Below are positions 1 through 64,000 of a DNA stretch of 64,000 nucleotides, in pieces. Under the pieces are notes generated by a model. The model searched no databases, was not told the DNA's origin, and was given only the letters and a program-made list of their open reading frames with translations. Both the position numbers and the translations under genes were made by a program. The first letter of the stretch is position 1. Each line of letters starts with the position of its first letter. The DNA is taken from contig NZ_CP163439.1 of the NCBI RefSeq assembly GCF_041052385.1, forward strand, positions 3,089,001 to 3,153,000, written 5' to 3'. This stretch comes from Streptomyces sp. R28 (lineage in GTDB: Bacteria > Actinomycetota > Actinomycetes > Streptomycetales > Streptomycetaceae).

Positions 1-1038
1 ATCAACGTGACCGCGACGGACGACAAGTGCGAGGTGTCGAAGAAGGAGTTCCCGGCCGGCCACGTCGAACTCGCCATCGAGAACAAGGGCTCCAAGGTCA
101 CCGAGGTCTACGTCCTCTTCCCGGACGACCGCATCGTCACCGAGCGCGAGAACATCGGCCCCGGCACCAAGCAGACCGTCACCGCCGAGGTGAAGGCGGG
201 CGAGTACACCATCGCCTGCAAGCCCGGCATGAAGGGCGACGGCATCCGGCAGACCGTCAAGGCCACCGGCAAGGGCACGGCCGCCAAGCGTGACCCGCGC
301 CTCGACAAGGCCGTCGCCGCCTACCGCGAGTACGCGCAGGCGCAGGCCGACGAGACGCTGCCGAAGGCGGAGGCGTTCGCCAAGGCCGTCAAGGACGGCG
401 ACCTCGAGGCCGCGAAGAAGGCGTACGCCCCCTCCCGTATGGGCTGGGAGCGCACTGAGCCGGTCGCCGAGTCCTTCGGCGACATCGACCCGAAGGTCGA
501 CTTCCGCGAGGACGGTCTGGAGCCCGGCCAGAAGTGGACCGGCTGGCACCGGCTGGAGAAGTCCCTCTGGCAGGGCAAGAAGATCACCGCTGAGGACAAG
601 ACCCTCGCCGACCAGCTCGTCACCGACCTGAAGAACTGGCAGGAGCGGGTCGGCAAGGCCGAGATCACCCCGACCTCCATGGCCAACGGCGCCAAGGAGC
701 TCCTCGACGAGGTCGCCACCGGCAAGGTCACCGGCGAGGAGGAGCGCTACTCGCACACCGACCTCGTCGACTTCAAGGCCAACGTCGAGGGCGCCGAGAA
801 GGCCTACGAGCTGCTGAAGCCCGTCGCCAAGGAGAACGACCCGGCGCTGGTCACCGAGCTCGACAAGCAGTTCGCAGGGCTGAACACGCTGCTCGACAAG
901 TACCGGGCGGACAAGTCGTCGTACGACTTCACCTCGTACGACAAGGTCGGCGACGCCGATCGCAAGGACCTGTCGGACGGCGTCAACTCCCTCGCGGAGC
1001 CGCTGTCCAAGCTCGCCGCAGCCGTTGTCGTGAAGTAG
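1..1038 (+). CDS. efeO: EfeO iron-uptake protein, 5' end cut by window
   Basis: Extracytoplasmic component of the EfeUOB ferrous/ferric iron uptake system. The frame is open at base 1, so the signal peptide and start lie upstream. What remains is a cupredoxin-like N-terminal domain (about the first 90 residues) followed by an imelysin/M75-type helical domain. That domain carries the family's HxxE metal-binding motif in GWHRLEKSLW. The stop lies 22 nt before efeB, with efeU after it, giving the order efeO-efeB-efeU. By family knowledge EfeO binds iron outside the membrane and hands it to EfeU. The family assignment is secure; only the true start is missing. Confidence 0.93.
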   Translation: MNVTATDDKCEVSKKEFPAGHVELAIENKGSKVTEVYVLFPDDRIVTERENIGPGTKQTVTAEVKAGEYTIACKPGMKGDGIRQTVKATGKGTAAKRDPRLDKAVAAYREYAQAQADETLPKAEAFAKAVKDGDLEAAKKAYAPSRMGWERTEPVAESFGDIDPKVDFREDGLEPGQKWTGWHRLEKSLWQGKKITAEDKTLADQLVTDLKNWQERVGKAEITPTSMANGAKELLDEVATGKVTGEEERYSHTDLVDFKANVEGAEKAYELLKPVAKENDPALVTELDKQFAGLNTLLDKYRADKSSYDFTSYDKVGDADRKDLSDGVNSLAEPLSKLAAAVVVK

Positions 1039-1060
1039 CGAGACCCAGGAGAACACGGTC

Positions 1061-2350
1061 ATGACCGACTCTGCCGAAGCCGCGACTTCATCCGAGGCCG
1101 CCGCCCCGTCCCGACGTGCGCTGATCGGCTGGGGCGGTGCCGGGCTCGCGCTCGGTGCCGTCGCGGCCGGCGGTGCCGTGGCGATGACCCGTGACGGCGA
1201 CTCCGCGGGCGACGCCGCCCCGGCCGGCGCCGCGACGGGCGCCGGCATCGCCTTTCACGGGGACCACCAGGCCGGTATCGCCACTCCCGTGCAGGACCGG
1301 CTGCACTTCGCCGCGTTCGACGTGAAGACCGACGACCGCGCCGAGTTCGTGCAGATGCTGAAGGACTGGACGGCCGCCGCGCGCCGGATGACCGCCGGGC
1401 AGGCGGTCGGCGAGGGCGCGTTCGGCGGCCTGGCCGAGGCGCCGCCGGACGACACCGGTGAGGCGGTGGGCCTGAAGCCGTCGCGGCTGACGCTGACGAT
1501 CGGCTTCGGACCGTCCCTGTTCGAGAAGTACGGCGAGGCGTTCGGCATCGCGGACGCCCGCCCCGAAGCCCTCGTCGAGCTGCCGAAGTTCGCTGGCGAC
1601 AACCTCGACAAGAACCGCAGCGGCGGCGACCTGTGCATCCAGGCCTGCGCGGACGACCCGCAGGTCGCCGTGCACGCGATCCGCAACCTGGCCCGGATCG
1701 GCTTCGGCAAGGTCGTCATCAAGTGGTCCCAGCTCGGCTTCGGGAAGACCTCGTCCACGACCCCCGACGAGCAGACCCCGCGCAACCTCATGGGCTTCAA
1801 GGACGGCACCCGCAACATCGCCGGGACGGAGACGGACCGGCTGAAGAAGTTCGTGTGGGTGGACGGGAAGGAGGGTCCCGAGTGGATGGCCGGCGGCTCC
1901 TACCTCGTCGCCCGCCGTATCCGCATGCACATCGAGACCTGGGACCGCACCTCCCTGCAGGAGCAGGAGGACATCATCGGCCGTGACAAGGGCGAGGGCG
2001 CCCCGGTCGGCAAGGCCAAGGAGCGCGACGAGCCGTTCCTGAAGGCGATGAAGCCCGACGCGCACGTACGGCTCGCACACCCCCACTCCAACGACGGGTC
2101 GACGATCCTGCGCCGCGGCTACTCCTTCACCGACGGCACCGACGGCCTGGGCCGGCTGGACGCGGGCCTGTTCTTCCTCGCCTACCAGAAGGACCCGCGC
2201 ACCGGGTTCATCCGGATCCAGCGCAACCTGGCCATCGACTCGCTCAACGAGTACATCCAGCACGTGGGTTCGGCGCTCTTCGCGGTCCCGCCCGGCGTCC
2301 GCGACAAGGACGACTGGTGGGGCAGCTCGCTGTTCGGCAAGGAGGCGTAG
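1061..2350 (+). CDS. efeB: EfeB deferrochelatase/DyP-type peroxidase
   Basis: Haem-dependent DyP-type peroxidase exported by the Tat pathway; in EfeUOB it is thought to oxidise Fe(II) or release iron from haem. The N-terminus has a twin-arginine signal (SRRALIGWGG, residues 17-26) followed by a hydrophobic Ala/Gly stretch. The DyP hallmark GFKDGTRN lies at residues 245-252, containing the catalytic Asp. The length of 429 residues is normal for EfeB. The ATG at 1061 is preceded by a clear CCAGGAGAA ribosome site. It lies between efeO and efeU (3-nt gap), so the three are probably one transcript, likely iron-repressed; I did not find a repressor box because the operon start is outside the window. 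Confidence 0.95.
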   Translation: MTDSAEAATSSEAAAPSRRALIGWGGAGLALGAVAAGGAVAMTRDGDSAGDAAPAGAATGAGIAFHGDHQAGIATPVQDRLHFAAFDVKTDDRAEFVQMLKDWTAAARRMTAGQAVGEGAFGGLAEAPPDDTGEAVGLKPSRLTLTIGFGPSLFEKYGEAFGIADARPEALVELPKFAGDNLDKNRSGGDLCIQACADDPQVAVHAIRNLARIGFGKVVIKWSQLGFGKTSSTTPDEQTPRNLMGFKDGTRNIAGTETDRLKKFVWVDGKEGPEWMAGGSYLVARRIRMHIETWDRTSLQEQEDIIGRDKGEGAPVGKAKERDEPFLKAMKPDAHVRLAHPHSNDGSTILRRGYSFTDGTDGLGRLDAGLFFLAYQKDPRTGFIRIQRNLAIDSLNEYIQHVGSALFAVPPGVRDKDDWWGSSLFGKEA

Positions 2351-2353
2351 CCG

Positions 2354-3226
2354 GTGTTCTCCAACTACCTGATCGGACTGCGCGAGGGGCTGGAGGCCAG
2401 CCTCGTCGTCTGCATCCTCATCGCCTACCTGGTCAAGACGGACCGCCGGGACGCGCTGAAGCCCATCTGGATCGGTATCGGCGTCGCCCTCGCCCTCGCG
2501 CTCGGCTTCGGCTGCGCGCTCGAATTCGGCTCCCAGGAGCTGACGTTCGAGGCGCAGGAGGCGCTCGGCGGCTCCCTGTCGCTGCTCGCGGTGGGCCTGG
2601 TGACGTGGATGGTGTTCTGGATGCGGCGCACCGCCCGGCATCTGAAGGCCGAACTGCACGACAAGCTGGACGCGGCCCTGCAGATGGGCACGGGCGCGCT
2701 GGTCGCGACCGCGTTCCTGGCGGTCGGCCGGGAGGGCCTGGAGACGGCCCTGTTCGTGTGGGCGTCGGTCCGCGCGGCCGGCGACGGCTCCCCGCGCCCG
2801 CTGCTCGGCGCCGCCCTCGGCATCGCCACGGCGGTCGTCCTGGGCTGGCTGTTCTACCGCGGCGCCCTGCGCATCAACCTCGCCAAGTTCTTCACCTGGA
2901 CCGGCGGCATGCTGGTCGTCGTGGCGGCGGGTGTGCTGGCGTACGGCTTCCACGACCTGCAGGAGGCGCGCTGGCTGCCGGGCCTGAAGAACCTGGCCTT
3001 CGACATCAGCGACACCGTCGATCCGTCGAGTTGGTACGGCACCCTGCTGAAGGGCGTTTTCAACTTCCAGCCGGACCCGACCGTCCTCCAGGTCACAGTG
3101 TGGCTGCTGTACCTGGTCCCGACGCTCGCGCTGTTCCTCGCCCCGGTAGGGTTCGCCTCCGGGAAGGGGAAGGTGAAGGCACCTGATGAGCAGGGATCGC
3201 GGCCCTCGAAGGCTCCGCAGGCTTGA
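2354..3226 (+). CDS. efeU: EfeU high-affinity iron permease (FTR1 family)
   Basis: Integral membrane iron permease of the OFeT/FTR1 family, 290 residues with about seven hydrophobic segments. Two REGLE (RExxE) iron-binding motifs are visible, at residues 10-14 and 126-130, as expected for a functional permease. The GTG start at 2354 lies 3 nt after the efeB stop, and REGLE then falls at the usual distance from the N-terminus. The last 41 nt overlap the next gene in another frame. The charged C-terminal tail after the last helix is cytoplasmic by inference. Confidence 0.94.
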   Translation: MFSNYLIGLREGLEASLVVCILIAYLVKTDRRDALKPIWIGIGVALALALGFGCALEFGSQELTFEAQEALGGSLSLLAVGLVTWMVFWMRRTARHLKAELHDKLDAALQMGTGALVATAFLAVGREGLETALFVWASVRAAGDGSPRPLLGAALGIATAVVLGWLFYRGALRINLAKFFTWTGGMLVVVAAGVLAYGFHDLQEARWLPGLKNLAFDISDTVDPSSWYGTLLKGVFNFQPDPTVLQVTVWLLYLVPTLALFLAPVGFASGKGKVKAPDEQGSRPSKAPQA

Positions 3227-4178
3227 CCGGAGCGCACTGATAGCGGCTTCCGTGACCGCTTTGTCGTTGACGGCGAGCGGATGCGTGGTCGTCCACGGGG
3301 AGAAGGAAGTACTCCCCTCGGCCACCAAGGCGGAGGCCGCCAAGGCCCTCCAGCAGTTCACAACCGCGTACAACAAGGCGGACAAGGCGTACGACAGCTC
3401 GCTCGACGCCGACTACGTCACCGGCGCCCTGAGCGACATCGACAGTGCCCGGTTGAAGGCGGGCAAGGCGCTCAACCCCGGCGGCAACGCGGCGCACACC
3501 CCGCTGGAGCTGTCGGACGTCACGTACACGATCCCGAAGAAGGCAGGCTGGCCACGCTGGTTCGTGGCCGACGCGGCCGGCAACAAGTTCGGCAGCGCAC
3601 GCTGGTTCTTCGTGTTCACCCGGGGCGGTCTGGACGAGCCGTGGGAGGCCGCGTATCTGACGCTGGTGGCCCCCGGCGACGTGCCGAAGTTCAAGACCGA
3701 CAAGGACGGCTGGGCCGAGGCCGTGCCGGCGAACTCGACCGAAGTGGCCGTGCCGCCAGGGGACTTGAGCAAGTCGTACGCGAGCTACCTCAAGGACGGC
3801 AAGGGCGTCTTCGCGCCCGGCCGCCACACCAGCGAGTGGCGTGCCGACCGGGAGAAGGCCGCCAAGCGGCCGGGCCTGGTCAGCCAGTTCATCGACGAGC
3901 CGCTGACCAGCGGCGACTACGCCCCGCTGGCGCTGCGCACCGCGGACGGCGGCGCGCTGGTGTTCTTCACCACGCGCTACTACGAGAAGCGGACGGCCTA
4001 TGCGGGCACCAGCGTCCCCTCGCCGGGCAAGGCGGTGGAGGCGCTGACGAAGGGCGAGATAAAGCAGTCGCTGACGATGGACATCATCTCCAACGAGATG
4101 GCCCTGGACCCGAAGGGCTCGGGGAAGGTGCAGGTCATCGGCCGGACCCAGGGCCTGACGTCGGCGAAGGGCGAGTAG
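3186..4178 (+). CDS. Secreted lipoprotein of unknown function
   Basis: A 330-residue predicted lipoprotein. The N-terminus has a basic stretch, a hydrophobic segment and a lipobox ending in LTASGC (about residues 28-33), so the mature protein should be anchored on the outer face of the membrane. The rest is soluble, rich in Lys, Ala and aromatic residues, with no domain I can name. The start overlaps the end of efeU by 41 nt, which suggests translational coupling and co-expression with efeOBU. A role in iron uptake is only inferred from that arrangement. Confidence 0.82.
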   Translation: MSRDRGPRRLRRLDRSALIAASVTALSLTASGCVVVHGEKEVLPSATKAEAAKALQQFTTAYNKADKAYDSSLDADYVTGALSDIDSARLKAGKALNPGGNAAHTPLELSDVTYTIPKKAGWPRWFVADAAGNKFGSARWFFVFTRGGLDEPWEAAYLTLVAPGDVPKFKTDKDGWAEAVPANSTEVAVPPGDLSKSYASYLKDGKGVFAPGRHTSEWRADREKAAKRPGLVSQFIDEPLTSGDYAPLALRTADGGALVFFTTRYYEKRTAYAGTSVPSPGKAVEALTKGEIKQSLTMDIISNEMALDPKGSGKVQVIGRTQGLTSAKGE

Positions 4179-4183
4179 CGCCG

Positions 4184-4207
4184 GCCGCCGCTACGCCTAG
4201 TGGCGGC
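4184..4207. terminator. Hairpin across two convergent stop codons
   Basis: Inverted repeat with 10-bp arms (4184-4193 and 4198-4207, one mismatch) and a 4-nt loop. It sits exactly where the lipoprotein gene (+) and the Prim-Pol gene (-) converge. It probably works as a bidirectional terminator; there is no T-run, as is common in high-GC actinomycetes. Confidence 0.55.
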
Positions 4208-4931
4208 GCAGGGGCCAGGCCGCGGAGACGTGGTCGGGCTCCTGGCCGGCGTAGCGGGCGCAGGCGTCGGTGAGGGTTTCCAGCAGGGTGAGCGGGTCGG
4301 GCAGCGGGTGTTCGAGCCCACGCACCCAGTGCACGCCCTGGCCGTCGCCGGGCAGCCTCGCCGGCGGTACGAGGACGTAGGACCCGCGGCAGTGCCAGCG
4401 CAGTCCGGGGTGTTCGTCCATCGTCTCGGGGTGGCAGTCCAGCTCGCAGGGCCACCACTCGTCCTCGTCCTCGGGGGTGCCGCGGGTGAGGCTGAAGAAC
4501 AGCAGGCGGCCGTCGTCGCTCTCGGCGACCGGGCCGACCTCGATACCGGCGGCGAGTAGCCGCTCCAGCGCCTCGCGGCCGGCCTCTAGCGGTACGTCGA
4601 GGACGTCGTGCACCATGCCGGTCGCGGTGATGAAGTTGGCCTCGGGCTGGTGGCGGGCCCAGCGCTCGATCTGGGCGCGGTCGGTGGTGGACTGCGTCTG
4701 CCAGGCGAAGGACACCGGGTGCCGGGCGGGGGTGGGACATCCGACCCGCTCACAGGAACAGCGGTAGCCGGCCGGGTGCGCGGCGGGTGAGAGGGGCAGT
4801 CCCGTCGCGGCGGCGGCGAGCAGCAGGGCTTCCCGGCCGCCGTCGCCGGCGGCCTCCTTCGGACGGCGTCCGCGCAGCCACTGGGAGAGTTTGCCCTGCA
4901 GGCCGGTCCGGCCGCCCAACTCCGCGCTCAT
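4197..4931 (-). CDS. Bifunctional DNA primase/polymerase-like (Prim-Pol) protein
   Basis: A 244-residue protein resembling the Prim-Pol N-terminal domain family that is widespread on Streptomyces chromosomes. After a polar N-terminus, visible features include CSCERVGC, HPVSFAWQT and the FITATGMVHDVLDVP stretch, where the family has its conserved acidic positions. I see no fused helicase or ATPase domain. In most Streptomyces this gene stands alone, and its role is not established; primase activity is inferred only from the fold. It is transcribed toward the efe-linked lipoprotein gene. Confidence 0.75.
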   Translation of the reverse strand: MSAELGGRTGLQGKLSQWLRGRRPKEAAGDGGREALLLAAAATGLPLSPAAHPAGYRCSCERVGCPTPARHPVSFAWQTQSTTDRAQIERWARHQPEANFITATGMVHDVLDVPLEAGREALERLLAAGIEVGPVAESDDGRLLFFSLTRGTPEDEDEWWPCELDCHPETMDEHPGLRWHCRGSYVLVPPARLPGDGQGVHWVRGLEHPLPDPLTLLETLTDACARYAGQEPDHVSAAWPLRRH

Positions 4932-5101
4932 CTATCCCCTCGCCTCGCTGTCGTGCGGAACAGCATGCCCTATGGTCCCACCATCCTGCGCTCCGGGGGG
5001 CCGTAGCGGACAACCGGGGTAGGTGGGGCGAGGTATACACGGCACCTGGATCAGGGACGATGGGGTGCTTTAGCGGGATTTGCTCTCCTCGGCGCAGGGG
5101 C

Positions 5102-5737
5102 TCAGCGTGGGGCGAGGCCGTACAGGGCGTAGTCGACGAGGGTGTCGGTGTACTCGTACGAGATCGGGCCCGTGTACTGGAGCCAGCGGTGGGCCAGCGG
5201 CGAGACGAAGAGTTCGAGGGCGATGCGCGGGTCGAGGTCGGGGCGCACCTGCCCGGTCTCCTGGGCGGAGCGCAGCCGGTCGACGTAGAGCTGGAGCGAG
5301 GGTTCGAGGAGTTTGGCCACGTACTCCCGGCCGAGCTGCTCGTTGACCAGCCCCTCCGCGACGAGGGCGCGGGACGGGGCGGCGAAGCGGGGATCCTTCA
5401 GCTGGTCGACCGTGAGACGCAGTACGGCCTTCAGGTCGGCCGCGAGGTCACCGGTGTCGGGGATGACGTACGGCTCCCGCCCGGCCTCCCGCCCGGCCTG
5501 TTCCGCGGCGTCGAGGAATGCCTCCATCAGCACCTCCGCCTTCGACGGCCACCACCGGTAGATCGTCTGCTTGCCGACGCCGGCGCGGGCGGCGATGCCC
5601 TCGATGGTGGTCCTGGGGTAGCCGACCTCCGCGACGAGGGCGAGGGCGGCGTCGTAGATGGCCCGACGGGATCGCTCGCTGCGGCGGGTGGAGTTGGGTG
5701 CGGGCTGGGCGGACGGGGCGGACTTCTGGGCTGACAT
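5102..5737 (-). CDS. TetR/AcrR family transcriptional regulator
   Basis: A 211-residue one-component regulator. A typical TetR DNA-binding domain spans about residues 18-64, with the recognition-helix region reading GVGKQTIYRWWPSKAEV. The C-terminal half is the ligand-binding and dimerisation domain, with no identifiable ligand. Upstream (5738-5796) is a short gap to the Rsm22 gene, which points the same way. There is no obvious divergent target, so autoregulation or a distant target is possible. Confidence 0.9.
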   Translation of the reverse strand: MSAQKSAPSAQPAPNSTRRSERSRRAIYDAALALVAEVGYPRTTIEGIAARAGVGKQTIYRWWPSKAEVLMEAFLDAAEQAGREAGREPYVIPDTGDLAADLKAVLRLTVDQLKDPRFAAPSRALVAEGLVNEQLGREYVAKLLEPSLQLYVDRLRSAQETGQVRPDLDPRIALELFVSPLAHRWLQYTGPISYEYTDTLVDYALYGLAPR

Positions 5738-5796
5738 GGGTCGAAGTTACCAGGCTGGCAAGACGGAACGTCTCGCCGAATCCCGCGCGAGGCGTC

Positions 5797-6786
5797 CTAG
5801 TCGGACTCCGGCGGCCAGGCGTCGCCCCAGTCCGCGTCGCGGGCCGCCTTGTAGAGGTCACCGTGCCGTTTGGTGACCGTGGTGCGGCGCAGGGAGGGGT
5901 CGGTTTCGCACAGGTCGAGGAGCACCTGGCCCTTGCGGATCTGGGGTTTGCGTACGACGCGGGCGGGGGCCGGGGTGACCGGGAGGCGGGTGGCGGCGAC
6001 GTAGCTGAACTTCTCGTCCTCGTAGGCGAGGGAGCCGCCCTTGATCTGGCGGTGCAGGGAGGACCGGCTGACCCGCGCCGAGAAGTGGCACCAGTCCGTG
6101 CCGGGGACGATGGGGCAGGCGGCGCTGTGGGGGCAGGGGGCGGCGATGTGGAAGCCGGCGGCGATCAGGCGGTCGCGGGCCTCGATGACGCGGGTGTAGC
6201 CGTCGGGGGTGCCGGGTTCGACGATCACGACGGCCTGGGCGGCGGACGCGACGGTGTCGAGGAGGGCGGTGCGGTCGGGGGCGGTGAGCTCGTTGAGGAC
6301 GTAGGAGACGGTGACGAGGTCGGTGGGGCCGAGGGTGAGCGCCGAGCCGATCCGGGTGCGCTGCCAGTGGACGTCCCGCAGTGCCGGGTTGGCGGCGGCG
6401 ATCTCCCGGCCGATGGCGAGGGCGGGTTCGGCCCAGTCGAGCACGGTGACGCCCCGCTCGCCGGGCCAGGTCGCGGTGACGGCCCAGGTCGCGGCGCCGG
6501 TCCCGCCGCCGACGTCGGTGTGGCTGGTGGGGGTCCAGGCCGGTACGGCCGCCGCGAACGCCTCCAGCGCCGAGTGCACCGCCTCGAAGGTGGCGGGCAT
6601 CCGGTAGGCGGCGTAGGCGGCCACGTCGGCGCGGTCGCGGAGGATCGGGGAGTCGGTGGGGGTGGCGCCCCGGTAGCTGGCGATCAGCCGTTCGACGGCC
6701 TGGGCGGCCTGGCGGGGCGGGAGGCCGTCGAGGAGGGTGGCGAGACTGCTGCGAAGGGCGTCTGCCGGGGATACGGGGGCGTTCAC
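5797..6786 (-). CDS. Small ribosomal subunit Rsm22-like methyltransferase
   Basis: A 329-residue protein of the Rsm22 family, class I methyltransferase-like proteins associated with the small ribosomal subunit in mitochondria and present in many actinobacteria. The SAM-binding loop is DVGGGTGAATW (residues 91-101). Downstream is a cysteine cluster (C218, C224, C233 in CPH...CPI...WCHF) like the metal or Fe-S ligands of this family. The GTG start at 6786 fits the domain boundary. Catalytic activity is not established for bacterial members. Confidence 0.82.
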   Translation of the reverse strand: MNAPVSPADALRSSLATLLDGLPPRQAAQAVERLIASYRGATPTDSPILRDRADVAAYAAYRMPATFEAVHSALEAFAAAVPAWTPTSHTDVGGGTGAATWAVTATWPGERGVTVLDWAEPALAIGREIAAANPALRDVHWQRTRIGSALTLGPTDLVTVSYVLNELTAPDRTALLDTVASAAQAVVIVEPGTPDGYTRVIEARDRLIAAGFHIAAPCPHSAACPIVPGTDWCHFSARVSRSSLHRQIKGGSLAYEDEKFSYVAATRLPVTPAPARVVRKPQIRKGQVLLDLCETDPSLRRTTVTKRHGDLYKAARDADWGDAWPPESD

Positions 6787-6878
6787 CCGGCGATTCTACG
6801 AGGGTGCGCCGCGTCGGGTGGGCCCCGGCTTTTCTCGCCCCCGCCGCCCCTACCCTTCCCCGATGGGACGGTGGTGCG

Positions 6879-8054
6879 CTACAGCTCCCGGACCGCCCGT
6901 GCCACCCTCGTCCCCGCCCGCGCCCTCGGCCCGCTGTCCGGCGTCCGCCTGCGCGGGTGCACCGTGTTCGCCAGCAGCACCACGAACGTGTCCGTCACCG
7001 GATCCAGCACCAGCGACGTCCCGGTGAACCCGGTGTGCCCCGCCGCCCCCCGCCCCGCCAGCTCCCCCATGAACCACGGCTGGTCGATCGCGAAGCCCAG
7101 CCCCGGCGGGGTCAGGAGCAGCTCCACGAAATCGGGGCCGAGGATGCGGGCGGGGCCGTAGGCGCCGCCGGAGAGCAGGGCGCGGCAGAAGACCGCGAGG
7201 TCGTGGCCCGTCGAGAAGAGGCCCGCGTGACCGGCGACGCCGCCGAGCGCCCACGCGTTCTCGTCGTGGACGGCGCCCCGCAGCATCCCCCGGTCCGCCT
7301 TGGCCCAGGGACGGCGCTGGTCCTCGGTCGCCGCCGCGCCGAGGCACGGGCCGAAGTGGGTCGCCGTCATGCCCAGGGGGCGCGTGATGCCGTCGTGGAC
7401 GAGGACGTCGAGCGTGCGGCTGGTGATGCGTTCGAGGGTGTGCTGGAGCAGGAGGAGGTTCAGGTCCGAGTAGCAGTACGTGCCGGGCACCCCGACCGGA
7501 ACTTCCGCCCGCAGCCTCTCCAGCCGCTCGGCGTCGTCGGCACAGGCGTACAGCGGGAGCTCGGGCCGCAGCCCCGAGGTGTGGGTGAGCAGCTGACGCA
7601 CCGTGACGTCGTGCCGGGCGGCCCCGCGGAAGTCCGGCAGGTACGCCCCGACCCGCGCGTCGATGCCGAGCGTGCCGCGCTCGATCTGCTGTACGGCGGC
7701 GACGGCGGTGAAGAGTTTGGTGAGGGAGGCCAGGTCGAAGGGGGTGTCCGTGGTCATCGGGACCTGTGCCTCGGGCGGCAGTTCCACCCCGGCGTCCTTC
7801 TCCTCGTCGTAGGAGGCGTACCGCACCGCCCAGCCCGCCGCCTCCTCGACGGCGACGTACGGCCCCCGCCCGACGACCAGCACGGCGCCGGCTGCCCAGG
7901 GGCGTGGGCCGGTGGTGAGGTCGTGGACCTCGTGGACGAGGTGACGGATCTCCTCGGGGTCGAGTCCGGCCCTTTCCGGCGTGTCCCCGCGCAGTCTCGG
8001 CGCGCTCAGTTCTCTGCCCCCTCCGTATCCGTACGTCTGTTCCAGGGACGGCAC
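6879..8054 (-). CDS. Serine hydrolase, beta-lactamase/esterase fold
   Basis: A 391-residue member of the class C beta-lactamase/penicillin-binding-like family. The SxxK nucleophile motif is S110-LTK113. The second motif is Y195-S-D in CYSDLN, and HTG occurs near the C-terminus (GHTGFTG). No signal peptide is apparent, so it is probably a cytoplasmic esterase or peptidase rather than a secreted beta-lactamase. The GTG start overlaps the 3' end of the exporter gene by 49 nt, so the two genes are probably cotranscribed. Confidence 0.85.
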   Translation of the reverse strand: MPSLEQTYGYGGGRELSAPRLRGDTPERAGLDPEEIRHLVHEVHDLTTGPRPWAAGAVLVVGRGPYVAVEEAAGWAVRYASYDEEKDAGVELPPEAQVPMTTDTPFDLASLTKLFTAVAAVQQIERGTLGIDARVGAYLPDFRGAARHDVTVRQLLTHTSGLRPELPLYACADDAERLERLRAEVPVGVPGTYCYSDLNLLLLQHTLERITSRTLDVLVHDGITRPLGMTATHFGPCLGAAATEDQRRPWAKADRGMLRGAVHDENAWALGGVAGHAGLFSTGHDLAVFCRALLSGGAYGPARILGPDFVELLLTPPGLGFAIDQPWFMGELAGRGAAGHTGFTGTSLVLDPVTDTFVVLLANTVHPRRRTPDSGPRARAGTRVARAVREL

Positions 8055-9322
8055 ATTCCCATGAAGCAGGCCAGCGCCACCAGTGCTGCGGCCAGTTGGA
8101 CGACCGCCATCGGGACGGCGGTGTCCTCCCCCGCGATGCCCACGAGGGGCGAGGCGATCGCGCCGATGAGGAAGGAGGACGTACCGAGGAGCGCGGAGGC
8201 GGACCCGGCGGCGTTCTTGGTGCGCAGGAGGGCAAGGGCCTGGGTGTTGGGGAGGGTGACGCCCATCGCCGACATCAGGACGAACAGCGCGGCGGCCACG
8301 GGGGCCAGTCCGACCTCACCGAAGACGCCGAGCGACATCAGCAGCAGCGCGGTCGCCGCCAGGATGACGACCGACAGGCCCACCCCCAGCACCCGGTCCA
8401 GGCTGACCCGCCCGACCAGCACCTTGCCGTTGATCTGGCCGACGATCACGAGCCCGACCGAGTTGAGCCCGAACAGCAGGCTGAAGGTCTGCGGCGAGGC
8501 CCCGTAGATCTCCTGGATCACGAACGGCGACGCCGATATGTACGCGAACAGCGCCGCGAAGGCGAACCCGCCGGCCAGCGTGTACCCGGCGAACGCCCCG
8601 TCGGCGAGCAGACCGCGCATGGCGCGCAGGGCCTCGCCGACCCCGCCGCTGTGCCGGTCCTCGGGCGGCAGTGTCTCGGGCAGCTTGCGCCAGACGACCC
8701 CGGCTAGCAGCACCCCGACCGCCGTGAGCACGACGAACACGCCCCGCCAGTCCGTCACCCGCAGGATCTGGCCGCCGATGAGCGGCGCCACGATCGGGGC
8801 GACCCCCGAGATCAGCATGAGGGTCGAGAAGAAGCGGGCCATGGCCACGCCGTCGTAGAGGTCGCGTACGACCGCCCGTGCGATCACTATCGCCGCCGCG
8901 CCCGCGAGGCCCTGTGCCAGCCGGAAGGCGACCAGGAACTCGACGCTGGGCGCGAGCGCGCAGAGCACGGTGGCGACGACGTACACGGCCAGGCCTGCCA
9001 GCAGCGGGCGCCTGCGGCCCCATCGGTCGCTCATCGGGCCGACCACCAGCTGCCCGAGCGCCATGCCGGCCAGACAGGCGGTGAGCGTGAGCTGGACGGT
9101 CGCGGCGGGCGCGTGCAGGGAGCGGGTGACCTCCGGGAGCGCGGGGAGGTACATGTCCATCGCCAGCGGGGGCGTGGCGGTCAGGCCGCCGAGGACGAGG
9201 GTGACGAGGAGGCCGGTGCGGCGCAGGGAGCGGGGAGGAGTGGGCGGCTGCTCCGCTGCCTTCCGTGCGCTCGGTATGGCCGGCTGCGGCACGTCCTGTG
9301 CCTGCCCCCCACGGTCGCCCAT
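8006..9322 (-). CDS. Bcr/CflA-family multidrug efflux MFS transporter
   Basis: A 438-residue major facilitator with about twelve hydrophobic segments. The family's first-helix motif (MDMYLPALP) is followed by motif A, GPMSDRWGRRRP, in the loop between helices 2 and 3. This is the Bcr/CflA drug:H+ antiporter pattern; chloramphenicol, bicyclomycin or similar compounds are family substrates, and the real one is unknown. The ATG at 9322 has a good GGAGGGGCGC ribosome site. It is divergent from the oxidoreductase gene at 9411 and overlaps the hydrolase gene downstream. Confidence 0.9.
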   Translation of the reverse strand: MGDRGGQAQDVPQPAIPSARKAAEQPPTPPRSLRRTGLLVTLVLGGLTATPPLAMDMYLPALPEVTRSLHAPAATVQLTLTACLAGMALGQLVVGPMSDRWGRRRPLLAGLAVYVVATVLCALAPSVEFLVAFRLAQGLAGAAAIVIARAVVRDLYDGVAMARFFSTLMLISGVAPIVAPLIGGQILRVTDWRGVFVVLTAVGVLLAGVVWRKLPETLPPEDRHSGGVGEALRAMRGLLADGAFAGYTLAGGFAFAALFAYISASPFVIQEIYGASPQTFSLLFGLNSVGLVIVGQINGKVLVGRVSLDRVLGVGLSVVILAATALLLMSLGVFGEVGLAPVAAALFVLMSAMGVTLPNTQALALLRTKNAAGSASALLGTSSFLIGAIASPLVGIAGEDTAVPMAVVQLAAALVALACFMGMCRPWNRRTDTEGAEN

Positions 9323-9410
9323 GCGCCCCTCCCTCTCCGAGTGATCCGCCCTCTATGCTCTCAGCTCGTACAGAGTGCCTGGCGTCACATGAGCGAGGGG
9401 CGGGGCCGCC

Positions 9411-10457
9411 ATGGCGGAACAGAGCGTGCGGTGGGGGATCCTGGCGACCGGCGGGATCGCGGCCGCGTTCACGGCGGACCTGGTCGACCTGCCGGACGCG
9501 GAGGTCGTGGCCGTGGCCTCGCGGAGCCAGGCCTCGGCGGACGCGTTCGCCGAGCGCTTCGGGATACCGCGGGCGTACGGCGACTGGGACGCGCTCGCCC
9601 AGGACGGCGACATCGATGTCGTGTACGTCGCCACCCCGCACTCCGCGCACCGCGCCGCCACCGGGCTGTGCCTGGAGGCGGGGCACAACGTGCTGTGCGA
9701 GAAGGCGTTCACGCTGAACGCGCGTGAGGCCGAGGAACTGGTCGCGCTGGCGAAGGCGCGCGGGAGCTTCCTGATGGAAGCGATGTGGATGTACTGCAAC
9801 CCCCTGATCCGGCGACTGAAAACGATGGTGGACGACGGCGCGGTCGGTGAAGTGCGCCATGTCCAGGCCGACTTCGGGCTGGCCGGACCCTTCCCGCCCG
9901 CGCACCGGCTGCGCGACCCGGCCCAGGGCGGGGGCGCCCTGCTGGACCTCGGCGTCTACCCGGTCTCCTTCGCCCAGCTGCTGCTGGGGGAGCCGTCGGA
10001 CGTCACGGCGCGCGCGACGCTGTCCGCGGAGGGCGTCGATCTGCAGACGGGAGCCCTGCTCTCCTGGGACAGCGGCGCCCTCGGCTCCCTGCACTGCTCC
10101 ATCGTCGGCGGTACGGCGACCTCCGCGTCGGTCACCGGCTCGGGCGGCCGTATCGACGTGCCGAGCGGCTTCTTCTTCCCGGACCGCTTCGTGCTGCACC
10201 GCGACGGCCGTGACCCTCAGGAGTTCACGGCCGACCCGGCGGACGGACCCCGGAGCAGCCTGCGGCACGAGGCCGCCGAGGTGATGCGGGCCCTGCGCGC
10301 CGGCGAGACCCAGTCGCCGCTGGTCCCGCTCGACGGCACGCTCGCCGTGATGCGGACGCTCGACGCGGTCCGCGACCGCATCGGCGTCCGCTACCCGGGC
10401 GAGGCGCCCGCCGAGGATTCCGGCGAGGACCTCGCGCCCGAGCTCACACCTGCGTGA
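9411..10457 (+). CDS. Gfo/Idh/MocA family NAD(P)-dependent oxidoreductase
   Basis: A 348-residue sugar or polyol dehydrogenase-like protein. The N-terminal Rossmann fold starts with WGILATGGIAAAF, and the conserved cofactor/catalytic lysine lies in LCEKAFTLN (the family EKP variant). The C-terminal substrate domain is typical (GGALLDLGVYPV). Substrate unknown. Its 3' end overlaps the convergent phoD gene by 14 nt, and a short inverted repeat (10442-10447 / 10454-10459) lies across the overlap. Confidence 0.9.
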   Translation: MAEQSVRWGILATGGIAAAFTADLVDLPDAEVVAVASRSQASADAFAERFGIPRAYGDWDALAQDGDIDVVYVATPHSAHRAATGLCLEAGHNVLCEKAFTLNAREAEELVALAKARGSFLMEAMWMYCNPLIRRLKTMVDDGAVGEVRHVQADFGLAGPFPPAHRLRDPAQGGGALLDLGVYPVSFAQLLLGEPSDVTARATLSAEGVDLQTGALLSWDSGALGSLHCSIVGGTATSASVTGSGGRIDVPSGFFFPDRFVLHRDGRDPQEFTADPADGPRSSLRHEAAEVMRALRAGETQSPLVPLDGTLAVMRTLDAVRDRIGVRYPGEAPAEDSGEDLAPELTPA

Positions 10458-12084
10458 GCCCCGGCTCCCCGACCTCCGTGACGAAGGACGCGGCCGTCGT
10501 GACCGGCGCCCCGGGCGTGGTCACGTACGGCACCGTCTTGAAGTCGGCCCGCGCCTGCTGCTCCCCCAGCGCGACGGTCACGTAGCCGCGCCGTCCGTTG
10601 TAGAACCTCATGTGCGGGTTGGCCTTCATGTACGCGTCCCAGTTGGCGGGCTTGTCGACGCCGTCCCGGCCGCTCGCGATCGACGTGGCCACGATCTCCG
10701 TGCCGAGCGTGGCGGAGTCGGGGTCGTCGAAGTCGTCCTTGATGTCGAAGCCGTACCCGACGTGGACGTCGCCGGTGAGCACCATCAGGTTCTCGATCCC
10801 GGCGGTCTTCGCCCCGTCCAGTACCCGGCGGCGGGAGGCCCGGTAGCCGTCCCAGGCGTCCATCGACACCCGTGACGGGGCGGTGAGGTCGAACTTCCGC
10901 TGGGAGAACGTGACCTGCTGCGGTACGACGTTCCACAGCGCCTTCGACGAGCGCCATCCGTCCAGCAGCCACCGCTCCTGCGTCGCACCGGTCATCGTGC
11001 GCGCCGGGTCGTCGACCTCCGGGCCGGGGATCTGGGAGCCGTCGCCGTACGCCTGGTTGGAGCGGTACTGCCGGGTGTCCAGCACGTCGAACTGGGCGAG
11101 CCGGCCCCACTGCAGACGCCGGTAGAGCTGCATGTCGGGGCCGGTGGGCTGCTGCGGGCTGCGCAGCGGCTGGTTCTCCCAGTAGGCGCGGTAGGCGGCG
11201 GCCCGGCGCAGCAGGAACTCCTGAGGCGGGACGCTGTTCTCGGGGGTGTCGCCGGCGTAGTTGTTCTCGGTCTCGTGGTCGTCCCAGGTGACGACGAAGG
11301 GGTGCGCGGCGTGCGCGGCCCTGAGGTCGGGGTCGGACTTGAAGAGGGCGTAGCGCAGGCGGTAGTCCTCCAGGGTCACCGTCTCGTGGTTGAAGTGGGC
11401 GGGGAGCGTGCGGTCGGTGTAGTTGCGGTAGCCGCCGACGGAGTTGACCGCGTACTCGTACAGGTAGTCGCCCAGGTGGAGGACGACGTCCACGTCGTCC
11501 TGCGCGAGATGGCGGTACGGCGTGAAGTAGCCGTCGGCGTACGCCTGGCAGGAGACGGCCGCGAAGGTCAGCGAGCTTGCCGCGCCGGTCGGCTCGGGCG
11601 CGGTGCGGGTACGGCCCGTCTCGCTGATCCAGGTGCCGGTGCGGAAGCGGTAGTAGTACACGCGGTCCGCGTCGAGCCGGCTGACCTGGACGTGGACCGT
11701 GTGGTGGAACTCGGGGTGCGCGAAGGCGGTGCCGCGTCTGGCGATCCGGCTGAACCGCTCGTCGTGCGCCAGCTCCCAGTGCACGGTGACCCGTTCGGCG
11801 GGCAGTCCGCCGTCGGGCTGGTACGGGGCGGGGGCCAGGCGGGTCCACAGCAGGACCGAGCCGGGCCGCGGGTCGCCGGAGGCGACGCCGAGGGTGAAGG
11901 GGTCGTCGTCGATGCGGCGGGCGTCGAGCTCGGCGGCGCTCGCCGTGCCCGCGGCCGGCAGATTCACGGCGAAGGCGAGCGCGGCGGCCGCGCCGGTGAC
12001 GGTCAGGAAGCTGCGGCGGCCGATGTGGCGGGCGGCCGCGCGTAGTTCGGGGGCGTGCTGGGGCGCGTGTCTGGTGATGGTCAT
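10444..12084 (-). CDS. phoD: PhoD-like alkaline phosphatase/phosphodiesterase
   Basis: A 546-residue secreted metallophosphatase of the PhoD family. The N-terminus is a Tat signal, [10 protein letters not shown] followed by a hydrophobic segment ending near TASA. Visible family features include [15 protein letters not shown], the Fe/Ca-site region [11 protein letters not shown] and the [16 protein letters not shown] motif. I placed the start at the ATG at 12084 because it has a strong AGGGGAGG site and immediately precedes the signal peptide; the frame is open further upstream without a plausible protein. PhoD enzymes release phosphate from diesters under PhoP control, but I saw no convincing PHO-box repeat in the 134-bp upstream gap. 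Confidence 0.92.
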
Positions 12085-12218
12085 CCGGTCCTCCCCTGCC
12101 TGATGGATGCATGAGGCATTGGAGTGGCCGGGGACGACACACGCTTGGCGCGTACACAACACCCGGATGGCGGATGGATGAGTTCCGTATGGCGGACACT
12201 CCCGTACGCTGCGGCCCC

Positions 12219-12995
12219 ATGAACGACAGGCAGACGGAGACGAGGACGGACGCGAGGATCGCCGTGGTGACCGGCGCGGGCTCCGGCATCGGTCGCGCGG
12301 TCGCGGTGGAGCTGCTGCGCGCGGGCTGGTCGGTGGCGCTCGCCGGGCGGCGCGTCGAGACGCTGGAGGAGACGGCGGGGCTGGTGCCCGGCGGTACCGC
12401 GCTCGCCGTACGGACGGACGTGTCACGGCAGGAGGACGTGACCGCGCTGTTCGCCGGCGCCGTGCAGCGGTTCGGGCGGGTGGATCTGTTGTTCAACAAC
12501 GCGGGGACGTTCGGGCCGGGCGGGGTGCCGGTCGAGGAGCTGTCGTACGACGCCTGGCGGCATGTGGTGGACACCAACCTCAACGGGGCGTTCCTGTGCG
12601 CGCAGGCGGCGTACCGGCAGATGAAGGAGCAGGACCCGCAGGGCGGCCGGATCATCAACAACGGGTCCATCTCGGCGCACACGCCCCGCCCGCACTCCGT
12701 CGCCTACACGGCCACCAAGCACGCGCTGACCGGCCTGACCAAGTCGCTGTCGCTGGACGGGCGGCCGTACGGCATCGCCGTCGGCCAGATCGACATCGGC
12801 AACGCGGCGACCGACATGACCGCGCGTATGCAGACGGGCGCCCTGCAGGCCGACGGCTCGGTGGTGCCCGAGCCCGTGATGGACGTGGCCGACGTGGCGC
12901 GGACCGTGCGGCACATGGCGGAGCTGCCCTTGGAGGCGAACGTGCAGTTCGCGACGGTGCTGGCGACGGCGATGCCGTACGTGGGGCGTGGCTGA
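12219..12995 (+). CDS. Short-chain dehydrogenase/reductase
   Basis: A 258-residue classical SDR. The cofactor motif TGAGSGIG is at residues 18-25, NNAG at 93-96, and the catalytic set is S150, Y163, K167 (YTATK). It uses NAD(P)(H); the substrate is unknown. The ATG at 12219 puts the Rossmann motif at the normal distance; the frame is open upstream to 12111, but that stretch is not protein-like. It is divergent from phoD. Confidence 0.9.
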
Positions 12996-13158
12996 AGTCC
13001 CCTCAGGCTTCCGTTGCCTCCACAACTTGCACAAACGGAATATGAAATTCCGACCTATCAAGGCCGGTCGGAGGCATATGCTCAACCCGTCCTGCACCAG
13101 AGCTTCACATTTGGAGCACAGGGCTTCCGCAGGCCACTCCGAGGGGGGAGGCGGGAGG

Positions 13159-13225
13159 CGTTCCACGAACCGGGTGGGGGTGGACTTCGCGTGGGACCGC
13201 GAGGTACGCACCGGTTCGTGGAACG
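13159..13225. terminator. Perfect 15-bp inverted repeat between convergent genes
   Basis: Arms CGTTCCACGAACCGG (13159-13173) and its exact complement (13211-13225) are separated by 37 nt, between the SDR gene (+) and the aldo/keto reductase gene (-). It is probably a bidirectional terminator. The long loop is unusual, so a protein-binding site is also possible. The rest of the 266-bp gap (12996-13261) shows two smaller imperfect repeats and no gene. Confidence 0.5.
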
Positions 13226-13261
13226 GCTGCCGCACAGTCCCAGCCCCTGCAGCGGCGGTGC

Positions 13262-14248
13262 TCAGCGGCCGAGGATCCGCTCGACCTCGGCCATCTGCTC
13301 CGCGCTGAGCGGCCCCTTCGCCATCGCGCCCGCGTTCTGCTCGGCCTGGGCGACGGAACGGAAGCCCGGGATCGGCACGGTCCGCGGGCTGCGGGCCCAC
13401 AGCCAGGCAAGGGCGCCCTGGCCGAGGGTACGGCCGCCGCTGGTGAGGATGTCCTTCAGCGCGTCGACACGGGCGAGCCACCGCGGGTCGGCGCCGGACC
13501 CGTCCTCGAAGCCCTGCAGCCACTGCGGCGGCCGGCTGCGGATGTCCCCGGCCTCCAGGGCCTGCCCGGCCCGGCGCTTGCCGGTCAGCAGACCCATCGC
13601 CAGCGGGCTGCGGTTGATGCTGGCCAGCTCCCGCTGCGCGCACAGCGCGAACATCTCCGGCGCGTCCTGAAGCACGTTGGCCATGTGCTGTACGGCCGCA
13701 CAGTGCTCCCCTTGCGCGAAGACGGCGGCGCGGGACGGGTCGTCGGTGCTCCAGGCGTAGGCGCGGACGGTCCCCTCGCGCACGAACTCCTCGCAGACGT
13801 CACGGAGTTCGGCGGCACGCTCCGGGTCGGCGTCCGACAGGTGCAGCTGGTAGAGGTCGACGTAGTCGGTGTCCAGGCGCTTCAGCGAGGCGGTCAGCGC
13901 CCGGCGGGCGTATCGCACGCTGTCGTCGGCGCCGGTGCGGGTGCGGGTCTCCTCGTCGAAGACGTTGCCCCACTTGGTGGCGACGACGACATCGGCACGG
14001 CGCTTGCCGAGGGCACGGCCGAGGACACGTTCGCTGTGGCCGGCCCCGTAGGTGTCCGCGGTGTCGAAGAAGGTGACGCCCAGGTCGAGGGCGCGCCGGA
14101 TCGCCCGTACCGACTCCTCGTCGTCGACCTTGCCCCAGCCGAGGGGCTGCCCGTCGACGGACTGCCACTCACCGCCGATGGCCCAGCATCCGAAGCCGAG
14201 AGCGCTTACCCCGATGCCGGTGCGTCCCAAAGTCCTCTTGGTCTCCAT
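13262..14248 (-). CDS. Aldo/keto reductase
   Basis: A 328-residue (beta/alpha)8 oxidoreductase. The catalytic tetrad is visible as D62 and Y67 (FFDTADTYG), K92 (ATKWG) and H136 (DLYQLH). It is NADPH-dependent by family; the substrate is unknown. The start is taken at the ATG at 14248 (METKRTLGRTG), the normal N-terminus, although the frame is open 13 codons further. It is probably not cotranscribed with the NTF2-like gene upstream (66-nt gap). Confidence 0.9.
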   Translation of the reverse strand: METKRTLGRTGIGVSALGFGCWAIGGEWQSVDGQPLGWGKVDDEESVRAIRRALDLGVTFFDTADTYGAGHSERVLGRALGKRRADVVVATKWGNVFDEETRTRTGADDSVRYARRALTASLKRLDTDYVDLYQLHLSDADPERAAELRDVCEEFVREGTVRAYAWSTDDPSRAAVFAQGEHCAAVQHMANVLQDAPEMFALCAQRELASINRSPLAMGLLTGKRRAGQALEAGDIRSRPPQWLQGFEDGSGADPRWLARVDALKDILTSGGRTLGQGALAWLWARSPRTVPIPGFRSVAQAEQNAGAMAKGPLSAEQMAEVERILGR

Positions 14249-14314
14249 GACGGAGGACGTTAGGAGTTGGAGTACACCCGAAGGCAATCCCCCGAGGGGA
14301 TCTCCCGCGGCCGG

Positions 14315-14641
14315 CTACGCCTGCCCGGTCTCGAAACGGGAGATCCTGCCGTCGTCCTCCACCTCGAAGTGCCACCGGGTGCGCATCTCGCCCCAGGTGT
14401 CGTTGCGGTAGTGGGTGAGGAGGTCGCGGCCCCGGTTGGACTCTTTGTCGACCTCCATGTGGCCGTTGGAGGAGAAGATCTCCCGGTCGATCCAGTCGGC
14501 GAGGTCGCGGTCGGTGCCGTCGTCCGCCATGGTCGCGCCGGGCGCGAGGATGGTCAGGAAGCCCTCGCGGTCGTGGGCGTTGACTGCGGTGACGAAGGCG
14601 CGGACGGCGGGGTCGCTGAGTTTGGACGTCTGAATCGTCAT
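14315..14641 (-). CDS. NTF2-like/SnoaL-type small protein
   Basis: A 108-residue protein with the one-domain cone fold of nuclear transport factor 2-like proteins: an early helix (VRAFVTAVNAHDREGF), then LAPGATMADDG and a C-terminal strand WHFEVEDDGRISRFETGQ. Such proteins bind small hydrophobic ligands or act as isomerases/cyclases; no catalytic residues can be assigned. The start at 14641 is the only well-placed ATG. It is divergent from the DoxX gene. Confidence 0.8.
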   Translation of the reverse strand: MTIQTSKLSDPAVRAFVTAVNAHDREGFLTILAPGATMADDGTDRDLADWIDREIFSSNGHMEVDKESNRGRDLLTHYRNDTWGEMRTRWHFEVEDDGRISRFETGQA

Positions 14642-14764
14642 ACCGGCAGCCTCACACCGGCCCCGCCGGCCCGCCACCCGAACGGCGGCGCGGGCAGGCC
14701 GACCGGGTGTCGTCGGTGCGACGGTGGATACGCGGGAGGGCGGGAGGCGTTGCAAGGGTTCCCC

Positions 14765-14829
14765 CCTGCTGTCTGCCCCTGCCGTCCGTCCCTGCTGTCT
14801 GTTCCTGCTGTCTGTCCCTGCTGTCTGTT
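14765..14829. repeat. Five tandem copies of a 13-bp unit
   Basis: Consecutive units of consensus CCTGCTGTCTGTY occupy 14765-14777, 14778-14790, 14791-14803, 14804-14816 and 14817-14829. Units 3-5 differ only at the last base. The array ends 12 nt before the doxX-type GTG start, so it lies in the probable leader or promoter of that gene. Confidence 0.9.
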
Positions 14830-14841
14830 CCGGGAGTCGCT

Positions 14842-15408
14842 GTGAGTGCTTACGACCGACGTGATCTGGGCCTGCTGTTGCTCCGGCTGGGGGCCGGCGG
14901 AGTGCTGGCCGCGCACGGTACGCAGAAGCTGTTCGGCTGGTTCGGCGGGCACGGCATCGAGGGGACCGGCCAGTTCATGGAGTCGGTCGGCTACCGGCCG
15001 GGCAAGGCGAGCGCGACGGCGGCGGGCCTCGCGGAGACCGGCGGCGGCACGCTGCTGGCGCTGGGGCTCGCGACGCCCGGGGCGGGTGCGGCGGCGGCCG
15101 GTGCGATGGCGGGGGCGTCCGCGGTGCACGCCCCGAACGGCTTCTTCAACCAGGAGGGCGGCTACGAGTACGCGGCCACCCTCGCCCTGGCCGCGACCGG
15201 CCTCGCCATCACGGGCCCCGGCCGGCTCTCCCTCGACCACGCGCTCGGCCATGTCCTCGACCGCGGCTGGATGGTTCCTACGGCACTCGCGGCGACGGCT
15301 GCGGTGACGGCGCTGGTGGTGGGGGCGCGGAACAAGAGGCTGGACAAGGCGGGCAAGGAGAACGGGGCGGAACTCTTCGACGAGCAGGAGGCCCTGTTCG
15401 GGGAGTAG
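14842..15408 (+). CDS. DoxX family membrane protein
   Basis: A 188-residue membrane protein with four hydrophobic segments typical of DoxX. The first contains LLLLRLGAGGVLAAHGTQKLFGWFGG, with the conserved HG.QKLFG pattern shown here as HGTQKLFGWFGG. The family is linked to redox or oxidative-stress functions, but its exact role is unclear. The GTG at 14842 has a GGGAG site directly after the 13-bp repeats. The C-terminal tail is charged and cytoplasmic by inference. Confidence 0.88.
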   Translation: MSAYDRRDLGLLLLRLGAGGVLAAHGTQKLFGWFGGHGIEGTGQFMESVGYRPGKASATAAGLAETGGGTLLALGLATPGAGAAAAGAMAGASAVHAPNGFFNQEGGYEYAATLALAATGLAITGPGRLSLDHALGHVLDRGWMVPTALAATAAVTALVVGARNKRLDKAGKENGAELFDEQEALFGE

Positions 15409-15429
15409 GTGGGTGCACAGGCGGGTTCA

Positions 15430-15978
15430 TCACCGCCGGCCGCCGAACTCCCAGTCGTGGACCTCGATGTCGGCATACCGGCCCGGGGTCAGCACGGCGC
15501 GTGCCGTTTCCGGGTCCGGGGCCCGGAGCAGCACGGCCGTACCCAGCCAGGCGGCACCGTCGTCGGACAGTAGGGGCCCGTACGCGATCAGTTCGTCCCG
15601 GTCGGCCGGGACGGCGAGGTCGGCGGGCTCTCCCGCGCCGAGGCCGAGCACCAGGTACCGCTTGCCGCCGGTCCGGCCACCGGGGAAGTCCCACATGGTG
15701 CGCCCCAGCAGATTGCGCCACCGGCGCAGCAGCACGTCCCGGTACACGCCCGCCTGGTAGTTGGGCTCGTCGAAGGCGAAAGCGCGGGCGGCGGCGGGAC
15801 CGGGAAGGTCGACGATGTGCACGCTGCCGGTGGGCGTCTCGCCGTCGGCGGCGAAGGTGGGGCCGCGGGCGATCAGCTCCTTCGCGTACCGGTCCATGTA
15901 GGACCAGTGCTCTTCCAGCAGCTCCTCGCGCGAGGTGACCGAGCCGGGCCGATCGCGGTGGAAGCAGAAGTACTCCAT
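15430..15978 (-). CDS. Protein with two YCII-related domains
   Basis: A 182-residue protein made of two successive alpha/beta-barrel (ferredoxin-like) YCII units. Unit one has EHWSYMDRYAKELIARGPTF and PGPAAARAFAFDEPNYQAGVY. Unit two has GPLLSDDGAAWLG and DPETARAVLTPGRYADIEVHDW. Single-domain YCII proteins are about 95 residues, so this is an internal duplication or fusion. Function unknown; some relatives are dehydrochlorinase- or isomerase-like. It converges with the DoxX gene. The gap 15979-16147 shows no convincing gene. Confidence 0.82.
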   Translation of the reverse strand: MEYFCFHRDRPGSVTSREELLEEHWSYMDRYAKELIARGPTFAADGETPTGSVHIVDLPGPAAARAFAFDEPNYQAGVYRDVLLRRWRNLLGRTMWDFPGGRTGGKRYLVLGLGAGEPADLAVPADRDELIAYGPLLSDDGAAWLGTAVLLRAPDPETARAVLTPGRYADIEVHDWEFGGRR

Positions 15979-16147
15979 GCCACCAGACCCTCCCCGACGT
16001 ACGGCGGCATCTCAACAGACTTTCCCGGGCCGGGCATGCTGCCGCGCATGCCGAAGCTGTCGATCACCGCGTTGGTCGCCCTGCGCACCCCGACCCCGGA
16101 CATCCGCGTTGGTCTTCACCCGGCAGCCGGCCCGGGTGAAGGAACGC

Positions 16148-17851
16148 TCACTGGGTTCTGAGTCCTGGGCCCTGTTGGGGCTTCAGGCTCAGCACCGTCC
16201 CCTCCCCGTTCGCCGACAGCAGCAGTGAACCGTCGGGGCCGGTCGTCAGACCCGCGAACCGGCGGGCCAGGCCCGGCATGCCGTGGGCGAAGAGGGCGGG
16301 CTCGGTACGGGGTACGACCCCCGGGGGCGGGCCGACCGGCAGGTCCTCGGCGTCGGTGCGGCTCTGCCCCGTCGTCAGGGACACCGCCCGCAGCCGGCGC
16401 TGCCCGGTCTCCACCGTGAACAGCTCGTCACCCAGGACCGCGAGCCCCTGCGGCGCGTCGAGCCCGTCCACGACGACCGTCGGCGGCCCCTCCGGCTCCA
16501 GCCGCAGCACCGCGCCGAGCCGCTCGTCGCTGACGTAACAGCGGTCCTCGGCGTCGAAGGCCACGTCCACGGGCCGGTCCAGCCCGTCGGCGAGCACGGT
16601 GAGGACGTCGGCCTCGTCGACGGCCACGACCCGCCCCGCGTCCGACTCGGCGACGACGAGTGAGCCGTCCGGCGCGACCGTGATGCCGAGCGGGCGCCGC
16701 AGTCCGCCGGCCCGTTCCCGCGTGGTCCCGGTCTCGGGGTCGTACGTCTGGATCTGCCCGAACTGCGAGGTGATGTGCAGGAGTTCGCCGTCGGACACGA
16801 TGCCGTGCGAGAAGTGCAGCAGGGAGTGTGTCGTGACGCCGCCCTCCCGCGAGGGTTCGGGGCGCGCGACGCGGTAGTGGTCGGCGGCGTACACCCTGCC
16901 GGCCAGGTCGATCGTCACGCCGTAGGGCCCGTCGAGGCCGCGCGGCACGATCTCGCGGGTGCGGCCGTCGGGATGCATCTCGGTCACGCCGCCGCTGGAG
17001 TAGCTGGAGACGAACATGCGGTTCTCCGCGTCGAAGGCCGCGTTGTCCAGCCCGACGACGCCGCTGGTGACCAGGGTCCGCGAGCCGCTGCCGTGCAGGT
17101 CGATGCGGGTGACGATGCCCTCCGGGCCCCGGGAGAGCACATGCAGCACCCCGCCCTGGTCGAACCGCACGGCGACCGGCTGGTGGACGTCGTCCGCGAC
17201 CACCTCGGGCGCGCCCCCGTCCGGCGCGATCCGCCAGACCTGGCCGGTGAGCATGGGGTTCGCGCCGCTCATCATGTGCGGGTAGTACAGGTAGCCGTCC
17301 GGGCCGCGCTGCATCGCGTTGCCAAGGGCGAGGCCTTCGGTGAGGACCACGGGCTCACGGACATCGCGGCCGGCGCCGTCGTCTTGGCCGTCGCCGCCCC
17401 CGGGGAAGAGCTCCATCAGGCGGCCGTCGGGCTTCATCTCGTTCACGAACAGCCGGTCGCCGATGCAGGTGATGCCGTTGGGGTTGTCCACGTCGCCGGA
17501 GACGAGCGTGAACTTCCCCTGCGGGCTGCGGCGCCACACCCGCCCCGGCACCAGGTCGGCGATGTACATCGAGCCGTCCGCCCCGAACGCGAGGTCGTCC
17601 GGCGACTGCACGGGGCTGTCCATCGGTACGACCACCTCGACGTCCCCGGTGGCCGGGTCGACGGCGCTGATCTGCCCGGCGAGGAACTGGGCGACGTACA
17701 GCCGCCCGTCCGGCCCGAACGCGACGCCGTTGGAACCCCACAGCCGACTGGGCGGGTTGAGCCGCTCAAGTGCCCAACGGGCGCTGGAGGCACTGCGCCT
17801 GCCGGTCGCGTCGTACCTGCTCGGTTCGCTCGGTTTCATCGCAGCGCTCAC
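16148..17851 (-). CDS. SMP-30/gluconolactonase-type double beta-propeller
   Basis: A 567-residue protein composed of about ten to twelve blades of the SMP-30/NHL type, seen as repeats such as GVAFGPDGRLYVAQF, DLAFGADGSMYIADL, GITVAPDGSLVVAES and DVAFDAEDRCYVSDE. Usual SMP-30 lactonases are about 300 residues, so this looks like two propellers in one chain. No signal peptide is seen. Its GTG start overlaps the stop of the monooxygenase gene (GTGA), so the two are translationally coupled. A lactone- or ester-opening role following the monooxygenase is my inference. Confidence 0.82.
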   Translation of the reverse strand: MSAAMKPSEPSRYDATGRRSASSARWALERLNPPSRLWGSNGVAFGPDGRLYVAQFLAGQISAVDPATGDVEVVVPMDSPVQSPDDLAFGADGSMYIADLVPGRVWRRSPQGKFTLVSGDVDNPNGITCIGDRLFVNEMKPDGRLMELFPGGGDGQDDGAGRDVREPVVLTEGLALGNAMQRGPDGYLYYPHMMSGANPMLTGQVWRIAPDGGAPEVVADDVHQPVAVRFDQGGVLHVLSRGPEGIVTRIDLHGSGSRTLVTSGVVGLDNAAFDAENRMFVSSYSSGGVTEMHPDGRTREIVPRGLDGPYGVTIDLAGRVYAADHYRVARPEPSREGGVTTHSLLHFSHGIVSDGELLHITSQFGQIQTYDPETGTTRERAGGLRRPLGITVAPDGSLVVAESDAGRVVAVDEADVLTVLADGLDRPVDVAFDAEDRCYVSDERLGAVLRLEPEGPPTVVVDGLDAPQGLAVLGDELFTVETGQRRLRAVSLTTGQSRTDAEDLPVGPPPGVVPRTEPALFAHGMPGLARRFAGLTTGPDGSLLLSANGEGTVLSLKPQQGPGLRTQ

Positions 17852-19686
17852 CCCTCGCTCTCCACCAGCACCTCACGCATGCCGCCTTCGGACCGCCAGC
17901 GTCGCAGCAGCTCGTGGAAGGCGACGGGTCCGTCACCGTAGGACTCGCTGCGCTCCCTCGGGCTGCCCTCGTTGTTGTAGTAGCCGGGGGTGCACTCGGC
18001 CTGGAACTTGTAGAGGTCGGCCGCCTTCTGGCGGATCGTCGCCACCCAGGCGTCCTGCGCCTCGGCGGTCGGCTCGACGTACCGTGCCTTGCGCCCCCGC
18101 GCCTGCGCCACGACCTCGGCGACATGCGAGGCCTGTTCGTCGAGGATGTGGACGAAGTTGACGGAGGCGGCGTTCTGCGTCGAGCCGAGCAGGAAGAGGT
18201 TGGGGAAGCCGCGGGTGGTGAACCCGTGCAGCGTCTTGAGGCCGCCGGTCATCCAGGTCTCCAGCAGGCCGGCGCCGCCCCGCCCGTACACCGGGAGCTT
18301 CCCGGACAGCACGCCCGACCTGCCGACGTCGAACCCGGTCGCGAAGATGATGCAGTCGACCTCGTACTCCACACCGCCCACCACGACGGCGTTCTCGGTG
18401 ATCCGCTCGACGCCGTGGGTGTCGGCGGTGTCGACGAGGGTGACGCCCGGCCGGTTGAAGGTCTGCAGATAGGTGTCGCTGAACGTGGGCCGCTTGCACA
18501 TGTAGCGGTACCAGGGCTTGAGCTTCTCGGCGGTCCCGGGGTCCTCGACGAGTGTCTCGACGCGGGAGCGCAGCTCGTTCATCTTCTGGAAGTCGGCGAT
18601 CTCGTAGGCGAGTTCGCGCTCCTCGGCCGGAACGTCCGCGTGGGCGTTGGTCGGGATGAGCTTCTCCTGGAGCCGGGCGCTGGACGTCCAGGCGTCGTTC
18701 ACCAGGTCCTCGTCCTGCCGGACGCCGGAGACGACCTTGAGGAAGTTCTCCATGCGGAGCCGCTGCCACCCGGGCTTCAGTGACTTCGCCCACTCCGGGT
18801 CGGTGGGCCGGTTGCCGCGTACGTCGACGGAGGACGGGGTGCGCTGGAAGACGTACACCTGTGCCGCGTCGGCCCCGAGGTGCGGCACCACCTGGATGGC
18901 GGTGGCGCCGGTGCCGATGAGGGCGACGCGCTTGTCGGCGAGCCCGGTCAGGCCGCCCCTCGCATCGCCGCCCGTGTAGCCGTAGTCCCAGCGGCTGGTG
19001 TGGAAGGTGTGCCCGCGGAAGGTCTCGATGCCGGGGATGCCGGGCAGTTTGGCCTGGCTGAGGGTGCCGCTGGAGACGACGACGTACCGCGCCCGCATCT
19101 CATCGCCGCGATCGGTGCCGACGATCCACTCCGACTGCTCCTCGTCCCAGCGCAGTTCGGTGACCTGGGTCTGGAAGCAGGCCTGGTCGTAGAGGCCGAA
19201 GTGCCGGGCGATGGCCTGCGCGTGCTGCCGGATCTCCTCGCCCGGCGCGTACTTCCACCGCGGGACGTAGCCGAGCTCTTCGAGCAGCGGCAGATAGACG
19301 TACGACTCGATGTCGCAGTGGATGCCCGGGTACCGGTTCCAGTACCAGGTGCCGCCGAAGTCCCCGCCCTGCTCGATGACCCGGATCTCCTGGACACCCG
19401 CCTGCCGCAGCCGCGCCCCGGCGAGCAGCCCGCCGAACCCACCGCCCACGATCAGGGCCTCGACCCGGTCGTGCAGCGGCTCGCGGGTGAACTCCTGGTC
19501 GGTGTACGGGTCTTGGTCGTCCACGCCGAGCTCGTCGGCGAGGTGCCGGTACTGGGTGCCGCCGTCGGGGCGGATGCGGCGATCGCGCTCGGCGCGGTAC
19601 TTGGCGCGCAGGGCTTCGGGGTCGAAGTCCAGATCCTGCACGTCGGGGGCCTGCGGCTCGGGCATGGGCATGCTCTCCTCGGTCAT
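17848..19686 (-). CDS. Flavin-containing Baeyer-Villiger-type monooxygenase
   Basis: A 612-residue FAD/NADPH monooxygenase. The FAD-binding GGGFGG is at residues 81-86, and the type I BVMO fingerprint FRGHTFHTSRWD follows around residue 215. A second nucleotide-binding site occurs as LIGTGATAIQV. There is an N-terminal extension of about 75 residues, as in cyclic-ketone BVMOs. Such enzymes insert oxygen next to a ketone to make esters or lactones. The annotated ATG is 19686; an internal ATG at 19665 has a better-spaced GAGGAG site and could be the true start. It is the first gene of a two-gene operon with the SMP-30 protein. Confidence 0.9.
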   Translation of the reverse strand: MTEESMPMPEPQAPDVQDLDFDPEALRAKYRAERDRRIRPDGGTQYRHLADELGVDDQDPYTDQEFTREPLHDRVEALIVGGGFGGLLAGARLRQAGVQEIRVIEQGGDFGGTWYWNRYPGIHCDIESYVYLPLLEELGYVPRWKYAPGEEIRQHAQAIARHFGLYDQACFQTQVTELRWDEEQSEWIVGTDRGDEMRARYVVVSSGTLSQAKLPGIPGIETFRGHTFHTSRWDYGYTGGDARGGLTGLADKRVALIGTGATAIQVVPHLGADAAQVYVFQRTPSSVDVRGNRPTDPEWAKSLKPGWQRLRMENFLKVVSGVRQDEDLVNDAWTSSARLQEKLIPTNAHADVPAEERELAYEIADFQKMNELRSRVETLVEDPGTAEKLKPWYRYMCKRPTFSDTYLQTFNRPGVTLVDTADTHGVERITENAVVVGGVEYEVDCIIFATGFDVGRSGVLSGKLPVYGRGGAGLLETWMTGGLKTLHGFTTRGFPNLFLLGSTQNAASVNFVHILDEQASHVAEVVAQARGRKARYVEPTAEAQDAWVATIRQKAADLYKFQAECTPGYYNNEGSPRERSESYGDGPVAFHELLRRWRSEGGMREVLVESEG

Positions 19687-19832
19687 GGGGCCGGCCGCCA
19701 GGAGGGCCGGGACAGGGGAAGTCGAGGACCAGTGAAGCGAACCGGGCTGACAGCACCCGGACAGTTCCCGGACACTTGATCAACGTGAGCCATGCCACAG
19801 CGGCCGTACGGCCGAATCCGGCCACGGCGGGC

Positions 19833-20540
19833 TTACGGCCGTGGCGGCCGGCCCAGCCAGTAGCCGAAGCCCCGCCGGGTGTGGATCAGGGCCGTCTGCT
19901 CGCCGTTCACCTTGCGGCGCAGCCGTGAGAGGAGCCGCTCGATCGCGCCGTCGGTGGGCGGGTCGTCCCAGACGTGCCGCCCGATCTGCTCCTTGGACAG
20001 CACGCGTTCGGCGTTCACCAGCAGGTGGCGCAGCAGGCGGTACTCCGCGGGCGTGAGCGCGATGGTGCGCTCACCGCGCCGCGCCCTGCGGGTGGCGTGG
20101 TCCAGCACGAGGTCGCCGTAGCGCAGTGCGCCGTCCCATCCGGCGGGCTCGGCGCTGCGCACCAACTGCCGTGCACGGGCGAGGACTTCGGCCACTCTGC
20201 CCGACGCCACCCGGCCCGCCGGCCCGTCGGCGCCCGGACCGCCCCCGGGGAGACTGCCCAGGAACTCTCCGCTCCCGGTGAGCAGCAGGACGGCCGGGCG
20301 GTCGGGGGCGAGGAGACGGCGGCTGTGCCTGAGCGCCTCGGTGTCCGGCAGCGTGACGTCGAGGATGACCAGATCGAACCGGCGCTCGGTGAGCCAGACG
20401 GTGGCGTCGGTGGCGCGGTCCACCGCGACGGTCCGGTAGCCGGCGAGTTCCAGCATCGCGCGGAGCGGCTCGGAGGTACGGGGATCACCGGCGACGAGCA
20501 GGACGTCCGGTACCGCGTCGGTCGACGGCGGCTTCGGCAT
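19833..20540 (-). CDS. Orphan OmpR-type response regulator with atypical receiver
   Basis: A 235-residue protein with an N-terminal receiver-like domain (about 1-120) and a C-terminal winged-helix domain (LTPAEYRLLRHLLVNAERVLS... GFGYWLG). The phospho-acceptor position is kept (D61 in VILDVTLP). The usual acidic pair is reduced to one residue (VAGDPRT, D19), and the conserved receiver Lys near TGSGEF...GADG is absent, replaced by a Gly/Pro-rich stretch. No histidine kinase is adjacent. Classical phosphorylation is therefore doubtful; it may act constitutively or through a ligand. Confidence 0.85.
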   Translation of the reverse strand: MPKPPSTDAVPDVLLVAGDPRTSEPLRAMLELAGYRTVAVDRATDATVWLTERRFDLVILDVTLPDTEALRHSRRLLAPDRPAVLLLTGSGEFLGSLPGGGPGADGPAGRVASGRVAEVLARARQLVRSAEPAGWDGALRYGDLVLDHATRRARRGERTIALTPAEYRLLRHLLVNAERVLSKEQIGRHVWDDPPTDGAIERLLSRLRRKVNGEQTALIHTRRGFGYWLGRPPRP

Positions 20541-20602
20541 ACGGCCACCTTACCTGCGGGTTGCCTGAGGCAAGTAACCGCGGATGAGGTCGTCTGACCG
20601 CG

Positions 20603-22105
20603 TCACGTCCAGGGCGTGGCGACGAGCCGGATCCGCGCGGCGGGGCCGACGAGGGGCCCGGCGGTGGTGGGCAGTTCGATGTGCGCGACCCAGCGCTCGG
20701 GGGTGGGGTCCTCGTCGACCCGGGGCTCTCCGGCGACGCGGTGGTCGCGGATGGCGCCCTCGATGTCCGAGTTCCAGGCGGCCCAGATGCCGGGGCCGGC
20801 CTCCGGCGTGCCCACGTCGATGACGAGGGTGTCGGCGAAGTCGGCGGTCTGCTCCAGATGGTCGCCGAGACGGAGGATGCCGTGCCGCTCGCGCAGGGAG
20901 ATGAGCCGCAGTTGGAGGATGAACCGCATCGGCTCGTCCGTCGACTGCCTCAGGCCGCTGTTGAGGAAGGTCGTCGCCAGCGACACCGACGCCTCCTGCC
21001 CGTCCGGGGGCGCGTCGAGCTGGATCGGGCACCAGTGGGCGGCGAGCCGCTCGTGCATCACCACGGGCAGCCCGCGCACCGACAGCCGGGCCTCGGCCTG
21101 CCAGACGACGTCCTCGTCGCCGGACAGCCGGTAGTCGACCAGCGACGCCTCGATCCTGGTGTCCCCGAAGAGGAACCGCCGCAGGTTCTGGTACCCCTCC
21201 TCGGAGTTGACCATCCCGTAGCGCCCGCTGTGGCTGCGGTGCACGAAGGCCTGGTGGGCGCCCGGCACATAAGCCCGCTCGATCTGCACGAGCCCGTCGC
21301 TGTGCGGTCCGACGGCGGCCGAGGACAGCCCGAGGGCGACGTCGTAGTCCGCCGGGTCGGTCCCCACCAGGCAGAAGACCCGCTCGACGGGAAGCGCCCC
21401 CGGCCCGGTGGGCATCACGCGGGCGTCCCAGTCACCGGGCGGGCCGTCGGGGTCCAGCCGGTCCTGCGGGGTGAGGTACTCGTACATCCGCCGGGGGCCG
21501 AAGATGTCGGCGCCCTGGATGCCGAGCGTGTCGCGGATCCGCTCCACCCATCCGCCCCCGACGTCGAAGCCGATGCCACCGTGCGGGGTGCCGTAGGTGA
21601 AGAACTTCGCGACACAGTCGGCGGCGGCGCGGCCCCGGTCGGGCAGGACCTTCTGCAGCAGGCAGCGGCAGATCAGGCCGCCCATGGAGTGGGCCACGAG
21701 GATCACTGCGGGGGCCCCGCTCTTCTCCCGCACCCGGTCGATCAGGTCGAGCAGGTCGGCGGCGGCGTGCTCCAGCTGGTACTCCTGCGGGCTGCCGCCC
21801 CAGGTGGTCGCCGAGCGGTCGTAGAAGCGGTGGATCCAGATGGTGTTGGCGGGAATCTCCGCGTGGCCCCCGAGGTAGGCCTCCTGGCTCCCCTTGACGA
21901 GCAGTTCGTAGCCCTCCTCCCGCAGCAGGCGCAGCAGCGGGCTCTCGAACTGGTGAAAGAGCGGCTGGTTGTGCGCGCCGACGCGGACGTGGGTAGAGCC
22001 CTCGTTGAAGCCGTAGAAGGGGTCGGCCACGGCCTTGTCGATCCCGCGGGTTCCGCCGGCGAAGCCCCGGACGTAGACGAGCGGAAGTCTGCGGTTGTCG
22101 TCCAC
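20603..22105 (-). CDS. Lipase/esterase-like alpha/beta hydrolase
   Basis: A 500-residue protein with an N-terminal alpha/beta hydrolase domain. The strand LPLVYVRGF, the nucleophile elbow AHSMGG (S140) and FTYGTPHGGIG resemble PGAP1/lipase-type hydrolases. The C-terminal 180 residues form a beta-rich region without an assignable family. I chose the GTG at 22105 because of its GGAGGCAAGGC ribosome site; the GTG at 22132 has an SD that touches the codon. No signal peptide is seen, so it is probably cytoplasmic. Substrate unknown. Confidence 0.78.
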   Translation of the reverse strand: MDDNRRLPLVYVRGFAGGTRGIDKAVADPFYGFNEGSTHVRVGAHNQPLFHQFESPLLRLLREEGYELLVKGSQEAYLGGHAEIPANTIWIHRFYDRSATTWGGSPQEYQLEHAAADLLDLIDRVREKSGAPAVILVAHSMGGLICRCLLQKVLPDRGRAAADCVAKFFTYGTPHGGIGFDVGGGWVERIRDTLGIQGADIFGPRRMYEYLTPQDRLDPDGPPGDWDARVMPTGPGALPVERVFCLVGTDPADYDVALGLSSAAVGPHSDGLVQIERAYVPGAHQAFVHRSHSGRYGMVNSEEGYQNLRRFLFGDTRIEASLVDYRLSGDEDVVWQAEARLSVRGLPVVMHERLAAHWCPIQLDAPPDGQEASVSLATTFLNSGLRQSTDEPMRFILQLRLISLRERHGILRLGDHLEQTADFADTLVIDVGTPEAGPGIWAAWNSDIEGAIRDHRVAGEPRVDEDPTPERWVAHIELPTTAGPLVGPAARIRLVATPWT

Positions 22106-22304
22106 GCCTTGCCTCCAAGCACCGGGGTCCACTCCTCCTGAGTAGACGAAGCCCGGAACTCCGGCCTCCGGGAATAGCCCGAAACGGTGATGTCACGGCC
22201 GGGCGGGGAGGGTGCGGGGTCCGCCGTGGCGGGCGGTGCGACTGCGCCGGAGCTGCCGGCGCGGAAACCGCGCGACGGATCCACGCGACGGATCGCTCCC
22301 CCTG

Positions 22305-22332
22305 CCCCGTAGAGCAGACGACAGCCGTCTGC
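22305..22332 (+). promoter_or_regulatory. 14-bp motif plus hairpin upstream of transglycosylase gene
   Basis: CCCCGTAGAGCAGA (22305-22318) is identical to a sequence at 24654-24667 upstream of the mce operon. It runs into a perfect 7-bp hairpin, GCAGACG-N5-CGTCTGC (22314-22332). It lies about 30 nt before the GTG start of the lytic transglycosylase, in the probable 5' leader. Confidence 0.5.
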
Positions 22333-22349
22333 AGGGAGGGGAACAGAAC

Positions 22350-23450
22350 GTGGCAGGGCATGGAGAGGGAGGCAGAGCCGCCAGAGGTACGGCGGTCGCG
22401 GTGGCGGTGCTGGTGGGGCTGACCGCGTCACAGGCGCCGGGGGCGGTCCCGGCACAAGCCTCGGCGGCGGCACCGGGGCAGGCGTCCGCGGGGCACGGAC
22501 CGAGCGTGTCCGGAGGCGCCCCGTACCGCACCGAACTGCCGCCGCTGCGGACCGGGAAGCGGGACGGCGGCCGGGCACCGGCGGAGGTGGGCGCCGCGCT
22601 GCCCGCGAGCGTGTTCGCCGCCTACCGCCGGGCCGAGGAGCGGCTCGCGCGTGAGGTGCCCGGCTGCCGGCTGCGGTGGCAGTTGCTGGCGGCGATCGGG
22701 CAGGTGGAGTCCGGGCAGGCGCGGGGCGGCCGGGTGACGTCGGACGGTACGACCGTGGCGCCGATCCTCGGCCCGCGGCTGGACGGCGTGGCCTTCGCGC
22801 TGATCCGGGACACCGACGGCGGCGCCCACGACGGGGACGCGGTGTACGACCGCGCGGTCGGGCCGATGCAGTTCATCCCGTCGACCTGGGCCCGGTGGGG
22901 CGCGGACGGCAACGGCGACGGGCGTACGGACCCCCACAACGTCTTCGACGCGGCGCTCGCCGCCGGACGCTACCTGTGCGCGGGCGGGCGGGACCTGTCC
23001 GTCCCCGCCGAGCTGGACCGGGCGATCCTCGGGTACAACCACTCGACGGCGTATCTGCGCACGGTCAGGGCCTGGTACGCGTACTTCCTGGACGGGCACC
23101 GTGTGGTTCCGGACATCCCGGACAGCTCCACCGGCGCCTCGGCCCGCCCGGGTCCGGCACGGTCCCCGTCCCCCGGAACGCCGGACGACGATGCCTCACC
23201 GGCACCCGCCGCCCGGCATCCGAGCGCCACCCCGTCCCCCACGCCCTCGAACCCCACCACGTCCCGTCCGACCACCGACCCCGAGGAGACGAACGACACG
23301 GACGAGACGCAGGAGCCGCAACTCCCCCTCCCCGCCCCGGACATCGAGCTCCCCGCCGACGACCCGCTGACCGGTGACGGCCCGCTGACCAGTAACAGCG
23401 CGGACTCGATGACCGCCGCCCCCTCCACAACCGCCGATACTCGGCGGTAA
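22350..23450 (+). CDS. Secreted lytic transglycosylase
   Basis: A 366-residue peptidoglycan hydrolase. The signal peptide spans about 1-40 (hydrophobic AVAVAVLVGLTASQA, Ala-rich cleavage region). The transglycosylase domain spans about 80-260, with catalytic E120 in QVESG and the family motif GPMQFIPSTW at 171-180, close to the MltB/SLT-2 group. After it comes a long low-complexity tail rich in Pro, Ser, Asp and Thr, probably a wall-spanning spacer. The GTG at 22350 has a GGAGGGG site. The sigma factor gene follows 54 nt downstream and may be cotranscribed. Confidence 0.88.
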   Translation: MAGHGEGGRAARGTAVAVAVLVGLTASQAPGAVPAQASAAAPGQASAGHGPSVSGGAPYRTELPPLRTGKRDGGRAPAEVGAALPASVFAAYRRAEERLAREVPGCRLRWQLLAAIGQVESGQARGGRVTSDGTTVAPILGPRLDGVAFALIRDTDGGAHDGDAVYDRAVGPMQFIPSTWARWGADGNGDGRTDPHNVFDAALAAGRYLCAGGRDLSVPAELDRAILGYNHSTAYLRTVRAWYAYFLDGHRVVPDIPDSSTGASARPGPARSPSPGTPDDDASPAPAARHPSATPSPTPSNPTTSRPTTDPEETNDTDETQEPQLPLPAPDIELPADDPLTGDGPLTSNSADSMTAAPSTTADTRR

Positions 23451-23504
23451 TGTCGCGCACCGCCGATCGGCACGGGATCGGCGGATGAGCGCGAAGGGGC
23501 CCTC

Positions 23505-24560
23505 ATGGCGACGGACATGCCTGCGGAGACGGATGCGGAGATCGATCCGGCCGACGACCGCTGGGAACGCATGTGGAGCCACCGCGAGCAGCTGCTCAGG
23601 GTGGCCCGGCGCAGGTCGATGAGTGCGGAGGACGCCGAGGACGCGGTGCACGAGGCGATGCTGCGCGCCGCCGAACGCCCCGGCCTGGACGACGAGCGGC
23701 TCGCGGCCTGGCTGACGACGGTGACGATGCGGCTGTGCGTCGACCGCTACCGGCAGGTCAACCGTGAGGCCGAGGTGCGCACCAGCCCGACGCTCATCGC
23801 CCCCGGTCCCGTACCCGTCGAGGAGGCGGTGTGCGACCGGGCCGAGGCGAAGTGGCTCGCGGTGCGCAGTGGTGAGCTGCCCGAGCGGCAGGCCGAGGCG
23901 CTGCGGCTGAAGTCGGAGGACCTCGACGTCGGGCAGGTCGCCGTCCGGATGGGGCTCAGTTACCGGACCGTCGAGTCCCTGCTGGCCCGGGCCCGGCGGA
24001 CACTGCGGCAGTCGCTGGCCGCCACGCTCGGGTTCGCGTTGTTCCTGATCGGGTGGGGGCGGCCGCGCGGCACCGGAAAGGTGCAGGCCGTGGCGATGGC
24101 TTCGACGGCGGCGACGCTGGCGGTGGCGGGGTTCGTGCTGCCGTACGCGCTCGACGGGGGCGGGGACGGGGCGGGCGGGGGCGGTACGGCACCTCGGCCC
24201 GCCGTCGCCTCGTCGGGCGGCGGGGAGGCGCTGCGGCCCGACGGCAGGGGTGCGGGTGGTACGCCGCACGGGAACACGCCCATGGCCACCTCGGGCGAAC
24301 GGGGGGCCGCCGAGTCCCCGGCGGCCGAATCGTTCCTGCCCCTGTCCGTGCCGTCGCTGCCAACGGTGCCGGAGGTCCCGGTATCCCCGCCGCCGGTGCT
24401 GTCCGCCCCGGAGGTGCCGGACGTGCCGGACCTGCCCGACGTCCCCGACCTGCCGGTGCAGCCCCCCGCCGGCCCAACGGACACGCCGACGATCCCGGAC
24501 GTCTCCACCGCCCTACCGTCCCCCTCACTCCCCGTGCCAACGCCAAGCACCCTGCCGTAG
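23505..24560 (+). CDS. ECF-like sigma factor with hydrophobic C-terminal extension
   Basis: A 351-residue sigma-70 family protein. Region 2 (about 20-90, with DAEDAVHEAMLRAAE and TMRLCVDRYRQ) and region 4 (about 115-170, with LPERQAEALRLK and SYRTVESLLARARRTLR) make up the first half. Two hydrophobic segments follow (171-185 and 195-216). The last 135 residues are Gly- and Pro-rich with LPDVPDLP-type repeats, as in surface linkers. The extension suggests a membrane-tethered sigma factor. No separate anti-sigma gene is next to it. It lies between the transglycosylase and mce genes, whose leaders share a 14-bp motif. Confidence 0.85.
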   Translation: MATDMPAETDAEIDPADDRWERMWSHREQLLRVARRRSMSAEDAEDAVHEAMLRAAERPGLDDERLAAWLTTVTMRLCVDRYRQVNREAEVRTSPTLIAPGPVPVEEAVCDRAEAKWLAVRSGELPERQAEALRLKSEDLDVGQVAVRMGLSYRTVESLLARARRTLRQSLAATLGFALFLIGWGRPRGTGKVQAVAMASTAATLAVAGFVLPYALDGGGDGAGGGGTAPRPAVASSGGGEALRPDGRGAGGTPHGNTPMATSGERGAAESPAAESFLPLSVPSLPTVPEVPVSPPPVLSAPEVPDVPDLPDVPDLPVQPPAGPTDTPTIPDVSTALPSPSLPVPTPSTLP

Positions 24561-24653
24561 CCGCGAACATATAGCCGTAAGCCACCCCAAATAACCCACC
24601 CCGAAACCCGCCCGAAAAAAATCCGCCACGAAAACGACGGACGCCCGCCCCCT

Positions 24654-24681
24654 CCCCGTAGAGCAGATGTCAGAGCTGCTC
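24654..24681 (+). promoter_or_regulatory. 14-bp motif plus hairpin upstream of mce operon
   Basis: Second copy of CCCCGTAGAGCAGA (24654-24667), partly inside an inverted repeat GAGCAG-N9-CTGCTC (24661-24666 / 24676-24681). It is 23 nt before the ATG of the ATPase gene. The upstream 90 bp contain an A-rich patch (AAAAAAA near 24616) unlike its surroundings. Confidence 0.5.
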
Positions 24682-24703
24682 CACGGGCTGAAGGGTGGAC
24701 CGG

Positions 24704-25654
24704 ATGGGTGTCGAGATCTGTGTGGAAGGGCTGACCAAGTCCTTCGGTCACCAGGTCATCTGGCAGGACGTCTCACTGACGCTGCCCGCCGGGGAGGTCT
24801 CGGTCATGCTCGGCCCCTCCGGCACGGGCAAGTCGGTGTTCCTCAAGACGCTCGTCGGACTGCTGAAGCCGGAGCGCGGCTCGATCACGATCCAGGGCCG
24901 GGACATCACACGGCTGCGCGAGCACGAGCTGTACGAGGTGCGGAAGCTGTTCGGCGTGCTGTTCCAGGACGGCGCGCTGTTCGGCTCGATGAACCTGTAC
25001 GACAACATCGCCTTCCCGCTGCGCGAGCACACGCGTAAGTCCGAGAGCGAGATCCGGCGCATCGTGCTGGAGAAGATGGACATGGTCGGTCTGATCGGCG
25101 CCGAGGGAAAGCTGCCCGGCGAGATCTCCGGCGGGATGCGCAAGCGGGCCGGGCTGGCCCGGGCCCTCGTCCTCGACCCCGAGATCATCCTCTTCGACGA
25201 GCCCGACTCGGGCCTCGACCCGGTCCGCGTGGCCTACCTCAACCAGCTGATCGTCGACCTCAACGCCCAGATCGACGCGACCTTCCTGATCGTCACGCAC
25301 GACATCGCCTCGGCCCGCCAGGTGCCGGACAACATCGGGCTGCTGTTCCGCCGCGAGCTGGTCATGTTCGGGCCCCGCGAGGAGCTGCTGACCAGCGACG
25401 AGCCCGTCGTACGGCAGTTCCTGAACGGCCGCATGCAGGGCCCGATCGGCATGGCGGAGGAGAAGGACGCCGCCCAGGTCGAGCAGGAGCTCGCCGCCCT
25501 CGGCGACGACGGCAAGGGCACCCGGTCTCCCGGCAGCCAGGCTCTGACTCCCCGCCTGCTGCCGGGGCCGGGCATTGCGCGGCCACCCCGCTGGGAGGCC
25601 ATCGCCCGGCGGGAGGCGGAACTCCGGCACCGGAAGGTGGTGGCGGACGTATGA
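24704..25654 (+). CDS. Mce-system ABC ATPase (Mkl/MceG type)
   Basis: A 316-residue ATPase powering Mce lipid import. Walker A GPSGTGKS, signature ISGGMRKR and Walker B IILFDEPDSGLD are all intact, with the C-terminal extension typical of Mkl/MceG. The ATG at 24704 gives the normal N-terminus (VEGLTKSFG); a GTG at 24695 is also in frame but has a poorly spaced SD. Its stop overlaps the first permease gene (ATGA). Unlike in mycobacteria, the ATPase gene is within the operon. Confidence 0.92.
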   Translation: MGVEICVEGLTKSFGHQVIWQDVSLTLPAGEVSVMLGPSGTGKSVFLKTLVGLLKPERGSITIQGRDITRLREHELYEVRKLFGVLFQDGALFGSMNLYDNIAFPLREHTRKSESEIRRIVLEKMDMVGLIGAEGKLPGEISGGMRKRAGLARALVLDPEIILFDEPDSGLDPVRVAYLNQLIVDLNAQIDATFLIVTHDIASARQVPDNIGLLFRRELVMFGPREELLTSDEPVVRQFLNGRMQGPIGMAEEKDAAQVEQELAALGDDGKGTRSPGSQALTPRLLPGPGIARPPRWEAIARREAELRHRKVVADV

Positions 25655-26421
25655 GACTGTCGCCCACCGGAGCCCTGCGGCAGTCGGGCAGCCTGTTCGC
25701 GATGGCGCTGGACGTCGTCCGGACGATTCCCCGACGACCGTTCCAGGCAAGGGAGTTCATCCAGCAGGCGTGGTTCGTCGCGAGTGTCACCATCCTGCCG
25801 ACGGCCCTGGTGTCCATCCCCTTCGGCGCGGTCATCGCGCTGCAGATCGGCAGTCTGACCCGGCAGCTCGGCGCCCAGTCCTTCTCGGGCGCCGCCTCCG
25901 TGCTCGCCGTACTGCGCGAGGCCTCGCCGATCGTCACCGCGCTGCTGATCGCGGGCGCCGGCGGCACGGCGATCTGCGCGGACCTCGGGGCGCGGAAGAT
26001 CCGGGACGAGATCGACGCGATGCAGGTGCTCGGCATCGACCCCATCCACCGCCTCGTCGTACCGCGCGTGCTGGCGTCGATGGTGGTGGCCGTGCTGCTC
26101 AACGGCCTGGTGTCGGTGGTCGGCGTGGCGGGCGGCTACTTCTTCAACGTCGTCCTGCAGAACGGCACCCCCGGCGCCTACCTCGCCTCCTTCACCACCC
26201 TCGCCCAGCTCTCCGACCTGTGGGCGGCCGAGGTCAAGGCACTCGTCTTCGGCGCGATCGCCGCGATCGTCGCCTCGTACAAGGGGCTGACCGCGAAGGG
26301 CGGCCCGAAGGGTGTGGGCGACGCGGTGAACCAGTCGGTGGTGATCACCTTCATGTTGCTGTTCGTGACCAACTTCGTGATGACCGCGGTGTACTTCCAG
26401 GTCGTCCCGCAGAGGGGTTGA
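25651..26421 (+). CDS. YrbE/MlaE-type permease A of the Mce transporter
   Basis: A 256-residue integral membrane permease with about five hydrophobic segments. The MlaE-family core is visible as REASPIVTALLIAGAGGTAICADLG followed by EIDAMQVLGIDP, the coupling helix that contacts the ATPase. It starts at the ATGA overlap with the ATPase gene and is paired with the next permease, giving the expected YrbE heterodimer. Family role: membrane channel of a lipid/sterol importer. Confidence 0.93.
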   Translation: MRLSPTGALRQSGSLFAMALDVVRTIPRRPFQAREFIQQAWFVASVTILPTALVSIPFGAVIALQIGSLTRQLGAQSFSGAASVLAVLREASPIVTALLIAGAGGTAICADLGARKIRDEIDAMQVLGIDPIHRLVVPRVLASMVVAVLLNGLVSVVGVAGGYFFNVVLQNGTPGAYLASFTTLAQLSDLWAAEVKALVFGAIAAIVASYKGLTAKGGPKGVGDAVNQSVVITFMLLFVTNFVMTAVYFQVVPQRG

Positions 26422-26432
26422 GGGGTTAACCG

Positions 26433-27248
26433 ATGAGACTTCTCGACCGCCCGCTGCGCTCCCTGGAAGCGCTGGGCATCCAACTCTCCTTCTACGGCCG
26501 CTCGTTGGCGTGGACCGGCCGTACGCTGCGCCGCTACAAGAAGGAGATCCTGCGGCTCCTCGCCGAGGTGAGCTTCGGGCGCGGAGCCCTCGCCGTCGTG
26601 GGCGGCACGGTCGGTGTGATCGCCTTCCTGTCCTTCTTCACCGGCACCGAGGTCGGCCTCCAGGGCTACGCGGCCCTCAACCAGCTCGGCACATCGAACT
26701 TCGTGGCGTTCCTCTCGGCGTACTTCAACACCCGCGAGATCGCCCCGCTGGTGGCGGGACTCGCGCTCTCCGCGACCGTCGGCGCCGGCTTCACGGCCCA
26801 GCTGGGCGCGATGCGGATCAGCGAGGAGACCGACGCGCTCGAGGTCATGGGCGTGCCGTCGCTGCCGTTCCTGGTGACGACGAGGATGATCGCCGGGTTC
26901 GTCGCGGTGATCCCGCTGTACGTGATCGGCCTGCTGTCCTCGTACCTGGCCGCCCGCACCATCACCACCGGCTACTACGGCCAGTCGGCCGGCACCTACG
27001 ACCACTACTTCCAGCAGTACCTGCCACCGGTGGACGTGCTGTGGTCCTTCGGCAAGGTGCTCGTCTTCGCCGTCCTGATCATCCTCGTCCACTGCTTCTA
27101 CGGCTACTACGCGAGCGGCGGCCCGGCGGGCGTCGGCGTGGCGGTGGGCCGCGCGGTGCGGACCTCGATCGTGGCGATCAACGTCCTCGACTTCTTCCTG
27201 TCGCTCGCGATCTGGGGCGCCAGCACGACCGTACGGATCGCGGGGTGA
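26433..27248 (+). CDS. YrbE/MlaE-type permease B of the Mce transporter
   Basis: A 271-residue partner permease. It has the same core pattern as permease A: EIAPLVAGLALSATVGAGFTAQLG and EETDALEVMGVPSLP. The N-terminal 50 residues are an amphipathic/basic region before the first membrane helix. The ATG at 26433 follows 11 nt after the previous stop with a GAGGGG site. Its stop overlaps an in-frame GTG of the next gene. Confidence 0.93.
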   Translation: MRLLDRPLRSLEALGIQLSFYGRSLAWTGRTLRRYKKEILRLLAEVSFGRGALAVVGGTVGVIAFLSFFTGTEVGLQGYAALNQLGTSNFVAFLSAYFNTREIAPLVAGLALSATVGAGFTAQLGAMRISEETDALEVMGVPSLPFLVTTRMIAGFVAVIPLYVIGLLSSYLAARTITTGYYGQSAGTYDHYFQQYLPPVDVLWSFGKVLVFAVLIILVHCFYGYYASGGPAGVGVAVGRAVRTSIVAINVLDFFLSLAIWGASTTVRIAG

Positions 27249-27256
27249 GCCGCCGA

Positions 27257-28534
27257 ATGAGGGTGCGCCGTATGAGGGTGCTGAGACTGCGGTTGTACGG
27301 CGTCGTGTTCCTGGCCGTACTCGCGCTGCTGCTGTCGTTGTCCGTGGCCGTCTACCGGCAGGCCTTCACGCCGGTCGTGCGGATCACGCTGGAGGCCGAC
27401 AGCCTCGGCAACCAGCTCGATCCGCGGGCCGACGTCAAGCTGCGCGGGATGCTCGTCGGCGAGGTGCGCGAGGTGCGGGCGGATGGGACGAAGGCGACGC
27501 TGGACATCGCGCTGAAGCCGGAGCACGTCGCGTACATCCCGTCCGACGTGCACGCGCGCCTGCTGCCCAAGACGCTGTTCGGCGAGAAGTACGTCGACCT
27601 GGTGCCGCCCGCCGGCGCCGGGTCCTCCTCGGCCCGCCCGATCCGCGCCGGCGACGTCATCACCCAGGACCGCACCCGGGTCGGCATCGAGGTGCAGCAG
27701 CTGATGAACGACCTGCTGCCCCTGCTGCGGACCGTGCAGCCCGGCAAGCTCAACGCCACCCTCTCCGCCTTCGCCACCGCCCTCGAGGGCCGCGGCGACC
27801 GGATCGGCGACAACCTCACACGCCTGGAGGCCTACCTGCGCCGCCTCAACCCCCATCTGCCGTCCCTCACCGAGGACATCGCCCGCTTCGCCGAGGTCGC
27901 CGAGGTGTACGGCGACGCGGCGCCCGACCTGATGGCGATCCTGCGCAACACCGTCACCACGAGCCGCACGATCGTCGACCAGAAGGACCGGCTGGCGGCG
28001 GCCCTGAAGACCACCGCCACCGTCGCGGGGACGGCCGAGGACTTCCTCGACGCGAACGGCGACCGGCTGATCACCCTCGGCCGGGTCTCCCGCCCGACCC
28101 TGGAGCTGTTCGCCCGCTACTCCCCCGAGTACCCGTGCCTGCTGGCCGGCCTGGTCCGGCAGGAGAAGGCCTCGGAGGAGGCGTTCCGGGGCGGCAGGAT
28201 GCACATCACGCTGGAGGTCGTACGGCCGCAGGGGGCGTACGAACCCGGTGAGGAGCCGCGTTACGGCGAGCGGTCGGGGCCCGACTGCCGGGATCTGCCG
28301 AGTCCGCCGGTGCCGGCGCCCGGGGCTCACCTCGACGACGGTTCGAAGTCGGGGGGCCTGTCCGGGAGTTCGGCCGCGGGCGGCCCGCTCGGTGTCTCCG
28401 CGACCCCGGCCGAGCAGCGGGCGATCGGCTCGCTCGTGGCCCCGGTCCTGGGCGTGCCCGCCGACGAGGTACCGCCGGTGGCGACGCTGCTGTTCGGACC
28501 GCTGGCACGCGGAACGGCGGTGACCGTCGCATGA
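27257..28534 (+). CDS. MCE family protein A
   Basis: First of six MCE subunits, 425 residues. One N-terminal membrane anchor (LYGVVFLAVLALLLSLSVAVY) is followed by the MCE/MlaD domain (VRITLEADSLGNQLDPRADVKLRGMLVGEV...). A long helical region then forms part of the periplasmic-like tunnel, followed by a C-terminal low-complexity section. Two cysteines (in PEYPCL and GPDCRD) may form a disulphide. The ATG at 27257 has GGGGTGA at good spacing; the in-frame GTG at 27245, overlapping the previous stop, is the alternative start. Confidence 0.9.
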   Translation: MRVRRMRVLRLRLYGVVFLAVLALLLSLSVAVYRQAFTPVVRITLEADSLGNQLDPRADVKLRGMLVGEVREVRADGTKATLDIALKPEHVAYIPSDVHARLLPKTLFGEKYVDLVPPAGAGSSSARPIRAGDVITQDRTRVGIEVQQLMNDLLPLLRTVQPGKLNATLSAFATALEGRGDRIGDNLTRLEAYLRRLNPHLPSLTEDIARFAEVAEVYGDAAPDLMAILRNTVTTSRTIVDQKDRLAAALKTTATVAGTAEDFLDANGDRLITLGRVSRPTLELFARYSPEYPCLLAGLVRQEKASEEAFRGGRMHITLEVVRPQGAYEPGEEPRYGERSGPDCRDLPSPPVPAPGAHLDDGSKSGGLSGSSAAGGPLGVSATPAEQRAIGSLVAPVLGVPADEVPPVATLLFGPLARGTAVTVA

Positions 28535-29595
28535 GAACCGCAGGCGCACGGCAGACCGCCGCTCCCCTCATCAAGTTCAGCCTCTTCGCGCTCGTGACCA
28601 TCCTGGCTACAGCCCTGCTCGCGGCCACCATCGTGAACGTCTCCTTCACGCCGGAGCATCGCTACCGGGCGGTCTTCAGCGACGTGACCGGCCTGGCGGA
28701 GGGCGACGACATCCGCGTGGCCGGGGTGCGGGTCGGCGAGGTCGAGGGCATCCGGATCAAGGACCAGACGCTGGCCGAGGTCACCTTCACGGTCGGCCGG
28801 GACCGGCCGCTGCTGACCAGCACCGGCGCGGTCATCCGGTACCGCAACCTGGTCGGCCAGCGCTACGTCGCGCTGACCGAAGGCGCGGGCGACAGCACCC
28901 GGCTCCTGCGGCCCGGCGCGACGATCCCACTCTCCCGCACCCAGCCGGCGCTGGACCTCAACGCCCTGCTGAACGGCTTCAAGCCGCTGTTCGCCGCGCT
29001 GAGCCCGAACGACGTCAACCAACTCGCCACCGAGATCATTCGCACGCTCCAGGGCGAGGGCGGGACGGTCAACAGCCTGCTCGTGCACACGGCGTCGCTC
29101 ACCTCGACGCTGGCCGGCCGCGACAAGCTGATCGGCTCGGTGATCGACAACCTCAACACCGTGCTGGAGACGCTGGACAAGCGCGGCACCCGCTTCTCCG
29201 GCCTGCTCAAGCAACTGCGCCGGGTCATCTCGGGCCTGTCCGCCGACCGCAAGCCCATCGGGCGGTCGCTGGTGAGCATCGGCGACCTGACGGAGGCCAC
29301 CTCGGGCCTGCTGAAGGACGCGCGCCCGCCACTCAAGGACGACATCGCCGAGCTGACCGAGCTCACCGGCACGCTGAACGACAACGAGAAGACGGTGGAA
29401 GGCGTGCTGAAGCGGCTGCCGAACAAGCTGGGCGAGCTGACGGGGACGGCGTCCTACGGCTCGTGGTTCAACTTCTACCTCTGCGATTTCGACGGCCGGA
29501 TCGTGCTGCCGAAGGCGGGCTCGGAGTCGGAGTCTAAGTCCCAGCAGGTGCTGACGCCCGATCTGCATGTGGCGAGGGCGAGGTGCGGGTCATGA
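28531..29595 (+). CDS. MCE family protein B
   Basis: A 354-residue MCE subunit. An N-terminal transmembrane helix (ALVTILATALLAATIVNV) is followed by the MCE domain (YRAVFSDVTGLAEGDDIRVAGVRVGEV) and long helices. The conserved SWFNFYLCDFDGRI near the C-terminus is typical of MceB. The start is the ATG of an ATGA overlap with gene A. It is expected to assemble with the other five subunits into a hexameric tunnel carrying lipids to the YrbE permeases. Confidence 0.92.
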   Translation: MRTAGARQTAAPLIKFSLFALVTILATALLAATIVNVSFTPEHRYRAVFSDVTGLAEGDDIRVAGVRVGEVEGIRIKDQTLAEVTFTVGRDRPLLTSTGAVIRYRNLVGQRYVALTEGAGDSTRLLRPGATIPLSRTQPALDLNALLNGFKPLFAALSPNDVNQLATEIIRTLQGEGGTVNSLLVHTASLTSTLAGRDKLIGSVIDNLNTVLETLDKRGTRFSGLLKQLRRVISGLSADRKPIGRSLVSIGDLTEATSGLLKDARPPLKDDIAELTELTGTLNDNEKTVEGVLKRLPNKLGELTGTASYGSWFNFYLCDFDGRIVLPKAGSESESKSQQVLTPDLHVARARCGS

Positions 29596-30770
29596 GCCGC
29601 AAGCATCGTCCGGAGCCGCTGTTCAAGGTTCGGGTGGAGCCACCGCGGCTGCCGAAGGTACGGATGCCGAAGGCAGGGCTGCCGAACGTACGGCTCCTGC
29701 CGCGCCGCAAGCCCCGCCGGCAACCGCTGTTCAGGGTGCGCGTCGAGCCGCCGCGCATCCGGCTTCCCCGCCTCCGCCGCCCGCACCTCTCCCCCTTCCG
29801 CGAGCGCAACCCCGTCGTCATCGGCGCGGTCGGCCTCACCGTCCTCGCCCTGCTGACGGTGGCCGCGTTCAACGCGGACCGCCTCCCGCTGATCGGCGAC
29901 GGCGAGACGTACAGCGCGGCCTTCGCGGAGGCGGGCGGACTCAAGCCCGGGGACGAGGTGCGGATCGCCGGAGTCAAGGTCGGCAAGGTCGAGGAGGTCG
30001 ACCTGGACGGCGACCACGTCAAGGTCACCTTCAAGATCAAGGGCGAGCCGGGCTTCGGGACGGAGACCGGCGCGTCGATCCGGGTCAAGACGATCCTGGG
30101 CGCGAAGTACCTGGCCCTGCACCCGAAGGGAAAGGGCCAGTTGGAGCCGGGCAGCGAGATCCCCCTTGGGCGGACCGTCCCCGCATACGACGTCGTACAG
30201 GCCTTCAGCGACCTCACCACCACGACGGAGGAGGTCGACACCGACCGCGTGGCGAAGGCCCTGGACACCCTCTCCACCACCTTCGAGGACTCCCCGGAGG
30301 AGGTACGGGCGTCCCTCAAGGGCCTGTCGCGGATCTCCCGGACGGTGGCCTCCCGCGACAAGGCGCTGCGCGAGCTGCTCGACCACGCGAACGGCGTCAC
30401 GGGCGTACTGGCCGACCGATCGTCGGACTTCACCACCCTGGTCAAGGACGGCGACAAGCTGTTCAGGGAGATCAGCAGGCGACGCGAGGCCATCCACAGA
30501 CTGCTGAAGAGCTCCGCCGCCCTCGGCGTCCAGCTCTCCGGCCTCGTCCAGGACAACGACAAGGAGATCGGGCCCGCGCTCAAGGGCCTGAACACCGTGG
30601 TGCAGATGCTCGAACGCAATCAGGCCGTCCTGGACAGGAGCATCAAGCTCCTCGCTCCCTATACGCGGCTCTTCACCAACACCCTCGGCAACGGCCGCTG
30701 GTTCGACTCCTACGTCCAGAACCTGGTCGCGGCTCCGGTGGTGCCACGGACGGGAGGTTCGGCACAGTGA
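29592..30770 (+). CDS. MCE family protein C with repeated basic N-terminal region
   Basis: A 392-residue MCE subunit. Before the membrane helix (VVIGAVGLTVLALLTVAAF) there is an unusually long, very basic cytoplasmic segment of about 70 residues. It contains a duplicated motif, PLFKVRVEPPR and PLFRVRVEPPR, with related KVRMPK / NVRLLP units between. Then come the MCE domain (YSAAFAEAGGLKPGDEVRIAGVKVGKV) and helices. The start is the ATG at 29592, overlapping the previous stop (ATGA). Confidence 0.9.
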   Translation: MSRKHRPEPLFKVRVEPPRLPKVRMPKAGLPNVRLLPRRKPRRQPLFRVRVEPPRIRLPRLRRPHLSPFRERNPVVIGAVGLTVLALLTVAAFNADRLPLIGDGETYSAAFAEAGGLKPGDEVRIAGVKVGKVEEVDLDGDHVKVTFKIKGEPGFGTETGASIRVKTILGAKYLALHPKGKGQLEPGSEIPLGRTVPAYDVVQAFSDLTTTTEEVDTDRVAKALDTLSTTFEDSPEEVRASLKGLSRISRTVASRDKALRELLDHANGVTGVLADRSSDFTTLVKDGDKLFREISRRREAIHRLLKSSAALGVQLSGLVQDNDKEIGPALKGLNTVVQMLERNQAVLDRSIKLLAPYTRLFTNTLGNGRWFDSYVQNLVAAPVVPRTGGSAQ

Positions 30771-31915
30771 CCATCCCCGTCAGGGTGAGAAGACGGCTGG
30801 CCCTGCTCACCGCACTGTCCCTCGTCGCCGCGCTCGCCTACGTCCTGTGGCCGCGCCCCGAGCCGGTCCGTGTCACGGCGTACTTCCCGCGCACCGTCGG
30901 CATCTACCCCGGCTCGGACGTCCGCGTCCTCGGCGTCCGGATCGGCGAGGTCAAGGAGATCACACCGGAGGGCGGCCGCGTGCGGGTGGAGCTGGAGTAC
31001 GAGGCCGGCCGCAAGGTCCCCGCGGACGCGCAGGCGGCGATCATCAACTCCTCGGTGGTCAGCGACCGTTACGTACAGCTGCTGCCGGTGTACCGGGGCG
31101 ACGGCCCGGTGCTGCGGACCGGTGACGAGATCCCCGAGTCGCGTACGGCCGTACCGGTCGAACTGGACCGTGTCTTCGACAGCCTGCACACCACGGCCGA
31201 GGCGCTCGGCCCGAACGGCGCCAACAAGGAGGGCGCTCTGTCCCGGCTGCTCGGAGTGAGCGCGGACAACCTGGACGGCCAGGGCGAGAACCTGCACCGG
31301 ACGGTAGAGGACCTCTCGGCGGCGGTCACCACCCTGTCCGACGGCCGCACGGACCTGTTCGGCACGATCCGCAACCTCCAGGTCTTCACGGCGGCGCTGG
31401 CGGCCGACGACAAGAGCGTGCGGTCGTTCAACAGCAGCCTCGCGAAGGTCGCCGGTCAACTGGCGGGAGAGCGGCAGGACTTGGCGGCGGCACTGAAGAA
31501 CCTCGGGACGGCACTGGGCGACGTGTCCGCCTTCGTGAAGAAGAACAAGAAGTCGCTGACCTCGAACGTGGAGGGTCTCAGCAAGGTGACCAAGGTGCTC
31601 GTCACCCAACGGGCGGCGCTGGAGGAGCTGTTGGAGGTGGCCCCGACCGGCATGTCGAACCTCAACAACGCCTACAACCCGTCGGCCGGCACCCTCGACA
31701 CCCGCAACAACGCCGACCAGGCGCAGGATCCGGCGTCGCTGCTGTGCTCGGTGCTGCGGACGACCGGCGACGAGGGCGGCAAGAACCCCGACTGCGCGGA
31801 GCTGAGGGAACTGTTCGACTCACTGCCAAAGGTGCCAAAGGCGCCCCAGGGCGGCGAGGCGGTCACGGGCACGGTGGACCGGACGCTCGGCGGAATCCTG
31901 GGGGCGAGCGCATGA
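30767..31915 (+). CDS. MCE family protein D
   Basis: A 382-residue MCE subunit. An N-terminal anchor (LALLTALSLVAALAYVLW) is followed by the MCE domain (VTAYFPRTVGIYPGSDVRVLGVRIGEV) and the helical tunnel region, with two late cysteines (LLCSVL, NPDCAEL). The GTG start at 30767 overlaps the previous stop (GTGA) and gives the correct N-terminus, although the frame is open far upstream inside gene C as a shadow. Confidence 0.92.
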   Translation: MTIPVRVRRRLALLTALSLVAALAYVLWPRPEPVRVTAYFPRTVGIYPGSDVRVLGVRIGEVKEITPEGGRVRVELEYEAGRKVPADAQAAIINSSVVSDRYVQLLPVYRGDGPVLRTGDEIPESRTAVPVELDRVFDSLHTTAEALGPNGANKEGALSRLLGVSADNLDGQGENLHRTVEDLSAAVTTLSDGRTDLFGTIRNLQVFTAALAADDKSVRSFNSSLAKVAGQLAGERQDLAAALKNLGTALGDVSAFVKKNKKSLTSNVEGLSKVTKVLVTQRAALEELLEVAPTGMSNLNNAYNPSAGTLDTRNNADQAQDPASLLCSVLRTTGDEGGKNPDCAELRELFDSLPKVPKAPQGGEAVTGTVDRTLGGILGASA

Positions 31916-33201
31916 GCGGGCTGCGCAGAGGCGGGGTGATGGCCTGGGCGGCAGTCGGCTCACTGCTGCTGACCGGCTGCGAGTTCAACGGCTGGTACGA
32001 CGTGCAGCTGCCCGGCGGCGCGGCCTCGGACGGGAACGCGTACCACGTCACCGTCGAGTTCCGCGACGTACTGGACCTGGTGCCGCAGTCGGCCGTGAAG
32101 GTCAACAACGTCACGGTCGGCGCGGTCGAGAAGGTGGAGCTGAAGGGCTGGCACGCACGCGTGCGCCTCCGCGTCGCGGACTCGGTGAAGCTGCCCGGCA
32201 ACGCGATCGCGCAGCTGCGCCAGACCAGCATGCTCGGCGAGAAGTACGTGGCGCTGTCGAAGCCGGTGGGCACGGCGCCGGTGGGCCGACTCGGCGACGG
32301 CGCCGTGATCCCCCTGTCCCGCAGCGGCCGCAACCCGGAGATCGAGGAGGTGCTGTCCGCGCTGTCGGCCCTGCTCAACGGCGGTGGGGTGGCCCAGCTG
32401 AAGACGATCACCGTGGAGCTGAACAAGGCGCTTGAGGGCCGGGAGAACCGGGTGAAGTCCCTGCTCAAGGAGCTGAACGTATTCCTGGGCGCCCTGGACC
32501 GGCAGAAGGAGGACATCGTCCGGGCACTGAAGGCCGTGGACCGGCTGGCCAAGCGGCTCGGCAAGGAGAAGGAGACCATCGCCGAGGCGGTCGACGAGAT
32601 GCCGCCGGCTTTGAAGGTCCTGGCCGACCAGCGGCGCGACCTCACCAGGATGCTCACCGCGCTGTCGAAGCTGGGGAAGACGGGCACCAAGGTGGTCAAC
32701 GCCTCGCACGACGACACGGTCGCCGACCTGAAGCAGCTCCGCCCGATCCTGCGACAGCTCAACAAGGCGGGTGCCGACCTGCCCAACTCCCTCGAACTGC
32801 TCACGACCTACCCGTTCCCGCGCAATGTGGTGGACGCGATCAAGGGGGACTACGTCAACCTCCACATCACGGCGGACCTCGACCTGGCCGGGATCTACGG
32901 CAACTTGACGGGCAAGCCAGGAGGCGGCCAGGGCGGCAACGACGCGCCCCGGGGACCCGAGCTGCCCGAGACCCCAAACCTGCCGGACGTACCGGATCTC
33001 CCGAAGCTGCCGGGCGTGCCCACGCCCACGGCGCTGCCGAGCAGTCCGAGCGTGCCGTCGTCCCCCTCGGCCCCGTCCGGGGGCGACGGCGACCTGCTGT
33101 GCCCGCCGGTGTGCGCGGCCACCTATGTGGCGGGGGACGACTGGCCCGAGGGGATCGACCTCGAACTCGCCGAGCTGATGCTGAAGGGGGTCCAGCCATG
33201 A
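31912..33201 (+). CDS. MCE family lipoprotein E
   Basis: A 429-residue MCE subunit with a lipoprotein signal; the lipobox LLTGC is at about residues 19-23, as is usual for MceE/LprK. The MCE domain starts with YHVTVEFRDVLDLVPQSAVKVNNV, and helices follow. The C-terminal part is a Pro-rich linker with NLPDVPDLPKLPGVP, resembling the tail of the upstream sigma factor. It ends in a Cys-containing segment (LLCPPVC). ATGA overlaps occur at both ends. Confidence 0.92.
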   Translation: MSGLRRGGVMAWAAVGSLLLTGCEFNGWYDVQLPGGAASDGNAYHVTVEFRDVLDLVPQSAVKVNNVTVGAVEKVELKGWHARVRLRVADSVKLPGNAIAQLRQTSMLGEKYVALSKPVGTAPVGRLGDGAVIPLSRSGRNPEIEEVLSALSALLNGGGVAQLKTITVELNKALEGRENRVKSLLKELNVFLGALDRQKEDIVRALKAVDRLAKRLGKEKETIAEAVDEMPPALKVLADQRRDLTRMLTALSKLGKTGTKVVNASHDDTVADLKQLRPILRQLNKAGADLPNSLELLTTYPFPRNVVDAIKGDYVNLHITADLDLAGIYGNLTGKPGGGQGGNDAPRGPELPETPNLPDVPDLPKLPGVPTPTALPSSPSVPSSPSAPSGGDGDLLCPPVCAATYVAGDDWPEGIDLELAELMLKGVQP

Positions 33202-34475
33202 TCACCCGTACGGTCAAGGTCCAGCTGCTGGCCTTCGCCACGATCACCGCCGTAGGGGTGTCGTACGTCGGCGCCGAGTACACGGGCCTGGTCGACGAAG
33301 TCCTGGACCGCGGCTACACCGTCCGCGCGGACTTCGCCGACTCCGGGGGCATCTTCCCCGGCGCCGAGGTGACGTACCGCGGGGTGCCGGTGGGCAGGGT
33401 GGGCGCGCTGCACCTGACGGGCGCGGACGGGGTTTCGGTCGCCCTGGACATCGAGGACGACGCGCCGCGCATCCCGGCGGACGCCCTGGCCGTGGTGGCC
33501 GACCGCTCGGCGGTGGGCGAACAGTACGTGGACCTGCAACCCCGCACGACCCACGGCCCGTACCTGCTCGACGGCAGCACGATCCCACGAGCGAGCACCC
33601 GCACGCCGCTGCCGACCACGGACCTGGTCCTCAGCCTGGACCGGCTGGTGAACTCGGTCGGAAGGAAGGATCTACGGGTCACGGTGGACGAGTTGGGCAA
33701 GGCGTTCGCCGGAACGGGCCCGAACCTGAGCCGCCTGGTGGACTCGGGAAACAAGCTGACCGAGTCCGCGTCGGAGGCACTCCCCGAGACGATCTCCCTG
33801 ATCGAGGACTCGCGGAAGGTACTGAAGACACAGGCGGACCAGGGCTCGTCGATCAAGTCGTTCGCACACGATCTGGCCGCCCTCACGGCCCAGTTGAAGG
33901 CGAGCGACGGTGACCTGCGCAAGCTGATCGGCAACGCGAGGCCGGCGGCGCAGGAGGTGAACTCGCTGCTGAGGTCGGTCGACCCGGAGTTGTCGGTCCT
34001 GCTGGCCAACCTGATCAGCGGCGGCCAGGTGACGCTGGCCCGCCTGCCGGGCGTGGAACAGGCCCTGGTCACGTTCCCGCTGATGGTGGCGGGCAGCTAC
34101 ACGGTCATACCCGGCGACGGCACAACCCACTTCGGCCTGGTCGTGAACGCCGACGACCCCCCGGCCTGCACCCAGGGCTACGGCACGGCGCGCCGCGACC
34201 CGGCGGACACGAGCACCCGCGAGGCGAACACCAGCGCCCGCTGCACGCTCCCGCGCGGCAGCCAGTCATCCGTGCGGGGCGCCCAGAACGCCCCCGGCGC
34301 GTCGGCCTCGTACGGCGGCGCGAACCACACGGCGTACGTCACGCCTTACGACCCGGAGTCCGGCACCACCACCGGCCCGGACGGAAGGAACGTCGAGATC
34401 GGCTCGACGGGCGGCCAGCGGGCCGTGTTCGGAAAGGAGTCGTGGCAATGGCTGCTCGTCGGCCCGATGGCATGA
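33198..34475 (+). CDS. MCE family protein F
   Basis: Last MCE subunit, 425 residues: N-terminal anchor (LLAFATITAVGVSYVGAEY), MCE domain (YTVRADFADSGGIFPGAEVTYRGVPVGRV), helical region, then the family's C-terminal module with two cysteines (PPACTQGYG, SARCTLPRG). The start is the ATG of an ATGA overlap. Its 3' end overlaps the first Mce-associated gene by 28 nt. Confidence 0.92.
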   Translation: MITRTVKVQLLAFATITAVGVSYVGAEYTGLVDEVLDRGYTVRADFADSGGIFPGAEVTYRGVPVGRVGALHLTGADGVSVALDIEDDAPRIPADALAVVADRSAVGEQYVDLQPRTTHGPYLLDGSTIPRASTRTPLPTTDLVLSLDRLVNSVGRKDLRVTVDELGKAFAGTGPNLSRLVDSGNKLTESASEALPETISLIEDSRKVLKTQADQGSSIKSFAHDLAALTAQLKASDGDLRKLIGNARPAAQEVNSLLRSVDPELSVLLANLISGGQVTLARLPGVEQALVTFPLMVAGSYTVIPGDGTTHFGLVVNADDPPACTQGYGTARRDPADTSTREANTSARCTLPRGSQSSVRGAQNAPGASASYGGANHTAYVTPYDPESGTTTGPDGRNVEIGSTGGQRAVFGKESWQWLLVGPMA

Positions 34476-34963
34476 GGAGGATGGGGACTTCCAAGGCGGT
34501 GGCGGCGGGGCTGACCGCGGCAACGGTCCTCACCACCGCACTCACGACCTGGCTGGCCCTCGGCCTCCACGCCCAGCGCGACGCGGACCAGCACCGCCAG
34601 GACATCCTGTCCGCGGCCCGCCAGTCGGCACTGAACTTCACCTCCCTCGACTACCGCCACTACGACCGCGACAGCACAAACGTCCTGGCGGGCGCGACCG
34701 GCGACTTCAAGAAGCAGTTCGCGGCACAGACGCAGCAACTGACGCAGCTCGTGGCGGCGAACAAGTCCGTGTCGGAGGGCCAGGTCCTGGAGGCCGGCAT
34801 CGTCCGCTCCGACGAGAACTCGGCCCGCGTACTGGTCGTCGCCGACAGCAAGGTGACCAACACGGCGGTACCCGAGGGCGAGGCGCGCACCTACCGCCTC
34901 CAGCTGGACCTGGTGCGGCGGGACGGCCGCTGGCTGACGTCCGACGTCGAGTTCGTCGGCTGA
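34448..34963 (+). CDS. Mce-associated membrane protein 1
   Basis: A 171-residue protein with one N-terminal transmembrane helix (about 20-40, VAAGLTAATVLTTALTTWLAL) and an extracytoplasmic domain of the Mas type: helical QSALNFTSLDYRHYDRD, then a beta-rich NTF2-like fold. I chose the ATG at 34448 for its AAAGGAG site 8 nt upstream; ATG 34472, overlapping the mceF stop, is the alternative. Mas proteins are thought to stabilise Mce complexes. Confidence 0.85.
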   Translation: MAARRPDGMRRMGTSKAVAAGLTAATVLTTALTTWLALGLHAQRDADQHRQDILSAARQSALNFTSLDYRHYDRDSTNVLAGATGDFKKQFAAQTQQLTQLVAANKSVSEGQVLEAGIVRSDENSARVLVVADSKVTNTAVPEGEARTYRLQLDLVRRDGRWLTSDVEFVG

Positions 34964-34986
34964 CGGCACGAGTGAGGAGTACGACC

Positions 34987-35706
34987 ATGACGAAGACGAC
35001 CACCGCCCGGCGCACGATGACGGCAGCGGCCCGCGCAGCAGCCAAGCGAGCGGAGCGCGGCCACCGCGAGCAGGACCCGGAGGCCAGCGTCGCCGGGCGG
35101 ACCGTACTCATCGACGCCCCTAAGAACGGCTGGGACGACCCGCCCGAGCCGTCCCCGGAGTCGTTCGAGGAGGACGCGCCTGCGGAGAACGAGGGCCGGC
35201 CCCGTGCACGCCGACTGCTCATCGCGGTGCTCGGCCTCCTCCTAGTGGCCGGCCTGGTCGCCGTCGCCGTACTGGGTTGGCTGTACCGGGACGGACGTCA
35301 GGCGGAGAGCGCCCGAGCCGAGGCGGTCGCGGCCGCCCGCACGGCGGCGCCGGCCGTCCTGTCGTACGACTACCGCCACCTGGACAAGGACTTCGCGGCG
35401 GCCCGCACCCACCTGACCGGCGGCTTCGGCGACGAGTACGAGAAGACCACGAAGACGGTGGTCGGCCCGACAGCCAAGAAGTACCGGGGCGTGGTGAAGG
35501 CAACGGTCGCCGCCCCCGCGACCGCCGGAACCCCGGCAGCCTCCGTCGTCTCGGCCGCTCCGGACAAGGTCGTGGTGCTGCTCTTCGTCAACCAGGTCAC
35601 CGAGAGCACGCAGGTCTCAGGCTCCCGTGTGGACCTCAACCGGGTGCGGATGACGATGAGGCGCACGGCGGACGGGTGGAAGGTGAGCGCGGTGGACGCG
35701 CTCTGA
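34987..35706 (+). CDS. Mce-associated membrane protein 2
   Basis: A 239-residue protein. A cytoplasmic N-terminal region of about 75 residues, charged and rich in Ala, Glu and Pro, precedes one membrane helix (RLLIAVLGLLLVAGLVAVAVLGWLY). The external domain resembles that of the previous gene (VLSYDYRHLDKDFAAARTHLTGGF, compare SLDYRHYDRDSTNVLAGATGDF), so the two are paralogues. The start at 34987 has a GAGGAG-like site. It is the last gene of the mce operon. Confidence 0.85.
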   Translation: MTKTTTARRTMTAAARAAAKRAERGHREQDPEASVAGRTVLIDAPKNGWDDPPEPSPESFEEDAPAENEGRPRARRLLIAVLGLLLVAGLVAVAVLGWLYRDGRQAESARAEAVAAARTAAPAVLSYDYRHLDKDFAAARTHLTGGFGDEYEKTTKTVVGPTAKKYRGVVKATVAAPATAGTPAASVVSAAPDKVVVLLFVNQVTESTQVSGSRVDLNRVRMTMRRTADGWKVSAVDAL

Positions 35707-35922
35707 GCGAAGAAGCGACCGTCACAGGCAGCATCGGCATCGTCGGCTCGATCAAGTGGTACGAGAACGGCGGGCTGCGCTGGCACGGGATGCGCTGGCT
35801 GTTCCTGGCGCGGACGAGGACACCGCGCTGGTCGGGGTGTCACGTGCGGGTTCGCGGTGGATGGGCTGGCGGCGATGTACGGGCCGGAGCGGCTGATGGA
35901 GGCGTGGGGGGCCGCGGCGTGA
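35707..35922 (+). pseudogene. Decayed gene fragment after the mce operon
   Basis: Coding-like sequence switches frame at least twice. The segments GSIKWYENGGLRWHGM, then DEDTALVGVSRAGSRWMGW, then FAVDGLAAMYGPERLMEAWG before a stop at 35920-35922 lie in different frames. Each has Streptomyces-like codon use but none makes a complete gene. I read this as a broken gene, possibly damaged when the neighbouring element integrated; the family is not recognised. Confidence 0.35.
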
Positions 35923-36201
35923 TCCGCCTGGCCTGCCCGACCACCTGACTGGGCGAAGTACGGCTTGGCGAATGAGCCGAGCTTGCATGGCAGACGAGTC
36001 GGGCTGTACGCCGGGGACAGTCGGATGCTCGGACGGTGCCGGGTTGACCTGTGGGTTCATACCTTCGGGACGACCGCGTTGCACATCTGGTGCACAATCA
36101 CGCGCGGCCGACAGCCGTCCGGAACAACGTCATGAACGCCGTTCCGGTGACGCCGAACGGGGTGCCGCCGTTTTGCCCCGGCGCGGTCCCCACGTACCCC
36201 G
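35923..36201. other. Junction region left of integrase, no gene; candidate att side
   Basis: About 280 bp with no supported gene. It contains TGCAC-N5-GTGCA (near 36080) and an inverted repeat CCGGAAC-N15-GTTCCGG (36119-36125 / 36141-36147) that could end the integrase transcript. The element's attachment core would be expected here, but I could not find a matching direct repeat or a tRNA gene. Confidence 0.35.
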
Positions 36202-37560
36202 TCAGTGCGTTTCGGCGGCCGTTTGTCGTGTGGCCCGCGGGTTCGGCAGGGCGGCATCGCGTCCCCGGCCGGTCCGCACCGCACGCGGCTTCAGGGCGGC
36301 GTCCGGGAGCCCCGCTGGCGCGGGGATGCCGTACAGCTCCTCGAAGGAAGCAAGCGCATGGCCCCAGTCCACCTCCCACACAAGGTAGCCGTACGTGTCC
36401 AGCGTCTCAGCCAGTCGGGCATGCCTCATACGGGCCTGGACCTTGCCCGGTTCCAGCCCCGACGCCACGAGTACGGCGTCGGTGAAGTGACGAAGGTCCC
36501 GGAACGTGGCTCCCTCGGGCACCGTCACCCCGCGGGCTCGCACCCTCTGCTTGGCCAGGTCGAACTCCCGGCACAGCGTGCCCTCGCGGACGGGCGTCCA
36601 GAATCTGGTCACGGTGACCAGGTCCGCGAACTCCTCAGGGATCGGCGGCAGCCCACGACGATGACGCTTACGAAGCGCGGCAGGGGTGAGCGACGCCCGC
36701 CAACGTTGCAGGTGTGCCTGGTACTCGTCTCGGAGGAACGTCCCCACGGCTAGCGGGGCTCGGCTGGCGTCCGTCTTCAGTGGGGCCGCTTTACCGCGCC
36801 GCCGCTGCTCCTCGACGAGTTGCTTGCCCGGGACGGTCTCCATGTCTGTGCGGCGAACTCCGGCGGCTTCCATGGAACGCAGTCCTTGGAGCGCTCCGAA
36901 CCAGATCATGAGCCGGTACCGGGGGACGATCTCCTCGGCCAATGCGACAACGTGCTCCCAGGTGAGGCGCACGCCGCGGCCCGTACCCTTGGGGAGGCGG
37001 ATACCGGCGACCGGGTTGCCCTCCAAGTGGCCGTCCTCCACGGCCATCGACAGCATGGCCGAGAGAGACTTCTTCACGCCGGAGCGGGTGGTGTCCGGCA
37101 TCCCTTGTGCCTTGAGCGCGGTGAAGAAGTCCCGGTACTCCCCTCTCTTGACGTCTCCGATCGCTCGCTCACCGAGCTCGGGCACCACCTGCCCTCGCAA
37201 GCGATACCCGTACGTCTCGACGGTCCCTTCACGACCCTCGTGCCGTGACAGGAACGTCTCTACGTACTCGGCGATGGTCGGTGTGGTGCTCTCGGCACTT
37301 CGAGACCGGTGAGGAAAGGGGTCACGCCCCTCCTCGACGGCGGCACGCTGACTCCGCTGGAAGACGAGCGCCGCCTTCTTCTTGTTCTTCGGGAAGAGCT
37401 TGGACCGCTGATGTCCTTCACTGTCGCGCCAGCGGGCCTGCCATCGCTGCTCACAGCCGTGTTTCTCGCTCGGCACCAGGCCGGGGTGCTCCGGGCACTC
37501 CGGTTCACCAGGCTCCGGCCTGACTTTGTGCCACCGGTCGTACGGTTCTTCCTTGGCCAC
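36202..37560 (-). CDS. Tyrosine recombinase/integrase of an integrative element
   Basis: A 452-residue phage-type integrase. The N-terminal 60 residues are Cys/His-rich (C22, C36) as in many actinobacterial integrases. A SAM-like core-binding domain (about 95-180) and a catalytic domain follow. Catalytic residues seen: R228 (GLRSME), R357 in FRDLRHF, H380 (MRHARL) and nucleophile Y390 (DTYGYL). The usual box II His (HxxR) is Arg (R354). The GTG start at 37560 has a CGGAG site. It reads outward toward the left junction, as in pSAM2-like elements. No excisionase gene is recognisable upstream. Confidence 0.9.
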   Translation of the reverse strand: MAKEEPYDRWHKVRPEPGEPECPEHPGLVPSEKHGCEQRWQARWRDSEGHQRSKLFPKNKKKAALVFQRSQRAAVEEGRDPFPHRSRSAESTTPTIAEYVETFLSRHEGREGTVETYGYRLRGQVVPELGERAIGDVKRGEYRDFFTALKAQGMPDTTRSGVKKSLSAMLSMAVEDGHLEGNPVAGIRLPKGTGRGVRLTWEHVVALAEEIVPRYRLMIWFGALQGLRSMEAAGVRRTDMETVPGKQLVEEQRRRGKAAPLKTDASRAPLAVGTFLRDEYQAHLQRWRASLTPAALRKRHRRGLPPIPEEFADLVTVTRFWTPVREGTLCREFDLAKQRVRARGVTVPEGATFRDLRHFTDAVLVASGLEPGKVQARMRHARLAETLDTYGYLVWEVDWGHALASFEELYGIPAPAGLPDAALKPRAVRTGRGRDAALPNPRATRQTAAETH

Positions 37561-37956
37561 GTGTGTTGCTCCGATTCACGGCCGCCGGCCCGTTCGCGCT
37601 GTTTGAAGCGCGCGATTGCGTAAGTCCTGGACGCGGTCGGCACCGCCGCGTCGTACGTGGGCGTCACGCGGCCCGGGGAGGCCGACGATGACCGCGCGCC
37701 GCGCCCCGGGCGCCACCTCGTGCGTCGTATGGCGTTGGACCAGCTGCACCCCCAACGCCCCAGCTCAAGCTAGGGTTCCGCTCTTCATGGGCCCCACGGT
37801 GTCGTGGTCGCGACCCAGTCGCGATCACCGGGGAGGTCCCGCTCAGCAGGGTAACTCCAGTCGCATTCGGCTACTTGGAGTTGCTATATGTGTACGTTGA
37901 GTGATGGGGGTTTGTGGTGAAGAACGGACACGGTGGCAGCACGCGGTCGGGCGCCT
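37561..37956. other. Intergenic control region upstream of integrase
   Basis: About 400 bp without a supported gene. Visible structure: a perfect TCGCGAC-N3-GTCGCGA (37808-37824), AACTCCA-N16-TGGAGTT (37853-37882), and a relatively A/T-rich promoter-like patch TTGCTATATGTGTACG ending near 37896. The word ATGTGTACGTTGA (37888-37900) recurs with one change at 45836-45848 before the restriction operon. It is likely a promoter/operator area. Confidence 0.45.
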
Positions 37957-38148
37957 TCAACCCCAACCGCAAAGGAGACGCGCAACGCGCGAGATGTCCG
38001 ACGCGAGCTGCAGCACGACGAGCGGAGAGCCGTAAGGCTCAGCGTGCACATCGACAGCAGCGGCGCTTCCAGTCACATCCTGACCGTCCACCACGACGCT
38101 GCGGCCCCGCCCATCGAAGGACGTCTGGAATCGGTTCGGTGCCGTCAC
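37957..38148 (-). CDS. Small mobile-element protein of unknown function
   Basis: A 63-residue protein from a GTG at 38148. Codon use is Streptomyces-like, and the sequence reads as a beta-rich fold (SVVVDGQDVTGSAAAVDVHAEP, PLVVLQLASDI). It resembles short tail- or carrier-type proteins common on actinobacterial phages and integrative elements, but no family is certain. The opposite strand is open in exact antisense register and is less protein-like. It may be truncated at its C-terminus. Confidence 0.45.
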   Translation of the reverse strand: MTAPNRFQTSFDGRGRSVVVDGQDVTGSAAAVDVHAEPYGSPLVVLQLASDISRVARLLCGWG

Positions 38149-38162
38149 CGGCGGACCTGACG

Positions 38163-38207
38163 GTTGGGGTGGCTCGTACCTGGGGCACGGGTGCGAGCCA
38201 CCCCAAC
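38163..38207. terminator. Perfect 14-bp stem terminator
   Basis: GTTGGGGTGGCTCG (38163-38176) and its exact complement (38194-38207) with a 17-nt loop, starting 8 nt beyond the stop of the minus-strand lipoprotein gene. It is a strong intrinsic terminator candidate for that gene. Confidence 0.75.
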
Positions 38208-38214
38208 AGCTCTG

Positions 38215-38697
38215 TCAGGAACTCGGCTTGTCGGTGGACGCGGATTCCTTACCGGACTCCGCAGGCTGCTGTGTGAAGACCACGAGGTGCCAGGCGCCCT
38301 TCTCCCGCGTCACGGTGAAGGTGTCCCGCATGGGCTTTCCTGCCTTGTCCTCGGCCATCAGGCGGGCCGAGCCGGTGTCCGGGCCCATGTCGTGCTCGAC
38401 CTGCACGTCCTTGATCTTCCACCCCCGCCCGCCCTTGTCCGCGAGGATCTGCTCGGCCTCGTGCCTGGACCACTTCTCGTCCTTCACGCCCCCGACTTCG
38501 ATCAGTCCGTCGGCGCTGCGGGAGTTCAGGGCGTTCACGTACGCCACGACGGCCTCGCGGGCCCCGTCGGACGATGCCGAGGCCGAGGGGGTCGAGGGGC
38601 TTGAGGACTTGGCCTCGTCATTACCGGACGAGCAGCCGGATGCGAAGGCAAGAGCGGCCAGAGCGGCCGGCACAGCCAGAAGATGTCGACGCTCCAC
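38215..38697 (-). CDS. Small lipoprotein of unknown function
   Basis: A 160-residue lipoprotein with a basic start, a hydrophobic stretch and lipobox FASGC (about residues 18-22). A Ser/Pro/Ala linker follows, then a compact alpha/beta domain (VVAYVNALNSRSADGLIEVGG... TFTVTREKGAWHLVVFTQQ) resembling NTF2-like lipoprotein domains. The GTG at 38697 is preceded by AGGAGTGCGCT. It follows the amidase-like gene on the same strand (43-nt gap), so the two surface proteins are probably co-expressed. Confidence 0.75.
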   Translation of the reverse strand: MERRHLLAVPAALAALAFASGCSSGNDEAKSSSPSTPSASASSDGAREAVVAYVNALNSRSADGLIEVGGVKDEKWSRHEAEQILADKGGRGWKIKDVQVEHDMGPDTGSARLMAEDKAGKPMRDTFTVTREKGAWHLVVFTQQPAESGKESASTDKPSS

Positions 38698-38740
38698 AGC
38701 GCACTCCTATGTGGTTCCTGTGAGGGGGATCAGCAGCCTG

Positions 38741-39931
38741 TCAGGTGCGGTGCGCGTACCACCAGGCACGCGGGTGGTCCGAGAGGAGCTTCTTCAGGCT
38801 TTTGTTGTGGGTGTCGCTGGTGTGGTACGTGAGGTAGGGGGTGCCCCGGTACTTCTTCGTGACGATCATCGTGTGGTCGATGTTGTTGTCGCGGCCCCAG
38901 TCGGCCTGGAGGACGTCCGACTTGGCCATCTTCCACACGTTGTCGAGGATCTTGGTCCGCTTCGAGTGCTTCTTCGCGAACCAGTACCAGTTCTCCGCAG
39001 CCGCCCAGGTGTAGCTGGTGGTCCACGTCGTCGGCCCGTAGAACCAGTACTTGTTGCTGGGCCGCTGGATGATCGCGCCGCCCTTGGGGCCCCAGCCGCC
39101 GGCATGCATCGCCTGGGAGATGAAGTTGGTGCAGTCGGTGCCGTACGTGCGCCAGGCGCTGTTGTGGTGGTCCCAGTACTTGTCCGCGTAGGCAACCATC
39201 TTGCCGTAGCTGTAGCCCCTGACCTCCCGCTTGTCGCCGGAGTCGTCGCTGTTGCCGGGAAGCGGAGCGGTGCCAGACGCGGCGTCCTTGCTTCCCTCGT
39301 CCTCTTCCGCCTTACCGCCCCCGTCATCGGCGCCGTCAACGGCGTCCACGTCGGACACCTGCGTGGTCGGCGTCGGACCGCCCTTCGTGTCGGCCGTGTC
39401 GGACGACAGCAGCCAGGCACCGTCGGAGCCTTGGGTGAACTTCACGGTGTGCGGGACGGACACTTCCTCGTACTCCGGAGCGCCGTCCGCGACCTCCTGC
39501 GGCGTGAACGGGAGGTAGAGGCGGGTGCGCTCGATGAGCTGGAGCGTTGCCGTCTGGCCGGTGACGGCGGTGTCGGCCACCTCCACATCGACCTGCGCCT
39601 TCGTGTAGCCGCCGTCGACGTCCTTGTAACGCTTGCCCTTCGCCACCAGTGCGGCGAGATCATCCTGCACCTGCGCGCTCATGGAGCGCGTGGCCTGGAC
39701 GCGGGCGGCCGCGGCTCTGGCAGTCGGACGAGTCGTCGTCAGCATGTCGGCCCGCTGCTGCAGATAGCCTTCGGCCAGCTGGGTGAGAGCGGTGGGGTCG
39801 GCGTTCGCCGACGAAGCCGCTGCCGGAGAGGCAGGCTGGGCGTCCGCCGGGGTGCCGGTGAGCACAAGCATCGCCGCTGTGGCTGAGGCCGCGGCTCCGG
39901 CGAGGACACGTCTGTGATGCGCAATGCGCAT
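38741..39931 (-). CDS. Secreted protein with putative amidase domain
   Basis: A 396-residue exported protein. The signal peptide is about 1-32 (basic HHRR, hydrophobic AASATAAMLVLTG, cleavage near ADA). A middle region of about 200 residues with an acidic Gly-rich linker follows. The C-terminal putative amidase domain has YADKYWDHHNSAWRTYGTDCTNFISQAM (catalytic Cys in TDC) and DHTMIVTKK (His). This domain is found in Streptomyces wall hydrolase-like proteins. The ATG at 39931 has an AAGGGGG site; the frame is open further upstream without a signal-like sequence. Confidence 0.85.
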   Translation of the reverse strand: MRIAHHRRVLAGAAASATAAMLVLTGTPADAQPASPAAASSANADPTALTQLAEGYLQQRADMLTTTRPTARAAAARVQATRSMSAQVQDDLAALVAKGKRYKDVDGGYTKAQVDVEVADTAVTGQTATLQLIERTRLYLPFTPQEVADGAPEYEEVSVPHTVKFTQGSDGAWLLSSDTADTKGGPTPTTQVSDVDAVDGADDGGGKAEEDEGSKDAASGTAPLPGNSDDSGDKREVRGYSYGKMVAYADKYWDHHNSAWRTYGTDCTNFISQAMHAGGWGPKGGAIIQRPSNKYWFYGPTTWTTSYTWAAAENWYWFAKKHSKRTKILDNVWKMAKSDVLQADWGRDNNIDHTMIVTKKYRGTPYLTYHTSDTHNKSLKKLLSDHPRAWWYAHRT

Positions 39932-40334
39932 GAAACCCCCTTGATCACGGCTGACTGGTCGGGTCAGCCCGCAGATCAAGAGGGCCCATTCGAACATCGC
40001 GTTCCTACTGGCGCATTCCAGATCCCGGAATGTCTGATTCCTGATCAGGGATGGGGCTGCTTGTGCCAGAGCCAGCAGACTGACTTGGTCAGGTATCCGT
40101 TTCTGCGCTCCGCGACCGTGATTGTTGTCGCCCTCGGTGCAGGAGCCGGCGGGACGGTGACGCTGGCCAATCTGTCCGCGCCCTCCACGGGCACAAGCCC
40201 TGCGGTGGCACAGGAGCCAGGAGGGACGGCCGCTCGACGCACAGCTCGGTGCGCACGTAGCCGTGGATGCCGTCGCTGGAGTCGCTGTCGAACCTGCGTC
40301 GCTCGTACGGCTCGTCGTCGGCGATCGGTTCCCG
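39932..40334. other. Gap with gene remnants, no intact gene
   Basis: About 400 bp. On the plus strand a signal-peptide-like stretch (SATVIVVALGAGAGGTV, from about 40085) runs into non-coding sequence near 40230. On the minus strand the first 110 bp after the DUF6415 stop read coding-like (ERRRFDSDSSDGIHGYVRTE) but have no start. Both look like truncated remnants joined by rearrangement. Confidence 0.3.
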
Positions 40335-40724
40335 TCAGGTGCCGCACAGGCGTCGACGGATCTCCTCGGCGATCTCGTCCGCGCCGGTCGGCCTCCCGAG
40401 CGGGCCGGGGTGCTGGTACAGCGTCAGGAGGGCGCGGGCCATGGTGGCGAGGTCAAACGCGTCGCAGGCCGGGGAGCCGTCGGTGTATTGCTCGAGGAGC
40501 TGGGACGCCCGTACGAGGACGTGGATCGCCAGCCGTCGCATCTCGCCCAGCATGCGGCGTGCGAGGTCCTGAACCTCCGGGAACAGGAGCTGCACATGCC
40601 CCTGGAGCTGCTGCTTCAGGGTGTCCAGCTCCTCGCCGGTCGGCAGCCGGGGCGCCCACAACACGGAGTCGTACGCCGTCCGGATCGTGTCCGCGTCGAG
40701 CGGGAGCAGCGTGTTCTCAGGCAC
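40335..40724 (-). CDS. DUF6415 family protein
   Basis: A 129-residue helical protein of the DUF6415 family, small proteins common in Streptomyces near regulators and accessory genes. Recognisable parts: TLLPLDADTIRTAYDSVLW, the central GHVQLLFPEVQDLARRMLGEMRRLAIHVLVRA and ALLTLYQHPGPLGRP. No function is established. The GTG start overlaps the end of the frameshifted gene by 8 nt, so it is the last gene of a three-gene minus-strand unit. Confidence 0.8.
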   Translation of the reverse strand: MPENTLLPLDADTIRTAYDSVLWAPRLPTGEELDTLKQQLQGHVQLLFPEVQDLARRMLGEMRRLAIHVLVRASQLLEQYTDGSPACDAFDLATMARALLTLYQHPGPLGRPTGADEIAEEIRRRLCGT

Positions 40725-41278
40725 CGGTGTTCGCCTCCGTCGCCGTAAGCCGGCACCGCCCGTCCTTCAGGAGCTGGGCGACCTCGTCGGGGCTGCACAG
40801 TGTCTCGGGCGTGCGGCGGCACGCACCAGTACGAGAAGCCGATGCCCGGGTCAGTGTGTGTGGGGTCGGGTACGCCGAGGTAGGCGTTCGGGCCGAGGCA
40901 TTCCGCGTCCTCGCTGCGGTAACTCCAAGGCGGGAGGCGGTCGGTGCCCTCCGGTACGAGGGCGTAGTACAGGCCCCACCGGGTGTCGGCGAACACCGGC
41001 CCTCCGAACAGCGCCTGACGGAGGTAGGCGTCGACGTTCCGCAGGTCGTCGCTGTCGGCGGCGGCGTACACGAGGCCGGCGGCGAGACGGACGGCCGTGA
41101 AGAGAGTTCCGCACCGTAGGAGCGCGATCCCGTCGTCGGCCCATTCCTTCCGGGCCCGCTGCGTGTCTTCCGCGGCGGAGAGGAGCCATTGACCGGCCGC
41201 CAGATGCCGGTCTGCTCTGGTCTGGATGAGGGCGCCGGGTTGTGCCTCGACATGGTGGGCGGTGTCCGGGGGCATCAT
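40717..41278 (-). pseudogene. Frameshifted conserved Streptomyces protein
   Basis: The reading frame from ATG 41278 (LIQTRADRHLAAGQWLLSAA... DPGIGFSYWCVPP) continues correctly until about 40815. The protein then carries on in a neighbouring frame as TPETLCSPDEVAQLLKDGRC to a stop at 40717. One surplus base near GTGCCGCCGCACGCCC would explain it. It is either a recent inactivation or a sequencing error. The intact product would be about 185 residues, soluble and of unknown function. Confidence 0.7.
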
Positions 41279-41571
41279 CGACGAGCCTCCGCGGGCAGCC
41301 GGTTGGCGGGCCCGGTGGGGGCCGCCGTGGCCGGGGTTCCGACGGCGAGCATGCGGGCGATGCGTTCGGCGCCGGCTTGCTCGTGTCCGTGCTCGCCGAT
41401 CGCATAGTCGAACCCGGTGACGTACTGGTCGCCCTTGGTGAGAATCTCTTCGGTGAGGCGGCTGTTCAGCGGGTTCGTCGCATTCAGCCGCATCACGCTG
41501 TCGTCGACGGTGACCTGGAGACCGTACTTCTCCAGGTGACCGGCGAGCCGTTGCAGGTCGTTGCTGTCCAC
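41275..41571 (-). CDS. Small conserved hypothetical protein
   Basis: A 98-residue protein from a GTG at 41571 (SNDLQRLAGHLEKYGLQVTV... TKGDQYVTGFDYAIGEHG), a mixed alpha/beta domain with an Ala/Pro-rich end. Its stop overlaps the start of the next gene (ATGA), making it the first gene of the DUF6415 cluster. No family function is known to me. Confidence 0.65.
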   Translation of the reverse strand: MDSNDLQRLAGHLEKYGLQVTVDDSVMRLNATNPLNSRLTEEILTKGDQYVTGFDYAIGEHGHEQAGAERIARMLAVGTPATAAPTGPANRLPAEARR

Positions 41572-41634
41572 ACGCAGACGATCCCAACGGCGAACGACGG
41601 GCGGGATATGACGACCTATGACACGGAGTTGATC

Positions 41635-42084
41635 ATGCGGGCGGTAGCGATCACGGGAACGCGGAGCACGGGGCACAGGAGCCTCGACGAGTACGCGCGT
41701 CTCTTCGCCGACTACCTCGGCCCATTCGCTCAAGACGCGCACTTCTACATCGGGGGCGCGAAGGGAATCGACACCCTGTCGCTGCTGTGGCTCGCGGGAA
41801 ACACCGCAGCTGACCTCACCGTCGTCACACCCGGCACCGTCGATCAGCAGCCCGCAGAGGCCCGGCAGGCGATCGCACGCACCCGCGAGCGCATCAAGGA
41901 AGTCGTCGAGCTGGGCGCCCCCGAGCTGAAAACACCCGCCTACCACGCCCGGAACCGGTGGATGGTCGACCGCAGCCACATGACGATCGGCTTCCCACAC
42001 GGCGACGATCCCTCATCCGGGACGTGGCAGACACTCAACTACACAGCGGATCAGGGGAAACCTCGGCTGATCGTGCCCGTGTAG
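41635..42084 (+). CDS. SLOG/YpsA-like Rossmannoid protein
   Basis: A 149-residue single-domain protein. The N-terminal strand AVAITGTRS, then YIGGAKGIDTLSLLWLAGN and DLTVVTPGTVDQQP, match the nucleotide-binding core of SLOG/cpYpsA-type proteins. Some of these sense or process nucleotide derivatives in conflict systems. I chose the ATG at 41635 for its GGAG site 6 nt upstream; ATG 41608 is the alternative. It is divergent from the DUF6415 cluster and followed 18 nt later by a regulator. Confidence 0.65.
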   Translation: MRAVAITGTRSTGHRSLDEYARLFADYLGPFAQDAHFYIGGAKGIDTLSLLWLAGNTAADLTVVTPGTVDQQPAEARQAIARTRERIKEVVELGAPELKTPAYHARNRWMVDRSHMTIGFPHGDDPSSGTWQTLNYTADQGKPRLIVPV

Positions 42085-42102
42085 CCGCCATTCTGCTGCA
42101 CT

Positions 42103-43449
42103 ATGTGCCCTATGGAGGGGGCAGCCGCGGGAGCGGCCCAGCTGAAGGCGCTGCGACACCGGCGCGGCCTGTCGCTCACCGACGTCGCCCGTGCGCTCAT
42201 CGCCCTGGCCGGGGAAATGCATCAGCCGCCACTGCCGTCCGTGGCGAGCGTGCAGCGGTCCGTTGCCCGCTGGGAGTCCCCGAAGAGACCGACGCTGCCC
42301 GACGAGCGGTACCAGTTGCTCCTCGCCCACCTCTACGCGCGCACGCCCGCCGGCGAACTCTCCCTCGGCGCGGGCTCCGACTTCGGCGAGTACCTGGATG
42401 CCCTCGGCCTGCTCGGGGAGAGTGAGCGGCGAACGGCGGAGCTGCGCAGCCTCGTTCTCCGCACAGCCACCGACGCGGGCGGCGGCCTGCTCGTTCTTCT
42501 CTCTCCAACTGTCCAGGCCACACTCACCGCAGCTCTTGAGGACCCGAGGCGGACCGAGGCGGATGCCATAGCCGGACTGGCCTCCGTGGTGGCGAACGTC
42601 AACGCGGAGGTCGGCAGCCTGCCCATGGTGCGGCTGCAACTGCTGCTCGCCCCGGCCGTCGAGACCTGCAGGCGCCTGCTCGCCGGTCCCGTCCCTGATC
42701 CGCTCGTTCCACAGCTCCGGGAAGTCGCGGTAACGGCGGCGACGCTGTCCGGCCGTCTGGCGTTCGAGACCCGCGACGACACCGCTTCTCGTGCCCTGTA
42801 CGCGGAGGCGACATGCGAGGCGGAACAACTGGCGCAGCCCTGGCGGAAGGCCAGCGTCCACATGAGCCACGCCCTGGTCACCCTGTACTCGAGGCAGGGC
42901 CTCGACGAGGCGCGGTACCTGGTCGACCAAGCCGTACGCGCGGCCCGCTCCGGAGAGAGCTCGCTCGTGCGGGCGCGGGCGCACGCGCTGCAAGCGGAGA
43001 TCGCCGCGCGGTCCGGGCAGGAGCGGCAGACACAGGCCGCGCTCGGGCTGGCCTGGTACGACATCGAGGCCGACCACACCGACGACCCGGCGCCCACGTC
43101 GTTCTCTCCCGGTCACCTCCGCGGCTTCGAGGGCGTATGCGAGCTGTACGTCGGCGACTCCTGCGCAGCGCACGACCGCTTCGCCCGGTCGGCGGAGGTG
43201 CTGTCGGCGCCGAGGGAACAGGTGCAGCGGGCCATCGTCACCACTGACCAGGCGCTCGCCCGGATCCGGCTCGGGGAGCCGCGCGCGGCGGCCGATCTGC
43301 TGCACAAGTGCGTGGCCGCAGCAGCGACGACCGGTGGCCGAGTGCCGGCGCTGCGGCTGCGGAAGGCGCGGCAGGAGTTGCGGCCCTGGCGGCGGGAGGA
43401 GTGGGTGGCCGACCTCGACGACCACCTGATGGACGTCCTCGGCTCCTGA
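42103..43449 (+). CDS. XRE-type helix-turn-helix regulator with helical-repeat tail
   Basis: A 448-residue protein. The N-terminal HTH (AQLKALRHRRGLSLTDVARAL... SVQRSVARWESPKRPTLPDERY) is XRE-like. The remaining 340 residues are Ala/Leu-rich helices resembling TPR-type repeats, with QPWRKASVHMSHALVTLYSRQG as one clear unit. This layout is common in Streptomyces regulators. The start may be ATG 42103 or 42112. It is probably cotranscribed with the SLOG-like gene. Confidence 0.8.
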   Translation: MCPMEGAAAGAAQLKALRHRRGLSLTDVARALIALAGEMHQPPLPSVASVQRSVARWESPKRPTLPDERYQLLLAHLYARTPAGELSLGAGSDFGEYLDALGLLGESERRTAELRSLVLRTATDAGGGLLVLLSPTVQATLTAALEDPRRTEADAIAGLASVVANVNAEVGSLPMVRLQLLLAPAVETCRRLLAGPVPDPLVPQLREVAVTAATLSGRLAFETRDDTASRALYAEATCEAEQLAQPWRKASVHMSHALVTLYSRQGLDEARYLVDQAVRAARSGESSLVRARAHALQAEIAARSGQERQTQAALGLAWYDIEADHTDDPAPTSFSPGHLRGFEGVCELYVGDSCAAHDRFARSAEVLSAPREQVQRAIVTTDQALARIRLGEPRAAADLLHKCVAAAATTGGRVPALRLRKARQELRPWRREEWVADLDDHLMDVLGS

Positions 43450-43497
43450 CAGCGGGGCTACGCGGCCGACCGGGCTCAGTTCGTCCGTATCGTCGCG

Positions 43498-45162
43498 CTA
43501 CGCCGCTGCGTTCTCCACGTTGCCGTGAACGGCGTTGCAGCCGCCGTCAGGGATACCTATGACTTCGACCGTGACGCCCCACTGCCCCAGGGTCTTGACG
43601 GTCTGCGCAAGCGTGACCTGGGAGAAGGCGAAGAGTGTCTCCGGGGTCAGTTCCGTCCCGCGCTTCAGGTGGATGGCGAAGACAAGCCGTCGGGGAATGA
43701 AGTCATCAGGGAGGCAACGACTGCCGCCACTCTTCTCGCGGACGACCCTGACGAACTCCGCGCGAACGGCAGCCGAGTTCTGCAACATCTGGACAGTCAC
43801 GAGTCCCTGGTTGAACAGGTGGCTGAGCGGGCCCGATCGGCCGTGAGCCGGCTTGACCAGGACCAGGGTGCCGTCGGGGGTCAAGTGGTCGCTGACCTCC
43901 AGGACATCGCGACGCTTGAGGGGGTTCTTCACGTAGGCGCGGTCGAGATTGATGAAGCCTCGCCCCTCTGAAGATTCTGACAGCTTCTGGTTGTACGTTT
44001 CCTCGTCGACGCCGAGTGGCCACGAGGGCAGGGTCATCGAGGGCGCCGGACTGATCACCCGAGAAACGATGTCCTTGACCTCGGACCGATAGATCGCGCC
44101 GATCTCGTACCAGGACTGGTCGAGCAGGCAGAACCGCCGCTCGCCGAGGCTCAGTTGCGCCTCGATCCAACGCAGTGCCTTGGTGGCGACCAGGTCGACC
44201 GCGTGGTGCTGGAAGAGGCAGACCCTGCCCTCGCGCAGTGCCTCCAAGCGGAGGCCGGGCTTACGCGTACGCACGCAGTCGAGGAGATGGACAACGGTCA
44301 GATCGTCCACCCGCCGCGTCCCGCCAGTGCCAATCTTCACCCCGAAGGCCACGGCCTCCTCATAGGCACTGATGTAGTCCGCCGGTACAGCAATCGTGAT
44401 CGCGCCGTCGTCGAAGCGTCCGAGGGCGTCATCCAAAGCGGAGTCGAGGGCTACGCGGGTCTTCGTATCCCGGACCGGTACAAGATGTTCGACGAACTCG
44501 AGTCCCTGCTGAGGCTCGAGCTCGCGGCAGATGCGGCCGATCTCTCGAATGTCTGCGATCAGGTCTCCGGGTTCGACACCGAGCCGAAGCCGCAGACCGC
44601 TGCCACCCTCCGCGCTGGTTGCCTTTCCCCGGCCGTACCGGGAGTACGTCAGCTCAGTACCGTCAAGGTAGCCGCCGATGCGAGACACGAGCTGGGCATA
44701 TTCCCGGACGCCAAGCGAGGGGACGGGGATGCCTCCGGGCACGATCGCGATGTCGGTCCTGGACTGTCCGAGGGTGTAGGCGACAAGTCCGCGGACCTGC
44801 TGGGGGTCGACCTGCCGGATGGCAAAGGAGAGGCCGAATCGGGGGTCCTTGATGTCCTCGGGTAGCAGGCGGAAGCCCTCATCGTGGGCGATGGCGTACA
44901 CCTCGCCGTCGACGGCGAGGAGCAGGAGCGCGGCCGTCCGACGCTTGGGCTCCGTGACTCGGATGCCCGTACTGCGCGCCATCACCGCGCACCAGGTTGC
45001 CTCGCAGTCCTTTCCAGCCCTGAGGAAGACCGCGGGCACACCCAGCCAGGCACTGGCGTCGTGCAGCTGGGCCTCCCAGCGGTCAAGTCGATCTCCCTCA
45101 ATCGCCGTCCTCATCGCCTCCACTGTGGGAGTGACATCGATGAGGCGGTAGAGGGTCGCCAT
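43498..45162 (-). CDS. TIGR04141/DUF6119 sporadically distributed protein
   Basis: A 554-residue protein of the TIGR04141 (DUF6119) family, proteins with patchy distribution typical of mobile accessory DNA. The N-terminal part reads TLYRLIDVTP, then GVPAVFLRAGKDCEATWCAVM and AIAHDEGFRLLPEDIKDPRFGLSFAIRQVDP. The C-terminal half has FCLLDQSWYEIG, GRGFINLDRAYVKNP, DVLEVSDHLTPDGTLVLVKPAHG and LSHLFNQGLVTVQML, all characteristic of the family. No catalytic residues are known to me. Its place between an integrase and a restriction operon suggests a defence or anti-invader role; this is inference. Confidence 0.78.
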   Translation of the reverse strand: MATLYRLIDVTPTVEAMRTAIEGDRLDRWEAQLHDASAWLGVPAVFLRAGKDCEATWCAVMARSTGIRVTEPKRRTAALLLLAVDGEVYAIAHDEGFRLLPEDIKDPRFGLSFAIRQVDPQQVRGLVAYTLGQSRTDIAIVPGGIPVPSLGVREYAQLVSRIGGYLDGTELTYSRYGRGKATSAEGGSGLRLRLGVEPGDLIADIREIGRICRELEPQQGLEFVEHLVPVRDTKTRVALDSALDDALGRFDDGAITIAVPADYISAYEEAVAFGVKIGTGGTRRVDDLTVVHLLDCVRTRKPGLRLEALREGRVCLFQHHAVDLVATKALRWIEAQLSLGERRFCLLDQSWYEIGAIYRSEVKDIVSRVISPAPSMTLPSWPLGVDEETYNQKLSESSEGRGFINLDRAYVKNPLKRRDVLEVSDHLTPDGTLVLVKPAHGRSGPLSHLFNQGLVTVQMLQNSAAVRAEFVRVVREKSGGSRCLPDDFIPRRLVFAIHLKRGTELTPETLFAFSQVTLAQTVKTLGQWGVTVEVIGIPDGGCNAVHGNVENAAA

Positions 45163-45276
45163 GGCGGTCGGGTGGGTGATTTCTTCCTCCGGTTGTTCGA
45201 GGTGGAGCCGATGCGCGCGGCATACCGGGTCTGTAAGCGGCGCGCGAGCAGCAGGCGTCTACGGTCGATCGCCGTG

Positions 45277-45540
45277 TCAGTGACGCCGTGTGATCTTCCG
45301 CGCTGTCGCATGGTCCCGCCGGGCGGGAGCCGAGGTGAGGTGCCAGCCGTGGCACCGTGGACAGTCATAGGAGCGGACAGGGGTCTTGACCCGCGCCGCG
45401 CCGTGAGCACGAATCCCAGCAAGCGCCAGGTCGGCGGCGATGCGGTCAACGAACCAGGTCTTGCCACAGGAGATCCGCTTCCCGGGGCGGCAGTGCCGTA
45501 AGGCCCGCTCGGCGGCGCGAACTCTGCGCTGATGGTGCAC
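45277..45540 (-). CDS. Small zinc-ribbon protein
   Basis: An 87-residue basic protein. The C-terminal half holds CPRCHGWHLTS, the CxxC half of a zinc ribbon followed by the HLTS signature seen in many phage and mobile-element proteins. Upstream are two further cysteines (HCRPGKRISC) that could complete the metal site. The GTG at 45540 has an excellent GGAGGAG site at 4 nt. A DNA- or RNA-binding role is inferred from the fold. Confidence 0.6.
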   Translation of the reverse strand: MHHQRRVRAAERALRHCRPGKRISCGKTWFVDRIAADLALAGIRAHGAARVKTPVRSYDCPRCHGWHLTSAPARRDHATARKITRRH

Positions 45541-45904
45541 TCTTCTCCTCCAGCTAGGCGATCTCGATCTCGCACCTCCCGACCTTCCATCTGGGCATGG
45601 ACATGACCACTCCACAGACAGCCGCTGCGACTTGGAGCAGGTTGGTTCAGGAGCGCTTGCAGGCCCGTAGCCCAGCCCCCTCTCGGGGGGTGCTGGCACG
45701 GCCTGAAGTGGGGAATCCGAAGGAGTCACCGGTCGACGCAGCGACTCCGCCGGTAAAGACGCTAGCGGCATACCTCAGCCCCCGCAAGACCCTTGTGTTC
45801 ATCCATGCCGCATAGCTCAAATGTACACAGAGGCGATGTGTACGATGACGTCGATGTTCACACGCACTTGCTGGAATGAGAGGCCTACAGATACGGTCAC
45901 CAAC
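45541..45904. other. Control region upstream of the restriction operon
   Basis: About 360 bp. A 72-codon plus-strand frame (45597-45815) exists but lacks a ribosome site and recognisable features, so I do not call it. The last 120 bp are less GC-rich and promoter-like, with TTGTGTTCATCC and an inverted repeat at 45823-45843. This is probably the promoter of the four-gene restriction operon. Confidence 0.45.
45823..45843. promoter_or_regulatory. Inverted repeat GTACAC-N9-GTGTAC, candidate operator
   Basis: Perfect 6-bp arms (45823-45828 and 45838-45843) with centre spacing suited to a dimeric HTH protein. It lies about 60-80 bp before the start of the HTH-methylase gene, which could bind it itself. 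ATGTGTACGATGA (45836-45848) matches 12 of 13 bases with 37888-37900 near the integrase. Confidence 0.45.
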
Positions 45905-47680
45905 ATGACCTCAGACCAGCACGACGAGCTGACAGCCGCTGAGATCGCGCGGCTGGCCGGTGTCGGCCGTGCTGCCGTCTCCAACTGGCGACGCCGCTAC
46001 CCGGGCTTCCCAAAGCGGGTCGGCGGCACCCCGCAACGTCCGACGTTCTCTCGGGAAGAGGTTGAGAAGTGGCTGAAGGCCACCGGCAAGAGCGACCAAC
46101 TGGCAACCGCCGGCCGCACGGAGACCGGGACTCAGCGCATCAGCGACCTGTCACAGTTCGTCGGCGGCGGCCCTAGTTACACGCGAGAGCCGGAGCACAG
46201 TCTTGCCGACCTCACACCTGGCCAGTTGCTGGCGAGGGTGATGACGTCCCTACTGCCGCAGTCAACGGCGGAGGCCACGCCAAACCACGCAGACGACACC
46301 GACGCGCACGATACGGACGTGTCTGTTGTGCTCGACCCTGCCTGCGCCGATGCGACGCTGTTGATGGCCGTCGCCGACAGGTTCGGCAGCGACGTCAAGC
46401 TCGTAGGACAGGAGATCGACGAGCTGGCTGCCGCGAAGGCGAAAGCCGCGCTACACCTGCGGAACGACACCCAGAGCGTTCAGTACGAGATCCACTCCGG
46501 CGATTCCTTGCTGAACAACCAGCTCAGCACCTACTTGGGCGCATCTGCAGCTGTCATCTGCGAGCCGCCCTTCGACCTGCCGCAGTGGCCAGCAGCCAAG
46601 CTGGCCGGCGATCAGCGTTGGAGGTTCGGCGTCCCCTCTCCCCGCGACCCCGAACTAGCCTGGGTACAGCACTGCTACGCACACCTGCGCCCGCACGGTG
46701 TGGCCGTGATCGCAGTGTCCCCACGCACCGGTATCCAGCCGTCCGGGCGGGACATCCGCGCGGCGTTGGTCCGCTCCGGTGCCCTGCGCAGCGTGATCGC
46801 GCTGCCGACGGGGATGGGCTCAACACCAGACACAAGCATCCACGTCTGGGTCTTGCGACGCCCCTACGGCACCCCCACCGCCGATACCGTAGACATGATC
46901 GACTTGTCGGGACTGAGTGATGCTGCCGATGTCCCAGATGGAGACGCCGCCTGGCGAGACATCGTCCGCGGCGACAGCCCGGCCCTCTCCCGCGCCGTGC
47001 CGTCTCAGGAACTCCTCGACGGAGACGTCAGCCTCCTGCCCTCCCGGTACGTCAGCGCACAAGTGGAGGCGACCCCCGACGACTTCGCTCGCGTCACCGG
47101 TCGACTGCAGGCCCTCTATAGGCACGTCGGACAGGGATTGCCGAACTTCGCCGCACCCGCCGCTCAGGTCCGCCACACTTACGTCTCCTTCACCGAACTG
47201 GAACGTACAGGAGCACTGAGAATCCGCTCACGCGAGACCACCCCGAGCGCTGGCGCCCTTCTCGTGCGCACGCTCGGTCGGCCGCCAGTCGTGGCAACTG
47301 GCACCGCTGAGGACGGGATCGGTGTGGCCCAGATCGTCGAGATCAACGCCGACCGGTTGGACCCGCACTTCGTCATGGCCTTTCTGCAGGCCGACGCTCA
47401 AGCTCTGCCAGTGGCCAACACCCTCGGTGCGCTCAACCGCGAAGATTTGCGCCGTTGCCGCATCCCCCGCCTACCTCTCGCCGAGCAGCGCCGCTACGGG
47501 GACGCGTTCCGCTACCTGCAACAACTGCAGGACACGCTCACGGCACTCGCGAAGGCGAGCTCGCATGTAATCGACCAAACCCTCCACGCACTGACCACGG
47601 GTGTTCTGGCACCGGGCTTCTCCGTGGCGCAGGCCACTGATGGTGCTGTTGCGACCGACAACGAGACGAGAGAGCTGTGA
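45905..47680 (+). CDS. HTH-fused N6-adenine methylase-like protein with altered catalytic motifs
   Basis: A 591-residue protein. The N-terminal HTH (about 8-57; LTAAEIARLAGVGRAAVSNWRRRYPGFP and FSREEVEKWLK) is followed by a methylase fold related to HsdM. Motif I is DPACAD (144-149) instead of DPACGTG, and motif IV is EPPF (220-223) instead of NPPF/Y, so adenine methylation is doubtful. The C-terminal 200 residues resemble a specificity-type region (LSPLAEQRR-like end, here LPLAEQRRYGDAF). ATG 45905 is used, but upstream in-frame ATGs to 45821 are possible. Its stop overlaps hsdM (GTGA). It may be a regulator or an accessory subunit of the restriction complex. Confidence 0.72.
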   Translation: MTSDQHDELTAAEIARLAGVGRAAVSNWRRRYPGFPKRVGGTPQRPTFSREEVEKWLKATGKSDQLATAGRTETGTQRISDLSQFVGGGPSYTREPEHSLADLTPGQLLARVMTSLLPQSTAEATPNHADDTDAHDTDVSVVLDPACADATLLMAVADRFGSDVKLVGQEIDELAAAKAKAALHLRNDTQSVQYEIHSGDSLLNNQLSTYLGASAAVICEPPFDLPQWPAAKLAGDQRWRFGVPSPRDPELAWVQHCYAHLRPHGVAVIAVSPRTGIQPSGRDIRAALVRSGALRSVIALPTGMGSTPDTSIHVWVLRRPYGTPTADTVDMIDLSGLSDAADVPDGDAAWRDIVRGDSPALSRAVPSQELLDGDVSLLPSRYVSAQVEATPDDFARVTGRLQALYRHVGQGLPNFAAPAAQVRHTYVSFTELERTGALRIRSRETTPSAGALLVRTLGRPPVVATGTAEDGIGVAQIVEINADRLDPHFVMAFLQADAQALPVANTLGALNREDLRRCRIPRLPLAEQRRYGDAFRYLQQLQDTLTALAKASSHVIDQTLHALTTGVLAPGFSVAQATDGAVATDNETREL

Positions 47681-49650
47681 CTTCAGGCCCCACACATTCC
47701 AAGATGGCGAACGACATCTGGTCGGTCGCCGACCTGCTGCGCGGCGATTACAAGCGGCACGAGTACGGACAGGTAATCCTACCGTTCACGCTGCTGCGCC
47801 GCCTCGACGCGGTGATGGCCCCGACGCGTCAGGCGGTGTGGGACCGCGATGCCTCCCTCAACATCCAGAACAAGACCCGCATGCTGGAGGTCGCAGCGAA
47901 GCTGCCCTTCTACAACACCTCCAAGCAGGACTTCTCAACCATCGCCGGCGATCCGCAGACTGTCGCGAAGAATCTGCGCGACTACATCAACGGCTTCTCC
48001 TCCAACGTCCAGAGAATCCTGGAACGCTTCGACCTGGACAACGAGATCACCCGGCTCGCGGGCGCGAAGCTCCTTTATGAGGTTGTTGGCAGGTTCGCCA
48101 AGATGCGCGACCTCGACAAGCTCACCAACCACGACATGGGCTACGTCTTCGAGCACCTGATCCGCAAATTCGCCGAGGACTCCAACGAGACCGCCGGTGA
48201 GCACTTCACCCCGCGCGAAGTCATCAAGTTGATGGTCAATCTGCTGATCGCCCCGGACGCGGACACCATCGCCGCCGAGGGCCAGGTCATCAACATCCTC
48301 GACCCGGCCTGCGGCACTGGTGGCATGCTCACTGCGGCCGAGGACCACATCAAGTCGATCAATCCGAATGCCGAGGTCTTCCTCTTCGGACAAGAAATCA
48401 ACGCCGAGTCCTGGGCGGTCTGCCAGTCGGACATGCTCATGCGCAACCAGCGCGGCCACATCCACTTCGGCAACTCTTTCAGCGACGACGGGAATCCGGA
48501 CCGGAAGTTCGACTACATGCTGGCTAACCCGCCATTCGGTGTGGAGTGGAAGAAGGTCAAGGACGCGGTAGAGGACGAGGCCAAGATCGGCCACGCCGGC
48601 CGCTTCGGCGCGGGGACGCCGCGTATCAACGACGGCTCGTTCCTCTTCCTGCAGCACATGATCTCCAAGATGGAGGCTGTTGAGGGCAAGGGATCCCGGC
48701 TGGCGATCGTCTTCAACGGTTCGCCGCTTTTCACCGGCGCCGCCGAGTCCGGCGAGTCGAAGATCCGCCAGTGGATCCTAGAAAACGACTGGCTGGAGGG
48801 AATCGTCGCCGTTCCGGACCAGCTTTTCTACAACACTGGTATTTCCACATACTTCTGGATCCTCACCAACCGCAAGACCGAGAAGCTGCGTGGCAAGGTG
48901 ATCCTGCTCGACGCCCGCGACCAGTGGCAAAAGTTGCGTAAGTCCCTGGGAGACAAGCGCAAGAAGATCACGGACGGACAGATCAAGCACATCACCGAGC
49001 TGTACGTCGACGCCATCAGGGTCGCGGAAAACCCCGGACACACGGACCACGCCAAGGTGAAGATCTTCAGCAACCGCGACTTCGGCTATCACCGCATCAC
49101 CGTCGAGCGCCCACTCAAACTCCACTTCGAGATCACAGAGGACACTCTCGCCGCACTCGAAAACTCGAAAGCCCTGGCCAAGTGGGACGGCCGCAAGGCA
49201 TTCACCGCAGCACTCAGGGAGCTGCTCGGCTCGGTCTGGTGGACGAAGCAGGAGGCCACCGACGCGATGCACGCGGCCGTCGCAGGAGCGGGGGCCTTGT
49301 GGCCAAGTGCGGCAGCTCTACAGAAGGGCGTGTGGGGTGCGGTCTCGGTATCCGACCCCGAGGGCGAGGTTCAGCAGGACAAGAAGGGCAACGTCCTACC
49401 TGACCCAGACTTGCGCGACTACGAGAACGTCCCGCTCGACGAGGATATCGATACCTATTTCACCCGCGAGGTCATCCCGCACGTCCCGGACGCCTGGATC
49501 GATTACGACAAGACCAAGGTCGGTTACGAGATCCCCTTCACACGGCACTTCTACGTGTACACCCCGCCGCGTCCGCTGGCGGAGATTGACGCAGAACTGC
49601 GCGAACTGGAGGCACAGATCCAGAAGCTTCTAGGGGAGGTGACGAAGTGA
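47677..49650 (+). CDS. hsdM: Type I restriction-modification methylase subunit HsdM
   Basis: A 657-residue N6-adenine methyltransferase subunit. The N-terminal helical HsdM domain (IWSVADLLRGDYKRHEYGQVILPFTLLRRLD) is followed by an intact catalytic core: motif I DPACGTGG at 209-216 and motif IV NPPF at 284-287. The C-terminal extension carries a long helical end (IDAELRELEAQIQKLLGEV) for contact with HsdS. It methylates the host recognition site with HsdS. The GTG start overlaps the previous stop, and the stop overlaps hsdS (GTGA). Confidence 0.95.
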   Translation: MTSGPTHSKMANDIWSVADLLRGDYKRHEYGQVILPFTLLRRLDAVMAPTRQAVWDRDASLNIQNKTRMLEVAAKLPFYNTSKQDFSTIAGDPQTVAKNLRDYINGFSSNVQRILERFDLDNEITRLAGAKLLYEVVGRFAKMRDLDKLTNHDMGYVFEHLIRKFAEDSNETAGEHFTPREVIKLMVNLLIAPDADTIAAEGQVINILDPACGTGGMLTAAEDHIKSINPNAEVFLFGQEINAESWAVCQSDMLMRNQRGHIHFGNSFSDDGNPDRKFDYMLANPPFGVEWKKVKDAVEDEAKIGHAGRFGAGTPRINDGSFLFLQHMISKMEAVEGKGSRLAIVFNGSPLFTGAAESGESKIRQWILENDWLEGIVAVPDQLFYNTGISTYFWILTNRKTEKLRGKVILLDARDQWQKLRKSLGDKRKKITDGQIKHITELYVDAIRVAENPGHTDHAKVKIFSNRDFGYHRITVERPLKLHFEITEDTLAALENSKALAKWDGRKAFTAALRELLGSVWWTKQEATDAMHAAVAGAGALWPSAAALQKGVWGAVSVSDPEGEVQQDKKGNVLPDPDLRDYENVPLDEDIDTYFTREVIPHVPDAWIDYDKTKVGYEIPFTRHFYVYTPPRPLAEIDAELRELEAQIQKLLGEVTK

Positions 49651-50858
49651 GTCACAAGCGCATTAAATTTCAGTGTCGAGTAATTGATCAGAGAGCCGGG
49701 AAAGATCAGCCTCCACTGATGGCGGTTTCGATCCATCACGGAGTGGTGCGACGCGACTCACTAACCGATGATCTCCCTCGCGCAGAAGACCTAAGTAACT
49801 ACAAGCTATGCGAAACAGGCGACATTGTCCTAAACCGCATGCGCGCGTTTCAAGGCGCAATCGGGATCAGCTCTCAACGCGGAATTGTTAGCCCTGACTA
49901 TCTGGTCCTCCGGCCAGGGCCAGATGTCGATGCTGGCTACCTACACCACTTGTTCCGCTCCGCATGGTTCGTTGGAGAGATGGTGTCTCGCCTCCGAGGG
50001 ATCGGCAACACTGAAAACGGATCAGTGCGCACGCCGCGTATCAACTCTGAAGATCTCCTGGACATCGAAGTTCCCTTCCCCTCTCTGAACGAGCAGCGCC
50101 GCATCGCCGATTTCCTCGACGTTGAGACCACCAGGATCGATCAACTGATCAGCGATCAGTCACGCGTAATCTCGCTCCTAGATGAGCGGGTCAGTAGTCA
50201 AATTCTCGGAATCATTGGAGGAAGCAGGCTCGCAATTACAGGCGGAACTAATATTTCTCCGATCCGGAGGTTGCTGGTTAAGCTCAACCGGGCAACCATG
50301 GCCACCGACGAGGTCATCACCGCATTCCGAGACGGACAGGTTACGACTCGCAACGCGAGGCGCAATGAAGGCTACACACTCGCAACTAGCACTGAACCCC
50401 AGGGCCAGGGTGTGAAAGTTGGCGACATCGTCATCCATGGACTAGACGGTTTCGCCGGAGCTATCGGAGATTCCGAAGCTGTCGGAAACTGTAGCCCCGT
50501 CTATCATGTGTGCACCCCACTTGACGGTGGAAACCCTGCTTTCTACGGTCGTCTTCTTCGCGTATTGGCCGTCGAAGGATATCTTGGATTGTTCGCCTCG
50601 AGCACGAGGGAACGTGCAGTGGACTTCCGCAGTTGGGATCTCTTTGGGAATATTCCAGTACCCCGAGTGGATATCGCCGTACAGCATGAGATCGGGGAAT
50701 CGGTAGTTAGCATTCGCCCACTCCGCGAAAGAGTCACCCGCTTCAACGAACGCTTGGCCGAGCGCCGTCAGGCCCTGATCACAGCAGCCGTCACGGGCCA
50801 AATCGACGTGACGACCGCACGCCCCCAGCTTCCGTCCGCAGGAGGTGTCTCCTCATGA
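49647..50858 (+). CDS. hsdS: Type I restriction specificity subunit HsdS
   Basis: A 403-residue specificity subunit with two target-recognition domains, each followed by a conserved helix. The central dimerisation helix contains PSLNEQRRIADFLDVETTRIDQLI, and the terminal one SIRPLRERVTRFNERLAERRQALI. The sequence is clearly less GC-rich than its neighbours, with codons such as ATA, AAT and CTA that are rare elsewhere here, typical of exchanged HsdS genes. It overlaps hsdM (GTGA) and hsdR (ATGA). Confidence 0.93.
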   Translation: MSHKRIKFQCRVIDQRAGKDQPPLMAVSIHHGVVRRDSLTDDLPRAEDLSNYKLCETGDIVLNRMRAFQGAIGISSQRGIVSPDYLVLRPGPDVDAGYLHHLFRSAWFVGEMVSRLRGIGNTENGSVRTPRINSEDLLDIEVPFPSLNEQRRIADFLDVETTRIDQLISDQSRVISLLDERVSSQILGIIGGSRLAITGGTNISPIRRLLVKLNRATMATDEVITAFRDGQVTTRNARRNEGYTLATSTEPQGQGVKVGDIVIHGLDGFAGAIGDSEAVGNCSPVYHVCTPLDGGNPAFYGRLLRVLAVEGYLGLFASSTRERAVDFRSWDLFGNIPVPRVDIAVQHEIGESVVSIRPLRERVTRFNERLAERRQALITAAVTGQIDVTTARPQLPSAGGVSS

Positions 50859-53800
50859 GCGCGGGATCCCACACCGAGACTGCCTTCGAGAACCGGGTCG
50901 AGGCTGAGCTACTCGCACGCGGCTGGTGCCAGGCGCGGGGAACGTTCGATGCCGAACTCGCCATCGATGCAGACGAGATGTACCGGTTCATCGACGCAAC
51001 GCAGGCTGAGAACTGGAACCGGCTCGTCGGCTTCTACGGGGACGACCGGACCGCCGCAAAAGGGCAGTTCACCCAACGCGTGGCCGCCGAGATCGACGCG
51101 CGGGGAGTCCTGGATGTGCTGCGCCAGGGCGTACGCGATCGTGGCGTACAGATCGACCTTGCGTACTTCCGACCCGGTCACACCCTGGCTGCCGACGCCC
51201 TGGCCGAGTACGACGCGAATATCCTTACCGTGGTACGGCAGTTGCACTACAGCGTGCGGCGTCCGAGCCATTCGCTGGACCTGGCGTTCTTCGTGAACGG
51301 ACTGCCCGTGGCGAGCGCCGAGCTGAAGAACCCCAACACCGGCCAGAACGCCGACCATGCCATCGCGCAGTACCGCCGCCGGGACCCGAACGAGGTGTTC
51401 TTCGCCAAGAGGACACTGGTCCACTTCGCGGTCGACCCGGACCGGGCCTTCATCACCACGCGGCTACGGGGCGCAGAGACTCAGTTCCTGCCATTCAACA
51501 TCGGCTCAAACGGGCCGGGGGTGTCAGGCGGGGCGGGGAACCCGCCGGCGCCGGACGGAGGCGTCGCTGTCGCCTACCTCTGGGAGCAGATCTGGCAGCG
51601 TGACAACTGGCTGGAGATCCTGCACCGCTTCCTGCACATCCAGTTGCCGGACAAGAAGGGTGTGCGGGCAAACCCGAACACCTCTCCGCGCATCTTCCCC
51701 CGCTACCACCAGTGGGACGCGGTCCAAAAGATGATCGCCCACGCCCGGGATCACGGTGCTGGACACAACTACCTCATCCAGCACTCGGCGGGCTCGGGCA
51801 AGTCGAACACGATCGCCTGGCTCGCGCACCGTCTGTCGAACCTTTACGACGCCGCCAACCAGCCCGTGTTCCACAAGATCATCGTGATCACAGATCGGGT
51901 CGTACTCGACCGCCAACTGCAGCGGACTATCTTCCAGTTCGACCACACTCCCGGTGTCGTCAAGAAGATCGATCAAGACTCCACTCAGTTGGCCTCGGCC
52001 CTCGACGACGCCACGTCGAAGATCGTCATCAGCACACTGCAGATGTACCCATATGTGCTGGGGAAGATCGCCGACATGGGCCTTCAGGGCAAGCGCTACG
52101 CGGTGGTCATCGACGAGGCGCATTCCTCGCAGGGTGGGGAGTCTGCGATCAAGCTCAAGAAGGCCCTCGGCGAGAACGCGGCCCCCCGCGAGGAGGACGA
52201 GGACGAGGTCGAGTACATGACGCGGGTGCGCGGCAGGCAACCGAACCTGTCGTACTTCGCGTTCACCGCCACGCCGAAGTCCCCAACGCTGAAGCTGTTC
52301 GGCGCCTTCGATCCGGACCGGGTTCATCCACGCACCGGCGAGAAGGGCATGTACGTGCCCTTCCATATCTACTCGATGCGGCAAGCGATCGAGGAGGGCT
52401 TCATCCTCGATGTCCTCGCGAACTACATCACCTACGACACCAAGTGGCGATTGCGGAACGAGGCGGTACAGAAGGCAGAGTCGGACGTCGCCAATCCAGA
52501 GGTGGACTCGTCCAAGGCAAAGCGCGAGCTGGTCCGCTACGCCGAGCAGCACCCCAAGTCCCTGGAGCAAAAGGCGAAGCTGATCGTCGACGACTTCCGG
52601 GAGAACATCGCCGGGCGGCTCGGCGGCCGAGCCAAGGCCATGGTCGTCACGCCCGACCGGCCACACGCGCTAGGCCTCTACCAGGCGATCCGCTCCTACG
52701 TTGAGCTGCGCGGGTACACAGACTGCGGCACGCTCGTCGCGTTCTCGGGGCCGCTCAAAGACGAATCCACCGGGTTGGAGTTCACCGAGGCTCAGCTCAA
52801 TGGCTTCCCCGAAGCCCGGCTACCGGAGCGCTTCGCCTATACCAAGGCGGACGATCCGCAGGCCGTCGCTCGCAACCAGGAGGAGTACCGGCTTCTTGTG
52901 GTCGCGGAGAAGTACCAGACGGGGTTCGATCAGCCCCTGCTGTGCGCAATGTACGTTGACAAGCCGCTCCCTGGTGTCGCGGCGGTGCAGACGCTGTCCC
53001 GGCTCAACCGCATCCACCCTCTCAAGGCCCAGGAGGACGTACACGTCCTAGACTTCGTCAACACGGCGACCGAGATAAAGGAGGCCTTCGCGGACTGGTT
53101 CGAGGCCACCATCAGTGAGCCGACCGACCCGAACCTGCTGTACACCAAGCAGCGCGAGGTGATGACGTACGAGCTGCTGGTCGCCTCCGAAATGGAGGCG
53201 TTCATCCGAGTTCTGGCTGTAGCCGGACCCGACCGGATGACGGACGCAGCCGAACGCAGGCTCCATGCCCAGCTGCACGAGTACCTCAAGCCCGCGCTCG
53301 ATCGCTTCGCAGATCTGGCGACCGACGAGCAGGAGGGCTTCCGCACCGCGCTGCGAGACTATGTACGCGCCTATAGCCTCATCGCGCAAATCGTCGACTG
53401 GGGCGACCGCGACCTGGAGCGCCTGTACCAGTACGGCCGCATCCTGCTGCTCCGGCTCCCGGGCCGACCGTCAACGTCGGTCGACATAGGCGACGCTGAC
53501 CTGAGCCACTTCCGTCTCGAATACACCGGGCGTCACAACGTCTCGCTGTCCCCCGTAGGGGACCGCGACGTACGCGGCCACGCAGCGGACGGAGGGGGTT
53601 ACCGAGAGCCTGAAGTCAAGCCGCTGTCGGAGGTGATCGAGGAGCTGAACGAGCGGTTCGGACTGGGCCTGGGCACATCCGACCAGATCCTTGTCTACCA
53701 GCAGGTCGTTGGGCTGGTAGAGGACACGGGAATGCAGCAGATTGCGCTCATGAACGACGAGAACCGATTCGGCCAGGTTGCCGACGACCGGCTCGACGAC

Positions 53801-53998
53801 ATCGTCGCGGAGAATGCGGAGCGCAACACCGACTTCATGAAGCTGTATTTCGACAACAACGAATTCCGGAAAGCAATCAAGGAGGCGGCCCGAAAGCGCG
53901 CGTACCGGATCATCACCGAGCCCGCGCGGGACGAGGCGCTCGCGCGGCTGCGAGCCGAAATGCGTCGAGAAACCGGCGATCAAGCGATACAGCGATGA
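50855..53998 (+). CDS. hsdR: Type I restriction endonuclease/translocase subunit HsdR
   Basis: A 1047-residue motor nuclease. The PD-(D/E)xK nuclease core is D142 ... E156-L-K158 (LDLAFFVNG and SAELKNP). The SF2 helicase motor has Walker A SAGSGKSN (311-318), DEAH at 420-423, and motif III FTATP. Motif VI-like YQTGFDQPLL and LSRLNRIHP follow, then a C-terminal helical region. Full length and intact, so restriction should be functional with HsdM and HsdS. The start is an ATGA overlap with hsdS. Confidence 0.95.
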   Translation: MSAGSHTETAFENRVEAELLARGWCQARGTFDAELAIDADEMYRFIDATQAENWNRLVGFYGDDRTAAKGQFTQRVAAEIDARGVLDVLRQGVRDRGVQIDLAYFRPGHTLAADALAEYDANILTVVRQLHYSVRRPSHSLDLAFFVNGLPVASAELKNPNTGQNADHAIAQYRRRDPNEVFFAKRTLVHFAVDPDRAFITTRLRGAETQFLPFNIGSNGPGVSGGAGNPPAPDGGVAVAYLWEQIWQRDNWLEILHRFLHIQLPDKKGVRANPNTSPRIFPRYHQWDAVQKMIAHARDHGAGHNYLIQHSAGSGKSNTIAWLAHRLSNLYDAANQPVFHKIIVITDRVVLDRQLQRTIFQFDHTPGVVKKIDQDSTQLASALDDATSKIVISTLQMYPYVLGKIADMGLQGKRYAVVIDEAHSSQGGESAIKLKKALGENAAPREEDEDEVEYMTRVRGRQPNLSYFAFTATPKSPTLKLFGAFDPDRVHPRTGEKGMYVPFHIYSMRQAIEEGFILDVLANYITYDTKWRLRNEAVQKAESDVANPEVDSSKAKRELVRYAEQHPKSLEQKAKLIVDDFRENIAGRLGGRAKAMVVTPDRPHALGLYQAIRSYVELRGYTDCGTLVAFSGPLKDESTGLEFTEAQLNGFPEARLPERFAYTKADDPQAVARNQEEYRLLVVAEKYQTGFDQPLLCAMYVDKPLPGVAAVQTLSRLNRIHPLKAQEDVHVLDFVNTATEIKEAFADWFEATISEPTDPNLLYTKQREVMTYELLVASEMEAFIRVLAVAGPDRMTDAAERRLHAQLHEYLKPALDRFADLATDEQEGFRTALRDYVRAYSLIAQIVDWGDRDLERLYQYGRILLLRLPGRPSTSVDIGDADLSHFRLEYTGRHNVSLSPVGDRDVRGHAADGGGYREPEVKPLSEVIEELNERFGLGLGTSDQILVYQQVVGLVEDTGMQQIALMNDENRFGQVADDRLDDIVAENAERNTDFMKLYFDNNEFRKAIKEAARKRAYRIITEPARDEALARLRAEMRRETGDQAIQR

Positions 53999-54068
53999 GC
54001 AACCGAGGCAGCACGGTCCGCAGCCGCATAGATCATGTGTTAGTAGCACTGGGCGAGGGTGGTGGAAG

Positions 54069-55655
54069 GTGAAGGACGAGACGGCACAGTCCCCTGGGAG
54101 ACGGCTCCTCGCGGGGCGCTACCGCGTGGACGGTGTGCTCGGACGCGGTGGCATGAGCGAGGTCTTCCACGGCTATGACGAGCGTCTGGACCGAAGCATC
54201 GCGATCAAACTCCTGCGGCCGCCATCAGGGTCGGTTCCGGACACGCCGGACAGTCCGGAGGCCGCGGATCTCCTCGACCAGATCGAGCGAGACCGCAAGC
54301 GTTTCCTGCGGGAGATCCGCACCACCGCCCAGCTGGAACACCCGGGCATCCCCGCGGTCTACGACACGGGCGTCGAAACCGGCGACGATGGCAGCACACA
54401 GTTGTGGCTGGTCATGCAGCTGCTGCGCGGGTCGACCCTGGAAACCCTCCTCAACCGCAGGGACTACACCGCTGCGCCACCAAGCGTGGCATGGGCCGCG
54501 TCCATCGCCGCGCAAATCGCCGCAGTCCTGGTCGGCGTGCACCAAGTCGACATCGTCCACCGCGACATCAAGCCAGCCAACATGATTGTCATCGACGGCG
54601 GTCTGGTGAAGGTCCTCGACTTCGGCATCGCGATCCTTCGCGGCGCAGGTGCCCTGCCGCGGTTGACTCAGGTCGACAAGACCGTCGGCACTCCGCCGTA
54701 CATGTCGCCCGAGCAATGCCTCGGCCAGCCGGTGACCGCCGCGTCAGACATCTACTCCCTCGGCTGCCTCCTGTGCGAACTGCTCACGGGGGACGTGCCG
54801 TTCTTCGCGACTTCCGCCATGCCGCTGCGCGCCCACCACCTGAAGACACCCGCCCCATCGATACTGATGCGCCGCGCCGATATTCCGACGGCACTCGACA
54901 GCCTCGTGACGTCAATGCTGGCAAAGGACCCGGATAAGCGGCCTCAGGCAGAGGCCGTATATGAGGCGCTCCTTCCTCACGCAGGTGCATCGACCGGAGC
55001 ACCTACAACTGGCGACGACAGTCGCGACCCGACCCGCCCGTTCCGTCGGCCTCTCCTGGCCGCGACCAGGCCACGGGAGCAGGACACACACCAGGCCCGG
55101 TTGACGGACGCCGAAGCGGCAGCCCTGCAGGCGAATGTGCAGGCGCTTCTGGACAGCGACCAACCGTCTCAAGCGATCCGCCTCCTCGAAGCGGGCGTCA
55201 CCCGCGCTGCACATGACCCCTACCTGGAGCTGCGCCTGCGCCACTTCCTGGCCGCCGCACAGTTCTACGCCGGCGAATACACCCACGCCGCCAGCCTCTT
55301 CGACGTCGTCGGCCGCGACTACCGCAAACACCTGCAGCCGAGCGACCCCATCGTCCTAGACTGCGCCTACCACGCAGGCCACGCGTACGCCGAGATCGGG
55401 AAACCGGACATGGCGCTTCCGCAGCTGCGCTTTTTCGTGCAGAACGCCCACCCCTCGGCTGACGACGACACAGCGGACCAGATCCGCGAATCTCGCTTCG
55501 TCATCGCCCAGATGCTGGCGGCGTCCGGCTACCTGGGGGAGTCGCTCGTGGAACTCGAAGCCGTCCGTATCCTCCTGGTCGACGCTTATGGAGCCGACTC
55601 GATTCAGGTACGGAACCTTGACAAGCAGATCGCCCGGCTCAGATCCGCCATCTGA
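54069..55655 (+). CDS. Ser/Thr protein kinase with C-terminal helical repeats
   Basis: A 528-residue soluble kinase. The Hanks-type catalytic domain (about 16-295) is complete: Gly loop GRGGMSEV (25-32), K47 (AIKLL), E82, HRDIKPAN (164-171), DFG (184-186) and SPEQ. A linker rich in Thr/Arg follows, then about 190 residues of TPR-like helices (AIRLLEAGVTRAAHDPYLELRLRHFLAAAQFYAGEYTHAASLF). There is no transmembrane helix or PASTA domain. It lies 70 nt after hsdR on the same strand, so it may be cotranscribed with the restriction operon; its targets are unknown. Confidence 0.88.
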   Translation: MKDETAQSPGRRLLAGRYRVDGVLGRGGMSEVFHGYDERLDRSIAIKLLRPPSGSVPDTPDSPEAADLLDQIERDRKRFLREIRTTAQLEHPGIPAVYDTGVETGDDGSTQLWLVMQLLRGSTLETLLNRRDYTAAPPSVAWAASIAAQIAAVLVGVHQVDIVHRDIKPANMIVIDGGLVKVLDFGIAILRGAGALPRLTQVDKTVGTPPYMSPEQCLGQPVTAASDIYSLGCLLCELLTGDVPFFATSAMPLRAHHLKTPAPSILMRRADIPTALDSLVTSMLAKDPDKRPQAEAVYEALLPHAGASTGAPTTGDDSRDPTRPFRRPLLAATRPREQDTHQARLTDAEAAALQANVQALLDSDQPSQAIRLLEAGVTRAAHDPYLELRLRHFLAAAQFYAGEYTHAASLFDVVGRDYRKHLQPSDPIVLDCAYHAGHAYAEIGKPDMALPQLRFFVQNAHPSADDDTADQIRESRFVIAQMLAASGYLGESLVELEAVRILLVDAYGADSIQVRNLDKQIARLRSAI

Positions 55656-55701
55656 TCCACACGATGGGGCGGTCGGCAGCGGGACGCGGGATGCTCCTGC
55701 C

Positions 55702-55752
55702 CGTAGGACGGTGACGTGCTGTCGATGCGGCCGACGGTCGCAGCGTCCTACG
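55702..55752. terminator. Inverted repeat at convergent kinase/CorA-like ends
   Basis: CGTAGGACG (55702-55710) and its exact complement (55744-55752) with a 33-nt loop, overlapping the stop of the minus-strand gene. It is a possible bidirectional terminator; the long loop makes this uncertain. Confidence 0.35.
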
Positions 55753-57031
55753 CCTTTCTGCCCCCGCCCCGCAGGGATGACAGGACCAGGCGCCCGTACC
55801 GTGTGGTGAGGGCTGCGGCGGTGGCGGCGACCGACAGGGCGAGCGCGATGAGCAGGTGCGCCGTGGAGTTGTCATCGAGAACCTGCAGGATGCTGAGGGC
55901 GGTTCCGAGTGGCAGGCCGAGAATGGTGAGTACGCCCAAGGCGCCGCTGATCTGCTGGCTCTCCTGGGTCTGTACGAGCCTGCTGTAGTCGGCTGCTTCA
56001 GCCAGGATTTCGGCGAAACGTGCGGGCAGCCGGTGTTGGTTCTGGAAGGCGAGCAGCAGATCGTTCGCCGCTCCGTGTGCGGTGAGGTGCTGGCGCCAGT
56101 AGGTGCTTCGGAAAACGGCGATGTTCCGCTCCAGCGTGGCGACGCGGCGGGCGAGCCGTGAGGAGTTGAACACTTCGGAGAGTTCGTCGGTGAGCTCGTC
56201 GATGTGATCGCGCTGGAGCGAGCCGAGGAGCAGGGCGTCGAGATAGACGGTACGCGAGTGCAGCGCGCCGAACTCGAAGAAGTCGCCGGCCCCGGTGTCG
56301 GGCCGGTGGCCGAGGAAGGCGGCCCCTTGACGTAGCACCAGGGCGCTCCAGTCCGCAGAGATCCTTACGGCGTCCTTGAGCTGTTCGGCGGCGGTCTCCG
56401 GGGGCAAGGGGAAGTCCTCCGGTGTGGAGCGCGAGGCCAGCTGCCACAGCCAGTGGTCCGCGGTGGCGGGCAGCGCCGCTTCGCCGCCGGTGCGGAGGGC
56501 AGGGGTGTGCCGCTCCGTGGGGGTTATGAAGGCGATGGTGTAGGGCCTCGCTATGGCGAACGGCTGGTCGGGGTCGCGGACGTCGGCGATGCCGGCGAGG
56601 AGCCCGGCCGGGTCGAAGGGCCCGGTGAGGGGATCGTCGGCGGAGTTCGGCCGCCGCCCGGCCAGGGCCCGCAGTATGGGCAACAGCGGTCTTTCCACGC
56701 TCAAGTGCAGGACGACAAGGGCGTGTTCGGGATTGCGGGCGGTGGCCGCCCGGAGAAGTTCCATGCCCAGCAGGTGCAGCCCGTCGTTCTTGACGTCCAG
56801 CGGCAGGTACCAGCGACAGGGCCGTCCCGGCGCCCCGTACAGCGCACGGGCGGAGGCGGGGGCGAAGTAGGTGGACCGGGTCTGAGCGTCGGTGCGGCGG
56901 CTGCCCAGCTCGAACGGGAAGGGACCTTCGGGCCAGTCGGGGAGGCGTTTGAGCCGCACAGGCAGGACGACGGTCAGCTCCTGGCGTGCCCCTGTGACCT
57001 CCTCAAGCAGCGGAACCCCGTAGGTGGTCAT
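55748..57031 (-). CDS. CorA-like protein with two C-terminal membrane helices
   Basis: A 427-residue protein, last gene of the NACHT operon. The N-terminal two thirds are soluble and of mixed fold (PVRLKRLPDWPEGPFPFELG, LVVLHLSVERPLLPILRALA). A long helical section follows (NIAVFRSTYWRQHLTAHGAAND). The end has two hydrophobic helices (GALGVLTILGLPLGTALSIL and HLLIALALSVAATAAALTT), the topology of CorA channels, but the GMN ion-selectivity motif is missing. It may be a membrane effector. It starts at an ATGA overlap with the preceding small gene. Confidence 0.72.
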   Translation of the reverse strand: MTTYGVPLLEEVTGARQELTVVLPVRLKRLPDWPEGPFPFELGSRRTDAQTRSTYFAPASARALYGAPGRPCRWYLPLDVKNDGLHLLGMELLRAATARNPEHALVVLHLSVERPLLPILRALAGRRPNSADDPLTGPFDPAGLLAGIADVRDPDQPFAIARPYTIAFITPTERHTPALRTGGEAALPATADHWLWQLASRSTPEDFPLPPETAAEQLKDAVRISADWSALVLRQGAAFLGHRPDTGAGDFFEFGALHSRTVYLDALLLGSLQRDHIDELTDELSEVFNSSRLARRVATLERNIAVFRSTYWRQHLTAHGAANDLLLAFQNQHRLPARFAEILAEAADYSRLVQTQESQQISGALGVLTILGLPLGTALSILQVLDDNSTAHLLIALALSVAATAAALTTRYGRLVLSSLRGGGRKA

Positions 57032-57294
57032 CGGTAGTACTCGGCTGGGTCGGGCTGGTTGAGGCGGATGACGAACTCCGCCCGGTCGGGGCTTTCGGCG
57101 TTGATGTGGAAGCGGACGTGTTCGCCTGTGCGGATGGTGCGGAAGCCCTCGGTCACGATCTGGCGGTAGTCGAAGCTGTAGTACCGCTCGTCCTCGTCGT
57201 CCTGGACGACGTAGGTGCCGAGCGCACCGCTCAGTCCTCCGCCGCTCGGACGCCTGTCGACAATGGTTCCGTGGCGCGGTCCGCCACCGCTCAT
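57028..57294 (-). CDS. Small beta-rich protein, cold-shock/OB-like
   Basis: An 88-residue protein. A Gly-rich N-terminus (HGTIVDRRPSGGGLSG) is followed by alternating strands, TYVVQDDEDERYYSFDYRQI and FRTIRTGEHVRFHINA. Spacing and strand order resemble a cold-shock/OB fold, suggesting nucleic-acid or ligand binding, but the classical RNP motifs are not obvious. Both ends overlap neighbours by 4 nt (ATGA), so its dose is tied to the NACHT protein. Confidence 0.6.
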   Translation of the reverse strand: MSGGGPRHGTIVDRRPSGGGLSGALGTYVVQDDEDERYYSFDYRQIVTEGFRTIRTGEHVRFHINAESPDRAEFVIRLNQPDPAEYYR

Positions 57295-59408
57295 GCCGTC
57301 GCCTCCTCTGCCCCGGACGTGTGGATGTCCTGCACGCATCGGAAGCCGACCGCGTTGCTTCCGCCGCGCTTGCGGTAGATGCCCTTGCTGCTGGTCTGCA
57401 CCGCACGCATCGGGTTGTCGTAGCTGCCGCCGCAGATGACGGCCTCGTCGGCGTCGTCCAGGCTGGTGGAGGTCCATTCCCAGCAGTTGCCCACCATGTC
57501 GAGGACACCGAACGGGGAGCGGTTGCCGGGCCGTTCGTCGACGGGTGTCGCCCCGGCCCGCCGGACGGCGTCGCCCGCGAAGTCCCGGTACCACGCCTGA
57601 TACGTCACGACAGGCCGGCCGACCCATGTGTCGGCGCAGTTGATACGGGTGCCGTCCGGTGTGTCGCCCCAAGGGAAAAGACGTCCATCAGTGCCTCGCG
57701 CGGCGGCCTCCCACTCCAGGGAAGTCGGCAGGCGTTTGCCCTCGAACGCGGCGAACGCGTAGGCGCTCCACCAGCTGACGAAGATGGCAGGGTGGGCGTC
57801 GTAGCGGGGGTTCTCGTAGTAGTCGGGGCGCCGCAGCCGGTCGGTCCAGGGGCGGTGTGTGACGTAGCCGGGCTGGTCGGGGTGGTCCCACGGTGAGGTG
57901 CCGTCCGCGTCGAGGGCGTCGAGGAAGCGGCGGTAGCGGGCAACGGTCACGGCATGGCGGTCGAAGCGCACGGGGCGCTCGACGCGGCGGATCAGCAGCC
58001 GTTCGGCCGGACCGACCAGGTACGCCCCGGCCGGCAGCACGCCGTCGTCCGTCTCCGGACTGCCGGGTATGCCGGCGAGGAATGCGCGCACCTGCTCGGT
58101 GAGGAAGGCCCCGCCGGGAAGATCGGCTACCAGGTTCCGGTTCGCCGGCTCGGCCAGAAATCTGGCGGCCATTAGTTCCTGGTATGCCGTGTGCACGAAG
58201 GCGACGTGATCGGGCCCGGCGGGCCGCAGCAGCGGAGCGAGGACACAGGCGTCGAGATCGAGGCGTCCGTCCTTGAAGGCGTTGGCCCCCAGCTGCCGGT
58301 GGACGTCGACGAGGGAGAACACGGTGCGGTCGGTGAGGAAGGCGTATCCGAACGCGGCGGGCAGTCGAGGCTCCAGGTCGGGCTGCCCACGCTCGGCCAG
58401 CGTCCGCGAGATATGAGCGCCCAGGATGTCCGCGAGGGGCCTTCCCGTGGGAAGGTTCAGCGCCGTGGTGAGGCGCTTCTCCAGGGGGGTTGCCTCGGGT
58501 TCGGCCAGGCGTACGACGTGGAAGTGCGGTACCCGGGACGGGTCGACGCCGTTGGCGTACATCTGCTCGACCAGTTGCTCGGAGCGGCCCGCGCCGCTGT
58601 CCAGCAGCTGACGTACCTGGGGCGAGTCCGCGAGGAAGGAGACCCGTGAGCTGATGACCACCGCCGATTCGGCGGACAGCACGGCCGCGAGATCGGTGAA
58701 GAGCCGCAGGAAACCAGCAGCGCTGGGTTCATCGACGCCCTCGTCGACGGCATCAAGCACGCACAGCGCGGTCCCGGAACGGATGAGGTAGAGGAAGAGT
58801 TCGTACGCGCGCGAGCGGTCCGATGCCATGGCCGGCGCAAGGAGGCGGGCCGCGTACTCGGAGAACGGTTCGTCCTTCGGTTTGAGACCGAGGTCGAAGT
58901 AGAAGCGGAAGCGGCGGATCTCCGGGTTGGCAGCCAGCGAGCGCAGGAGTGTGCTCTTGCCGCTCCCCGGACGACCGGTGACCAGGACGTTCGCACTGCC
59001 GCGTGCCAGGCGCGTCAGGAGCTCCCCCGCGTCGCCGGACTGCTCCATCGTCGACTCGCCGGTGCGCGGGTCGATGGTCAGCGCCGCCGCAGGGACAGCG
59101 GCCCGCGGTTCCTCCTGGGCGGGGGAGGTGAGATCGGCGAGGTGGGTGTCGAGATTGACGATGGTGTCGACGAAGCCGTCGTAGCGCACGATCCGGAAGT
59201 CCACACCCAGCATGGAATGCAGGGCGCCGGGTGCCGTACCGCCGTCGTCGTCCAGGACGACGAACCGGGTGAGCTTGGGCAGCCGGGTGCGCAACAGCTC
59301 CCCACCGCTGGCCGCGAGCACGGTACTCAGGTCGTCGGCGTCGCGGGAGAGCATCAGCTCCACGTACTCCAGCCGCATCCCCGACTCGCGGCAGAACAGC
59401 TGGTACAC
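57291..59408 (-). CDS. NACHT NTPase fused to FGE-sulfatase-like domain
   Basis: A 705-residue STAND-type protein. The N-terminal 105 residues are an unassigned module. The NACHT NTPase has Walker A GRPGSGKS (145-152) and Walker B LCVLDAVDE (215-223), with a helical lid to about 450. The C-terminal formylglycine-generating-enzyme-like domain (about 455-692) has LPTSLEWEAAARG, FPWGD, NCWEW, GGSYDN and GFRC. Such NTPases oligomerise when a sensor domain detects invasion; FGE folds can serve as ligand-binding sensors. The GTG at 59408 lacks a ribosome site and overlaps the upstream gene by 55 nt, so the N-terminus may come from a frameshift with that gene. Confidence 0.85.
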   Translation of the reverse strand: MYQLFCRESGMRLEYVELMLSRDADDLSTVLAASGGELLRTRLPKLTRFVVLDDDGGTAPGALHSMLGVDFRIVRYDGFVDTIVNLDTHLADLTSPAQEEPRAAVPAAALTIDPRTGESTMEQSGDAGELLTRLARGSANVLVTGRPGSGKSTLLRSLAANPEIRRFRFYFDLGLKPKDEPFSEYAARLLAPAMASDRSRAYELFLYLIRSGTALCVLDAVDEGVDEPSAAGFLRLFTDLAAVLSAESAVVISSRVSFLADSPQVRQLLDSGAGRSEQLVEQMYANGVDPSRVPHFHVVRLAEPEATPLEKRLTTALNLPTGRPLADILGAHISRTLAERGQPDLEPRLPAAFGYAFLTDRTVFSLVDVHRQLGANAFKDGRLDLDACVLAPLLRPAGPDHVAFVHTAYQELMAARFLAEPANRNLVADLPGGAFLTEQVRAFLAGIPGSPETDDGVLPAGAYLVGPAERLLIRRVERPVRFDRHAVTVARYRRFLDALDADGTSPWDHPDQPGYVTHRPWTDRLRRPDYYENPRYDAHPAIFVSWWSAYAFAAFEGKRLPTSLEWEAAARGTDGRLFPWGDTPDGTRINCADTWVGRPVVTYQAWYRDFAGDAVRRAGATPVDERPGNRSPFGVLDMVGNCWEWTSTSLDDADEAVICGGSYDNPMRAVQTSSKGIYRKRGGSNAVGFRCVQDIHTSGAEEATA

Positions 59409-59941
59409 GGTGTCCGGGCTGAGGACGAACCGTTGGCCTGCCGGTAGCCGAGGGTGACGTACAGCCCGGCGAGGAAGTCGCAGCGGCGCGCCACCTCGGG
59501 CGCCACGTCGGGCTCACCGCCGAGCAGGGCCGCACTCCCGGTGTCGGTGAACCAGACCAGCACGTCGACGAGCCTGCGGACCGCCAGCAGCCCGTCCTCG
59601 TCACTGATGTCGTACCCGTCGTGCGTGGACCGGTTGCGCAGCCGCCGAATGTCGTCGAGCGCATCCAGAACCGTGCTGCTGCGGATGTACGGACGGCAGC
59701 GCTTGACCAGGTCGTTCAGGGCCTTCGTCGAAGGGTCACCCTCGACGCCGTGATGGCGCCACAGCTCCTTGAGCAGCTTCTCGGTCAGCTTCCCGACCAG
59801 GGCCACCGCGTTCTCGGGATAGCCGTCATTGAGGGACCGTAACGGCCGCTCCAGATCAAGCCCCAGCCGATCGGCGATCCGCGAGTGGTCATCGAGTTCA
59901 CTCCGCAGGCGCCGCAGCCGTTCATCGACCATGGTGCTCAC
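59354..59941 (-). CDS. DUF4145-like helical protein, possibly frameshifted into NACHT gene
   Basis: A 195-residue protein. The central helical part (NAVALVGKLTEKLLKELWRHHG... LDALDDIRRLRNRSTHDGYDISDEDGLLAVRRLVDVLVWF) resembles DUF4145/HEPN-like domains; the RNxxxH-type RNRSTH is the expected position of a HEPN active-site motif. The last 45 residues (after VTLGY) lose protein character. In the frame of the next gene the same DNA reads LPAGQRFVLSPDTVYQLF, suggesting one original protein. The GTG start overlaps the methyltransferase stop. Confidence 0.65.
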   Translation of the reverse strand: MSTMVDERLRRLRSELDDHSRIADRLGLDLERPLRSLNDGYPENAVALVGKLTEKLLKELWRHHGVEGDPSTKALNDLVKRCRPYIRSSTVLDALDDIRRLRNRSTHDGYDISDEDGLLAVRRLVDVLVWFTDTGSAALLGGEPDVAPEVARRCDFLAGLYVTLGYRQANGSSSARTPCTSCSAASRGCGWSTWS

Positions 59942-60699
59942 GCCGACTCCTCACCTCGCCGGCCGAGGACGAACGCGAACCGGTCCGGAAACACCAGCAC
60001 AGGCTCCGGATGAGCGACCCGCATCTCCTCGATCCCCTTCTCGATCTCGCTGTCGCTGAACGTGGAGAGCAGGGACATGTAGCGGGCACGCACCATGCCG
60101 AAGTACTTGTCCCGGTCGATGCGCAGCTCATGCTCGACATGACTGAGACCGGCCTCCAGCCCAGCAGCTCGCAGGTGACCCTCGACAACGGCCGGGTCCG
60201 GCTGCAGCTCCTCGAAGCGCGCGAGGGCCGCCTCGAACAGCGGGTACTGGATGGTGGCCGGGAGCATCACCACCAGCAGCCGGCCCCCGGGCGCCAGCCG
60301 ATCGGCCAGGCCGCGCAGCGTGCGCGCCGGATCGGCCACGTGGTGCACCGACTCCTTCAGCCACATCGCATCGAGCTGGTCGTACGGCAGACGCGTACGT
60401 CCTTCCGCGATGTCCTCGGCAGAAGCAGCGACCGGTGTCAGGCCGACCGGAGGCGGCGTCCCGAGCTGACCGAGCATCGCCTCGGAAGGATCGACGCACA
60501 AAATGGGATGGCGAGGCTGGAGCTGCTGGGCCACTTCCCTGGCGAACAGACCCGTACCGGAGCCGATGTCAGCGATACGGTCCATAGAGCCGAGCCGCAG
60601 AGCATCCGCGATCCGGCTGGACATCCAGGGAACGTAGTCCGGACCGTAGACCCAGTGCTCGTCGTACTCGGCTGCCAACCCCTCGTAGTGCCCACGCAC
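59938..60699 (-). CDS. SAM-dependent class I methyltransferase
   Basis: A 253-residue methyltransferase, first gene of the NACHT operon. The SAM-binding motif IADIGSGTGLFAREVA (about 43-58) is followed by LCVDPSEAMLGQL, DAMWLKESVHHV and GGRLLVVMLPATIQYPLF, the usual core of small-molecule or protein methyltransferases. I chose the GTG at 60699 for its GGAAGGG site 6 nt upstream; GTG 60714 is the alternative. Its stop overlaps the next gene (GTGA). The substrate is unknown, and its link to the NTPase is inferred from the coupling. Confidence 0.82.
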   Translation of the reverse strand: MRGHYEGLAAEYDEHWVYGPDYVPWMSSRIADALRLGSMDRIADIGSGTGLFAREVAQQLQPRHPILCVDPSEAMLGQLGTPPPVGLTPVAASAEDIAEGRTRLPYDQLDAMWLKESVHHVADPARTLRGLADRLAPGGRLLVVMLPATIQYPLFEAALARFEELQPDPAVVEGHLRAAGLEAGLSHVEHELRIDRDKYFGMVRARYMSLLSTFSDSEIEKGIEEMRVAHPEPVLVFPDRFAFVLGRRGEESA

Positions 60700-61157
60700 G
60701 TCGCGCCCTTCCACGATCCCCCTCGTGTGCCGCCGGTTGTGCCGTACAGGGCAGAGGACAGGTTTATCGCGGGTACTTGATCTACAACAGGCTGTAACTG
60801 GACGGTGATTGCGGAGGACGGCGGGTATTCGCATCACGGAACCTGCGACAGAGGGGGACGGCGATGTCCTCGACTGGGAGGCAGGCCGCGCCTCTTGTCC
60901 TGCTGATCGGTTCTTCGCGCACCGGTGCGGTGGCTCTCGTCTCAACCCGGATGTGATCCCAGGCCGGTACACGCTTTTCGGCCACCGGTGACGGTGACAA
61001 CCAGAGCGACTGTCACGAATTCGTGACGTTCAGTTGTGACCGACTGCACCCGACTTGCCCACTTGTGCACTTACTTGCAGACGCAAAGGGAGCGTACGGA
61101 ATGTCAGTGCCCGTAGCTAGAGTGATACCTGACGCTTTGGCTAACGGGGAGGACGCT
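60700..61157. other. Divergent intergenic region, possible 30-codon peptide
   Basis: About 460 bp separating the NACHT operon from the secretion locus; it must hold both promoters. A short plus-strand frame (60864-60956, 30 codons, MSSTGRQAAPLVLLIGSSR...) has a strong GAGGGGGA site but no known relative, so it is only a possibility. A 16-bp palindrome lies at 61012-61027. Confidence 0.35.
61012..61027. promoter_or_regulatory. Perfect 16-bp palindrome, candidate operator
   Basis: GTCACGAATTCGTGAC is self-complementary over 16 bp with no loop. It sits about 130 bp before the first secretion-locus gene. The absence of a loop argues for a dimeric protein site rather than a terminator. Confidence 0.55.
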
Positions 61158-61748
61158 ATGGCGGACGATGGGGCGATCGACGCACCTGTGGCGGACCCAG
61201 CCGCATGGGCGGAGGGCCTTTTTGGGGGACCAGTAGCACGGGCGGCCGCAGACGTGTTCGGCGTCGGGTCAGGCCTCCAGGCAACCGTTTCGGCTGTCGG
61301 GGACGTCATCACCGAGCTGCAGTCGTTCACGAAGTTCCGCGACCGCATCGACGCCCTCCTGCGTGACCTGCGGGAAGGACCCGCAGGCCCCAAGCAGGTG
61401 GGGCAGGACGTGATGGCGCGGGCCAAATTCGGGGGCGGAGCCGGCGGTTGGGCCGAGGCGGGCAACGTCTTCGCCTCGTACGAGACGGTGATCTCGGAGC
61501 TGGAGAAGCTTTCGAAGCTTCTCACCGAGTCCATCGAGGGCTTGAGTATCGCGGTCCTGGCCTCGCACAAGGGTTACGAGAACGTGGATGCGGACGTCAG
61601 CCAGCGCATGCTGGCGATCAGCAAGGACACGACCGAACACTACGGGGGAAGCTACGAGCCGAAGGTTCCGGGTGCGCCGGGTGGGGAGACCACGAAGCCG
61701 GGCGGCACCTCGGGAAGTGGCGACACGTCCGGCGCGTCGGGCTTCTGA
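61158..61748 (+). CDS. Unknown helical protein of the type VII-like locus
   Basis: A 196-residue protein, mostly helical (ADVFGVGSGLQATVSAVGDVITELQSF, YETVISELEKLSKLLTESIEG) with a Gly/Ser/Thr-rich C-terminal tail. It has no signal peptide and no WxG motif. I chose the ATG at 61158 because GGGGAGG lies 6 nt upstream; ATG 61101 is the alternative. It precedes a WXG100/PPE-like gene and a mycosin gene, so it may be a secreted substrate or partner. Confidence 0.68.
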   Translation: MADDGAIDAPVADPAAWAEGLFGGPVARAAADVFGVGSGLQATVSAVGDVITELQSFTKFRDRIDALLRDLREGPAGPKQVGQDVMARAKFGGGAGGWAEAGNVFASYETVISELEKLSKLLTESIEGLSIAVLASHKGYENVDADVSQRMLAISKDTTEHYGGSYEPKVPGAPGGETTKPGGTSGSGDTSGASGF

Positions 61749-61801
61749 TGACGGCTGGTTGCGCATCACGGGGATACACACGGGGATAGCGGGGAGACGA
61801 G

Positions 61802-63571
61802 ATGGGCGACAAGGGCAAGGGCGGCGGCAAGACATCGTTCGAGAGCATGAGCCACGAGGCCATGCTCGACTGGCTGGATCAGGCCGACGCCGCCGCGGTC
61901 GTCGCCGCTGCGGCCAAGCTAAAGAAGGTCGCCGCAGAGGTCCAGAAAGCCGGTGAGGAGCTGAAGACACGCCCCCAGTGGGTGAGTTGGAAGGGCGAGG
62001 GCGCCGACGAGTTCCGCAGCTGGAGCGGGGACCTGGCGAACGCCACGTTGAGACTGGCGGAATACAGCGCGGGCGCGGCGAAGTGGCTCGACCAGGCCGC
62101 TGGCACGATCGCGAACGTCCAGGCGTCCATTCCCCGGGACACGAAGTACGGCCAGTCCATCCTGAGCACGGCGCAGACGAACCTCGAAGCAGCGAAAGCC
62201 GCGCCCAAGGACCCCGACTCGGCCTCCGTCACCCGTGACTCCACCCGGGACATCCAGGCGATCCTGGGCCAGCGAGAAGCGGACCGGCAAGAGGCCGCTC
62301 AGCAGATGAGGAAGCTCGGGGAGTCCTACACGCTGTCTGCGCAGCAGATGGACTCGTTGGAGAAGCCGAAGTTTCCGCCGCCGCCCAAGGCTGTGTTGCC
62401 GCCGAGGCCGATCGATTCACGTGAGGGTCGTGAACGATCGGGTGGTGCCAATGGCGCAGGCGCAACCGGCACCGCCGGATCGGTTACGGCTGGTGGAGGT
62501 GCCAATGGCTCGGTCAGCCAAGGCAACGGCACCAGTGGTTCGGCTGACGCTCTGGAGACCTCCGGCGCTGGTCCGGGAGCCCCTGCCGGCGGAGCTGTGC
62601 GTCCGCAGCCGCCCGCGGTGGAGATCGACAGCGTGGCTACCTTGCCCGAGGCGCCGACTGCACCGTCGGGGCCGACGAGTGGCCCGCCGATGGCGGGGGG
62701 ACGGCCTGAGGGAACTGCGACGATGCCTCCCGGAGTGGTACCCCCTGTGGCTGGAGGCGCCCCAAAGCCGACCAATCCTTCGGCAGGGACAGGCCGTCCT
62801 TCTCCTGGACTCCGGCCCCCGGTAGCCCCTGGGCAGACTCCGATGGGCACCGGACCTTCCGCCCAGCGGCCCACCGCAGGAGGAGGGATCACGGGCGGTA
62901 GGCCCGTGTCTCCGTCTCCGGGACGGGCCACCGGTGGTATCCCTCGGGGCACTGTGATCGGCGGTGAGGGCGTGTACGGCCGTGGCCCAGCGGGCCAGCC
63001 CGTTGCCACGGGAAGGCCTGGGGCCGTCCAGGGCGGAACGGGGAGTGGCCGGCGCATCGCAGGACAGCCCGAGGGCATTGTTGGCGGTCGCCCGCAGGGG
63101 CTGGGAGGCGCGAATGCCCGCCCCATCAGTGCCGGCGGCTCCACCACGGCGCGTGGCACGGCTCCCTCTGCACCAGGCCGTGGTACGGGTGGTCGTCGCT
63201 TCGCCTCGGAAACCGGCGGCATCGTCGGCGGCCGTCCCCAGCAGACTGGGACGGGGAGTGCACGCCCCTTCACCCCAGGCGGCTCAGGAGCGGTACACGG
63301 TGTTTCGGGCGGCAGCGGGCGCCCAGCGGGCCCTGCAGCTCAAGGCGGCACGCGCGGCGGGCCCTCGGCCTCAGGCCCGGTGCGCCGGGCTGGTGAGCCG
63401 CAGCACGGTGCCGGACCGGTTGGGCGTAGCGGACCCGTGGTGCCGCCGGGCTCTCGCCCGGGGGAGTCTCGTCCTGAGGATCGCCGAGGCCAGCGCCCCG
63501 ACTACCTCACTGAAGACGAAGAGACCTGGCAGCAGGGCGTACGTCGCGCGACACCGCCCGTCGTGGACTGA
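61802..63571 (+). CDS. WXG100/PPE-like protein with long Gly/Pro tail
   Basis: A 589-residue protein. The N-terminal 190 residues form paired helices with VSWKGEGADEFRSWSGDLAN, a WxG-type turn as in ESX substrates. The middle 350 residues are low-complexity Gly/Pro/Thr with repeated GGRP, IVGGRPQ and TGTGSARPF units. The C-terminus is a charged block, RPDYLTEDEETW...TPPVVD, a motif I recognise from Streptomyces type VII-associated proteins. The ATG at 61802 has a GGGGAGA site. It is probably exported through the locus of which the downstream mycosin is part. Confidence 0.78.
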   Translation: MGDKGKGGGKTSFESMSHEAMLDWLDQADAAAVVAAAAKLKKVAAEVQKAGEELKTRPQWVSWKGEGADEFRSWSGDLANATLRLAEYSAGAAKWLDQAAGTIANVQASIPRDTKYGQSILSTAQTNLEAAKAAPKDPDSASVTRDSTRDIQAILGQREADRQEAAQQMRKLGESYTLSAQQMDSLEKPKFPPPPKAVLPPRPIDSREGRERSGGANGAGATGTAGSVTAGGGANGSVSQGNGTSGSADALETSGAGPGAPAGGAVRPQPPAVEIDSVATLPEAPTAPSGPTSGPPMAGGRPEGTATMPPGVVPPVAGGAPKPTNPSAGTGRPSPGLRPPVAPGQTPMGTGPSAQRPTAGGGITGGRPVSPSPGRATGGIPRGTVIGGEGVYGRGPAGQPVATGRPGAVQGGTGSGRRIAGQPEGIVGGRPQGLGGANARPISAGGSTTARGTAPSAPGRGTGGRRFASETGGIVGGRPQQTGTGSARPFTPGGSGAVHGVSGGSGRPAGPAAQGGTRGGPSASGPVRRAGEPQHGAGPVGRSGPVVPPGSRPGESRPEDRRGQRPDYLTEDEETWQQGVRRATPPVVD

Positions 63572-63597
63572 ACTCGTTAGGACCGCAAGGAATGCCG

Positions 63598-64000
63598 ATG
63601 CCCACCAGCAACATGCAGCGTGTCGCTCACAGGACCCTGCTGCCGGGAGTACTGGCAGCCATGCTGGTGGGCATCGCCACCACGCCGTCCCATGCGGAGT
63701 CCGTCCGTTCCCAGCAATGGCACCTGACCGCCATGCAGGCGGAAGAGATGTGGAAGACCGCCAGGGGCGAGGGCATCACTGTCGCAGTCATCGACAGTGG
63801 GGTCGACGACACGAACCCCGACCTCCGCGGCCAGGTGCTGGAGGGGAAGGACTTCGCGCCAGACGCCCCGGGCGATCAGCACACTGACGTCAGCGGCCAT
63901 GGCACGGGCATGGCGGGACTGATTGCCGGAACCGGCGAGAGCGGAGGAGGCGACGGTGCCTTCGGCCTCGCCCCTGGTGCGAAAATCCTGCCCATTCGGG
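63598..64000 (+). CDS. Mycosin-like S8 subtilase, 3' end cut by window
   Basis: The first 134 residues of a type VII secretion mycosin. The signal peptide is about 1-31 (LLPGVLAAMLVGIATTPSHA). The catalytic Asp lies in VAVIDSGVDDTNPDL and the His in GHGTGMAG; the Ser motif would be beyond base 64000. I chose ATG 63598, 6 nt after AAGGA; ATG 63592 is too close to it. Mycosins are membrane-anchored proteases of ESX systems, here following the WXG100/PPE-like gene by 26 nt. Confidence 0.9.
   Translation, partial: MPTSNMQRVAHRTLLPGVLAAMLVGIATTPSHAESVRSQQWHLTAMQAEEMWKTARGEGITVAVIDSGVDDTNPDLRGQVLEGKDFAPDAPGDQHTDVSGHGTGMAGLIAGTGESGGGDGAFGLAPGAKILPIR

Follow-up and report, generated by a model that had tools for sequence, protein, structure and literature searches.

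Organization of the locus

The window, that is, the whole stretch of 64,000 nucleotides of Streptomyces sp. R28 that was analyzed (contig NZ_CP163439.1), contains a type I restriction-modification (R-M) operon of five genes. The first of these encodes a helix-turn-helix (HTH) protein with a degenerate methylase body, here called HTHM, which belongs to a clade of 24 distinct loci named EPPF after its altered motif IV. The features of the locus are the following (coordinates, strand, description).

43498..45162, -, divergent DUF6119/TIGR04141 gene (profile match); upstream partner in 12 of 24 clade loci
45822..45829, +, candidate extra operator half-site TGTACACA; forms the 45823-45843 palindrome with the next half-site
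45837..45862, +, candidate operator dyad TGTGTACGATGACGTCGATGTTCACA, TGTGWAC-N12-GTWCACA (scan at ≤1 mismatch, clade promoters)
45868..45897, +, putative promoter TTGCTG-N18-TACGGT; the -10 box ends 7 nt before the ATG
45905..47680, +, HTHM, 591 aa: HTH, degenerate HsdM-like methylase and recognition-domain-like region (ORF, profiles, predicted structure)
45926..46090, +, HTH domain, residues 8-62, recognition helix VGRAAVSNWRRR (HTH_17, mad1 model, helices in the predicted structure)
46187..47056, +, HsdM-like domain, residues 95-384 (PF02384, structure match)
46334..46360, +, degenerate motif I DPACADATL, residues 144-152 (alignment)
46562..46573, +, altered motif IV EPPF, residues 220-223 (Glu in 23 of 24 clade loci)
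47165..47602, +, recognition-domain-like region and C-terminal helix, residues 421-566 (weak Specificity_I match, structure matches)
47677..49650, +, hsdM, motifs intact (HsdM_N, N6_Mtase, DPACGTGGM/NPPF)
49647..50858, +, hsdS, highly variable recognition domains (PF01420)
50855..53998, +, hsdR (HSDR_N, SWI2_SNF2, T1R_D3-like)
54069..55655, +, Ser/Thr protein kinase extended at the C-terminus, fifth operon gene (PF00069, 5.4e-40)

An earlier note on this DNA had placed the operon at 45905-50858. Its start stands, but that interval ends with hsdS, and the operon extends through hsdR and the kinase gene to 55655. The fifth gene, encoding the Ser/Thr kinase, was absent from that note. The GTGA coupling of HTHM to hsdM is borne out (GTG of hsdM at 47677, stop codon of HTHM at 47678-47680), and 4-bp overlaps are also found at the hsdM/hsdS and hsdS/hsdR junctions. 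The survey of whether EPPF-type genes always precede hsdMSR, proposed at the time, found hsdM as the next recognized gene in all 24 clade loci. The kinase gene follows hsdR in 21 of these; the contigs of the remaining three end too early to show it. In the HPPF branch of the HTHM family the kinase is present, and no hsd genes occur in the 3.6-14.5 kb examined downstream. A further relative (L068) is found with a DISARM-type helicase and a type IIG-like methylase.

Samples and distribution

The loci examined are a minority of the HTHM matches listed. The set of 68 proteins (L025 and L068, which are the same gene, are both counted) and the count of 24 loci exclude L001 (the window copy), L007 (a near-copy of L005) and L014 (masked N-terminus), together with L020, L022, L128 and L136 (partial), L069, L070, L118, L121 and L125-L127 (by their length the same contigs as L002, L012, L008, L014 and L016-L018), L091-L096 (taken for the dyad check), L116 (a copy of L135), L131 and L134 (near contig ends), and L026-L054 and L100-L117 (short pieces). 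A phage origin is unsupported: a scan of viral contigs, which reaches close relatives only, yielded three pattern-matching stretches, none encoding a relative. Six plasmid records carry HTHM relatives, all below 60% identity; for the one plasmid examined, the gene table, itself incomplete, shows no hsd gene over a distance of 9 kb.

Domain structure of HTHM

The open frame spans 45821-47680. Read from the ATG at 45905 it encodes 591 residues, and this Met is also where the alignment of relatives starts. The observation from which the earlier note set out, a 591-residue protein with an HTH, an HsdM-like fold and altered motifs I and IV, is thus real by reading frame, Pfam and relatives alike. 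By Pfam the HTH match is weak (HTH_17, E = 1.2e-4, below gathering, with a 75-residue piece searched alone); the mad1 model matches residues 8-64 (E = 4.3e-7), and helices are seen over this part in the structure model. HTHM has the N6_Mtase fold of an active HsdM (PF02384, E = 9.1e-23), and 3lkd_A matches its model with Z = 29.6 and an rmsd of 2.4 over 260 aligned residues. N6_Mtase is the sole Pfam family at E ≤ 0.001, and the C5-methyltransferase match that would mark descent from M.SsoII is absent at that threshold. Likewise, at E ≤ 0.001 PF12161 (HsdM_N) finds no match in HTHM, which has the HTH at its N-terminus, and does match the adjacent HsdM (3.8e-23).

Specificity_I weakly matches residues 456-547 (E = 9.3e-6), and residues 401-591 searched alone give no match in Pfam. 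TaqI-, BseCI- and CamA-type methylases match HTHM lengthwise with a large whole-chain rmsd. The structure matches past residue 390 have an rmsd near 20, so a recognition-domain-like fold is no more than suggested for this region of the model. Across 18 loci its mean pairwise identity is 64%, whereas the two HsdS recognition domains of those loci stand at 22%; a conserved region beside a variable HsdS points to a fixed target for HTHM. The idea of a sensor of unmodified DNA fails in its simple form, since this region does not track the highly variable HsdS.

Motif loss and catalysis

Methylase motifs I-X are used here in their generally known meaning. HTHM reads DPACADATLL in motif I and CEPPFD in motif IV, that is, ADA in place of the GxG and EPPF in place of the (N/D)PP(F/Y) of an active HsdM; the adjacent HsdM reads DPACGTGGM and NPPF. 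The EPPF motif (IPPG once) is the mark of one well-supported clade, the 24 members of which all head hsdM. At the position of the motif IV Asn, 23 have Glu and one has Ile, and the GxG of motif I is intact in five, lacks one Gly in eight and lacks both in 11. The HTHM of Frankia reads GDG in motif I. HsdM kept DPACGTGGM and NPPF in 21/21 loci examined. As the Glu/Ile exchange is clade-wide and the HsdM motifs are intact, sequencing error or chance is ruled out. A pseudogene or frameshift was rejected on the clade-wide conservation, and so was a deletion of motif X, the helix of which is present (LTPGQLLARVM) with only TP unconserved (P in 10/24). By its motifs, HTHM appears to be a dead methylase. 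Motif II (GQE/GQD) is kept in 23/24 and motif III (GDS) in 24/24 clade loci, so the protein may bind cofactor and, with it, have some activity. Since NPPY/F is kept in 18 of the 27 Streptomyces HTHM genes heading this hsdM lineage, the loss of the catalytic Asn in the EPPF clade is probably derived.

A protein of this kind might be a non-catalytic structural subunit that aids DNA binding in a mixed HTHM-HsdM-HsdS trimer, much as METTL14 (EPPL) is the non-catalytic partner of METTL3. The HsdM-like fold (with PacII M1M2S as the top Foldseek match), the strict operon linkage and the constancy of Glu in motif IV, which shows no drift in 23/24 loci, agree with such a role. We nevertheless consider it unlikely, since HTHM has no HsdM_N match, has a recognition-domain-like region of its own and does not vary in sequence along with HsdS, and since hsd genes are absent from the stretches examined for the HPPF branch. 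The operator described below would be left unexplained, and L019, the locus with IPPG, still has the dyad.

It is improbable that HTHM still methylates DNA with its unusual motifs, perhaps at a site or base of its own. Relatives in the same hsdM lineage do often retain NPPY/F and a full motif I (NPPY/F in 16 of 19 HTHM genes upstream of 30 sampled hsdM genes), motifs II and III are kept, and the recognition region is conserved. In the clade itself, however, Asn is gone from 24/24 loci and GxG is broken in 19/24, the adjacent HsdM is intact, and NPPF/NPPY is reported as the catalytic motif in PacII (PMC9613975).

Promoter and candidate operator

The palindrome at 45823-45843, which the earlier note had put forward for a check of DNA binding, exists, but among 19 aligned promoters it is common only to L002, the nearest relative; the more widely shared element is the overlapping dyad at 45837-45862. 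Half-sites with ≤1 mismatch are found in 19/19 clade promoters (the near-copy L007 among them), with 54 observed versus 3.5 expected (200 single-base shuffles, largest 9). The dyad itself, at ≤1 mismatch, is present in 10/24 clade promoters and missing from 14 (L003, L008-L012, L016-L018, L021, L119, L120, L123 and L124), of which 13 hold one to three exact half-sites, single or otherwise arranged, and L011 an altered half-site.

The predicted dyad is located just upstream of the HTHM promoter, before the -35 box, a position that fits an activator as well as a repressor. In 16/19 loci a best-scoring -35/-10 pair has its end 4-9 nt ahead of the start codon (without shuffle control), and the HTHM transcript is probably leaderless. 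A generic sigma-70 promoter and terminator scan gave one promoter-like and one terminator-like site, none at the operon start. The window has a single dyad at ≤2 mismatches, which precedes all genes of the operon; chance predicts 0.12, and 12 of 100 shuffles contain one. A separate operator before hsdR was rejected, as no dyad at ≤2 mismatches precedes that gene in the window, which leaves the earlier suggestion of a delay of HsdR unsupported.

The 10.76-Mb genome of the strain has one place with the dyad at ≤1 mismatch, at the HTHM promoter; the reversed control also has one, so it is the position that counts, the number alone being no better than the control. Across 150 Streptomyces genomes the exact dyad occurs at 20 places (reversed control pattern: two), and 17 of these adjoin HTHM-family genes: 16 within 1.7 kb of an HTHM match and one at L091, an HPPF-type HTHM gene matching only in part. 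The other three are elsewhere. Most of the 17 belong to the branch with the kinase and without hsd genes, and the HPPF branch carries the dyad with an identical 12-bp spacer, so the link between operator and HTHM is independent of hsd genes. When spacers of 0-40 were tried, 12 was the peak in both branches, with 10/24 EPPF and 8/17 HPPF loci (5/14 without L097-L099, which were chosen for their dyad). The genome G483, which bears the clade member L012, has no dyad at ≤1 mismatch anywhere.

The dyad also follows the recognition helix. With a VGRA-type helix, 20/44 loci have it at ≤1 mismatch (16/40 without L091 and L097-L099, the four taken because of their dyad). With a VTRA-type helix, it is found in 0/23 loci, yet 12 of the 23 contain 16 exact half-sites; the geometry of a VTRA site, if any, therefore differs. 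The altered half-site TGTGAGC occurs at two clade loci, both with Ser for Gly in the recognition helix (2/3 Ser versus 0/21 Gly loci; Fisher p = 0.011, post hoc).

The dyad could instead be bound by a different regulator, such as a Rex- or CRP-like protein or the DUF6119 protein, with HTHM doing something else, e.g., sensing phage DNA and signaling to the kinase. Its half-site is similar to Rex and CRP half-sites, with a different spacing, and because of this likeness another protein could bind the dyad. Further, the DUF6119 gene diverges from the shared intergenic region in 12/24 loci, the kinase is linked to HTHM no less tightly than the operator is, and 14/24 clade promoters lack a near-perfect dyad. 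This reading has little probability nonetheless: 17/20 exact dyads adjoin HTHM-family genes, DUF6119 is upstream in 0/17 HPPF loci (eight of them with the dyad), the spacer of 12 is unlike Rex or CRP sites, and dyad occurrence tracks the HTHM helix type.

Proposed role of HTHM

HTHM is likely, as judged from the sequence, a catalytically incompetent methylase kept as transcriptional autoregulator of its own operon. It belongs to one branch of an actinobacterial family often accompanied by a protein kinase. The earlier proposal of a dead methylase repurposed as a DNA-binding regulator thus survives as a prediction, from the clade-wide loss of Asn and the candidate operator at its own promoter.

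HTHM would descend from a protein with HTH, methylase and recognition domains, of the kind that heads one lineage of type I R-M operons in actinobacteria. Within the window clade, the motif IV Asn would then have changed to Glu and motif I decayed, with methylation left to the separate, intact HsdM. We infer that an HTHM dimer reads both half-sites of TGTGWAC-N12-GTWCACA through its HTH, while the methylase/recognition body probably grips the DNA on either side. Transcription of all five genes, HTHM-hsdM-hsdS-hsdR-kinase, would in this way be under the control of HTHM. Most likely it would act as a negative autoregulator, holding R-M at a low level until infection or stress causes its release.

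More tentatively, HTHM and the kinase might form a portable alarm-and-switch module of actinobacterial immunity that frees the operator in response to infection or cofactor state. Sensing could be through the non-catalytic pocket (motifs II and III being kept) or via phosphorylation by the kinase. Such a module would stand before or around differing effectors, i.e., type I R-M in the window clade and a DISARM-type helicase with a type IIG-like methylase at L068, and would occur as a kinase unit without hsd genes in 17 Streptomyces loci.

The finding makes directly testable in Streptomyces how type I R-M and other defense operons may be silenced and then switched. In several branches a methylase fold without the catalytic Asn retains an HTH, together with a 26-bp candidate operator found mostly beside its own family. 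With a kinase as partner, restriction may also be subject to phosphorylation, and some actinomycete genes annotated as 'N-6 DNA methylase' may be regulators instead.

Comparison with known systems

The open-access literature, for the terms searched, yielded nothing on topic for DUF6119/TIGR04141 and no description of an HTH-methylase-kinase family at the head of type I R-M operons. HTHM, HsdS and the kinase match the PADLOC MADS models mad1, mad2, mad5 and mad6. A MADS or BREX/Pgl identity was rejected, as every score falls well short of its NCBIfam cut-off: MADS2 52.7 of 720 bits (HsdM), MADS5 18.5 of 400 (HsdS), and MADS6 128 of 460 and PglW 34 of 990 (kinase).

With HsdM (PADLOC MTase_I PDLC03037; PF02384) HTHM has the core fold and the N6_Mtase profile in common; unlike HsdM, it has no HsdM_N match, an N-terminal HTH, its own recognition-like region and altered motifs I and IV. 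The non-canonical type I system PacII (M1M2S) resembles the window operon in having two M-type proteins in one system. In PacII two different M subunits, M1 (NPPF) and M2 (NPPY), both methylate (PMC9613975), whereas HTHM is without the motif IV Asn (EPPF), so that NPPF/NPPY is not found in both proteins. RptR, a repressor encoded at the head of a type I R-M operon in a defense island, regulates its own operon; it is a 9-kDa single-domain protein described for Gammaproteobacteria, with a TAGCTA site (PMC12255303). HTHM likewise comes first in a type I R-M operon and is a predicted autoregulator, but is multi-domain.

In the type II, cytosine-5 methylases M.SsoII and M.Ecl18kI, as in HTHM, an N-terminal HTH (a weak match in HTHM) precedes a methylase domain. 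M.Ecl18kI is reported to recognize an inverted repeat within its promoter through the N-terminal HTH region; regulation requires the methylase part and persists without methylation activity (PMC3695355). HTHM differs in its N6-type HsdM fold, its type I operon, the clade-wide catalytic loss beside an intact HsdM, an extra recognition-like region, the kinase partner and another operator. The inverted repeat by which M.SsoII and M.Ecl18kI control R-M at their own promoter has its counterpart in the predicted dyad in 10/24 clade promoters, through which HTHM is predicted to regulate its operon.

The HTH-methylase protein and its predicted fold

45905-47680 (+): HTHM, a 591-residue protein with a helix-turn-helix (HTH) and a degenerate HsdM-like methylase, first gene of the operon HTHM-hsdM-hsdS-hsdR-kinase
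45837-45862: candidate operator TGTGWAC-N12-GTWCACA (the dyad), upstream of HTHM
43498-45162 (-): DUF6119/TIGR04141 gene, diverging from the HTHM promoter region
42103-43449: NsdA-family TPR regulator, flanking the region
55748-57508: weakly CorA-like protein, flanking the region

The earlier note had correctly described an HTH-methylase with altered motifs: the HTHM reading frame encodes an HTH, an N6_Mtase domain (9.1e-23), DPACADATLL and CEPPFD, and overlaps hsdM at GTGA. Among PADLOC models, the type I methylase PDLC03037 scored best (5.6e-59); mad1 also matched residues 8-64, and a specificity-subunit model residues 456-547. Within the 10.76-Mb, one-contig genome, of which the window spans positions 3,089,001-3,153,000, HTHM matched itself alone at E<=1e-5. 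An AlphaFold2 model built from 22 aligned sequences (mean pLDDT 73.6, pTM 0.51; methylase domain modelled best) was compared using Foldseek, where PacII M1M2S came top, followed mostly by HsdM proteins. VIA-align matched residues 95-384 to 3lkd_A (Z 29.6, rmsd 2.4, 260 residues) and gave longer yet loose matches to TaqI, BseCI and CamA, up to about residue 545. A profile of the 22 sequences matched eight PDB sequences, including PacII M, 3khk and EcoR124II M, chiefly in the methylase domain. The structure matches therefore point to a layout of HTH, HsdM core, recognition-like region and C-terminal helix.

Relatives and gene neighborhoods

A single scan of 84,980 species genomes, reaching close relatives only, yielded 24 HTHM loci, the nearest in Streptomyces diastatochromogenes (88%). 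Relatives at E<=1e-20 occurred in 10 of 396 phylum-sample and 105 of 150 genus-sample genomes, and at E<=1e-52 in 11 of 391 order-sample and 9 of 394 class-sample genomes. The alignment and tree comprise 68 hand-chosen, non-random proteins, with a midpoint root for drawing only; neighboring genes were counted when they resembled a protein of the window at E<=1e-8.

Group A, the window's clade (24 rows, branch support 100/100), has Glu at the motif IV Asn position in 23 proteins and Ile in one. Within this clade, EPPF-type proteins stand ahead of hsdMSR, the association that the earlier note proposed to survey: hsdM is the next recognized gene in 24/24, with hsdS in 24/24, hsdR in 23/24 and the kinase in 21/24, the three remaining sequences (L006, L122, L132) ending 5.3-6.2 kb downstream, short of the kinase position. 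At one locus, L123, about 1.4 kb of inserted sequence (approximately 10450-12017) separates HTHM from hsdM; a short N-terminal hsdM match remains beside HTHM. Hosts include Streptomyces, Nonomuraea, Acrocarpospora, Actinomadura, Sphaerisporangium, Frankia, Pseudonocardia and a Geodermatophilaceae.

The HPP/NPP group (21 rows, support 100/92) consists of 17 HPP and four NPPY/F proteins. The HPP proteins have a mostly complete motif I and a same-strand kinase within 4 kb downstream (17/17), and no hsd genes were seen in the fetched 3.6-14.5 kb of any of the 17 loci. Probably many more such units exist among the genus-sample matches. An example is L078 (6209-10640), which consists of an HPPF-type HTHM, a small gene and the kinase, with hsd genes absent. 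The NPPY/F members lie with hsdMSR (L075), with hsdM, hsdR and kinase (L085), with a divergent kinase (L086) or with a kinase (L087). In group D/E (23 rows, support 100/96; motif IV DPP in 16, EP(P/S) in seven), hsdMSR plus kinase accompany five members, a kinase only four (two being the same gene), a divergent kinase one and neither 13, including L084 with a distant hsdM on the opposite strand. Overall, a kinase accompanies 51 of the 68 proteins.

At L068 (4360-15302) the HTHM-kinase pair heads a different defense system, being followed by a DrmD-like, DISARM-type helicase (6.2e-87) and by a methylase of large size that resembles type IIG/DrmMI (1.9e-293 against a IIG model); a helicase like GajB (5.9e-34) and a protein like DrmA (1.3e-201) are encoded nearby at L062. 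The family therefore sits among several kinds of defense genes. The DUF6119/TIGR04141 gene, found in the same place at 12 of 24 group A loci and also at some HTHM loci that lack hsd genes (L059, L062, L063, L065), is possibly another part of this defense neighborhood.

Motif loss and ancestry

The motif I GxG of group A is intact in 5/24 proteins (three from Frankia, L019, L132), reduced to one Gly in 8/24 and devoid of Gly in 11/24; its first Gly is kept in all 44 proteins outside the group. Group A retains DPAC (D, A and C 24/24; P 23/24), GQ(E/D) (23/24), GDS (24/24) and the WVQH stretch, and the motifs of the accompanying HsdM are intact at 21/21 loci.

The window's HsdM matched 41 places in 37 of 150 Streptomyces genomes. 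HTHM lies upstream in 27 of 29 matches of at least 58% identity (exceptions G424 and G419:C2) versus none of the nine fetched among the 12 below 58%, and is therefore tied to one HsdM lineage. Motif IV of these 27 reads NPPY/F in 18, EPP in six, HPP in two and DPP in one. Since Asn is the residue of HsdM proteins, a derived branch is the best interpretation of the window's EPPF form, a direction that the unrooted tree does not itself prove; to judge from the sequences, the ancestor was probably an active methylase.

Mean pairwise identity of HTHM over 18 loci is 68% (HTH), 62% (methylase) and 64% (recognition region), with 79% for HsdM, 77% for HsdR, 67% for the kinase (17 loci) and 22% for each HsdS recognition domain (18 loci). 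Outside group A, too, conservation of the aligned recognition region (60-71%) is close to that of the methylase domain (64-70%), although this region is partly deleted in the DPPA/V subset. These identities suggest that the target read by HTHM stays constant while restriction-modification specificity varies.

Candidate operator

Half-sites TGTGWACA/TGTWCACA are common to group A promoters: 24 exact sites at 16/19 loci (0.15 expected from single-base shuffles) and 54 with up to one mismatch at 19/19 (3.5 expected). For 36 other family members, the upstream regions of 27 contain 52 sites in all (6.6 expected). In the window, 5 bp separate the dyad from a putative promoter downstream of it, TTGCTG-N18-TACGGT, whose -10 ends 7 nt ahead of the HTHM ATG.

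Allowing one mismatch, the dyad occurs once in the window's genome (45837-45862), as does the reversed control pattern; six times in G427 (control one), including four at the pair of HTHM genes in that genome, two of these four falling within the HPPF-type coding region; and nowhere in the G483 genome. Exact dyads occupy 20 places in 17 of the 150 Streptomyces genomes (reversed pattern, two places). Sixteen are no more than 1.7 kb from an HTHM match (genus-sample search, E<=1e-20), neighborhoods roughly estimated at <0.1% of the sequence; one adjoins a partly matching HPPF-type gene (L091) and three lie elsewhere (L092-L094). Except for the window's own, the HTHM-linked exact dyads seem to be sites of the HPPF branch, as those read are; since promoters of that branch may be related by descent, these are not 17 independent events. 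Dyads inside HPPF-type coding sequence lie in the HTH-methylase linker (L080 10883-10908 and 10955-10980; L076 4198-4223; L090 3410-3435).

A spacer of 12 is the commonest both in group A (10/24) and in the HPPF branch (8/17; 5/14 minus loci fetched for their dyad), and group D/E has no dyad at this spacer. With up to one mismatch, the dyad tracks the recognition helix, occurring with VGRA in 20/44 (16/40 minus fetched-for loci), VSRA in 0/3, VTRA in 0/23 and VERA in 0/1. An altered half-site, TGTGAGC, is found at 2/3 VSRA versus 0/21 VGRA loci (post hoc, p 0.011). The lack of the dyad in 14/24 group A promoters counts against the operator; exact half-sites are kept in 13 of these 14.

Proposed mechanism and comparison with known systems

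The regulatory role proposed in the earlier note is broadly right and gains a candidate operator; the note's example, a delay of HsdR, gained no support, nor did the sensing of unmodified DNA. The simplest account would be that HTHM autoregulates its own operon, having given up enzyme activity and kept a DNA clamp; a dimer bound at half-sites with a 19-bp separation would suit such a body. By analogy with M.Ecl18kI and RptR, negative regulation is the likelier sign; activation is possible from the operator position. The kinase would be the obvious input to the switch.

According to PMC3695355, M.Ecl18kI uses its N-terminal HTH region to bind an inverted repeat within the promoter of its own gene; regulation also requires the methylase part, which binds the flanking DNA, and persists after loss of methylation. 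As an HTH methylase controlling its own restriction-modification operon, M.Ecl18kI serves as the model for HTHM, which would depart from this known kind of regulator by its lack of catalytic residues and its association with a kinase.
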